Assembly: GCA_017461765.1 (NCBI GenBank)
Contig: JAFTXO010000032.1
Span: 1 to 35,290, forward strand
From: Clostridia bacterium
GTDB taxonomy: Bacteria > Bacillota > Clostridia > Oscillospirales > CAG-272
DNA: 35,290 nucleotides
Reading direction: 5' to 3'
Of this stretch, positions 1-35,290 are shown one piece after another. A model generated the notes under the pieces. It saw nothing but the letters and a program-made list of their open reading frames with translations, ran no database searches and was not told where the DNA came from. The stretch's first letter is position 1. Each line of letters starts with the position of its first letter. The position numbers and the translations under genes are program-made.

Positions 1-2
1 CA

Positions 3-191
3 TCAAGAAAAGATGGGGGAAATTACAGAGAGGTATTCCATCCCATATCGCCCGAAGCAAGAACAGAACTCAACAAAAAAGTCCTCGATGCCTACGAGCA
101 AAAGCTCACCGAGGAACAGAGTCAGGAACAGGACGAAACGGAAACGCTTTCCGAGGACGAATCGCAAGCACCCGTCACGCCGACGATGTGA
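3..191 (+). CDS. spoVG: Septation protein SpoVG, C-terminal part (5' end outside window)
   Basis: Only the last 62 codons are present, in the frame starting at base 3 and ending with TGA at 189-191. The start of the fragment (RKDGGNYREVFHPISPEAR) matches the conserved SpoVG block R-x-D-G-x-(F/Y)-R-(D/E)-x-x-H-P-I, followed by the helix KKVLDAYEQKL. SpoVG is a small RNA/DNA-binding protein affecting septation and sporulation in Firmicutes. After the domain comes an acidic, Gln/Glu/Thr-rich tail of about 30 residues ending TPTM, longer than in Bacillus SpoVG. A terminator follows at 258-295. Family assignment is fairly sure; nothing can be said about the start or promoter. Confidence 0.8.
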   Translation, partial: SRKDGGNYREVFHPISPEARTELNKKVLDAYEQKLTEEQSQEQDETETLSEDESQAPVTPTM

Positions 192-196
192 GAACG

Positions 197-217
197 CGCG
201 TCAGTTCAACTCCAAAC
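197..217 (+). repeat. Dispersed 21-bp intergenic repeat, copy 1
   Basis: The 21 bases starting CGCGTCAGTTC and ending CTCCAAAC recur at 28146-28166 with one mismatch. Both copies are followed by an A-rich stretch and an intrinsic terminator. Function unknown. Confidence 0.6.
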
Positions 218-257
218 GAAAAAACGCAAAAATATCTTTTTTGTCCGCCTTTCACAG

Positions 258-298
258 AAATCGACAAGCCTCGTAAGAAGCTTGTCGATTTTACTTTT
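258..298 (+). terminator. Intrinsic terminator after spoVG
   Basis: A perfect 12-bp stem (AAATCGACAAGC at 258-269, complement at 280-291) is followed by TTTTACTTTTT. It also lies just past the 3' end of the minus-strand gene at 308. Its right arm and T-tract are nearly identical to those of the hairpin at 28000-28022. Confidence 0.85.
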
Positions 299-307
299 TC
301 AATCTTA

Positions 308-1570
308 TTATATAAATTGTTGTATCTCTTGTACGTCGACGTTTCTTGGAGAAATGTTTTTCTTACAAGCGAGTGCGGCGGCAACACCGCAAGCCTCACC
401 AACAGCCATACAAATAGGCATAACTCTGAAGTTTGAGTGAGCCATATGAGTCCCCGAAATGTTTCTGCCCGAGAGCAAAAGCCCATCGATCTTCTCGGGA
501 ATAATACATCCGTAAGGAATATCGTATCCGTTTTGCTGCTTGAATTCGTGCTGTAATCCCGTCTTGTCAAGACCTGATCCCGAAATGTTGTGTACATCAA
601 AGTTAAAATGACAGCCCTTGGCGATCGCATCATCAAAATGTCTTGCTTTGTAAATATCGTCCTCGGTAAGAGTATAAAGACCCTTAAAATGCCTTGTCTC
701 GCGAATACCGATAAGCGAAGCACCGCTGATTATGTAGCAGTTTTCGTATCCGGGAACGAACTCGCGTAAAAATCTCCAAATCGGGAGCATCTGCTTTCTG
801 CAAACTATCTCCGCTTTAGTAAGATCCTCAGCCTTTGTTCCGTCAACGTCTATAATATTCGTCATATTACAGGTAACAATGCCGGGTATGGTGCTGGCAT
901 AGAGTAAAACGTGTCCGCAAGGATGAGGCAGATGCTCTCTTGCAAGCGATTGAAGCTCACCCTTTTCGGTCTCTATTGTTGTTTCAAAGGACGGCGGAAA
1001 AACAGCGCGCTCCATATCAACACCGCCCACCTGAAACATAAGAGTTGCAGGCTGCATCTTATGGTCACTCTCACGGCCAAGTGTAAATTCCGCTCCCGCA
1101 TAATAAGCAACATCACCGTCCCCCGACGCATCAATAACTACCTTCGCAAAATAAGCACCGGTACCCGATTTGTTTTGAACAACAACGCCCTTTACCGCGT
1201 TACCGTTCATAATAGTATCGGTAACGAGAGTATACAGAAGAATATCAACTCCGGCTTCCTCAAGCATCTCATAATAAGTTATTTTAAGCATCTCGTGATG
1301 TATATTTACAGTGATCTCGTTTGGGGCAAAAACATTCTTTTCAGCCGCTCTTTTGTATACCTCACGTAAAAATTTACTGTCAGCAGTTCCCGTGAAATGA
1401 CTCATCATGCCAACCGTTGCAATACCGCCGACGCTACCGCAAGCATCGATGATAAGCGTTTTAGCTCCCATTCTTCCCGACATGGTAGCTGCCGCAATTC
1501 CCGCAGGGCCGCTGCCTACAACGATAACATCGTAATCGCCTTTTTTTATATTCTGATAATCTTTCATCAA
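308..1570 (-). CDS. FAD-dependent oxidoreductase (FAD_oxidored family)
   Basis: A 420-residue flavoprotein. An N-terminal Rossmann dinucleotide-binding motif (VIVVGSGPAGIAAA, about residues 15-28) is followed by an acidic D at the end of strand 2 and a GGIATVG stretch. A second FAD-contact region reads VVIDASGDGDVAYYAGAEF. The C-terminal block GLLLSGRNISGTHMAHSNFRVMP is typical of the FAD_oxidored (pfam12831) group of cytosolic oxidoreductases, whose substrates are mostly unknown. The start ATG at 1570 (a second ATG follows directly) has AAGAGG 7 nt upstream. It is a single gene with its own promoter (1604-1632), and the spoVG terminator region separates it from spoVG. Substrate cannot be assigned. 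Confidence 0.85.
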   Translation of the reverse strand: MMKDYQNIKKGDYDVIVVGSGPAGIAAATMSGRMGAKTLIIDACGSVGGIATVGMMSHFTGTADSKFLREVYKRAAEKNVFAPNEITVNIHHEMLKITYYEMLEEAGVDILLYTLVTDTIMNGNAVKGVVVQNKSGTGAYFAKVVIDASGDGDVAYYAGAEFTLGRESDHKMQPATLMFQVGGVDMERAVFPPSFETTIETEKGELQSLAREHLPHPCGHVLLYASTIPGIVTCNMTNIIDVDGTKAEDLTKAEIVCRKQMLPIWRFLREFVPGYENCYIISGASLIGIRETRHFKGLYTLTEDDIYKARHFDDAIAKGCHFNFDVHNISGSGLDKTGLQHEFKQQNGYDIPYGCIIPEKIDGLLLSGRNISGTHMAHSNFRVMPICMAVGEACGVAAALACKKNISPRNVDVQEIQQFI

Positions 1571-1603
1571 TTGACCTCTTAATATTAACAGTAATATAAA
1601 GTA

Positions 1604-1632
1604 ATTATATAATATAAATTAAGTAATTTCAA
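1604..1632 (-). promoter_or_regulatory. Sigma-A-type promoter of the FAD oxidoreductase
   Basis: On the minus strand, TTGAAA (1627-1632), a 17-nt spacer and TATAAT (1604-1609) lie about 35 bases upstream of the start codon. Confidence 0.65.
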
Positions 1633-1745
1633 TATATAAAAATAATTTTACGCAAAATCACTTATTAACACTGATTTATAAATAATATAATGAATGTATA
1701 TTATAAAAAATCTCAAAAAAATTACAATTTATTGCGTAATTTTTA

Positions 1746-1774
1746 TTGACAAGAAAAAACGACTGTGATAAAAT
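1746..1774 (+). promoter_or_regulatory. Sigma-A promoter of gdhA
   Basis: TTGACA (1746-1751), a 17-nt spacer and TAAAAT (1769-1774) with an extended TGA just before the -10. The predicted leader is about 85 nt and can fold into two competing stems: AAACATTG 1817-1824 with CAATGTTT 1842-1849, or GAGAA 1814-1818 with TTCTC 1838-1842. Both lie directly before the Shine-Dalgarno sequence. Confidence 0.8.
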
Positions 1775-1864
1775 GATTTAGTAAGTTGAAAACTTGCAAA
1801 ATCATTATTTTAAGAGAAACATTGCTTTAAACTTTGCTTCTCAATGTTTAAGGAGGAAACTATA

Positions 1865-3217
1865 ATGAGTTTCAAAAATCAATACCTTAACGAGCTCATG
1901 GAAAGAGTTGTTAAGAGAAATGCGAATGAACCCGAATTTCACCAGACCGTAAAAGAGGTTTTGGAATCTATCGAGCCTGTTGTAGAAGCACATCCCGAAT
2001 ACATAAAGAGCGGTGTTCTCGAAAGAATGGTAGAGCCTGAAAGAATTATAAAATTCAGAGTTCCGTGGGTAGATGACAACGGAAATGTACAGGTAAACAG
2101 AGGCTTTAGAATTCAGTTTAACAGCGCAATCGGTCCTTATAAGGGCGGACTTCGCTTCCATCCTTCGGTATATGAAGGAATTATCAAATTCCTCGGCTTT
2201 GAGCAAACATTCAAGAACAGCCTTACATCACTCCCTATGGGCGGCGGTAAGGGTGGATCTGACTTTGATCCTCAAGGCAAGAGCGATGCAGAGGTTATGC
2301 GCTTCTGCCAGAGCTTTATGACAGAGCTTTCAAGACATATCGGAGCAGATCTTGACGTTCCCGCCGGAGATATCGGCGTTGGCGCAAGAGAGATCGGCTA
2401 TTTGTTCGGTCAGTATAAGAGACTCCGCAACGAGTTTACAGGCGTTTTGACAGGTAAGGGCATTCCTTACGGTGGCTCTCTCATTCGTCCTGAGGCAACA
2501 GGCTACGGTGCAGTTTACTACACAGTAGAAATGCTCAATTATTTCAAGGACAGCGTCAAGGGCAAGACTTTTGCCATCTCCGGCTTCGGTAATGTTGCTT
2601 GGGGTACTGTAAAGAAGGTAAACGAGCTTGGCGGTAAGGTTGTAACCATCTCGGGTCCTGACGGATATATTTATGATAAAGACGGTATCAGCACCGAGGA
2701 AAAGGTTAATTACTTGCTCGAAATGCGTGCTTCCTGCCGTAACAGAGTTCAGGATTACGCAGATAAATTCGGCGTTGAATTCCATGCAGGCGAAAAGCCT
2801 TGGGGCGTAAAGGCTGATATCCTTATGCCTTGTGCTACTCAGAATGAGGTTGGAATGAAGGAAGCTGAAATGATCGTTGCAAACGGTGTAAAATACTATG
2901 TTGAGGTTTCCAATATGCCTACAACAAACGAGGCTATCGCTTATCTCAAGGCAAACGGCGTTATCGTTGCACCCTCAAAAGCAGTTAATGCAGGCGGCGT
3001 TGCTGTATCCGGTCTTGAAATGTCACAAAACTCTATGCGTTACAGCTGGACAGCAGAAGAGGTTGACGAAAAGCTCAAGGGCATCATGAAGAATATCTTT
3101 AATAACTCCATCAAGGCAGCTAACCAATACGGACTTGGTGACGACCTTGTTGCAGGTGCTAACATTGCAGGCTTTATTAAGGTCGCAGATGCAATGCTCG
3201 CTCAGGGTGTGGTTTAA
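1865..3217 (+). CDS. gdhA: Glutamate dehydrogenase (hexameric, probably NADP-dependent)
   Basis: A 450-residue enzyme that interconverts glutamate and 2-oxoglutarate with ammonia, the usual length for the class. It carries the family signature LPMGGGKGGSDFDP with the catalytic Lys, then the substrate-domain stretch DVPAGDIGVGAREIGYLFGQ with the catalytic Asp, and a C-terminal Rossmann fold (ISGFGNVAWGTV). The start chosen is ATG 1865 with AAGGAGG 8 nt upstream. An in-frame ATG 21 bases earlier overlaps the Shine-Dalgarno sequence and has none of its own. Monocistronic: promoter at 1746, terminator at 3230. In an anaerobe this gene could assimilate ammonia or start glutamate fermentation; the sequence does not decide. 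Confidence 0.97.
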   Translation: MSFKNQYLNELMERVVKRNANEPEFHQTVKEVLESIEPVVEAHPEYIKSGVLERMVEPERIIKFRVPWVDDNGNVQVNRGFRIQFNSAIGPYKGGLRFHPSVYEGIIKFLGFEQTFKNSLTSLPMGGGKGGSDFDPQGKSDAEVMRFCQSFMTELSRHIGADLDVPAGDIGVGAREIGYLFGQYKRLRNEFTGVLTGKGIPYGGSLIRPEATGYGAVYYTVEMLNYFKDSVKGKTFAISGFGNVAWGTVKKVNELGGKVVTISGPDGYIYDKDGISTEEKVNYLLEMRASCRNRVQDYADKFGVEFHAGEKPWGVKADILMPCATQNEVGMKEAEMIVANGVKYYVEVSNMPTTNEAIAYLKANGVIVAPSKAVNAGGVAVSGLEMSQNSMRYSWTAEEVDEKLKGIMKNIFNNSIKAANQYGLGDDLVAGANIAGFIKVADAMLAQGVV

Positions 3218-3229
3218 TATTTATAAAGT

Positions 3230-3256
3230 AAAAGGTCGGATATTCCGACCTTTTTG
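3230..3256 (+). terminator. Intrinsic terminator of gdhA
   Basis: The stem AAAGGTCGGA / TCCGACCTTT with a TAT loop is followed by TTTT, 13 bases after the stop codon. Confidence 0.9.
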
Positions 3257-3567
3257 CTTTGCTATATTGAAACGATTTTGTCAACAAAAAATATTTCCCG
3301 GAAAATATAAAAATTCCGTGATTAAAATTACAGAAGCTGAAAATGTTGACTATAACACCAAAAAAGACACGTTTTATGCAGAAAAAGTCCTGAAAAATCG
3401 CCAAAATTCGATAATATATGAACATATGTACATTTGAATATTTATAAAATAATTAAATTTTGTCGAAAAATTACCAAAGTTCTCACAAAAAAGAAGTTCT
3501 TGCGATTTTTCAAAAGCTTCATTTTTAAGAAGAAAATAAAAAAATTTTAATTTTTATAAAAATCTTC

Positions 3568-3596
3568 TTTACAAACGCGCGTTTTTTTGGTATATT
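3568..3596 (+). promoter_or_regulatory. Sigma-A promoter of the F420-ligase-like gene
   Basis: TTTACA (3568-3573), a 17-nt spacer and TATATT (3591-3596), about 60 bases before the start codon. Confidence 0.75.
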
Positions 3597-3655
3597 ATTA
3601 TATGTGATAAATTTTAGTAGTTACCCAACTGAAAAATGGGATAAAGGAGAACATT

Positions 3656-4849
3656 ATGAGTCGTATGATTGGTACAGTATCTCGTGGCTTGCGCGCTCCG
3701 ATTATTCGTCAAGGTGACAATCTTGTAAAAATTGTTACCGATACCGTTCTTGAAGCATCGGCAGACGGAGGATTTGAAATTAAAGACCGTGACATAGTTG
3801 CAATGACCGAATCTATCGTTGCAAGAGCACAGGGAAACTATGCGTCGGTTGATGATATAGCGGCAGATGTGAAAGCAAAATTCGGCGGTGAGACCGTTGG
3901 CGTTATTTTCCCTATACTTAGCCGTAACCGTTTTGCTATTTGCCTTCGCGGAATAGCAAAGGGTGCAAAAAAGGTAATTCTTATGCTTTCTTATCCTTCT
4001 GACGAGGTAGGAAATCATCTTGTGAGCCTTGATGCACTTGACGAAAAGGGCATTGATCCTTATAAGGATGTTTTGACACAGGAAAAATACAGAGAGCTTT
4101 TCGGATATGAGAAGCATAGATTTACAGGCGTTGACTACGTTGAGTATTATGAGCAGCTTATTCGTGAATCGGGCGCAGATGCCGAAATAATTTTTGCAAA
4201 CGATGCACGCGCAATTCTTCCTTACACGAAAAATGTGCTTTGCTGCGATATCCATACTCGCTTCCGCACAAAGCGTATTCTCAAAGCGAATGGCGGAGAA
4301 AATGTTTACGGACTTGACGAAATACTCAATGCAAGCGTAAACGGTAGCGGATACAATGAAAAATACGGACTTCTCGGTTCAAACAAAGCAACTGAGGATC
4401 AAGTAAAGCTCTTCCCCCGCGACTGTCAGAGTCTTGTTGAAGCAATTCAGGCAGAGCTTGTTAAAAAGACGGGCAAAAAGGTAGAGGTAATGGTATACGG
4501 CGACGGAGCATTCAAGGATCCTATCGGAAAGATTTGGGAACTTGCTGATCCCGTTGTTTCGCCTGCATATACATCAGGACTTGAAGGAACACCGAACGAG
4601 CTCAAGCTTAAGTACTTGGCAGATAACGATTTTGCTGATCTTTCGGGTGATGCTCTTAAGGAAGCGATCAACCAAAAGATCATCGAAAAAGAAAAAAATC
4701 TTGTAGGTAATATGGCATCTGAGGGAACGACACCAAGACAGCTTACAGACCTTATCGGATCTCTTTGCGATCTTACATCCGGCTCCGGAGATAAGGGAAC
4801 ACCTGTTATTTACATCCAAGGTTATTTTGACAACTACACAACAGAATAA
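3656..4849 (+). CDS. Coenzyme F420-0:L-glutamate ligase family protein
   Basis: A 397-residue protein resembling the CofE/F420_ligase family (pfam01996). The N-terminal half carries an [15 protein letters not shown] block, then [21 protein letters not shown] and a [25 protein letters not shown] stretch. Archaeal and actinobacterial CofE adds glutamate to the F420 precursor. Many Clostridia carry this longer homologue without an evident F420 pathway, so the substrate here is open. AAAGGAG lies 9 nt before ATG 3656. It stands alone, with promoter 3568 and terminator 4856. Family assignment fairly sure; enzymatic role unknown. Confidence 0.75.
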
Positions 4850-4855
4850 AAGTTA

Positions 4856-4882
4856 ACGGACGTTTCAAAACGTCCGTTTTTT
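4856..4882 (+). terminator. Intrinsic terminator of the F420-ligase-like gene
   Basis: A 10-bp perfect stem ACGGACGTTT / AAACGTCCGT with a 2-nt CA spacer is followed by six T. Confidence 0.9.
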
Positions 4883-4890
4883 AAATCCCC

Positions 4891-4919
4891 TTGCTTTTTA
4901 TGATTATAAATGATATACT
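4891..4919 (+). promoter_or_regulatory. Sigma-A promoter of the deacetylase lipoprotein
   Basis: TTGCTT (4891-4896), a 17-nt spacer and TATACT (4914-4919). Confidence 0.65.
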
Positions 4920-4949
4920 AAATATAGTATTAAATTTATAGGAGCTATT

Positions 4950-6551
4950 ATGAAAAGAATAATTTCCGTAGTTTTGCTGATAATGCTTTTAATTTCACTT
5001 TCATCATGCAAATTTGAAGCTATAAGCCGTATGTTTGGCATCAATCCACCGGATGAAAGCTCTCAAGGCGAAAGTTCAAGCAACGAAACCTCAACTGACG
5101 AAGAAGCACCTTATGAAACGATAGAAGAATCATCCTTAGAGGAAAGCTCCGATACCGAAGAGACGAGCACGGTGGAGAATACGACTACAGAAGAAACAAG
5201 CACCGAGGAAGAAAGCTCAAGCGAAGAACAGATTTCCGACGGAACAGACAAAACCGAATATATACCCAAGGAGAATGAGGACGGTACGAAATATCTTTAC
5301 AGAAATGTAGAGCTTTTAAAGCCCGTCTTCACCCCGTATTACCATAATTATTCGTCGGCAGTGTCTTTGACCTTTGACGATGGATATAGCACAGAAACAG
5401 GTTATAACGTCTCCAAGGTGTTCAATAAATACGGATTTAAGGGAACTGTGATGATGAGCGCTTGCTTTATAGACGGCGACGAATACGTTATAGAGCAGTG
5501 GCAAGATGTCCTCTCGTATGGATATCTCGATGTGGGCGCTCACGGTTGGGATCATCTTGATCCCCGATTGATAACCGATACGGAAATTTTTGAAAAAGAG
5601 ACACTTGAAGCCGTAAATTTCTTGAAGCAGACATTTAAAAATCAAAGAGTTCTTACATTTGCAACACCGTATGCAATGATAAGCAATCAATATGAAGATT
5701 ATCTTCGTAAATGCTCAATATCAAACCGACTTGAATCAGGTGGGTCTACAAATACATTGTTTGGAGAAAACGTAAATCTTTACAGAGTAAATTCGGTATC
5801 GTTTAATAAAGGAGTAACATCCTCGGCAGTAATAACCAATATAAGCAATAGCGCGTCGCAGGGAAAATGGACAACCGTGCTTATGCACTCTGTACTTGAT
5901 GTTCCTCAATATTCAACAGATGTTTCATTAGAAGAATTCCAGACCCTGTGTGAGTTTTTGTCACTTCGTAATGATATATGGGTAGCCTCCTTTGAGGAAG
6001 CGTCAATATATGCTATGCAGCTTGCAAATGCCAAAATGAACTACACATCCTGCGATAAAAGCTCGATAAGCTTTAATATAACCTGCGATCTTGACAAGAG
6101 TATCTACAATATACCCATGTCCGCAAAAATATACCTTCCCAAATTCACAGATACCGTATATTCCGAGCTTAACGGAGTAAAAACGAGCTACGTTATACAA
6201 AAGGATGCAGAGGGCAGATTTATAACAGTTCTCGATATTCCCGTAAACGGGGAAGAGGTGGTTATATATCTTGGCGGAAACTCGTGGTGCGATAACGGTT
6301 GCGAGGAGCATCATTATATAAATATCGAAACCGCCACCGCGACCTGTACAGAGCCGGGATATACCCTTCGCGAATGTGAATATTGCCAAAACCAATATAA
6401 ATATCGCTACACGCTTATAAAGGGACATACTCTTGACGGAGAAGAAAAAACAGTAAAAGAGCCAACGGAGTATACCGTAGGCTCAAAAACAGTGCAGTGC
6501 AGTGTCTGCAAAGAGGAAATAATAAAAGAGCTCCGTTACAGCGGAGAATAA
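4950..6551 (+). CDS. Polysaccharide deacetylase (NodB-type) lipoprotein
   Basis: A 533-residue exported lipoprotein. The signal peptide ends in lipobox LSSC with the lipidated Cys at residue 20. A Ser/Thr/Glu-rich linker (about 35-100) spans the cell wall. The NodB domain starts near residue 135: SLTFDDGYS places the catalytic and metal Asp pair at D143/D144, and AHGWDH gives the H198-x3-H202 metal site. This family (carbohydrate esterase 4) removes N-acetyl groups from peptidoglycan or other polysaccharides outside the cell. The C-terminal 80 residues hold CxxC knuckles (CEYC, CSVC) as seen in clostridial surface proteins. Ribosome binding site AGGAG lies before ATG 4950. It has its own promoter, and the terminator overlaps the stop codon. 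Confidence 0.88.
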   Translation: MKRIISVVLLIMLLISLSSCKFEAISRMFGINPPDESSQGESSSNETSTDEEAPYETIEESSLEESSDTEETSTVENTTTEETSTEEESSSEEQISDGTDKTEYIPKENEDGTKYLYRNVELLKPVFTPYYHNYSSAVSLTFDDGYSTETGYNVSKVFNKYGFKGTVMMSACFIDGDEYVIEQWQDVLSYGYLDVGAHGWDHLDPRLITDTEIFEKETLEAVNFLKQTFKNQRVLTFATPYAMISNQYEDYLRKCSISNRLESGGSTNTLFGENVNLYRVNSVSFNKGVTSSAVITNISNSASQGKWTTVLMHSVLDVPQYSTDVSLEEFQTLCEFLSLRNDIWVASFEEASIYAMQLANAKMNYTSCDKSSISFNITCDLDKSIYNIPMSAKIYLPKFTDTVYSELNGVKTSYVIQKDAEGRFITVLDIPVNGEEVVIYLGGNSWCDNGCEEHHYINIETATATCTEPGYTLRECEYCQNQYKYRYTLIKGHTLDGEEKTVKEPTEYTVGSKTVQCSVCKEEIIKELRYSGE

Positions 6552-6576
6552 AAAAGGCGGATTTTCCGCCTTTTTG
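6551..6576. terminator. Bidirectional terminator between convergent genes
   Basis: AAAAAGGCGGA / TCCGCCTTTTT with a 3-nt loop. The A-tract on the 5' side and T-tract on the 3' side let it serve both the deacetylase (+) and the gene ending at 6608 (-). Confidence 0.88.
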
Positions 6577-6607
6577 ATTTATCCCCGGAGAAGTGTCTGT
6601 AAAAGCG

Positions 6608-7468
6608 TCAATTCCAAAGCTTATCGGGATCAAAGCCAAACACCTGAACGATATCGAGATATTGAGAATGAACGATGTTTTTCGGCGAAACGACAAATCC
6701 GCCGTTTGAGTCGATATCATATCCGAATTGCATAAAAGCATACCAGATGATATGAGCGCACTGAGTTAGCGGAATTTCAGTATCGTACTTTCGTGTAAGA
6801 ACTCCGACAGTGGGATCGTACGGAATATCGATGAGATTTTCTTTCGCATATTCAACCACTTGGTCGAGCGTTTCCTTGTCTATATTGGGTCTTAAAACTA
6901 TGTAATCGGGACGGTTTCTTAAATATACTGCGTAATTTGTCGTGCTGTTCCTTCCTATTCCGACGGCTTCAAGCACGCGTCCGTTTTCGGCATCTATAAC
7001 AAAAGCACAGTGACCGACATCCCAGCAGGAAAATACGGTTGATGAGGATATTATAATATCGCCGTTCTGAAGCTCCACCATTTTACCGCTCGGTGATTCA
7101 CCGTCAATAGACATATAATCGCAAAACGGAGCAAAATAATCGTGCTCTATGCCGTAAGATGTAAAATACGATTTTTGAAATTCAAGCACACCGTCAACAC
7201 CGTTGTTCTTAAGAACCGAATTTATACCTATCTGAGTGAGTCCGGTCTGATAATAAAGCGTATCGTAATCATCCTCATTCAGCTCATCCTTTTGTAAAAT
7301 GGCACGCATTTCAGCCTCGCCAAGCATAGCGCTTGCATCAGGCGTGTATCTTTCATATTCGTTAAGCTCAAAGCCTATCTTGAAAAATGATAAAACCAAA
7401 ACAGCTAAGATAATAACAGCAATGACAGTTATAAAAAACGCCCTTTTTATGATTTTTTTGATCTTCAT
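6608..7468 (-). CDS. Membrane-anchored permuted NlpC/P60-like (YiiX/C92-type) protein
   Basis: 286 residues. One N-terminal membrane segment (about residues 9-30, IVAVIILAVLVLSFF-like) leaves the rest outside the cell. The domain from about residue 120 shows the order of permuted papain-fold hydrolases: LQNGDIIIS, then GHCAFVID with the putative catalytic His, VLEAVGIG, and near the C-terminus TQCAHIIWYAF with the putative nucleophile Cys. Such proteins hydrolyse cell-wall peptides or lipid amides; the substrate here is not known. The start ATG at 7468 has GAGG 10 nt upstream. Promoter at 7500-7528 (-). Assignment is from motif order only. Confidence 0.65.
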   Translation of the reverse strand: MKIKKIIKRAFFITVIAVIILAVLVLSFFKIGFELNEYERYTPDASAMLGEAEMRAILQKDELNEDDYDTLYYQTGLTQIGINSVLKNNGVDGVLEFQKSYFTSYGIEHDYFAPFCDYMSIDGESPSGKMVELQNGDIIISSSTVFSCWDVGHCAFVIDAENGRVLEAVGIGRNSTTNYAVYLRNRPDYIVLRPNIDKETLDQVVEYAKENLIDIPYDPTVGVLTRKYDTEIPLTQCAHIIWYAFMQFGYDIDSNGGFVVSPKNIVHSQYLDIVQVFGFDPDKLWN

Positions 7469-7499
7469 TTCGTTTCCTCGGTAAAAAATCTATAAATTA

Positions 7500-7528
7500 A
7501 TTTTATCATTAAAGTAATAATAAGTCAA
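7500..7528 (-). promoter_or_regulatory. Sigma-A promoter of the NlpC/P60-like gene
   Basis: On the minus strand, TTGACT (7523-7528), 17 nt, TAAAAT (7500-7505), with TGA directly before the -10. Confidence 0.75.
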
Positions 7529-7556
7529 GTAAGTGCAATAAATAAAATTTTTCTTC

Positions 7557-7585
7557 TTGCAAAAAACCAATATATATGTTAAAAT
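7557..7585 (+). promoter_or_regulatory. Sigma-A promoter of the 7618-11988 gene group
   Basis: TTGCAA (7557-7562), 17 nt, TAAAAT (7580-7585) with extended TGT. It is divergent from the promoter at 7500-7528. Confidence 0.7.
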
Positions 7586-7617
7586 AGCAGTGTATAGAAA
7601 TTTGAAGAGGATTGGTT

Positions 7618-8670
7618 ATGATACAGGCTGAAAGCAGATTTTTTATATTCGGTATGGGTCACCGTGAAAAATACGTATATAAAGACTCAAAACTTATAAA
7701 TGTAAAGACAAATAAAGCGGTATTTTCTTGGAATATCGAAAAAGAAGAATTTCTTTACGGTAAATACACCGTTATATTACATACAAAGCAAGGCACTACC
7801 GTAACGATTACGGAAAACGAGGATGGAGTGTATGTAAAGCAAGAAAAAAACGGCGATCGTATTGAGCAAATATGCTTGACTGAGCAAAAAATATCACTCC
7901 CCGACTTTGAGGAATATAAGTATCCCGAGCAGCTGAGAATTTTGCATCACGAGATACTGATAAGCTTTCTTGATAAAGCTCCCGTTCCAAATTTTTATGT
8001 ATATAATAAGCCGTGGTATCGCGACGGAGCAATGATGGCGCTTGTGCTTGAGCAAACGGGAAATATCGGGCTTTTGAAGGATTGGGCGCTTTCGGTAACG
8101 GAGCTTTACGATAAAAACAATTCCGGTAATTGCGAGCCCGATAATCTCGGACAGCTCGCTTACATCCTTTCATTTTTCGTTGATAAAAAATATCCTCTCG
8201 TAAACGAAATACTGAAGGAAGCCAAAAGAATAATGAAAGACGGGGCTCTGGCAGGAAAGACGGATTACGGAGATCACGAGGTATATTCGACCCTGTGGCT
8301 GAAATTCGGACTTGAAAAGCTCGGTGTCGATACCGATTTTATAAAGATACCAAAACGCTTTGATTCATACGCGTATATGTTTTGGATGGATAGAAGCGAG
8401 GTTGATACCGTAACTCCGTACGATAATGAATATAATGAGTGGTATCCGTATCTTTGGTGGGCTGTAAAGCACTTTAAAAATGAACCGATTGACGAAAAAT
8501 ATTTCGAAATCAAATATCCGATGAGCTGGGAAATACGCGCTTCGGAGGCAAAATATGAAAGCATAGCTCCTCTCAGCACGGAGTATGCAAAAAACAAATG
8601 CGGCGCACCTCATTCGTGGCACGCATCAGAAATGTTCATGTACCTCATTGAGATAAGAAAAGGAGAATAA
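7618..8670 (+). CDS. Putative (alpha/alpha)6-barrel glycosidase-like protein
   Basis: A 350-residue cytoplasmic protein with no signal peptide. The N-terminal 90 residues look beta-rich. From about residue 100 the sequence is helical, and the stretch NKPWYRDGAMMALVLEQTG resembles the substrate-facing RDG region of six-hairpin glycosidases. Aromatic motifs (NEWYPYLWWAVKHF, APHSWHASEMFMYL) fit a sugar-binding cleft. I infer the fold from these patterns only and cannot name a family or substrate. ATG 7618 is preferred over TTG 7612 because GAAGAGG lies 7 nt before it. The next gene starts one base after its stop codon, so the two are translationally linked. Confidence 0.55.
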   Translation: MIQAESRFFIFGMGHREKYVYKDSKLINVKTNKAVFSWNIEKEEFLYGKYTVILHTKQGTTVTITENEDGVYVKQEKNGDRIEQICLTEQKISLPDFEEYKYPEQLRILHHEILISFLDKAPVPNFYVYNKPWYRDGAMMALVLEQTGNIGLLKDWALSVTELYDKNNSGNCEPDNLGQLAYILSFFVDKKYPLVNEILKEAKRIMKDGALAGKTDYGDHEVYSTLWLKFGLEKLGVDTDFIKIPKRFDSYAYMFWMDRSEVDTVTPYDNEYNEWYPYLWWAVKHFKNEPIDEKYFEIKYPMSWEIRASEAKYESIAPLSTEYAKNKCGAPHSWHASEMFMYLIEIRKGE

Positions 8671-8671
8671 A

Positions 8672-10030
8672 ATGCCCGGTTACGCAGATTATAAAAAATT
8701 ATATAAAGAGGAATTTAAAACTCTCTATGAGGAGGGCTTTGATCCCGAAAAATACATAATAAATGATGAAAACAGCGATAGCTTTATGCCCGCTGTTTCA
8801 GAAGCTGAAAAATACCCTGCCACCGATGAATTTTGGAAGCGTCCGTACGAAAATCTTTTGAAGGTTATGAATACTCCGATAAGAGCGGGATATAAATACG
8901 ATGAGCCGAACGACTTTGATGAAATAATGGCAAAAGCGGATAAAGCTCCCGAGCTTTTACCACTTGACGATGAAGAGTATAAGGACAGAATATACGGCGC
9001 TTTTTACGGAAGATGCGCAGGCGTCGTGCTCGGCAAGCCATATGAAATGGGAATGAGCTATAAGCAGATGAGAGAATTTCTCGAAAGCGTAGACGAATAT
9101 CCTATAAACGATTACGGCACATTCCACTCGGAAAAGCTCGACAGATCGTTAAGAGGAGACTGTATTTACAGTACGAAGGGTAACGTAAAATTCGTACAGC
9201 CTGATGATGATATCAACTACACTCTTTTGGGACTCTTGCTCGCAGAAAACAAGGGAACATCGTTTGAAAAATTCGATGTCGGTATGAACTGGCTTAGTAA
9301 TTTTTCATATTTCTGGTGCTGGTGCGCGTCAAGAGTTGCATATTATCATTTGGTAAAGGGCGACACTCCCATCGACGAAATACCGTATAAGCTCAATCCT
9401 TGGAGAGAGTGCATAGACGGTCAGATAAGAACTGATATCTGGGGATATATTTTCCCTGCGGATTATAAAAGTGCGTGTAAATATGCTCACAAGGATTGCT
9501 CACTAAGCTTGACGAAAAACGGCATCTACGGCGGAATGTTTGTAGCGGGCGCACTAAGCGCGGCGCTTTCAAAGGATCCGACTGGTGATAAAATAATCGA
9601 CACAGGGCTTGCCTCTATCCCGAAAGCCTCACGACTTTACGAGGCAGTAACGGACGTGCGCAAATGGTATAACGAAACTAAGGATTGGGAAAAGACCTGT
9701 GCAAAAATATACGAAAAATACGGACATATCCCGTGCGAAGGTACGATAAATAATATGGCTGTTGTTACACTCGGAATTATAGCGGGAGAGCTCGATTATT
9801 CAAAGAGCATCTGTATTGCGAACATGTGCGGAATGGATACCGACTGTAACGCAGGCACTGTAGGAAGTATCATAGGCGCTGCGGTAGGCTTCAAGAATAT
9901 TGATAAAAAGTGGACTGAACCGCTCAACGATACTATAAAGAGCACCATAGCTTCCGTAGGACAGTGTAAGATAAGCGAAATTTGTGAAAGAATAATAAGA
10001 GTAAAGAGAAGAGTTGCAAAAAAAGTTTAA
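8672..10030 (+). CDS. ADP-ribosylglycohydrolase family protein
   Basis: 452 residues. After about 100 family-unlike N-terminal residues, the ADP-ribosyl-GH (DraG/ARH, pfam03747) domain begins at DRIYGAFYGRCAGVVLGKPYE. The metal-ligand motifs are present: QPDDDINYT in the first half and GMDTDCNAGTVGSIIGA near the C-terminus, both supplying Asp ligands for the two magnesium ions. Family members remove ADP-ribose from proteins, or cleave related N- or O-glycosidic bonds. The pairing with a glycosidase-like gene suggests a small-molecule glycoside substrate, which is inference. Ribosome binding site AAAGGAG overlaps the end of the upstream gene. Confidence 0.88.
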   Translation: MPGYADYKKLYKEEFKTLYEEGFDPEKYIINDENSDSFMPAVSEAEKYPATDEFWKRPYENLLKVMNTPIRAGYKYDEPNDFDEIMAKADKAPELLPLDDEEYKDRIYGAFYGRCAGVVLGKPYEMGMSYKQMREFLESVDEYPINDYGTFHSEKLDRSLRGDCIYSTKGNVKFVQPDDDINYTLLGLLLAENKGTSFEKFDVGMNWLSNFSYFWCWCASRVAYYHLVKGDTPIDEIPYKLNPWRECIDGQIRTDIWGYIFPADYKSACKYAHKDCSLSLTKNGIYGGMFVAGALSAALSKDPTGDKIIDTGLASIPKASRLYEAVTDVRKWYNETKDWEKTCAKIYEKYGHIPCEGTINNMAVVTLGIIAGELDYSKSICIANMCGMDTDCNAGTVGSIIGAAVGFKNIDKKWTEPLNDTIKSTIASVGQCKISEICERIIRVKRRVAKKV

Positions 10031-10039
10031 GGATTATAC

Positions 10040-10870
10040 TTGACTATGAAGGAATTGAGATTTAAATTTACAGTAGCCAAAAATATGTTGTTTATTCTCA
10101 CTCATCTGCCTAAGGCAAAGAGGTATATAAGAAAGACAGATACATACACAGACGAGGACCGCTTTATTTTTGCACAGGAGATAATGCACAGAATGAGAAA
10201 ATCCTCAAAGACCGAAACGGATGTATACGGTATGGAAAATCTGCCAAAGGAGAATGGATATATAATGTATTCGAACCACCAAGGCAAATACGACGGAATA
10301 GGTATATTGCTCTCTCAAAATCAGCCCTGCAGAGCACTTTGGCGAAAGGATACGGCAGATAAGTTTGTAGCCCGCGAATGTGCAGGACTTATAATGGCGA
10401 AGCTGATAGATAGTGAGCATGAGCTGTTGAAGGTGCTCAGGATATTGAACGAGATAGCAAACGAAGTAAAGGATGGACATAACTATCTTATATTCCCCGA
10501 GGGCAAATATGAGGAAAATCATAATAATCTTCAGGAATTTAAGCACGGCTGCTTCCGTAGCTCGTTAAAATCAAAAGCGCCTATTGTGCCGATAGCGGTG
10601 TATGATTCGTGGAAATCAATGAATACCCGCAACCTGTTCAAAAAGGTAACGACACAGATCCATTACCTTAAACCTATCTATTACGATGAGTATAAGGATA
10701 TGAACGAAACACAAATAGCCGAGCTTGTAAAATCCCGTATTCAAGCTCGCCTTGATGAGATCGAAAACGGTACGGTAAACGCTAAGCTTTCCCGAAAAAT
10801 AACTTTAAGAGACAGAAAAACAATAAAAAAGTCATCAAAGGAGCTTACAGATAACGAAAGCGCCATATAA
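10040..10870 (+). CDS. 1-acylglycerol-3-phosphate acyltransferase-like (PlsC family) protein
   Basis: 276 residues. The acyltransferase motifs are in order: NHQGKYD (H-x4-D catalytic block), LWRKDTADKF (block II region), FPEGKYEE (block III, normally FPEG) and VPIAVYDSW (block IV). PlsC enzymes acylate lysophosphatidic acid at the membrane in phospholipid synthesis; no membrane helix is obvious, so peripheral association is likely. The N-terminal 60 residues are basic. Start is uncertain: TTG 10040 sits 6 nt after AAGGA, and ATG 10046 is in frame 12 nt after it. It follows the upstream gene by 9 bases and is probably co-transcribed. The C-terminal tail is Lys/Arg-rich. Confidence 0.8.
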   Translation: MTMKELRFKFTVAKNMLFILTHLPKAKRYIRKTDTYTDEDRFIFAQEIMHRMRKSSKTETDVYGMENLPKENGYIMYSNHQGKYDGIGILLSQNQPCRALWRKDTADKFVARECAGLIMAKLIDSEHELLKVLRILNEIANEVKDGHNYLIFPEGKYEENHNNLQEFKHGCFRSSLKSKAPIVPIAVYDSWKSMNTRNLFKKVTTQIHYLKPIYYDEYKDMNETQIAELVKSRIQARLDEIENGTVNAKLSRKITLRDRKTIKKSSKELTDNESAI

Positions 10871-10905
10871 ACAGACATAACAAATTATCGAAGGACAAGG
10901 AAAAT

Positions 10906-11988
10906 ATGGTTATAAAAAATCCAAATCAAACTTTTGACGGATGCGATTTCGTTCTTCAGCTTGATAAGCAGAGAAAGGGAACAAAAATCAAGCTCCTTCA
11001 GCTTACCGATATGCAATTCATCGATTCTACCCAAGCCCGCACTCCCGACCGTCTTCGTCCGGATGAAATAAAGGCGTGGTTACCTGAAAATTTCGAAGCG
11101 CAGGGCGGAAACCAAATAAAATCTCTCGTCGCACAATCAAAGCCCGACCTTATTTTCATAACAGGCGATATAATCTACGGCTCGTTTGACGATAACGGAA
11201 GCGTTTTTGAATGGTATTGCAATTTTATGGACTCACTTGAAATTCCGTGGGCACCTGTGTTCGGAAATCATGATAACGAAAGCAAAAAGGGAGTTAAATG
11301 GCAATGCGACCGCCTTGAAAAAAGTAAATACTGCATTTTCAAACGCGGAAGCGTGTCAGGCAACGGTAATTATACAATAGGCATCGCAATAGAAAACGAG
11401 CTTGTAAGGGTTATTCATATGCTCGATTCAAACGGTTGCGTCAGCGATGACCCCGAGGTAATAAGAGAAATGGGTATTTATCCCGATCAGATAGATCAGG
11501 TAAAGCAGAACACAAGAAAAATAACAGCCGCTCAGAAAAAAGTCGTTCCCGCATTTATGGCGTTTCATATTCCGACAGAGGAATTTGTTGCAGCCGAAAG
11601 AGCAAAGGGCTACGCACAGAACTCTTGGGACTATTATACGATAGGCGTAGAGGTCGAGCAAAAGGATGACGATTTCGGAAGCAAAAGAGAAAAGATCCAC
11701 CCGATAAAAACCGAATTCGACTTTACGGCAGCATTAAAGGAATGTAATGTAGAGGCTGTTTTTGCAGGTCATTGTCATAATGTTAATACCTGTATCACTC
11801 ATAACGGAATAAGGTGGGTGTTTGGACTTAAAACCGCCCAATATGATTACCATATCGCAGGTCAGCTCGGCGGAACTCTTATAACCCTTGAGAACGAAAA
11901 ATTCCACATTATCCATATTCCCGCCCTTGTTAAATGCGCACCCTTTCCCAAAGATATGCGTATCTTTTCGGATTTTTTTGCGGAATAA
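10906..11988 (+). CDS. Calcineurin-like metallophosphoesterase
   Basis: 360 residues. Motifs of the metallophosphoesterase superfamily appear in order: LTDMQF (D-x-Q in place of the common D-x-H), FITGDIIYG, FGNHDNES, MAFHIP and FAGHCHNVN. They supply ligands for a two-metal centre. No signal peptide, so it is probably cytoplasmic, although eukaryotic-like members of this subfamily act on phosphate esters of diverse type. Substrate unknown. Ribosome binding site AAGGA(C)AAGGA precedes ATG 10906. It is last of the four-gene run from 7618, and the bidirectional hairpin at 12005 follows. Confidence 0.85.
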   Translation: MVIKNPNQTFDGCDFVLQLDKQRKGTKIKLLQLTDMQFIDSTQARTPDRLRPDEIKAWLPENFEAQGGNQIKSLVAQSKPDLIFITGDIIYGSFDDNGSVFEWYCNFMDSLEIPWAPVFGNHDNESKKGVKWQCDRLEKSKYCIFKRGSVSGNGNYTIGIAIENELVRVIHMLDSNGCVSDDPEVIREMGIYPDQIDQVKQNTRKITAAQKKVVPAFMAFHIPTEEFVAAERAKGYAQNSWDYYTIGVEVEQKDDDFGSKREKIHPIKTEFDFTAALKECNVEAVFAGHCHNVNTCITHNGIRWVFGLKTAQYDYHIAGQLGGTLITLENEKFHIIHIPALVKCAPFPKDMRIFSDFFAE

Positions 11989-12004
11989 CTTTATAGAATA
12001 AAAA

Positions 12005-12049
12005 TTCGCCAATAATGTGATCTCTCGGATAAATCACACTATTGGCGAA
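12005..12049. terminator. Bidirectional terminator hairpin
   Basis: A 17-bp stem with one mismatch pairs 12005-12021 with 12033-12049 (arms begin TTCGCCAATA and end TATTGGCGAA). It lies between the convergent phosphoesterase and hydroxyacid dehydrogenase genes. Confidence 0.75.
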
Positions 12050-12055
12050 ATCTTT

Positions 12056-13006
12056 TTATAAATTAACGATATTTTTTGGACTTCCGCTTAAAAAATCCTC
12101 TATATTTGAAAGTACCGTGTTAAAGCAACGCGTTCTTGACTCAAACGATCCCCAAGCCATATGAGGAGTAAGAGAAACGTTTTTAAGCCCGTAAAGCGAC
12201 GTGAACGGATGATCCTTCGGAATCGGCTCGGATGAGAAAACATCGCAACCAAGACCGCCGATTTTACCCTCTAAAACCGCATTCGCCGCCGCTTTTTCAT
12301 CCCAAACACCGCCGCGCGCCATATTGATAACGATAGCATCCTTTTTCATCATTGAAAATATGCGCTCGTTTATAAGACCTTTGGTTTCGGGTGTCAAGGG
12401 ACAGTGGATAGATATTATATCGCTTTGCTTAGCAAGGGCTTCAATATCAACACATTCATACTCGCTAATAGGCGTCTTTTTGTTTACGATCACCTTGCAA
12501 CCAAAAGCATCTGCGATCCTTGCAACCGCCTTTCCTATGTTTCCAAAACCGACGATGCCCCAAGTTTTGCCGCAGATCTCGTGATAAACGGGAATAAGAC
12601 AGTTTGCATTTCCTTGCTTTAAATATTCTTGGGAATTGACACACTCCTCGTATTCCTTTAAATGAGTGAAAAGAGAGCATACCATGGAAACCGTCACCTG
12701 AGCCACACACGAGCTTGAATAAGCGGGCGTGTTCGCAACTAAAATCCCGCGCTCCTTGCAGTACTCTGTATCAATATTATCGTAACCCGTGGCAGTTTCA
12801 CAGATCAATTTTAAATTTTGGGCATCGCATAACACTTCCTTCGTCATCTTTATTTTGTTTACGATAACGATATCCGCATTCTTAACGCGCTCCTTTGCTT
12901 CACTTTGCGCAGTTCTTTCGTATTTTATAACAGCGCCGAATTTCTCAGCTCCCGAAAGATCAAGATCATAGCCAAGAGTTGCATAATCGAGAATAACAAT
13001 ATTCAT
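12056..13006 (-). CDS. D-2-hydroxyacid dehydrogenase (NAD-binding)
   Basis: A 316-residue cytosolic reductase that interconverts a 2-oxoacid and a D-2-hydroxyacid. The Rossmann motif WGIVGFGNIGKAVA lies near the middle. The catalytic residues of the family are visible: Arg in NMARGGVWDE, Glu in CDVFSSEP, His in LTPHMAWGS. It resembles hydroxypyruvate/glycerate dehydrogenases, but the substrate is not fixed. Start: ATG 13006 (MNIVILDYATLG) has GAGG 7 nt upstream and begins the conserved domain. An in-frame start 29 codons earlier would run through the preceding gene. It sits 7 bases after the metallopeptidase stop and forms an operon with it. Confidence 0.9.
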   Translation of the reverse strand: MNIVILDYATLGYDLDLSGAEKFGAVIKYERTAQSEAKERVKNADIVIVNKIKMTKEVLCDAQNLKLICETATGYDNIDTEYCKERGILVANTPAYSSSCVAQVTVSMVCSLFTHLKEYEECVNSQEYLKQGNANCLIPVYHEICGKTWGIVGFGNIGKAVARIADAFGCKVIVNKKTPISEYECVDIEALAKQSDIISIHCPLTPETKGLINERIFSMMKKDAIVINMARGGVWDEKAAANAVLEGKIGGLGCDVFSSEPIPKDHPFTSLYGLKNVSLTPHMAWGSFESRTRCFNTVLSNIEDFLSGSPKNIVNL

Positions 13007-13013
13007 AAATACC

Positions 13014-13523
13014 TCATCTAAGTAAATTTTTTCGCTCCTTGTAATCGGGCAAAAATTTTTCAACCAAGCTCCAAAAGCTCCTTGAATGATCAAAATGCTT
13101 TAAATGAGCAAGCTCATGCACGACAACGTAATCAATAGCCTCAATAGGATACAGAGCCAGCCGGCACGAAAAATTTATCCGCTTTTTCGCAGAACAGCTT
13201 CCAAATCTCTTTTTTGCCGAATTTATTGACACTCCTTCGGGATAAAGTTCCATTATCTTAGAAAAATGCTCTAAGCGCGGAAGAATGATCTTTTTTGCCT
13301 CGATCTTGAGATTTTCGATTTCATCCTTAGATAGCTCAGGGAAGCGTTCATTCAAAGCCTTCCTTTTTTCAATGTGATCGCGTATCCAATTTTCGTGGGA
13401 CGAAACGAAGTTTTCGATAATATTCCTCGATACACCGTAAGGAGCGCGAACAATGACCTCGCACTCAGTCGATATCTGTAAGGCGAGAGTTTTTCTTTTT
13501 GAGTAAAAAATTTTGTAATCCAT
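13014..13523 (-). CDS. YgjP/M48-type zinc metallopeptidase-like protein (DUF45)
   Basis: A 169-residue protein of the YgjP-like family (pfam01863). The zinc-peptidase motif VVHELAHLKHFDHS (HExxH-like H-E-L-A-H) is followed by F-W-x-x-V-x-x-x-x-P-D-Y, the usual family ending. RFGSCSAKKRINFSCRLAL also matches the family. In bacteria it is thought to be a SprT-like protease with unknown targets. Start: ATG 13523 (MDYKIFYSK). A more upstream in-frame start at 13568 would lie inside the promoter itself (13530-13558), and the predicted transcription start falls on or next to this ATG, so the mRNA is probably leaderless. First gene of a two-gene operon. Confidence 0.85.
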   Translation of the reverse strand: MDYKIFYSKRKTLALQISTECEVIVRAPYGVSRNIIENFVSSHENWIRDHIEKRKALNERFPELSKDEIENLKIEAKKIILPRLEHFSKIMELYPEGVSINSAKKRFGSCSAKKRINFSCRLALYPIEAIDYVVVHELAHLKHFDHSRSFWSLVEKFLPDYKERKNLLR

Positions 13524-13529
13524 AATAAA

Positions 13530-13558
13530 ATTGTACCACAAAGGACTTTTTTTGTCAA
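13530..13558 (-). promoter_or_regulatory. Sigma-A promoter of the metallopeptidase-dehydrogenase operon
   Basis: On the minus strand, TTGACA (13553-13558), a 17-nt spacer and TACAAT (13530-13535). The +1 expected 6-8 bases downstream falls at about 13522-13524, on the start codon. Confidence 0.8.
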
Positions 13559-13588
13559 TATAACGCAAAAATATACTATATTATGCTA

Positions 13589-13617
13589 TTGCAAATCTTG
13601 CGAATTTATGTTATACT
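13589..13617 (+). promoter_or_regulatory. Sigma-A promoter of smpB
   Basis: TTGCAA (13589-13594), 17 nt, TATACT (13612-13617) with extended TGT. It is divergent from the promoter at 13530. Confidence 0.75.
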
Positions 13618-13648
13618 AATTTAGTAAATAACGAAAGGAGAGGGCAAG

Positions 13649-14116
13649 GTGGAAAAAAACAGCGTAAAAATAATAGCTCAGAACAAAAAAGCATACCACG
13701 ATTATTTCGTAGTCGAAAAGTATGAAGCGGGCGTTGCCCTTTTCGGTACAGAGGTAAAATCGTTAAGAGCAGGGCTTGTAAATTTGAAGGATTCCTTTTG
13801 TAAGATCTACGGGGGAGAGTTGTTTGCCTTGGGTATACACATAAGCCCGTATGAAAAGGGAAATGTCTTTAATAAAGATCCGCTTCGCGAAAAGAAGCTT
13901 CTTATGCACAAAAAAGAGATAATGCGTTTAAACGGCCATGTCGCCAAGGAAGGATATTCGTTAATACCGCTATCTCTGTATTTTTCAGGCTCGCACGTGA
14001 AAATGGAGCTCGGACTCTGTAAAGGTAAAAAGCTTTACGATAAGCGCGACAGTGATGCTAAAAAGAGCGCACAAAGAACTATTGAAAGAACATTTAAAAG
14101 TTCAACGGAGGATTAA
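13649..14116 (+). CDS. smpB: SsrA-binding protein SmpB
   Basis: A 155-residue RNA-binding protein that binds tmRNA and delivers it to stalled ribosomes in trans-translation. The sequence follows the family throughout: NKKAYHDYFV, then the core GTEVKSLRAGLVNLKDSF, HISPYEKGN, DPLREKKLLMHKKEI and the basic C-terminal tail KGKKLYDKRDSDAKK. The start is GTG 13649 after AAGGAG and GAGGG. It heads a run smpB - acyltransferase - ssrA on the same strand, with no separate promoter seen for ssrA. It must serve whichever tmRNA is functional in this cell (see 15040 and 15996). Confidence 0.97.
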   Translation: MEKNSVKIIAQNKKAYHDYFVVEKYEAGVALFGTEVKSLRAGLVNLKDSFCKIYGGELFALGIHISPYEKGNVFNKDPLREKKLLMHKKEIMRLNGHVAKEGYSLIPLSLYFSGSHVKMELGLCKGKKLYDKRDSDAKKSAQRTIERTFKSSTED

Positions 14117-14118
14117 AA

Positions 14119-15009
14119 ATGAGAGAATATCTTTTGAATTTAATGGACATACTTAATTATCCCGATGAATCTAAGCCTTCGCTTATCTCGGCATATGATA
14201 AGATCGTTGCAAACGAAGCTTGTGCAAAGCAGTTTGATGAGCTTATAAAAATATACGAGGCTGACTGTAACTGCAATTATGATGCAATACTTAAACAGTG
14301 CGCGGAAATTGCGAAAGAGGTAGGCGTTCACGAGTATGAAGCACAGCTTCTTATCTTTATGTGCTTCACAAAGCATTTGAAGGAGCTCTATAAGGAACAG
14401 GGCTTGAGCGAAAAGATATGGCTCAACAGTATACTTGACTTGAAATATAAGCTTCTTGAATGTAAAGCCGTAAAAGGAATTTGGGGCTCGTTCGTTGCTT
14501 GGTGGTTCCCTGGATTTTTTAATGTTACAAGATTTGCCCTTGGCAGATTGCAGTTTGAAATTTCCGAATTCGGATATGATTACGAGAAAGACGGCAAAAA
14601 GCTTAAAAAAGGCGATAAGGTAATAAATATCCATATACCAAGAACCCTCACTCCTCTTGATAAGGAAAGCTGTGAGGACGCACTTGAACAGGCTAAGGAA
14701 TTCTTTAAGGATAAGCTTGACGGCGCGCCTATGGCGTTTATTTGTTGCTCTTGGCTTCTTTATCCCGAAAACGATAAGATATTTAATCCAAAATCAAATA
14801 CATACAGATATAAATCATACTTCGATATAATAGCGCAGTTCGATGATAAGCCGGAAAATCCTTATTCTGATATGTGGCGTCTTTTCGATATGGACTATAC
14901 AGGCAATGTAGACGATTATCCCGAGGATTCTTCACTCCGCAGAGCATTTAAGCAATACCTTAAAAACGGCGGAAAAACAGGAGAAGGCTACGGCGTATTC
15001 TTTGCATAA
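14119..15009 (+). CDS. GNAT-like acyltransferase domain protein (NAT_N/GNAT_C type)
   Basis: 296 residues, cytosolic. The C-terminal half carries patterns I know from clostridial acyltransferase-domain proteins of the DUF5596/GNAT_C group: ALGRLQFEISEFGY, a GDKVINIHIPR strand, ESCEDALEQAKEFF and FICCSWLLYPENDKIF. The N-terminal half is all-helical, matching the NAT_N partner domain. Substrate unknown. It starts 3 bases after the smpB stop, with GGAGG across the junction, so it is translated with smpB. It ends 30 bases before host ssrA. Why an acyltransferase sits between smpB and ssrA is not evident. Confidence 0.65.
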   Translation: MREYLLNLMDILNYPDESKPSLISAYDKIVANEACAKQFDELIKIYEADCNCNYDAILKQCAEIAKEVGVHEYEAQLLIFMCFTKHLKELYKEQGLSEKIWLNSILDLKYKLLECKAVKGIWGSFVAWWFPGFFNVTRFALGRLQFEISEFGYDYEKDGKKLKKGDKVINIHIPRTLTPLDKESCEDALEQAKEFFKDKLDGAPMAFICCSWLLYPENDKIFNPKSNTYRYKSYFDIIAQFDDKPENPYSDMWRLFDMDYTGNVDDYPEDSSLRRAFKQYLKNGGKTGEGYGVFFA

Positions 15010-15015
15010 TAATAA

Positions 15016-15033
15016 CCGCGGCAAAAGCCGCGG
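15016..15033 (+). other. GC-rich hairpin before host ssrA
   Basis: A perfect 7-bp stem CCGCGGC / GCCGCGG with an AAAA loop and no T-tract, 7 bases before the tmRNA 5' end. It may mark processing of ssrA out of the smpB transcript, or act as a weak attenuator. Confidence 0.5.
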
Positions 15034-15039
15034 AAATAT

Positions 15040-15431
15040 GGGGATGTAAAGGTTTCGACGGGGATTTTGAGATATGATAAGCGTGGCGGGCTGACTAATC
15101 CCGTAATAATGGTCAATTTTAAATAATAAACGACAACAATAAAGTTGCTATGGCTGCCTAACTAATTGCCCTTCAGGGCGATTAGCGGCAGTGCTGTGGC
15201 TATTACGCCACCCGTTCCTCTTGGGAGCACCTCGACCTAAGACTGAGCGTAACACAGAGGTGAACATGAACCGAGAGTTAGCTCTTGTATCGGTCATGCA
15301 TAAAAGAGCTACCTGAGAATAAGCCTGTCTCTCGGCGTTTTCATAAGGAAATTTTAAAAGAGTGACTACCCACGTAGAAGGTTGTATCAACGGATTTTCG
15401 GACGCGAGTTCGATTCTCGCCGAGGACACCA
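15040..15431 (+). ncRNA. ssrA: Host tmRNA gene, disrupted at its 3' end by element insertion
   Basis: The transfer-messenger RNA rescues stalled ribosomes and tags the nascent peptide. The 5' end GGGGATG (15040-15046) is followed by the conserved GTAAAGGTTTCGACGGGG. The tag reads NDNNKVAMAA (15129-15158) with a TAA stop, and pseudoknot-type stems follow. The T-arm is intact: GCGAG 15404-15408, loop TTCGATT, CTCGC 15416-15420. The acceptor strand is wrong. After C15421 come GAGGAC and ACCA, which cannot pair with GGGGATG and lack the U needed for the G3-U alanine identity pair. The matching strand CATCTCC-ACCA is found at 27969-27979, beyond the element. As it stands the gene is predicted non-functional, even though an ACCA happens to lie at the right place. 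Confidence 0.93.
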
Positions 15432-15446
15432 ACTGTACCTACGTCC
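15420..15446. other. attL: left junction of the integrated element (core CC plus one attP arm)
   Basis: Host sequence ends at the core CC (15420-15421). The element arm 15422-15446 is an imperfect inverted repeat of 27943-27967 (18 of 25 positions match), and similarity continues inward to about 15462 with a 1-nt gap. Both arms share GGTACA/TGTACC. The core position is inferred from best symmetry and could be off by a base or two. Confidence 0.75.
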
Positions 15447-15484
15447 CGAATGCTTAAAGACCAGCATTTTAGGGACGATTTTTT
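15442..15484 (+). terminator. Terminator inside the left element end
   Basis: CGTCCCGAATGC pairs with GCATTTTAGGGACG with a small bulge, followed by ATTTTTT. It overlaps the inner part of the att arm and would end transcription coming from the disrupted host ssrA. Confidence 0.75.
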
Positions 15485-15946
15485 CATTTTCGAGGGCTAA
15501 ACTCCTTGAAGTCCAAGCCCAAACGAAAAAACACCTAATTGTCCTATGCAAGTTCCGTTTCAAACGCTATCTTGTTTGGCTTTCAATACCATATCAAATC
15601 CTTGACTTTCAGGGGAGTTATTCTCCCTGCCTTAAATTTCAAGTGGTTTGGATGGGGTGAGCTAACTTGGGTCTCCCCGAAAGGGGTAAACAGATAAAAG
15701 CTTTGTCTGTCTAAATAAAAAAGCGTTCACGGGGGCGGGAGGGATGCCACAAGCCCGTTTTTGCACCGATTAAAAATTCCCGAAATTTTGGGGTTTTCAA
15801 GGGTGCAAACAGATATACTATACCAAAATCTTAAATTAGTGCTTGATTTGCAAGCGTTCTCCTGTGTCCTGTGAAAATCTTGGGGATTTGGGGAAATTTG
15901 ATAAGAGATTTTAAAAATAAAAATTTTGGCATAAAGAAATATGTTA
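15485..15946. other. About 460-bp noncoding stretch between the two tmRNA genes
   Basis: No gene with a ribosome binding site is seen. It holds several hairpins: CAGGGGAG/TCTCCCTG near 15611-15630, CCCCGAAAGGGG near 15675-15686, and TTTGCACC (15760-15767) with GGTGCAAA (15802-15809). It also holds a G-rich repeat unit (15860-15897) matched at 16440-16478. It could contain an unannotated RNA or be a relic. Confidence 0.4.
15860..15897 (+). repeat. G-rich direct repeat flanking ssrA2, left copy
   Basis: The pattern CTGTGTCCT...TTGGGGATTTGGGGAAA is repeated imperfectly at 16440-16478 on the other side of the second tmRNA gene. Confidence 0.5.
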
Positions 15947-15975
15947 TTGACAAAGTGTCAAGAATAATATATAAT
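15947..15975 (+). promoter_or_regulatory. Perfect consensus promoter of the element tmRNA gene
   Basis: TTGACA (15947-15952), exactly 17 nt, TATAAT (15970-15975). The -35 is half of an inverted repeat TTGACA-AAG-TGTCAA (15947-15961), a possible operator. Expected transcription start is about 15982, leaving a short leader to be trimmed before the tmRNA 5' end at 15996. Confidence 0.9.
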
Positions 15976-15995
15976 TGAAACACAAAATCCTATAT

Positions 15996-16388
15996 GGGAC
16001 TGTAAAGGTTTCGACGGGGATTGTGAGATATGATAAGCGTGGAGGGCTGGCTAACCCCTTATAATGGCTAAACTTAAATAATAAACGACAACAATAAAGT
16101 TGCTATGGCTGCCTAACTAATTGCTCCTTCGGGAGCGATTAGCGGCAGTGCTGTGGTCAATGCACCACCCGTTCCTCCAAGGAGTACCTCGCCCTTGGAC
16201 TGAGCGTAACATTAGAGGTGAACTTGAATTGAGAGTCTTGTCTGTATCAATCAAGCATTAAGACAATACCCAAATAAAAGCCTGTTAATCGGCGTTTTGT
16301 AGGGGAAATTCCAATAGATTAACTGCCCACGGAGAAAGTTATGTCAAGTGATTTTCGGACGCGAGTTCGACTCTCGCCAGTTCCACCA
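15996..16388 (+). ncRNA. ssrA: Second, complete tmRNA gene carried by the element
   Basis: It starts with GGGACTG and ends with CAGTTCC-ACCA. The seven acceptor pairs are complete, with G3 opposite U, the alanine identity pair. The 5' domain (GTAAAGGTTTCGACGGGGATT) and T-arm (GCGAG / TTCGACT / CTCGC) match tmRNA. The tag reads NDNNKVAMAA at 16084-16113, identical to the host copy along with about 50 surrounding bases. The rest differs from the host copy at many positions while helices are kept (for example CCTTCAGGG versus TCCTTCGGGA hairpins), so it is a diverged homologue and not a recent duplicate. Own promoter at 15947, own terminator at 16403. It probably provides the only working tmRNA while the element is integrated. 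Confidence 0.95.
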
Positions 16389-16402
16389 TTTCAATGGAAA
16401 AT

Positions 16403-16436
16403 GCACTCTAAGCTGTTTGGCTTAGGGTGCTTTTTT
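16403..16436 (+). terminator. Terminator of the element tmRNA gene
   Basis: An 11-bp stem GCACTCTAAGC / GCTTAGGGTGC with one G-U pair is followed by six T. Confidence 0.9.
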
Positions 16437-16439
16437 CAT

Positions 16440-16478
16440 TCCCTCTGTCCTCAAAAAATTTGGGGATTTTGGGGAAAT
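16440..16478 (+). repeat. G-rich direct repeat flanking ssrA2, right copy
   Basis: The pattern CTCTGTCCT...TTGGGGATTTTGGGGAAA is followed by another GGGG. It is similar to 15860-15897. Several closely spaced GGGG runs could form a G-quadruplex. Confidence 0.5.
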
Positions 16479-16506
16479 GGGGAAAAATAAAAGAAAGGAC
16501 AGATTT

Positions 16507-17010
16507 ATGATTACCAATCTCTATTTTATAATTGATTGTTCAATGAACATCACAGAAAGCGAAAAGCTCAAAATACAAAAAACACTTATCGGCTATAAAA
16601 AAGCATTAAAAGCATTACCCATTAGAACAAAAGCCCATTTCATTGGCTATTCAAACACCGCATTTATCTTAAACCCATATACTATGGAAAGACGGAAAGG
16701 CACACCGAGAATCGAAACCGCATTTAATCTCTTAAATGCAATTATAGGGTTAGACAAAGGAAAAGCAAAAAGCGTGTTTTTGCTCTTTTCGTCAACACAA
16801 CCAACCTATGAATTTTACCAAACAATTAAAGCACTCGAAAGACTTTCAAAGTTCGGGACAGGGCTTCGCTATTCAATAATTCCACCAAAAGCAAAAAATG
16901 ATACTAAAAAGGCACTGTTAAGATTTTGCGAGTACCCCGACCGCCTGCTGTACTATTTCTCCCCGAAACGTCTTCAAGGGCTGGTATCTATGCTTTCTAA
17001 AAGAATATGA
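16507..17010 (+). CDS. Small vWA-like protein encoded next to the element tmRNA
   Basis: A 167-residue protein not assigned to a named family. The N-terminal pattern LYFIIDCSMN (Asp10-x-Ser12-x-Asn14) resembles the metal-binding DxSxS start of von Willebrand factor A domains such as TerY. Later GTPRIETAFNLLNAI (with a Thr in the usual metal position) and SVFLLFSSTQPT (strand before the third motif) follow the same order. The last MIDAS position is Asn instead of Ser, so metal binding may be changed. No signal peptide. ATG 16507 is preferred because AAAGGA lies 8 nt before it; ATG 16477 has no ribosome binding site. The recombinase gene follows 39 bases later, probably in the same transcript. 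Confidence 0.55.
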   Translation: MITNLYFIIDCSMNITESEKLKIQKTLIGYKKALKALPIRTKAHFIGYSNTAFILNPYTMERRKGTPRIETAFNLLNAIIGLDKGKAKSVFLLFSSTQPTYEFYQTIKALERLSKFGTGLRYSIIPPKAKNDTKKALLRFCEYPDRLLYYFSPKRLQGLVSMLSKRI

Positions 17011-17049
17011 TAAAATCTCCTTATCAATAAATGAAAAGGAGATTTTTCT

Positions 17050-17991
17050 ATGAAGTACAAAGAAATCTTAAACAAATGGATGAACGAAAAGCAAATCTAT
17101 ACCTTAAAGCACAGGACATTTCTGCGTTATGAAGAAATCATAAGAACGCAAATTGAGCCTTGTATTGGGGAGTATGAGCTATCAAGCTTAAGCGTTCCCG
17201 TTTTGCGTGAGTTCCAAAGTGATAAATTATCTTGCGGAAACAGCAAAAACGGACACCCCCTCGCCTCAAATACAGTGAAAAACATAATGTCAATCGTGCG
17301 AAATTCGCTAATCTATGCAAAAAGTAATGGCTACATAATACCCGACCTTACAGACCTTGAAAATATCAAATTTTCGGAAAGGAAAATCAATGCTTTTACT
17401 AAGGCAGAACAAAAAAGGATTGAGGACGTGGTTATAAATAGCACAAAAAGCAACCATTTTGGCGTTGTGCTTTGCCTATACACGGGGCTTCGTCTGGGCG
17501 AGCTGTTGGCACTTAAATGGGCTGACATTAGCTTTACCCACGGGACAATAAATGTTGACAAAACCAGTGCCTTTTTGAAAGACACGGACGGAGACTATCG
17601 TTTCTATGTTGACACACCCAAAACGGATTCCTCGGTTCGTACAATTCCGCTTCCAAGGGAGTTAATTCCTTACCTTCGCAAAATGAGAAAAGAAAGCAAA
17701 AGCGATTATGTTATTTGCACAAACAAGGGTACGCAGGTAATAAATCGCTCCTATCAAACGACTTTTGCAAGAATACTCAAAAAGGCAAAGGTAGAATACA
17801 AAAATTTCCACGCATTAAGACATACCTTTGCCACAAGAGCTTTAGAGTGCGGAATGGATATCAAAACTCTTTCGGAAATCTTGGGACATAAATCCCCCAT
17901 AATCACAATGAATCGCTACGTTCACAGCCTTATGGAAACCAAAAGAAAAATGATGAACCACCTTACCAAAAGCCTAAATTTCGGCAATTAA
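17050..17991 (+). CDS. int: Tyrosine recombinase (phage-type integrase)
   Basis: A 313-residue site-specific recombinase with all catalytic residues visible: Arg148 ([11 protein letters not shown]), Lys191 (TPKTDSSVR), His254 and Arg257 (HALRHTFAT), His280 (LGHKS) and the nucleophile Tyr290 (NRYVHS). The N-terminal 110 residues form the SAM-like core-binding domain; no separate arm-binding domain is evident, so it is of the shorter type. AAAAGGAG precedes ATG 17050. It lies shortly downstream of the second tmRNA gene, the usual arrangement for integrases that use ssrA as attachment site, but the present element ends look like serine recombinase sites. It may be a relic of an earlier element, or act on excision or another site. 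Confidence 0.93.
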
Positions 17992-18026
17992 AAAAGTGCA
18001 CCTTTTAATATGACTGGTGCACTTTT
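17992..18026 (+). terminator. Terminator of the tyrosine recombinase gene
   Basis: An 11-bp perfect stem AAAAGTGCACC / GGTGCACTTTT with a T-tract. The GTGCACC...GGTGCAC theme recurs at 18126-18151. Confidence 0.8.
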
Positions 18027-18151
18027 ATATTGACTTGATTATACCATTAGAGGATAAAAAAGTCAATATATTATATAAAAATGCACAAAATAAATATAAA
18101 ATTGGCAAAAACATCGTGAAAAAGGAGCACCTTTCATATTATTTGGTGCAC
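18026..18151 (+). promoter_or_regulatory. Upstream region of the giant lipoprotein gene with inverted repeats
   Basis: A perfect 11-bp inverted repeat, TATATTGACTT (18026-18036) and AAGTCAATATA (18060-18070), encloses 23 bases. Its left arm contains TTGACT (18030-18035), which with GATAAA (18053-18058) 17 nt on could be a weak promoter. Further down, GAGCACC (18126) and GGTGCAC (about 18145-18151) form a second hairpin resembling the terminator at 17992. This looks like a regulated leader; the factor is unknown. Confidence 0.45.
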
Positions 18152-18169
18152 AAATTAGGAGGGCTAAAA

Positions 18170-21100
18170 ATGACTAACTTAAACAAGAAATTTGCATTGC
18201 TAATCTGTCTTGTTTTATCTCTTGTAATGCTATTTGCATTATCTTCTTGCGGAGGCGAAGAGCCACCAGCAAATGACGATAGTCAAAATAGTACACAAAC
18301 AGGAACAAATACCGACACAGGCACAGATTCAAGCACGGACACAAGCACTGATACAAGTGTCGATTCTGGAACGAACGACTCAAACACTGATACAAGTGTT
18401 GATTCTGGCACAACCGACTCCTCAACGGACGATTCACAACAGCCAGACCCCAAGCCAGAGCCAGACCCTGAACCAGAGCCAGACCCCGTCGTTACATATA
18501 CAGTAACATTTGTTCAAGAAGGCTTTGCAAATGTTGTAAAAACAGTAAACGATGGCGAAGCTCTTACCGATATTCCTACCCCTCAAGCAGTACAAGGCTA
18601 TGAAATCAAGTGGGAAGAAAAGGACTTGACCAATATTCAAACAAATATTACTGTCAATGCAGTAAAAACACCTGTTGAATATAATGTTATATATGTACTC
18701 AATGGCGGTACAAACAATGCCCAAAACCCCGATAAATATACTGTTGAACAAGAATTTCCGCTTGTTGACCCAAGCAAGACGGGCTACACCTTTGCAGGCT
18801 GGTATAGCGACAGTGACTTCACTACTGCGGTATCCAATATTGAAATTGGAGAAACGGGAAGCAAAACCTTTTATGCAAAGTGGATGCCAAACGAAAATAC
18901 CCTTGCTTTTAATGCTAATGGCGGAAATGGCTCAATGGAAAATATGAGCATTCCAACATCAAATACAGTAAATCTTAAAGCAAATACCTTTACAAAGGAT
19001 GGCTACACCTTCAAGGGCTGGTCAACCACTTCAAACGGAAGCGTTTCGTATGCCGATGAAGCAAGCTACACAATGGGCACAAATAGCTCATATACTCTCT
19101 ATGCAGTATGGGAAGCTAACCAAAATACCATTGTTTTCAATGCAAATGGTGGCACAGGCACAATGGAAAATATGACTATTGCAACAGATAGTCAAGCAAA
19201 TTTAACCGCAAATTCCTTTGTAAAAGCTGGTTATTCTTTCATTGGTTGGGCAACAACCGAGGACGGAAGCGTTTCGTATACGGATGAAGCAACTTACACA
19301 ATGGGTACTGAAAGCACATATACCCTCTATGCAGTATGGCAAGCAAACGAAAATACTCTTGTATTTAATGCAAATGGCGGTAGCGGAACAATGTCAAATG
19401 TTGTTAGCGTTACCGACAGTACTGTAGCTTTGCCTTCAAATCTGTTTACAAGAGAAAATTATGATTTTATGGGCTGGTCAACCACACAAGACGGAGAGGT
19501 TGAATACCAAGACGGCGATAGCTACATAATGGGAGCAGAGAGCACAAAAACCCTTTATGCCGTATGGGAAGAAAAGAAAAACTCCATTGTTTTCGATTCA
19601 AACGGCGGAACGGGCGAAATGTCCGATTTACGTTTGGCAGAGGGCGAAACTGCAAACCTTCCAGCTAATGCCTTTACAAAAGCAGGCTATAAATTCACAG
19701 GCTGGTCAACATCAAAGGACGGCATAGTGGAGTATAAGGATGAAGCCTCATACACTATGGGCACAAAGAAAACCACTACCTTCTATGCAATGTGGGAAAT
19801 TGAAACCTATAAATTAACATATGACACCCTTGTTTCAAGCAACCCAAGAACATATTCCTTAAACACCTTGCCCATAACGTTGTATCCTGCCGCAACCGAA
19901 GCAGGAAAAGCCTTTGTTGGTTGGTGTACAACAAGCGACTTTAGTGACGAGCCATTTATGCAAATAACCGAGCCAATAGGCACAGTAAAGCTCTATGCAA
20001 AGTTCGTTGACTATACAGAGGGACTTGTATTTACCGATAACGGAGATACCTATTCCGTAACAGACTATACAGGCACAAGTGCTAATATAGTAATTCCCGA
20101 TATAATCGCAGGTAAAAAGGTCACTGTAATAGCAGATAATGTATTTTCAAATTGCACAGGAATTACAAGCATAAAGCTTCCACAATACTTGGTATCAATA
20201 GGCAAAAATGCGTTTAAGGGCTGTACACTGCTTGCAAGCATTGACTTGCCTGAAACAGTAACAACCATTGGAAACGACGCATTTTCAAGCTGTTCTGCAT
20301 TGACAAGCGTAAACTATTTTGGAGATATTGATAGCTGGTGCACAATATCCTTCGGCAATACCAATTCAAACCCATTAAACTATTCCAAAAAGCTACTCTT
20401 AAGTGGCGAAGCAATAAGCGGAAATATTGTTATTTCAGAGGGCATAACTCTAATTCCCGATTACACCTTCTATAACTGCTCACAAATTACAGGTATTGAG
20501 CTTTCAAGCACTGTAACCACAATAGGAACTTCCGCCTTTGACGGTTGTACCTCAATGAGCAGTGTAACCCTTGGCGAAAATGTATCTTCAATTGGATGCT
20601 ACGCATTCCGTAATTGCCCAAAGCTTACTAATGTGAACTATGTGGGAGATATTGAAAGCTGGTGCAACGTTTCGTTTACCAATTCATATTCCAACCCGTT
20701 AAACTATTCTAAAAAGCTATACCTTAACGGACAGGAAATCAGCGGAAAGATTGTTATCCCCGAAACAGTAACACAAATACCTGCTTATACATTCTGCAAC
20801 TGTACAAAAATAACAAGCGTTGTAATTCCAAATAGTATAACAACCCTTGATATGTCTGTGTTCGACGGATGTACAGGCATTAAGGAAGCAACTGTTCCAA
20901 TGGCAGTAATTACAGCGATTCCAAAGGACAATTTACAAACAATTGTAATAAGCAACGGAACAAAAATTCCCGATACCGCATTCGAGGGCTGTATTTCACT
21001 TTCAAGCGTTACAATACCGAATACTGTAACCGAAATAGGAAGCGGTGCATTCTACGGTTGTACCTCAATTGTGAATATAACCATACCGAATAGCGTAAAA

Positions 21101-22465
21101 ACAATAGGCGATTATGCCTTTGAAAACTGCTATTCACTCAAAAGCATAGTGCTCCCCGATAGCGTAACCGCTGTGGGTGAATATGCTTTCTATGACTGTA
21201 GCTCTCTTGAAAGCGTAACCGCTTCAAAAAATCTAACCTCAATAGAAGCAACTGCCTTTGAAGCTTGCACTAATATCAAGGAAGCAACTGCTCCAATGGC
21301 AGTAATTTCGAAAATTCCAAAGAACAAGCTTGAAACAGTTGTTGTAAATGGTGGAACAGAAATTTCATCCTCCGCATTCAAGGACTACAAAGCTCTTAAA
21401 AATGTAACTATTAGCGGTGGAATAACCAAAATAGGTAGCTCTGCATTTTCAGGTTGCTCCTTGCTTTCAAGCGTAACTATTGGAAATACAGTAACCACAG
21501 TAGAAGCAAACGCTTTTGAAAACTGTACCTCTTTGGGGGGCGTTACAGTTCCAAATAGCGTAACTTCAATTGGAAGCTCTGTATTCAAGGGCTGTACGTC
21601 ACTTGCAAATGTAACCCTTGGCAGTGGAGTAAAATCTGTTGGAAGCTATGCTTTCTCTGGCTGTACTGCACTTAAAAACATTACCGTTCCAAATAACGTA
21701 ACTTCAATAGGCGATTATGCCTTTAACTCTTGCACATCTCTTGAAAAAATAACTCTTTCCAAGAATTTAACGTCCGTTAGCAACTCTGCCTTTAATGGCT
21801 GTGCAAGCATAAAGGAAGCAACTATACCAGTAGTGGCAATTTCCGCCCTTCCAAAAACCAAGCTTCAAGCCCTTACAATAAACAGCGGAACAGAAATTCC
21901 TGCTTCTGCATATGAGGGTTGCACATCGCTTAAAAATGTAACAATTGGAGATACTGTAACCTCAATTGGAAACGGAGCTTTTTATGACTGTGCTTCACTC
22001 GAAAGCGTAGCTATCGGAAATAGCGTAATCGAGATAGGTAGCTCTGCCTTTGAAAGCTGTGTATCACTAAAAAACGTATCTCTCGGCAACAAGGTAGCTA
22101 CAATAGGCGAGTATGCCTTCTATGACTGCACGTCACTTGCAAGCATAGACATACCAAGCAGTGTAACGTCTATAAAGGAAAGTGCCTTTGACAGTTGTTC
22201 ATTGCTTGAATATAGCGAGTACGGCAACGCTTATTATCTCGGTAATAGTGAAAAATCATATTTAGCACTAATAAAGGTTAAAAGCGAAAATATTACATCC
22301 TGTGAAATACATAGCGAAACAATGGTTATAGCCGACGATGCCTTCCGTGTTTGCACAACATTAACAAGCTTAACAATTTCAAAGGATATGTTCGAATCGG
22401 GGACGGCTTCAAAAGATACATTGACGGCAACAAGAAAATGCCAAACAAAATGTGCCGATTTGTAA
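18170..22465 (+). CDS. Giant surface lipoprotein with InlB-type and BspA-type leucine-rich repeats
   Basis: A 1431-residue protein. Start ATG 18170 follows AGGAGG by 7 nt and begins a lipoprotein signal peptide ending LFALSSC. Next come a Ser/Thr/Asp linker (from about residue 30) and a Pro-Asp-Glu stretch (about 85-103). About six Listeria-Bacteroides (InlB_B) repeats follow (about 170-615; each has FNANGG, GYTFKGWSTT and TLYAVWE), then a long run of BspA-type LRR_5 repeats (about 625-1405; units like ITSIGDYAFNSCTSLEKI). Such proteins act as adhesins. No sortase signal is seen; the lipid anchors it. The C-terminal end appears frameshifted: the other frame from about 22390 continues to 22494 with a protein-like RIGDGFKRYIDGNKK. 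Likely cargo of the element. Confidence 0.9.
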   Translation: MTNLNKKFALLICLVLSLVMLFALSSCGGEEPPANDDSQNSTQTGTNTDTGTDSSTDTSTDTSVDSGTNDSNTDTSVDSGTTDSSTDDSQQPDPKPEPDPEPEPDPVVTYTVTFVQEGFANVVKTVNDGEALTDIPTPQAVQGYEIKWEEKDLTNIQTNITVNAVKTPVEYNVIYVLNGGTNNAQNPDKYTVEQEFPLVDPSKTGYTFAGWYSDSDFTTAVSNIEIGETGSKTFYAKWMPNENTLAFNANGGNGSMENMSIPTSNTVNLKANTFTKDGYTFKGWSTTSNGSVSYADEASYTMGTNSSYTLYAVWEANQNTIVFNANGGTGTMENMTIATDSQANLTANSFVKAGYSFIGWATTEDGSVSYTDEATYTMGTESTYTLYAVWQANENTLVFNANGGSGTMSNVVSVTDSTVALPSNLFTRENYDFMGWSTTQDGEVEYQDGDSYIMGAESTKTLYAVWEEKKNSIVFDSNGGTGEMSDLRLAEGETANLPANAFTKAGYKFTGWSTSKDGIVEYKDEASYTMGTKKTTTFYAMWEIETYKLTYDTLVSSNPRTYSLNTLPITLYPAATEAGKAFVGWCTTSDFSDEPFMQITEPIGTVKLYAKFVDYTEGLVFTDNGDTYSVTDYTGTSANIVIPDIIAGKKVTVIADNVFSNCTGITSIKLPQYLVSIGKNAFKGCTLLASIDLPETVTTIGNDAFSSCSALTSVNYFGDIDSWCTISFGNTNSNPLNYSKKLLLSGEAISGNIVISEGITLIPDYTFYNCSQITGIELSSTVTTIGTSAFDGCTSMSSVTLGENVSSIGCYAFRNCPKLTNVNYVGDIESWCNVSFTNSYSNPLNYSKKLYLNGQEISGKIVIPETVTQIPAYTFCNCTKITSVVIPNSITTLDMSVFDGCTGIKEATVPMAVITAIPKDNLQTIVISNGTKIPDTAFEGCISLSSVTIPNTVTEIGSGAFYGCTSIVNITIPNSVKTIGDYAFENCYSLKSIVLPDSVTAVGEYAFYDCSSLESVTASKNLTSIEATAFEACTNIKEATAPMAVISKIPKNKLETVVVNGGTEISSSAFKDYKALKNVTISGGITKIGSSAFSGCSLLSSVTIGNTVTTVEANAFENCTSLGGVTVPNSVTSIGSSVFKGCTSLANVTLGSGVKSVGSYAFSGCTALKNITVPNNVTSIGDYAFNSCTSLEKITLSKNLTSVSNSAFNGCASIKEATIPVVAISALPKTKLQALTINSGTEIPASAYEGCTSLKNVTIGDTVTSIGNGAFYDCASLESVAIGNSVIEIGSSAFESCVSLKNVSLGNKVATIGEYAFYDCTSLASIDIPSSVTSIKESAFDSCSLLEYSEYGNAYYLGNSEKSYLALIKVKSENITSCEIHSETMVIADDAFRVCTTLTSLTISKDMFESGTASKDTLTATRKCQTKCADL
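18880..19800 (+). repeat. Tandem InlB-type repeat units (about 225 bp each)
   Basis: Four consecutive units of about 75 codons share strong DNA similarity (AATGCAAATGGCGG..., GGCTGGTCAAC...). They can change in number by recombination. Confidence 0.7.
20100..22390 (+). repeat. Tandem BspA-type LRR units (about 69 bp each)
   Basis: Roughly 23-codon units recur, each with a Gly-Cys-(Thr/Ser)-Ser-Leu turn and an SIG-x-x-AF strand. Some 300-bp super-units repeat as well (for example the GDI-SWC blocks near 20320 and 20640). Confidence 0.7.
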
Positions 22466-22506
22466 GCGAAACAGATGTTCCGCCAGCAAACTAATCTAAC
22501 AATACA

Positions 22507-22530
22507 AAAGAGGGTATGCCCTCTTTTTTT
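22507..22530 (+). terminator. Terminator after the giant lipoprotein gene
   Basis: The stem AAAGAGGG / CCCTCTTT with a TATG loop is followed by TTTT. Confidence 0.88.
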
Positions 22531-22796
22531 GGTAATCAATATATAAAAATCAGCTTCAAAATGAACAAATTGTGAAATTATATGAAAGGTTTGTGAAAAC
22601 TAACTGAAAACTCTTTCAAAATGCCACTAATTCCATTTTTAAATGGTATATAGATAGTAGAGAGTGTAAAGCTCTCAAAATTTAATAACAAAAGGAGGAA
22701 CAATGTTCCAAAAAAATGAGAAAAAACATACTATGGATTATGTCGGCACTAATCATAGTATACCCAATGTCTGCCGACAATTCGAAGTAAGAAAAA
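22531..22796. other. Intergenic stretch before the DUF927 gene
   Basis: It holds small hairpins (CCATTTTTAAATGG near 22633-22646, GAGAGTGTAAAGCTCTC near 22660-22676) and a strong ribosome binding site AAAGGAGG (22691-22698) that serves the short ORF at 22703. No clear promoter seen. Confidence 0.5.
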
Positions 22797-22846
22797 TTGT
22801 TACTTCAATCGAGCAAAACCAGCGGAAACGACTCGCTTTTGGTTGA
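22703..22846 (+). CDS. Small ORF of 47 residues upstream of and overlapping the DUF927 gene
   Basis: It starts with ATG 5 nt after a good AGGAGG, so it is likely translated, but it matches nothing I recognise (basic, starts MFQKNEKKH, ends RKRLAFG). It overlaps the DUF927 frame by 50 bases in another frame. It may be the original N-terminus of the DUF927 protein, separated by a frameshift, or a leader ORF. An alternative ORF at 22716-22790 (MRKNILWIMSALIIVYP...) in the DUF927 frame ends with TAA just before it. Confidence 0.4.
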   Translation: MFQKNEKKHTMDYVGTNHSIPNVCRQFEVRKIVTSIEQNQRKRLAFG

Positions 22847-24446
22847 AGTTCACCGCAACAGTACCGATAGGTATAATTTTTTGTTGCAAACAAAGGATGT
22901 GGTGGGAATAGACTCCCTAACGGCAAAGCTTGTCGCAAATGGGCTAACTCTCGACCACTATATGAAGCACGCTGCTTCTATGTATTTAATGGACGGATAT
23001 CGTATGTGTCAGGTCAATGATTTATACGAATACCGCCACAATTCTCTTGGATGGTTCGATTATCAAGGACGAAAACTGTTCTTGTATGAAGAAACCAAAA
23101 TTGATAGCACTCACATAAGCAAATATGAGAAGCCGTTTAATTTTAAGCGTGGAAGCGAAACGGAATATTTCAAGTTCTTAAAGAATGAGATATTTCCTGT
23201 TCCAACACTGGCTCTTGCCCTTTCGATTGGCTATTCTGCTGTTGTCGCTTCCAAGCTAAAGGACAGTTGCGACATAGGCACAATTATTGTCAATCTCTGC
23301 GGAGCTTCAAGCACAGGCAAAACGACAGCCGAGCAATTATTGGTTAGTCCCTTTGCTTGTCCTGTTATTTCCAACAAATACGGGCTTGTACATACATTCC
23401 ACTCTACAACGAATGCTCTGTTTGAAAGCATAGACGGAATACACGGGCTTCCAATCGTTCTTGACGATATCACAACAAATACGAATATCAATGTTGAAAA
23501 CTTGCTCTACACCATTTCAAGCGGTGAGGAGAAAATGCGTTGCCAGCAGGACGGCACATTAAAGGAGTCAAAGTCGGGTTTTGACGGAGTAGTAGTCATT
23601 TCCAGCGAATACCCCGTCTATGAGCTTGCAAGTGAAAATCAAGGCTTAAAAGCAAGGGTAATTCACACGCAAGGCATAACTTGGACTCCCAGTGCAGAAG
23701 TGGCGGAGCGAATTAAGTCCTTTATCAGCCGAAATTATGGCTACACAGGCATTGATTTTGCCAACTATGTTGCAAGCGTTGATGACCTCGAAGCAAGATA
23801 CGACCAAGCAAAAGCTTCAACACATAAGCTAATGATAAAGCGTGATAACCTATCGGACAGACTCGAAAGCAAATATGCCATTTTCTATTTAACAATAGAA
23901 CTAATGAACGAGTGCTTTTCTCTAAATTTAAAGGTCGAAGAATTGATGCAAATCTTTCTCGAACCCGAACAAAGCGGTATTGATGACCGTGATATTGGTA
24001 AGAAAGCTTTAGATTTGATTAATGATTTCATCATTAAGAAGATAAAGCATTTTAAAATATATAATCACAACCTCGAATATCAAGATTTTAGGGATTCGAC
24101 GGGCGACTATCTCGGTACTATTGTGTATGAGAACGGACGTATGGATGTCTATATTCCTACATCAGAGGTTAAGAAGGTGCTTACAGAAGGAAAAATTCGT
24201 GAAATTACATCCGTTAAGAACAAATGGAAAAATGAAGGTGTTCTTGTCGGGGACAAAGACCGAACAGACTGCAAGCATTTAGGTCGAAGGTGCACTCATT
24301 TCGTGTTCGATAAGAACATAGACACCGATTTTGAAGAAGTAAACAAGGTTATTTGCCGACCAAAAGAGGATTCAACTCCACCCGTTTCAAATTATGAAGT
24401 GGATGATACCGAGGCATTAAACGAGCTTTTCAAGGAGGTTAAATGA
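22797..24446 (+). CDS. DUF927-domain ATPase (phage/plasmid replication helicase-like), possibly 5'-truncated
   Basis: 549 residues. The DUF927 superfamily domain is seen in VEVHRNSTDRYNFLL and the ATPase core: Walker A GASSTGKTT (about 170) and Walker B LPIVLDDI (about 222). A later VVVISSEYP sensor-type stretch and an Arg-rich GLKARVIHTQG complete it. DUF927 proteins are associated with primase/helicase functions of mobile elements and usually carry an N-terminal TOPRIM or primase part, which is absent here. The start is unclear: TTG 22797 has no ribosome binding site, the only strong one serves the ORF at 22703, and the first ATG is well inside the domain. Probably the element's replication or maintenance ATPase, perhaps shortened. 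Confidence 0.75.
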   Translation: MLLQSSKTSGNDSLLVEVHRNSTDRYNFLLQTKDVVGIDSLTAKLVANGLTLDHYMKHAASMYLMDGYRMCQVNDLYEYRHNSLGWFDYQGRKLFLYEETKIDSTHISKYEKPFNFKRGSETEYFKFLKNEIFPVPTLALALSIGYSAVVASKLKDSCDIGTIIVNLCGASSTGKTTAEQLLVSPFACPVISNKYGLVHTFHSTTNALFESIDGIHGLPIVLDDITTNTNINVENLLYTISSGEEKMRCQQDGTLKESKSGFDGVVVISSEYPVYELASENQGLKARVIHTQGITWTPSAEVAERIKSFISRNYGYTGIDFANYVASVDDLEARYDQAKASTHKLMIKRDNLSDRLESKYAIFYLTIELMNECFSLNLKVEELMQIFLEPEQSGIDDRDIGKKALDLINDFIIKKIKHFKIYNHNLEYQDFRDSTGDYLGTIVYENGRMDVYIPTSEVKKVLTEGKIREITSVKNKWKNEGVLVGDKDRTDCKHLGRRCTHFVFDKNIDTDFEEVNKVICRPKEDSTPPVSNYEVDDTEALNELFKEVK

Positions 24447-24610
24447 AATTGCACATAAACCGTGAGAAACTAATTACTACTAAGGGACAGAACTTAAATC
24501 TGTCCTTTAGTGGCTATGAAATATCAGCTGAAGCAAAGCCAAAGCTGGAAAAGGAAATAATCGAAGCTATATTAAATATTTATAAGGAGAATGACAATGA
24601 GAACGCTTGA
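24443..24610 (+). CDS. Small hypothetical protein, 55 residues
   Basis: Its ATG overlaps the DUF927 stop (ATGA) and has AAGGAGG upstream, so it is translationally coupled. The sequence begins MKLHINREKLITTKG and has an acidic C-terminal helix (KLEKEIIEAILNIYKEN). No family recognised. The ATGA-type coupling and the ribosome binding site for the next frame (AAGGAG, 24583-24588) suggest a compact operon with the recombinase that follows. Confidence 0.6.
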   Translation: MKLHINREKLITTKGQNLNLSFSGYEISAEAKPKLEKEIIEAILNIYKENDNENA

Positions 24611-26158
24611 AACCAAAGAAATTGAACACTTAAACAGAATGCTCAAACAAAGAAGCAAGAAAAAGCGGAATTTCTAAATTAAGAACAGTAATTTATGCCC
24701 GTAAGAGTGCCGAGGACGAAAGGCAAACATCTATTGACACTCAAATCAATTCGTGCAAGGCATTCATAGCTCAATATGATTTTTTGGAGCTTGTAGGCAC
24801 ATATTTTGAAGATAATGTCAGCGGAATGTTCACCGAGGGCAGAACACAATATTTAGAAATAATGTCTCTTGCAGAAAAGCAAGCAATTGATGTTATTGTC
24901 GTTATGAAGCTTGATAGATTGGCAAGAGATTTAAGCGACTCTGCCACTACAATCAAGCTTTTGGAAATGTATGGTACATATCTAATAGCAGGTGATGATG
25001 TAGGAAATTCTACGACTCCTGCTGGCGAGTTCCTTCGCAGTATATTGCTTGCACAAGGTCAATTCCACGCAAGACGTGTAGCGAGTGATGTAATGAGTGC
25101 GGAATGTAATAATGCTCGCAAGGGCTTAACATCAGGACGGAGTTGCTCCGTATGGCTTGCAAATTATATGCAAGAAATACGAAATTAACCCAGATGAAGC
25201 TCCAGCAGTAAAGAAAATGTTCGAAATGACAAAAGACGGGTACAGTTATAATCAGATTGCAGACGAGCTTTCAGCTCTTGGCTATACGACACGTGCTGGC
25301 GAAAAGTTCTCCTTTTCAACAATCAATACGATTTTAAAAAATGATAAATATTATGGCACTCTCATATACAACCGTGAGGGTGCTCCCCGAAAGAAAAACA
25401 GGGTTTTGCGTGAGGAATTTGACGAAATACGCAATTCAACCGCAATAGACCCTATAATTTCAAAGGAATTGTTTGATTCAGTTCAAAGTATCTTGGAGCA
25501 CAGAAAAGCTCATTCTACGCCTAAACAAAACGCCAACCCCGAATATTTCTTAACTGGCTATATGTTTTGCAAAGAGTGTGGCAAGCCAATGCACGGAACA
25601 ACCACCAAAAGCGGAAGAAATAAGAATGTCAAGAGATACTATGTTTGCCCTAATCATAAGAAAAGCAAATCTTGCAAAACAAAAGATGTCAATGCAGAAT
25701 ATCTCGAAACCGCTATTAAAGAAGCAATCACATCATTTGTTAATCAATACATAAAGACTGCAAATTTGTCTAAAAAGGCTTTCGAAGCAAGAAAAAATGA
25801 AATTAATGTGGATTTAAAGAAGCTAAGGCACGATTATAACTTGATTGACAAGAAAATCAGCTCGTTTTTTGTGCAAGTGAACGATACCTCAAACTCTCCT
25901 AAGTTGGCTAAACGATACCAAGAGGAAGTCGAAAAACATCTTGATATGCTCGAAACTAAGCAATCAAAAATCGATGAATTAACCGAAAAGCTTGCTTGCC
26001 TGTCCCAACTGGAAGGTGCATTTAATAAGAACAAGCAACCATTAAAGGTAGAGGAGCTTTTCACTACATATAGCAAAGCACGCTTCTTGTGCTCCTTATT
26101 CATTGATAAAATTCTCGTTGATGATAGCAAGAACGATATAGAGATTATATTGAAATAA
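24597..26158 (+). pseudogene. Large serine recombinase broken by two frameshifts
   Basis: Three frames together give one serine recombinase of about 520 residues. The N-terminus starts at ATG 24597 (MRTLETKEIEHLNRML) after AAGGAG and stops at 24677. After a +1 shift in the A-run 24660-24664 the frame continues with KLRTVIYARKSAEDERQTS (catalytic Ser in RKS) and KLDRLARDL up to 25188. A second +1 shift near 25134-25145 leads into VAPYGLQIICKKYEINPDEA and the recombinase and zinc-ribbon domains (CKECGKPMHG ... CPNH) up to 26158. Both shifts need only one base removed to restore the frame. Sequencing error is possible, but two shifts in one gene suggest decay. Confidence 0.88.
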
Positions 26159-26186
26159 CGATTTTTTAATAATATATTATAACATT

Positions 26187-26221
26187 GAGGGAAAGTCTTT
26201 AATTGGGCTTTCTCTCTTTTT
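26187..26221 (+). terminator. Terminator after the broken recombinase
   Basis: GAGGGAAAG (26187-26195) pairs with CTTTCTCTC (26208-26216) with one G-U pair, followed by TTTTT. Confidence 0.7.
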
Positions 26222-26249
26222 ACTTTGTGCCAAAAGAAAGGAGGATTAA

Positions 26250-27836
26250 ATGGCAAAAATAATCGCAGTTGCCTATGCTCGATACAGTTCGGACAGACAA
26301 CAGGAATCAAGTATTACAGTTCAGCTTGCTGCTATTCGTAAATTTTGTCAAGAACACAATATCACTCTAATTCACGAATATGTGGACGAAGCTCAAACGG
26401 GCACTAATGCAAGGCGAAAGCATTTTCAGCAAATGATTGAAGACGCAAAGGAAAGAAAATTCCGTCTTGTCATAGTTCACCGTATGGATAGGTGGGCACG
26501 AAACGTTGATGACGCAAGGCACTACAAAAAGCTTCTTTTAAGCTATGGAATTAAAATGGCAAGTGCTATTGAGGGCTTCAATGAGTCCCCAGAGGGTGAG
26601 TTCTTCGAGCTTATGTCAATGGGAATGGCAGAATTATATTCCAAAAAGCTATCAAGAGAGGCTGTTGCTGGTAAGCTCGCTAATGCAAGAGAGTGTAGAA
26701 TACACGGAGGAGTTCCGCTTTTGGGTTATAAGGTTAAGGGAAAATACTATGTCATTGATGAAAACGATGCAGAAATCGTCAAGATTATTTTTGATATGGT
26801 AGCTAATGGGAGTAGTTATCGGAACATAAAGGAGTATCTTATAAGCAATAACTATGTTCGTTCTAACGGGGAAGGTTTCGAAACACTACATATTCACGAT
26901 TTGCTAATCAACAGAAAATACATAGGCGAGTATGTTTATAACAGGTCGTGCAAAGCAGACAACTTAGGCAGACGAAATCATCATCAAAATAAGGATGAAA
27001 CGGAAATCATACGAATACCCAACGGAATGCCAAGAATAATAGATGATGAAACCTTCTTTAAGGTACAAGAAATATTGAACAGAAGGAAACGATTACCAAA
27101 TTATCGAACAACTAAGAAAGAGAAAAAATATTTGTTTTCTGGTCTTGTAAGGTGTTCTAATTGTGGTAGAGCTATGTCGGGGCTGAAAAGCAAAGGCAGA
27201 AATGCATACAGAACAATATATACTTGTGAATGGTGCGATACAAAAGGTTCAAATACCGAATATTTAGAAAACTATGTCTATTCATTGTTTTGTAGATGTC
27301 TGCTTAGTGAAGATAATATTGAAAGCTTTTGTGAGCTTGTTCGTATAGTATATATGAACACCTATGACAAGCTTACAGAAAAAAAGAATAGCATTAAAAA
27401 AGCAATTCGACAGCTTGACAAAGAAGAATTACAAAAAAGAGTAGATACGGGAGATAAATTGTATGAATATGTAGACGATTATCGAACGGGCTATAATAGG
27501 CAAAGAACTGAAATGGTGTTCGAGCTAAAGGAACTTGAAGAAAAATTAAGTCTATTCCCAAGATTTAGTCATAGCAAAATTAAAAAAGAACGGTTTACCA
27601 TACTCAATACGCTGAAAAGTGGAAATGAGCAAGCAATCAAAAATTTATATACGCAGTTGATTGAGATAATAAATATCAACAATGAGAAAATAGAAATAAC
27701 CTTAAAACTGGAAACTTTCTTAAATTTTTATCTACCAATCAACGCAACCATAATAGAGGACAGGGACAACATAGCATTGCCTAAATTCCATTGCCAACAG
27801 GCACTCGAATTTAGTGAGTTGCGAGTTCGCTTGTAG
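26250..27836 (+). CDS. Large serine recombinase, intact; probable integrase of the element
   Basis: 528 residues. The N-terminal resolvase domain has the catalytic Ser13 in AYARYSSDRQ, and the active-site arginines in VIVHRMDRWARN. The recombinase domain follows (GGVPLLGYKVKGKYY, then AEIVKIIFDMVANGSSYRNI). The zinc ribbon has CSNCGRAMSG and CEWC. A coiled-coil stretch (about 370-450) and a C-terminal tail are present. Length is usual for the TndX/TnpX-like group. Ribosome binding site AAAGGAGG precedes ATG 26250. It lies about 107 bases from the right att arm, the usual place for an integrase acting on the two ends. It is the only intact serine recombinase here, hence the best candidate for insertion at the CC core. 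Confidence 0.93.
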   Translation: MAKIIAVAYARYSSDRQQESSITVQLAAIRKFCQEHNITLIHEYVDEAQTGTNARRKHFQQMIEDAKERKFRLVIVHRMDRWARNVDDARHYKKLLLSYGIKMASAIEGFNESPEGEFFELMSMGMAELYSKKLSREAVAGKLANARECRIHGGVPLLGYKVKGKYYVIDENDAEIVKIIFDMVANGSSYRNIKEYLISNNYVRSNGEGFETLHIHDLLINRKYIGEYVYNRSCKADNLGRRNHHQNKDETEIIRIPNGMPRIIDDETFFKVQEILNRRKRLPNYRTTKKEKKYLFSGLVRCSNCGRAMSGLKSKGRNAYRTIYTCEWCDTKGSNTEYLENYVYSLFCRCLLSEDNIESFCELVRIVYMNTYDKLTEKKNSIKKAIRQLDKEELQKRVDTGDKLYEYVDDYRTGYNRQRTEMVFELKELEEKLSLFPRFSHSKIKKERFTILNTLKSGNEQAIKNLYTQLIEIININNEKIEITLKLETFLNFYLPINATIIEDRDNIALPKFHCQQALEFSELRVRL

Positions 27837-27909
27837 ATTGAATTGGATTACATAGGTTCGTGCTCCCCAACTTCTAAACCACAATCAAAAAGCACCAAAA
27901 GCACCCCCG

Positions 27910-27934
27910 AAAAGCCCATAAATCATAGGCTTTT
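27910..27934 (+). terminator. Terminator-like hairpin after the serine recombinase
   Basis: AAAAGCC / GGCTTTT with an 11-nt loop, 74 bases after the stop codon. Confidence 0.6.
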
Positions 27935-27942
27935 AAGGTTTC

Positions 27943-27969
27943 GGACATAGGTACAATTCGTATCTCACC
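27943..27969. other. attR: right junction of the element (attP arm plus core CC)
   Basis: The arm 27943-27967 matches the reverse complement of 15422-15446 at 18 of 25 positions, with GGTACA as the strongest block. It is followed by core CC (27968-27969) and then host sequence ATCTCCACCA. Confidence 0.75.
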
Positions 27970-27979
27970 ATCTCCACCA
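27969..27979 (+). other. Displaced native 3' end of the host tmRNA gene
   Basis: CATCTCC-ACCA. The seven bases pair perfectly with GGGGATG at 15040-15046, including a G3-U pair, and ACCA supplies the discriminator and CCA end. A terminator hairpin follows directly, as expected for the original gene end. Confidence 0.88.
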
Positions 27980-27980
27980 A

Positions 27981-28017
27981 AAAATCGACAGGTTTCGACA
28001 GAAGCTTGTCGATTTTT
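27981..28017 (+). terminator. Presumed original ssrA terminator
   Basis: AAAATCGACA (27981-27990) pairs with TGTCGATTTT (28007-28016), followed by TACTTTTTC. An inner TCGACA (27995-28000) can pair with the same right arm. The right half is nearly identical to that of the spoVG terminator. Confidence 0.75.
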
Positions 28018-28020
28018 ACT

Positions 28021-28099
28021 TTTTCACTATTACCTCTTCACTTTTCACTCTTCTCTCGAAACTGTCGATTAGGTAATAGATAAAAGTGAATAGTGAAAA
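28021..28099. repeat. Imperfect inverted repeat, MITE-like or intergenic palindrome
   Basis: TTTTCACTATT (28021-28031) pairs with AATAGTGAAAA (28089-28099). CTATTACC (28027-28034) can also pair with GGTAATAG (28072-28079). Confidence 0.55.
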
Positions 28100-28145
28100 G
28101 GTGTTGATGTAGCTTTTCGCAAAGGCGAAAAGCATTTTAATAAAC

Positions 28146-28166
28146 CGCGTCACTTCAACTCCAAAC
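28146..28166 (+). repeat. Dispersed 21-bp intergenic repeat, copy 2
   Basis: It differs from 197-217 at one base and again precedes an A-run and a terminator. Confidence 0.6.
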
Positions 28167-28169
28167 AAA

Positions 28170-28203
28170 AAAGAGCAAATACAAAATCCTGTATTTGCTC
28201 TTT
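28170..28203. terminator. Terminator of the nicotinamidase-like gene (minus strand)
   Basis: A perfect 14-bp stem (28170-28183 with 28190-28203; centre AAATCC). On the minus strand it is followed by a T-run, 42 bases after the stop codon. Confidence 0.85.
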
Positions 28204-28244
28204 CTGCGTATGCTTGACCTATAAAAGAGATTGTTGATTTCTAA

Positions 28245-28790
28245 TTATAAGCTTGCTAAAATTGTATCGACATCGGAAATTTCGGCATCGTATGTTTCTT
28301 TGAGATATTTAATTCCGTAGTTGTAGTCTTCCTCTGTGAAGGAATCAGTAGCATCCTTGGCAACGACAACGTTATAACCGTATTGATAAGCATCCGCAGA
28401 CGTATGACGAACGCACATATGTGCATGAAGACCTGTCATAATAACGGTGTTTACACCAAGCTCACGAAGCAACAGATCAAGATCCGTCTGGAAGAAGCCG
28501 CTGTAACGGCGCTTGGGAACGACATAATCCTTATCGCAAAGATCAAGCTCAGGAATAACCTCTGCACCGTGCGTACCTGCGATAGCGTGATCTCCCCAAA
28601 ACTTAAGCTCGTGATCGATGCCCTTTATGTGAGCATCATTACAAAAGATAACCGGAACACCCTTTTCACGGCAGCCTGCCAAAAGCTTTTTTGTCTTAGG
28701 CACAATGGCTAAGCCTCTGTCGCATTTAAGCGCACCCGTTACGAAATCATTTAACATATCAACGACTAAAACTGCATACTTTTTTTCCAT
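28245..28790 (-). CDS. pncA: Cysteine hydrolase of the isochorismatase family, probably nicotinamidase
   Basis: 181 residues. The catalytic triad of the family is present: Asp11 (VLVVDMLNDF), Lys93 (VVPKRRYSGF) and Cys126 (HAHMCVRHT). A nicotinamidase-like metal site is suggested by NDAH (Asp52, His54) and WGDHAIAGTHGAE (His68), which follows the W-x-x-H-C-V-x-G-T-x-G-A pattern. Nicotinamidase converts nicotinamide to nicotinate for NAD salvage. The neighbour at 28946 is a NiaR/3H-type regulator, which supports this reading. AAAGGAG lies before ATG 28790. It has a perfect promoter and an operator just inside the transcript. The general family is sure; the nicotinamide substrate is inferred. 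Confidence 0.82.
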   Translation of the reverse strand: MEKKYAVLVVDMLNDFVTGALKCDRGLAIVPKTKKLLAGCREKGVPVIFCNDAHIKGIDHELKFWGDHAIAGTHGAEVIPELDLCDKDYVVPKRRYSGFFQTDLDLLLRELGVNTVIMTGLHAHMCVRHTSADAYQYGYNVVVAKDATDSFTEEDYNYGIKYLKETYDAEISDVDTILASL

Positions 28791-28810
28791 ATTTCAAATC
28801 TCCTTTTAAA

Positions 28811-28832
28811 TGTATATACACCTGTGTATACA
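28811..28832. promoter_or_regulatory. Palindromic operator in the nicotinamidase leader, putative NiaR site
   Basis: The core TATACAC-CT-GTGTATA (28815-28830) is a perfect 7+7 palindrome, flanked by TGTA and CA. It begins 2 bases downstream of the -10 of the minus-strand promoter, covering about +1 to +20, where a bound repressor would block transcription. Confidence 0.65.
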
Positions 28833-28833
28833 G

Positions 28834-28862
28834 ATTATATCACGAGCTTTTCTCAATGTCAA
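28834..28862 (-). promoter_or_regulatory. Perfect consensus promoter of the nicotinamidase-like gene
   Basis: On the minus strand, TTGACA (28857-28862), 17 nt, TATAAT (28834-28839), with TGA before the -10. Confidence 0.88.
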
Positions 28863-28871
28863 TACAATTCG

Positions 28872-28900
28872 TTGCATTTTTTGTTTTTTTGTGTTATACT
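28872..28900 (+). promoter_or_regulatory. Promoter of the NiaR-type regulator
   Basis: TTGCAT (28872-28877), 17 nt, TATACT (28895-28900) with extended TGT. Confidence 0.65.
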
Positions 28901-28945
28901 GAAGATATAATTTAAATTTCGGAATATAATATGAGGGAAAACCAA

Positions 28946-29461
28946 ATGAACGGAGAAGAAAGAAGAAGCTCAATAATTAAGCGATTACAGCAAAGTCAAA
29001 TACCGATAAGCGCAAACCGTCTCGCCGAAGAATTTTCTGTTACAAGACAAATTATCGTTGCGGATATTGCACTTTTGCGCGCATCGGGTCATCCTATTTA
29101 TGCAGGATATAAGGGCTATACATTGGAAGCATCAAATGACGGGCTTGTAAAAAGGATCGTCGTTAAACACGGAAAGAATGAGGTTGCAGATGAGTTTTAT
29201 GCTATAGTTGATAACGGCGGTAAGGTTCTTGACGTTATCGTAGAGCATTCCGTATACGGTAATATTTTGGTCGAGCTTAATATTTCATCCCGATACGATG
29301 CAGATATCTTTGTAAGCAAGATCAACGAAACGGGAGCAAATCCGCTTTCCTTGCTGACGGAGGGCTTGCATATTCATACAATATCGGTAAAGGACGAGGA
29401 GTCGTTTTTGCGTATAGCCGAAAAATTGTCTGATTTAGGTATACTGATAGAAGTTGCTTGA
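28946..29461 (+). CDS. niaR: NiaR-type transcriptional repressor (HTH_11 plus 3H domain)
   Basis: 171 residues. An N-terminal winged helix (RRSSIIKRLQQSQIPISANRLAEEF-type HTH_11, then SVTRQIIVADIALLRASGH) is followed by a 3H domain with its conserved histidines (KHGKNEV, VEHSVYGN, GLHIHTI), thought to bind a metal and nicotinic acid. NiaR (YrxA) represses niacin uptake and NAD synthesis or salvage genes. The divergent nicotinamidase gene and the palindrome at 28811 fit that role. Start: ATG 28946 lies 8 nt after GAGGG, whereas ATG 28931 has no ribosome binding site and overlaps it. The target site assignment is inference. Confidence 0.85.
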   Translation: MNGEERRSSIIKRLQQSQIPISANRLAEEFSVTRQIIVADIALLRASGHPIYAGYKGYTLEASNDGLVKRIVVKHGKNEVADEFYAIVDNGGKVLDVIVEHSVYGNILVELNISSRYDADIFVSKINETGANPLSLLTEGLHIHTISVKDEESFLRIAEKLSDLGILIEVA

Positions 29462-29521
29462 ATTTTTATAAGAGTAAAATTAAAATAGGTGCGTACACTA
29501 AAATAAAAAAGGATATTTAAA

Positions 29522-30436
29522 ATGTGTACCAGCCTGACATTTGAAACGAAAGATTTTTACTGCGCTCGAAATATGGATCTTGATTATCATTTCGGCGAAA
29601 AAATAATAATAACACCGCGCAATTATCAAATAAGCTTTAAAAGAGAAGATGCGCTAAATAGACATTATGCAATGATCGGAATAGGTACTGTGCAGGATAA
29701 TTACCCCTTGTACGCGGAAGCCGTAAATGAAAAGGGACTCTATGTCGCCGCACTGAAATTTGATGCATTTTATCCCGATACCTCGGATACCGAAATACTT
29801 TTAGCTCCGTACGAGCTTATACCTTGGATACTCGGTAAGTGTCAAAGCGTAAAGGAAGCCAAAAAGATGCTTCAAAAAGCCGATATAGTAAATATTCCTT
29901 TTAACGAAAAAACAGGCGTATCTCCCTTGCATTATCATATAGCGGATAGGGAATGCTCGCTCACTGTTGAAAGAAGCAGAGAGGGAATGAAAATTTATGA
30001 AAATGAAGTGGGAATACTGACGAATAATCCGCCATTTGATTTCCATATCAAAAGCCTTGACCACCAAAAGCATTTAACTCCGCACGTTCCCGATAAAACA
30101 GCCTACGGCCTTGGCTTGGGAGCGTATTCTCTTCCGGGAGATTTCTCCTCGGCTTCACGCTTTTTAAAGCTTGCCTTTTTAAAAAAGTATACCGTTTGTG
30201 AGAACGATGAAAAATCCTCAGTTCAAACTCTTTTTCGTTTGATGTCGCAAATCTCTGTGCCAAAAGGGAGTACACTTACCGCGGATAATAAATATCACTA
30301 TACTACCTAGACCTGCGTAATAAACGTAACGAAGAAGATATATTATTATAATACCTACGAAAATCTTGATATAAAAACCGTCGTATTAAAAGAAGAGAGC
30401 TTGGATCTTAAAGAGCTTATCACAAAAGAAATGTAA
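29522..30436 (+). pseudogene. Choloylglycine hydrolase / penicillin V acylase family gene with in-frame TAG
   Basis: The N-terminus MCTSLTF exposes Cys2, the Ntn-hydrolase nucleophile. ARNMDLDYHF, AEAVNEKGLYVAAL and LTNNPPFDFH match bile salt hydrolase/penicillin acylase motifs. The 262-codon frame ends at TAG 30308-30310, but the same frame continues with TCVINVTKKIYYYNTYENLD and on to TAA 30434-30436. This is the usual C-terminal part of the family (around YSSCxN...YYRTYDN). With the TAG read as a residue the protein would be 304 aa, the normal length. Either a nonsense mutation or TAG readthrough. AAAGGA lies before ATG 29522. The substrate (bile salt or N-acyl amide) is not determined. 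Confidence 0.85.
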
Positions 30437-30441
30437 AACAA

Positions 30442-30470
30442 ATATCCCCGCCGTTTAACGGTGGGGATAT
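30442..30470. terminator. Bidirectional terminator
   Basis: ATATCCCC-G-CCGTT / AACGG-T-GGGGATAT, a long stem with one G-T pair, between the convergent acylase gene and the glycosyltransferase gene. The minus strand has the better T-run. Confidence 0.8.
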
Positions 30471-30474
30471 CTCA

Positions 30475-31740
30475 TTATTTAGTATCGATCAATTCATCAA
30501 TAGTCGTGGATTTTCCGTGAGTGATCGGCTTCCATTCAACCTTGGAGAATATAGCACAAAAGGTGATCGGAATATAAGTAAGCATAAAAAGAGGAAATGT
30601 GAACGTATAAAAGATCTTTTTAAAATTCGATGTATGGATCTTTTTCCATTCCGATATCGTCGTTATCATGCCTATTACAAATAGCAGAGAATAAGAGCTT
30701 CCGAGCAATGATAAGAAGCTGAATAAAATAGGTAATAGCTGATCGAATTGCTGCATACAAAGAGCAACTACCATGCCTACAACAAATGTAATAACACCGA
30801 AAAGACTCAATATCATAGCAGGAAGAATAGTCATAAACATATCGTAGCATGACGTAAACTTTTTAGAGAAGATGTTTTTTACGATAGAAGGCCCGAATTT
30901 GCCCCAGACCTGTATATATCCCTTAGTCCAACGCATACGCTGACGCCACGATTGAGCAAATGTAACAGGCTGTTCATCATAAAGCTCAGCGCCCCGTGCA
31001 TATCCGACCTTTCTGCCATTTACAACATTGTATATCGTAAATTCTATATCTTCCGTAAGCAAGAAGAATTTCCAACCGCCAACCTCGCGTATAACGGCGG
31101 AATCAAACATAAATCCTGTTCCGGAAACCGCACAGCTTGTGTTGAGAAGCATACGTGGATTGTTAAGATATTTTGATTCTCTCAAGAACCAAAGTCCGTA
31201 TCCCGCGCTTATCCAGTTGTCGCCGAAGTTCTTTGAATTTCTGTAGCTTGTAAGCACCTGATATCCGTCAGAGAAAGTCTTGTTCATTTCTTCAAGATAA
31301 TGAGGATCAAGAACATTATCAGCATCAAGCACGAGATATGCATCAAATTCTGTATCGCCGTAATCCTTTACGATATTATTATAAAGGAACTCAAGCGCAT
31401 AACCCTTGCCGATCTTTTTCGGATCGTTTCTTTCATAAACCACAGCACCGTAGCTTCTTGCAATTTCCGCAGTATCGTCCGTGCAGTTGTCCGCAATTAC
31501 GAAAATAGTAACAAGATCCAAAGAGTATGTTTGCTTTTTAATACTGTCAATCAGATTTCCGATAACGTTTTTTTCATTTCTTGCAGATATAAGGATACCT
31601 ATCTTATGAGGAACGGTCGGTAAGTGCGGCTTGCTTTTTTTGAAAAATGCAACCGCTATATAGAAAAATTGATATGCGTAGCATAGTGTGAAAACAAGTC
31701 CCGTGATACGCATGATTGTATAAATAACCTGTGAAATCAT
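30475..31740 (-). CDS. Family 2 glycosyltransferase, membrane-bound
   Basis: 421 residues. An N-terminal membrane segment (about 7-32) is followed by the GT-A domain: ILISARNEKNVIGNLIDSI, DADNVLD (metal-binding Asp), LLTEDIEF (catalytic base region TED) and QRMRW (QxxRW motif). At least three membrane segments follow in the C-terminal part. The Q-x-x-R-W and membrane layout are those of processive synthases such as cellulose or hyaluronan synthase and of lipid glycosyltransferases; the sugar donor is likely UDP-linked, product unknown. ATG 31740 has GGAGG 5 nt upstream; TTG 31755 overlaps that site. Promoter 31809-31837 (-). Confidence 0.88.
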   Translation of the reverse strand: MISQVIYTIMRITGLVFTLCYAYQFFYIAVAFFKKSKPHLPTVPHKIGILISARNEKNVIGNLIDSIKKQTYSLDLVTIFVIADNCTDDTAEIARSYGAVVYERNDPKKIGKGYALEFLYNNIVKDYGDTEFDAYLVLDADNVLDPHYLEEMNKTFSDGYQVLTSYRNSKNFGDNWISAGYGLWFLRESKYLNNPRMLLNTSCAVSGTGFMFDSAVIREVGGWKFFLLTEDIEFTIYNVVNGRKVGYARGAELYDEQPVTFAQSWRQRMRWTKGYIQVWGKFGPSIVKNIFSKKFTSCYDMFMTILPAMILSLFGVITFVVGMVVALCMQQFDQLLPILFSFLSLLGSSYSLLFVIGMITTISEWKKIHTSNFKKIFYTFTFPLFMLTYIPITFCAIFSKVEWKPITHGKSTTIDELIDTK

Positions 31741-31808
31741 TTTGCCTCCGAGCAAAAAACATAACCAAATAAAAAATTTATATTAGAAAATTCGTTTAAA
31801 TCACGAAA

Positions 31809-31837
31809 ATTATACCATTTAATTTACAAATAGTCAA
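31809..31837 (-). promoter_or_regulatory. Promoter of the glycosyltransferase gene
   Basis: On the minus strand, TTGACT (31832-31837), 17 nt, TATAAT (31809-31814). Confidence 0.8.
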
Positions 31838-31918
31838 TACTGTTCACAATTTTGTTACAAACAATATTCGAAAAAATATTTCAAAACAAGCCAAAATACG
31901 CTTTTTAAACAAAAAGTA

Positions 31919-31947
31919 TTGTATTTTACTATAAAAAATGATAGAAT
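31919..31947 (+). promoter_or_regulatory. Promoter of the dehydratase activase operon
   Basis: TTGTAT (31919-31924), 17 nt, TAGAAT (31942-31947) with extended TGA. Confidence 0.6.
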
Positions 31948-31985
31948 AAATAAATGCAAATGTAAACACAGAAAGGAGTTTTATT

Positions 31986-34904
31986 ATGAATATGAAATAT
32001 TCCATAGGCGTCGATGTAGGATCGACGACAGTAAAAAGTGTTGTCCTTTCGGAAAATTATGAAATAATCTACTCAGTATATACAAGGCATTTTTCAAAGG
32101 TAAAGGAAACTGTTCTTGAACAGTTAAAAAAGATTTTTGAAAAGCACAAGGGAGAATATAAGATCTCAATCACAGGCTCTGCGGGACTTGGCTTGTCATC
32201 TTCGGCAGAGATGCCTTTTGTTCAGGAGGTTTATTCAGCATCCTTGGCAATAAAGAGACTTTATCCCGATGCAGACTGCGCTGTTGAGCTTGGCGGTGAG
32301 GATGCAAAGATCCTTTTCTTAACAGGCGGAACAGAGCAAAGAATGAACGGCTCATGCGCAGGCGGAACAGGCGCATTCATCGATCAGATGGCAACGCTTC
32401 TTAAGGTGTCGGGCGATCAGCTTGATTGGCTCGCATTGAAGGCAGAGAAGAAATATCCGATAGCCTCTCGTTGCGGAGTTTTCGCAAAGAGCGATATACA
32501 ACCGCTTTTAAACCAAGGCGCATCGCTTCCCGATGTCAGCGCAAGTATTTTTCAGGCAGTCGTAGACCAGACCGTTGCAGGTCTTGCACAGGGAAGAAAA
32601 ATAGAGGGAAAGGTGCTTTTCTTGGGAGGACCCTTGCATTTTTATAAAGCACTCCAAAATTCATTTAAGGAAACCTTGGATCTTGACGACGAGCACGCAA
32701 TATTCCCTGAGCTTGCTCCTTGCTTTATGGCATACGGTGCAGCAGTATACGCTTCCAAAAACAGCGATTTTTATTCAAGTGAAGCAATTATAAATAAAAT
32801 AGAGAATTCAAAGCAATCATCCGGCGTGCTTTCCTTTAATCCGCTTTTTGATACAGATGACGAATATAACGAATTTCTCGCCCGCCATTCAAAAGCAGAT
32901 ATCGAAAAGAACGATATATCTACATATGAGGGAAATGCATATCTCGGAGTTGATGCAGGCTCAACCACTACAAAAATGGTGCTTCTTGACGAGAACGGAA
33001 AAATGCTTTTCTCGCATTATACCGAAAATAGCGGTAAGCCCCTTGACGTAGTATCGCAAAAGCTAAGAGAGCTTTACGATATAATAGGCGATAGAATAAA
33101 AATAGTATCCTCTGCAGTTACAGGCTACGGAGAGGAGCTTTTGAAATCGGGACTTAAGATCGATTTCGGAATAGTTGAAACGGTAGCTCATTTTACAGCC
33201 GCCCTTTCTTTCTGTCCCGACGTTGATTTTATAATAGATATCGGCGGACAGGATATTAAATGCTTTAAGATAAAAAATAAAGCAATAGATAATATAATGC
33301 TTAACGAAGCCTGCTCGTCGGGCTGCGGATCATTTATACAGACCTTTGCAAACGCACTCGGCTATCCCGTAGATAAGTTTTCAAAGCTCGGACTTTTTGC
33401 TAAAAATCCCGTTGAGCTCGGCTCTCGTTGCACGGTGTTTATGAATAGCGCCGTAAAACAGGCTCAAAAGGATGGAGCAAGCATCGAGGATATTTCCGCG
33501 GGAATATCATCTTCCGTCGTAAAGAACGCAATCTACAAGGTTATAAGAGCAAAATCTCCCGATGAGCTTGGCAAGCACGTCGTAGTTCAAGGTGGAACAT
33601 TTTTAAACGACGCAGTTTTGCGCTCTTTTGAAAGAGAGCTTGGTATAAACGTAATAAGACCGTCAATATCGGGTCTTATGGGCGCGTACGGCGCGGCTCT
33701 TTATGCAAAAAAGAAAAGCAGCGGTGTATCGACCATCGTAACGAAAAAAGAGCTTGAGGAGTTTTCATATAAATCGTCAACCGTTACTTGTAAGGGCTGT
33801 ACAGCGCATTGTTCACTCAATATACTTACATTTGCCGACGGAAGAAGACTCATTTCAGGCAACAGATGCGAAAAGGGACTTGGAAAGAAGGAATCCGAGA
33901 TACTTCCCGACATTTTTGCATATAAATATTCATATCTTACCGAAAATATAATAAATACAAATGAAAAGCCGAAGGCGAAGGTAGGACTCCCTCTTTGTCT
34001 CGGGTATTACGATCAGCTTCCTATGTGGAACGTGATCTTCAATGAGCTTGGATTTGAAACGGTCATCTCAGATATGTCGACTCGCAAGACCTTTGTGTAC
34101 GGTCAGCACACCATTCCGTCGGATACAGTTTGCTATCCCGCAAAGCTCGCTCACGGACATATTCTCAATCTTCTTGATAAGGGCGTGGATTTTATCTTCT
34201 ATCCATGCGAAAGCTATAATATCGACGAGGGTGATAGTGATAACCACTATAATTGCCCCGTAGTTGCGTACTACCCTGAGCTTTTAAAGGCGAATATGTC
34301 TATGCTTAATGAAAATAATTTCATTTATCCCTATATAGACTTGAACAGACCCGATAACGTAGCGTCGCTTCTCGCAATCTCACTCTCAAAATACGGAGTT
34401 AGCTTGAAGGAAGCAAAAAAGGCGGTAGCTAAAGGATATGAGGCTCTTGATAGCTATCATAAGGCTATCGAGAAGAAGGGTAAGGAGCTTATAGAATACG
34501 CAAGAGAGCGGAACTTGCCCATAGCAGTATTGGCAGGCAGACCGTATCATCTCGATCCCGAGATCAATCACGGCGTTCAAAAGCTTATATCCTCTCTCGG
34601 TATGGTAACTATATCCGAGGATGCGATAAGCAATCTTGCCAAGCCCCCGAAGCTCAATGTGCTTAATCAATGGACCTTCCATTCGAGAATGTATCGTGCT
34701 GCATCATATGTGTCCACGCAGAAGGATATGCACCTTATACAGCTCGTTTCCTTCGGATGCGGCATAGACGCTATCACGACCGACGAGATAAGAGATATCC
34801 TTGAAAAGAACGGAAAAATATACACCCAGCTTAAAATTGACGAGATAAGCAATTTGGGCGCAATAAAGATACGCTTGCGTAGCCTTCTTGCCGCAATTGA
34901 ATGA
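31986..34904 (+). CDS. 2-hydroxyacyl-CoA dehydratase activase, double ATPase domain with DUF2229
   Basis: 972 residues, cytosolic. Two BadF/BadG/HgdC-type ATPase domains are fused. The first starts YSIGVDVGSTTVKSVVL with Cys-containing NGSCAGGTGAF and ASRCGVFAKSD. The second starts YLGVDAGSTTTKMVLL (about 318) with NEACSSGCGSF and GSRCTVFMNS. The Cys residues are where HgdC binds its [4Fe-4S] cluster between subunits. The C-terminal third is DUF2229-like (PLCLGYYDQLPMWNVIFNELGFETV, VCYPAKLAHGH). Activators of this type drive ATP-dependent electron transfer into a partner dehydratase. AAGGAG lies before ATG 31986. The partner gene starts 9 bases after its stop. In many Clostridia these parts form one longer polypeptide. 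Confidence 0.9.
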   Translation: MNMKYSIGVDVGSTTVKSVVLSENYEIIYSVYTRHFSKVKETVLEQLKKIFEKHKGEYKISITGSAGLGLSSSAEMPFVQEVYSASLAIKRLYPDADCAVELGGEDAKILFLTGGTEQRMNGSCAGGTGAFIDQMATLLKVSGDQLDWLALKAEKKYPIASRCGVFAKSDIQPLLNQGASLPDVSASIFQAVVDQTVAGLAQGRKIEGKVLFLGGPLHFYKALQNSFKETLDLDDEHAIFPELAPCFMAYGAAVYASKNSDFYSSEAIINKIENSKQSSGVLSFNPLFDTDDEYNEFLARHSKADIEKNDISTYEGNAYLGVDAGSTTTKMVLLDENGKMLFSHYTENSGKPLDVVSQKLRELYDIIGDRIKIVSSAVTGYGEELLKSGLKIDFGIVETVAHFTAALSFCPDVDFIIDIGGQDIKCFKIKNKAIDNIMLNEACSSGCGSFIQTFANALGYPVDKFSKLGLFAKNPVELGSRCTVFMNSAVKQAQKDGASIEDISAGISSSVVKNAIYKVIRAKSPDELGKHVVVQGGTFLNDAVLRSFERELGINVIRPSISGLMGAYGAALYAKKKSSGVSTIVTKKELEEFSYKSSTVTCKGCTAHCSLNILTFADGRRLISGNRCEKGLGKKESEILPDIFAYKYSYLTENIINTNEKPKAKVGLPLCLGYYDQLPMWNVIFNELGFETVISDMSTRKTFVYGQHTIPSDTVCYPAKLAHGHILNLLDKGVDFIFYPCESYNIDEGDSDNHYNCPVVAYYPELLKANMSMLNENNFIYPYIDLNRPDNVASLLAISLSKYGVSLKEAKKAVAKGYEALDSYHKAIEKKGKELIEYARERNLPIAVLAGRPYHLDPEINHGVQKLISSLGMVTISEDAISNLAKPPKLNVLNQWTFHSRMYRAASYVSTQKDMHLIQLVSFGCGIDAITTDEIRDILEKNGKIYTQLKIDEISNLGAIKIRLRSLLAAIE

Positions 34905-34913
34905 GGTTGAAAA

Positions 34914-35290
34914 ATGGAAACACAACACGCTAAATTTACAAAGGAAATGAGAGAAACTCATAAGATCCTTATTCCCGATATGTTGCCGATACATTTGGAG
35001 CTCTTGGCGGCTGTAATGCGTAAAAACGGCTATAATGTAGAGCTTTTGCAAAACTCATCAAGAGCAGTAGTTGATGAAGGACTTAAAAATGTACATAACG
35101 ATACCTGCTATCCGGCACTTTTGGTAATAGGACAGTTTATGGATGCTTTGAAAAGCGGTAAGTATGATCTTGATAAGACCGCTCTTATGATAACTCAGAC
35201 AGGCGGCGGCTGCCGCGCATCAAACTATATACACCTTTTAAGAAAGGCACTTGAAAAGGAATATCCACAAATTCCTGTTATATCCTTCAA
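34914..35290 (+). CDS. 2-hydroxyacyl-CoA dehydratase-like partner protein, 5' part (3' end outside window)
   Basis: The first 125 codons are present. The sequence starts METQHAKFTKEMRETHKILIPDMLPIHLELL and contains NDTCYPALLVIGQF and TQTGGGCRASNYIHLLRKAL, the Cys-rich, radical-dehydratase-like pattern that normally follows the DUF2229 part in fused activase proteins. GAGG lies 7 nt before ATG 34914, overlapping the end of the activase gene, so they are co-translated. The substrate is unknown. The gene continues beyond the window. Confidence 0.8.
   Translation, partial: METQHAKFTKEMRETHKILIPDMLPIHLELLAAVMRKNGYNVELLQNSSRAVVDEGLKNVHNDTCYPALLVIGQFMDALKSGKYDLDKTALMITQTGGGCRASNYIHLLRKALEKEYPQIPVISF

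Follow-up and report, generated by a model that had tools for sequence, protein, structure and literature searches.

A mobile element has broken the tmRNA gene, whose RNA product releases stuck ribosomes, at the end of the acceptor stem; the element also carries a second, complete tmRNA gene, and this second tmRNA probably runs trans-translation for as long as the element is integrated. The insertion point, the displaced acceptor strand with its terminator, the intact second gene, the recurrence of the arrangement, the empty site and the stronger conservation of the carried gene are observed directly; from these sequences we infer that the host would depend on the element's tmRNA.

Insertion into the host ssrA gene

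The window is the whole stretch of 35,290 nucleotides that was analysed, from the genome of Clostridia bacterium (contig JAFTXO010000032.1; G000), and comparisons were made within a set of 29 genomes of its genus; the features are collected in Table 1. The window comes from a bacterium of the gut, and the arrangement recurs in three species related to it.

Table 1. Features of the element and its flanks (window coordinates)
Feature	Position	Strand	Evidence
smpB, tmRNA partner protein; host gene upstream of ssrA	13649..14116	+	Pfam SmpB 1.7e-58
Host ssrA (tmRNA1) minus acceptor 3' strand	15040..15421	+	Rfam RF00023, 136.6 bits
Element arm, left junction (attL), in place of acceptor 3' strand	15422..15450	+	Identical in 4 genomes
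tmRNA2 promoter, TTGACA-17-TATAAT	15947..15975	+	12/12 consensus match
Complete tmRNA gene (tmRNA2)	15996..16388	+	ARAGORN, tag DNNKVAMAA; Rfam 155.5 bits
Intrinsic terminator of tmRNA2	16403..16430	+	12-pair stem, then T run
Small protein adjoining tmRNA2, no family assigned	16477..17010	+	72-80% identity to counterparts in G004, G012 and G026
Tyrosine recombinase, predicted invertase of 18006-18151	17050..17991	+	Pfam Phage_integrase 3.4e-30
Invertible segment, predicted promoter switch	18006..18151	.	14-base inverted repeats at 18007 and 18127
BspA-type leucine-rich-repeat surface protein (cargo)	18017..22465	+	LRR_5 2.4e-167; Listeria-Bacteroides repeat 6e-61
Cch-like replicative helicase	22797..24446	+	Pfam DUF927 and HTH_56; PDB 5dgk 1.6e-33
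Large serine recombinase 1, three reading frames	24597..26158	+	Two pieces, with Resolvase, Recombinase and zinc-ribbon domains
Large serine recombinase 2, CcrB-like	26250..27836	+	NCBIfam SCCmet_CcrB 4.4e-30
Element arm, right junction (attR)	27937..27969	+	Also in G026, differing at 1 of 33 positions
Acceptor 3' strand of ssrA, displaced (CATCTCC+ACCA)	27969..27979	+	7/7 pairs with 15040-15046
Displaced ssrA terminator	27980..28017	+	17-pair hairpin stem

The first tmRNA of the window consists of the host part followed by ten element bases up to 15431. Its acceptor 5' arm, GGGGATG, faces CGAGGAC, with three of seven positions paired and a G-G at 3-70; the tag and the body are kept, and ACCA still ends the 3' side, these bases coming by coincidence from the element arm. 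This copy was not called by ARAGORN; in a covariance scan of both tmRNA loci it scored 136.6 bits, against 155.5 bits for the second gene, and six of its acceptor positions were flagged as non-pairing. The original prediction, that host ssrA had lost its acceptor 3' strand to an element lying in the gene, is borne out by this pairing and by the displaced strand. The insertion has likely inactivated the gene; in Escherichia coli, removing U357 from the acceptor stem is enough to inactivate tmRNA (PMC10107115). The left arm joins host ssrA at one common point in all four genomes that have it, and since an exact 29-nt arm follows the broken tmRNA in each of them, the junction is not a chance feature.

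The missing strand lies at the other end of the element, which spans 12.5 kb between host ssrA and this strand. A full fit to the host 5' arm is expected of 64 of the 16384 possible 7-mers, and the terminator that follows matches, at 97% over 38 nt, the stretch immediately downstream of CCA in the intact ssrA of G019. In both insertions with two known ends, the displaced strand matches the 5' arm of its own host (CATCTCC with GGGGATG in G000, CGGTTCC with GGGACCG in G026). The bases common to both junctions are CC in G000 and TC in G026, a core too short to rebuild ssrA. Right junctions were not found in G004 and G012 at up to three mismatches, so two of the four insertions are known from the left end only; the second recombinase set of G004, on C7, is part of another, distant element.

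The tmRNA gene carried by the element

Adjoining the left junction, about 1 kb from the host copy, is the second full tmRNA gene that had been proposed to lie inside the element with an intact acceptor and a strong promoter of its own. Each part of that proposal holds: the acceptor pairs at seven of seven positions, with the G-U at 3-70 that is the alanine signal, the promoter matches the consensus throughout, and a terminator follows. The promoter is the sole plus-strand promoter-like site in 14700-16600; two promoter-like sites were found in this stretch against a shuffled mean of 4.2, so it is the perfect match alone that is notable. All four elements carry a complete tmRNA, the tag is one usual in the genus, and the 60 bp preceding the gene are identical in three elements and agree at 56/60 in the fourth. 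We also considered that the acceptor of the carried gene shields it against re-insertion; this is not supported, for the 5' acceptor arm of G004's own ssrA was identical (GGGACTG) and that gene was nevertheless entered.

The element tmRNA is conserved more strongly than the adjoining spacer: between elements the gene is 95.2-98.7% identical and the spacer 84.3-96.1%, and the gene has fewer changes in 6/6 pairs (p 0.02 to 2e-11; the pairs are not independent).

Distribution and the empty site

The same left junction and second tmRNA gene are present in 4 of the 29 genus genomes (G000, G004, G012 and G026, four species); the genus genomes are drafts, each in some 10 to 390 contigs. The broken host copies retain 3-4 of 7 acceptor pairs and have a G-G at 3-70 in all four cases, whereas the 25 other genes (21/21 single copies and 4/4 element copies) have 7/7 pairs and G3-U70. 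In line with the original prediction, none of the 21 single-copy genes ends as positions 15422-15431 do, and an uninserted relative, G021, has the predicted joined form: smpB (94%) and the next gene (85%) are followed by an intact ssrA (GGGGATG...CATCTCC) and then by the genes of the window's right flank. A block 5.3-8.6 kb past attR in G026 has a 68-70% match to sequence that lies past the intact ssrA in G001 (by 2.5-5.7 kb) and in G010 (by 3.3-6.6 kb), and part of this block is oppositely oriented in G021. In one case, G019, an element remnant lies beside an intact ssrA without a second tmRNA.

At the level of the order, 319 of 394 genomes, a sample that included only three of the window's genus, have a tmRNA match at E <= 1e-35, and four have two matches (G000, G231, G250 and G377). 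The last three were considered as further tandem pairs and set aside, their copies being separated by 648 kb or placed on separate contigs, with acceptors that pair. The spacer 15422-15950 has matches in 7 of 395 family genomes, at full length only in the four that carry the element and over 24-42 bases only in the other three. Near recombinase relatives in G213, G321 and G333, no displaced ssrA 3' fragments were found in the searched stretches, and the adjoining tmRNA is intact.

Phylogenetic analysis grouped the host copy of G000 with the intact ssrA of G021 (98/99) and that of G004 with G019 (100/97), while the host copies of G012 and G026 were without firm placement. Trees that force both copies of one genome together are rejected in two genomes, G000 at p 0.0005 and G004 at p 0.02, and not rejected in G026 (p 0.13) and G012 (p 0.11). 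The four element copies form one group with weak support (57/93), and constraining them to one group was not rejected (p 0.52). End branches of the host copies measure 0.022 to 0.075 against a median of 0.049 for all rows, by eye no marked acceleration.

Recombinases and other element genes

The earlier account needs correction on the enzyme: two serine recombinases lie at the right end of the element, and one or both of these, in place of a tyrosine enzyme, are most likely the integrase. Family scores are low here: recombinase 2 scores 104.8 bits with SCCmet_CcrB, below the cut-off of 900, and the helicase 159.7 bits (9.9e-47) with NCBIfam SCCmet_Cch1, below the cut-off of 700. Recombinase 1, the start codon of which was checked, would apparently require the ribosome to shift by +1 twice, at 24666 and 25138, on rare CGG codons that are possible pause sites; the frame changes are the same in G026, and dN/dS is 0.03 and 0.085 in its two pieces. 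CGGA is not enough to force a frame change, with four further in-frame CGGA in window genes that stay open, and a tRNA reading four bases at CGGA is contradicted by the 7-base anticodon loops of both tRNA-Arg(CCG). One could imagine, though we think it unlikely, that such cassettes take custody of ribosome rescue, destroying and replacing the host tmRNA, with the output of recombinase 1 tuned by the cassette tmRNA, such that stalled ribosomes would sense a working tmRNA before the cassette moves.

The tyrosine recombinase (97-98% identity in G004, G019 and G026) has another likely task, since the adjoining segment is inverted between relatives: it is oppositely oriented in G026 (reverse-strand blastn, 89.7%), where the two repeat variants are swapped. 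An invertase for the promoter of the neighboring surface protein is the more likely role than an integrase. The domain scan of the surface protein was made on 18152-22462, and the small protein next to the tmRNA gene had no match in Pfam or NCBIfam. No phage structural domains were found among seven element ORFs scanned with Pfam, and viral contigs held no relative of recombinase 2 and no exact attL arm. Phage records gave two short matches, both within the tmRNA part, and plasmid and phage records together gave distant recombinase relatives only (<60% identity).

Proposed replacement and its alternatives

A tandem chromosomal duplication of ssrA, one copy of which is decaying with no replacement by an element, would agree with copies that lie 1 kb apart and with the within-genome pairing permitted for G026 and G012. 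The lost strand, however, is found 12.5 kb off, past the recombinase genes, which already speaks against duplication for G000 and G026; the broken ends are identical across four species, the broken copies of G000 and G004 cluster with intact genes of other species and their within-genome pairing is rejected, and G021 has the empty site, making this the least probable of the alternatives. We consider it very unlikely that the host tmRNA still functions with its altered acceptor and that the second gene is a spare. The kept tag, body and ACCA end and the unremarkable end branches would suit a working RNA, but all four copies have 3-4 of 7 acceptor pairs and lack G3-U70, a single acceptor-stem deletion abolishes tmRNA activity in E. 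coli (PMC10107115), and a little-changed body would equally fit a recent or reversible insertion.

The carried tmRNA might be cargo with a purpose of its own, such as serving the element in transfer or retagging proteins; phages too carry tmRNA genes, for example Melnitz, for which no integrase was identified (PMC9004378). We regard this as improbable, given that the gene co-occurs with a broken host gene in all four genomes, has a tag usual for the genus and adjoins the junction, and that the single remnant beside an intact ssrA, in G019, is without a tmRNA. Nor is the gene at all likely to be the scar of a nested tyrosine-recombinase element, as might be thought from the tyrosine recombinase 0.7 kb downstream and from G019, where the tyrosine-recombinase module starts at the bases found after the carried gene. 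The last 27 bases of the gene are without a second copy in the window at <=6 mismatches (a direct search added to a repeat-family check that rested on the 20 largest of 43 families), and the segment inverted in G026, with its swapped end repeats, lies between this recombinase and the leucine-rich-repeat gene.

For replacement of the host tmRNA by that of the element, we propose that the Ccr-like serine recombinases, with the Cch-like helicase, catalyze insertion across the two-base shared core; given so short a core, attP would be without an ssrA 3' end with which to repair the gene. With its acceptor mismatched and G3-U70 lost, the host tmRNA would no longer be charged with alanine, and cells without trans-translation would be selected against, leaving only elements with a working tmRNA to persist. 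Because precise excision would restore host ssrA, the element need not be addictive; the costly event would be loss of its tmRNA gene alone. Against this reading, some bacteria rescue ribosomes without tmRNA, so the host might tolerate being without a working tmRNA.

Comparison with known systems

Two consecutive large serine recombinases and a Cch-like helicase recall SCC/SCCmec, at family scores far below the NCBIfam cut-offs. The SCC target is rlmH, whereas the insertion here is in ssrA, and we know of no tmRNA gene in SCC. In the Dehalococcoides islands, a CcrB-like serine recombinase (DsiB) likewise enters ssrA, but at the T-loop, and the island is marked by ssrA and a 20-bp direct repeat of the gene's 3' end (PMC3146451); here the insertion is in the acceptor stem, the strand is displaced and not repeated, ssrA stays broken and the element has a full tmRNA on board. 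Islands with tyrosine integrases share the target class of tRNA and tmRNA genes and restore the target from an attP fragment, and only such integrases are known to target tDNAs according to the Islander description (PMC4383910); none of the four host copies here is restored. The CP4-57 prophage at E. coli ssrA also places tmRNA function under a mobile element, but there it is excision that breaks the gene (PMC10107115), whereas here the damage comes with insertion and the element provides a substitute.

The closest likeness is to tRNA-dependent lysogeny in Fionnbharth, Gaia and other mycobacteriophages, in which a short core fails to rebuild the RNA gene and the phage supplies that RNA from a whole gene in its own genome (PMC10865867; mBio 2024). 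The original statement that no system of this form had been described was therefore too strong. As in that mode, and in contrast to Islander-type restoration, the acceptor 3' strand is not rebuilt in 4/4 host copies. The phage systems have tRNA targets, tyrosine integrases and proof by deletion, and the same account mentions tmRNA as attB of phages outside the tRNA-dependent mode (PMC10865867); the present elements have an ssrA target, serine recombinases and no recognized phage genes, and are known from sequence alone. In the open-access literature searched, no element of this form with tmRNA was found, nor was a description of tmRNA as the carried RNA on an SCC-like serine-recombinase carrier.

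Significance

The strategy of breaking an RNA gene and bringing one's own, demonstrated for phage tRNAs, would thus extend to tmRNA and to serine-recombinase elements, and would account for an integrase that uses ssrA without carrying the ssrA 3' end. A quality-control RNA of the cell could then be the property of a mobile element, moving between species, and counting ssrA as a host gene may be a mistake. These genomes offer a testable case in which a core translation factor would be controlled by a mobile element.

Breakage of the host ssrA gene

The host ssrA gene (tmRNA1) retains the body, the tag frame and the T-arm, and its acceptor stem is disrupted: the 5′ strand GGGGATG faces CGAGGAC, giving three of seven pairs and no G3-U70. 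The G3-U70 pair is the main alanine signal. In an E. coli paper a G-U wobble pair of the acceptor stem is described as important for alanyl-tRNA synthetase (PMC10107115). The original prediction that the missing 3′ strand lies far downstream is borne out, CATCTCC followed by ACCA at 27969-27979 forming all seven pairs with the tmRNA1 5′ arm. Directly after this strand stands a 17-pair hairpin terminator, which over 38 nt shares 97% identity with the stretch right behind the CCA of the intact ssrA of a compared genome, G019; the end of ssrA and its terminator have therefore been moved 12.5 kb off. The acceptor stem of the second gene (tmRNA2) is intact, as had also been proposed, with 7/7 pairs and G-U at 3-70. 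An Rfam “permuted tmRNA” call at 15370-16116 was rejected as a tandem artefact, being the 3′ part of tmRNA1 and the 5′ part of tmRNA2. After tmRNA2 follow a small unknown gene, a tyrosine recombinase, a BspA-type LRR protein, a Cch-like helicase and two large serine recombinases.

Features of the ssrA locus and the inserted element
Feature	Position	Remark
smpB	13649-14116	
GNAT-like gene	14119-15009	
First tmRNA (tmRNA1, host ssrA)	15040-15431	
Second tmRNA (tmRNA2)	15996-16388	
Segment between tyrosine recombinase and LRR surface-protein gene	18006-18151	Opposite orientation in G026 (89.7% match on the other strand)
Serine recombinase 1	24597-26158	+1 frame changes at two CGGA sites, 24666 and 25138
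Junction with loose acceptor strand, after the recombinases	27937-27979	

Distribution in the genus

The genome to which the window belongs is a draft of 1.65 Mb, 81% complete, in 55 contigs, one of which is the window; the genus genomes are draft assemblies. The whole 15422-16470 stretch was matched in four of the 29 genus genomes, G000 (the window's own), G004, G012 and G026, and the 29-base element arm behind the broken ssrA does not differ among them. Of the 29, 25 yielded full-length tmRNA genes, as 21 single copies and four pairs; all single and second copies (21/21 and 4/4) have 7/7 acceptor pairs with G-U at 3-70, and the four first copies have 3, 3, 3 and 4 of the seven pairs, with G-G at 3-70. 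The host 5′ arms vary (GGGGATG, GGGTACG, GGGACCG, GGGACTG) and are opposed by the same element arm each time. Right junctions are known for two of the four insertions, G000 and G026, and are missing for the other two; that of G026 reads CGGTTCC, a 7/7 fit to its own GGGACCG.

There is no tmRNA over the Rfam cut-off in four of the 29 genomes (G009, G011, G013, G018); in G011 and G013 this is so despite completeness of 96% and 87%, which may reflect assembly breaks at ssrA or real absence. Among other compared genomes, G377:C13 has a second, short tmRNA-like gene (L133 1501-1811; 311 nt, ending ATCA rather than ACCA), its normal gene being on another contig; G231:C1 has two tmRNA genes of equal score and acceptors 648 kb apart on the same contig, with different flanks (L129, L132); and in G250:C53 (L131 174-664) the last bases of the second tmRNA occur one more time some 150 bases further downstream, which may be the mark of another insertion at ssrA.

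The empty site sought in related genomes was found in G021, where an intact ssrA (GGGGATG/CATCTCC) has the window's flanking genes on both sides: smpB (94% identical, the other matching loci having 55-82%) and the next gene (85%) before it, and behind it genes that we take to be choloylglycine-hydrolase-like (67%), glycosyltransferase-like (91%) and hgdC-like (93%). Window positions 27980-29490, which include an isochorismatase-like gene and a regulator, have no match at the G021 locus. A block 5.3-8.6 kb past the right junction (attR) of G026 is matched at 68-70% at 2.5-5.7 kb past the intact ssrA of G001 and 3.3-6.6 kb past that of G010; part of the G026 right-flank block is in opposite orientation in G021. 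About 0.27 kb behind the intact ssrA of G019 (L048 4200-9713) sits a remnant of the cargo module, comprising part of the small gene, the tyrosine recombinase and the LRR start, without tmRNA2; no recombinase 1 match was found in that genome at E <= 1e-20.

Ancestry of the carried tmRNA

Identity between the elements of the four genomes is 95.2-98.7% for tmRNA2, 93.3-100% for the 60 bp ahead of it, 84.3-96.1% for the spacer of 514-517 bases and 77.2-89.5% for tmRNA1. Changes are fewer in tmRNA2 than in the spacer in 6/6 pairs (p 0.02 to 2e-11), the pairs sharing sequences and so not being independent. In a tree of 29 tmRNA bodies, acceptors excluded, the first copy of G000 groups with the intact G021 gene (98/99), a kinship backed by the smpB identity, and that of G004 with the intact G019 gene (100/97); those of G012 and G026 have no settled placement. 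The four second copies fall together, apart from the first copies, with weak support (57/93). Constraining the two copies of a genome to group together was rejected for G000 (p 0.0005) and for G004 (p 0.02); for G026 (0.13) and G012 (0.11) it was not, nor was holding the second copies as a single group (0.52). The tree and these tests point to a carried gene that most likely originated within the genus and moves with the element. The end branches leading to the first copies (0.022, 0.065, 0.062, 0.075) are not markedly accelerated, the median over all rows being 0.049; this is in keeping with an insertion that is recent or reversible.

Recombination machinery

Joining the left side of attR to the right side of attL, the left junction, gives TTCGG-ACATAGGTACA ... 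TGTACCTACGTCCCGAA. The crossover is surrounded by an imperfect inverted repeat, as would be the case in the serine-recombinase attP that we predict here; at the crossover itself the two junctions share CC in G000 and TC in G026. The integrating enzyme is presumably a serine recombinase. The Cch-like protein matches NCBIfam Cch1 below cut-off (9.9e-47) and PDB 5dgk (1.6e-33), and recombinase 2 matches XisF (7.1e-31) slightly better than CcrB (4.4e-30), both below their cut-offs. In a set of 394 genomes of the order, 11 besides G000 have relatives of recombinase 2 (E <= 1e-60; 32-45% identical), 12 in total. A tmRNA gene lies within about 1.5 kb at four of these 12 loci, its acceptor arms pairing in all four; ssrA thus seems to be a common site of this group, a broken host gene not being the general outcome. 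At the other eight loci there is no tmRNA within that distance. G004, which carries the ssrA element, also has a second, distant set of Cch-like, recombinase 1-like and recombinase 2-like genes (G004:C7, L118, ~61.6-67.3 kb; 37-51% identical); the 20 kb read there contain no tmRNA.

Recombinase 1 is probably made by frameshifting, because both frame changes recur at identical positions in G026 and the segments that follow them have dN/dS of 0.03 and 0.085 between the window and G026; the first change falls in a leader frame of 26 codons. Among ~10,070 codons of 25 window ORFs CGG is rare, with 8 occurrences, and no shift was seen at four other in-frame CGGA sites. Two tRNA-Arg(CCG) with 7-base loops are present; one (L164 1501-1577, G000:C25) is odd, at 57 bits and folding no better than shuffles, although CGG codons are scarce in the window genes of this genome.

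The segment inverted in G026 is a predicted phase switch of the LRR surface protein; the 14-base repeats at its two ends are not quite alike in the window, and in G026 they have changed places.

Relation to known systems and proposed mechanism

The original prediction was aware of no described system of this form. The combination of a host tmRNA acceptor break with a whole tmRNA on a serine-recombinase element was not found in the literature searched, but the principle is already known from tRNAs: work on tRNA-dependent lysogeny (PMC10865867) describes the same logic, proven by deletion, for tRNAs, phages and tyrosine integrases, whereas here a tmRNA and a serine-recombinase element are involved, known from sequence. 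Other papers describe CcrB-like recombinases in ssrA of Dehalococcoides, where the far boundary is marked by a 20-bp repeat of the gene's 3′ end (PMC3146451), phage-borne tmRNA genes (PMC9004378) and, for Islander, target restoration from fragments (PMC4383910).

As the sequence shows, insertion through a 2-base core puts the element arm in the place of the acceptor strand; we propose that the host tmRNA would then be unable to take alanine. The element gene, with its own promoter and terminator, is predicted to supply tmRNA, its partner being the host SmpB, which is present. Excision would restore the host ssrA, because the displaced strand fits exactly, and an element without a working tmRNA would be expected to leave few viable integrants.
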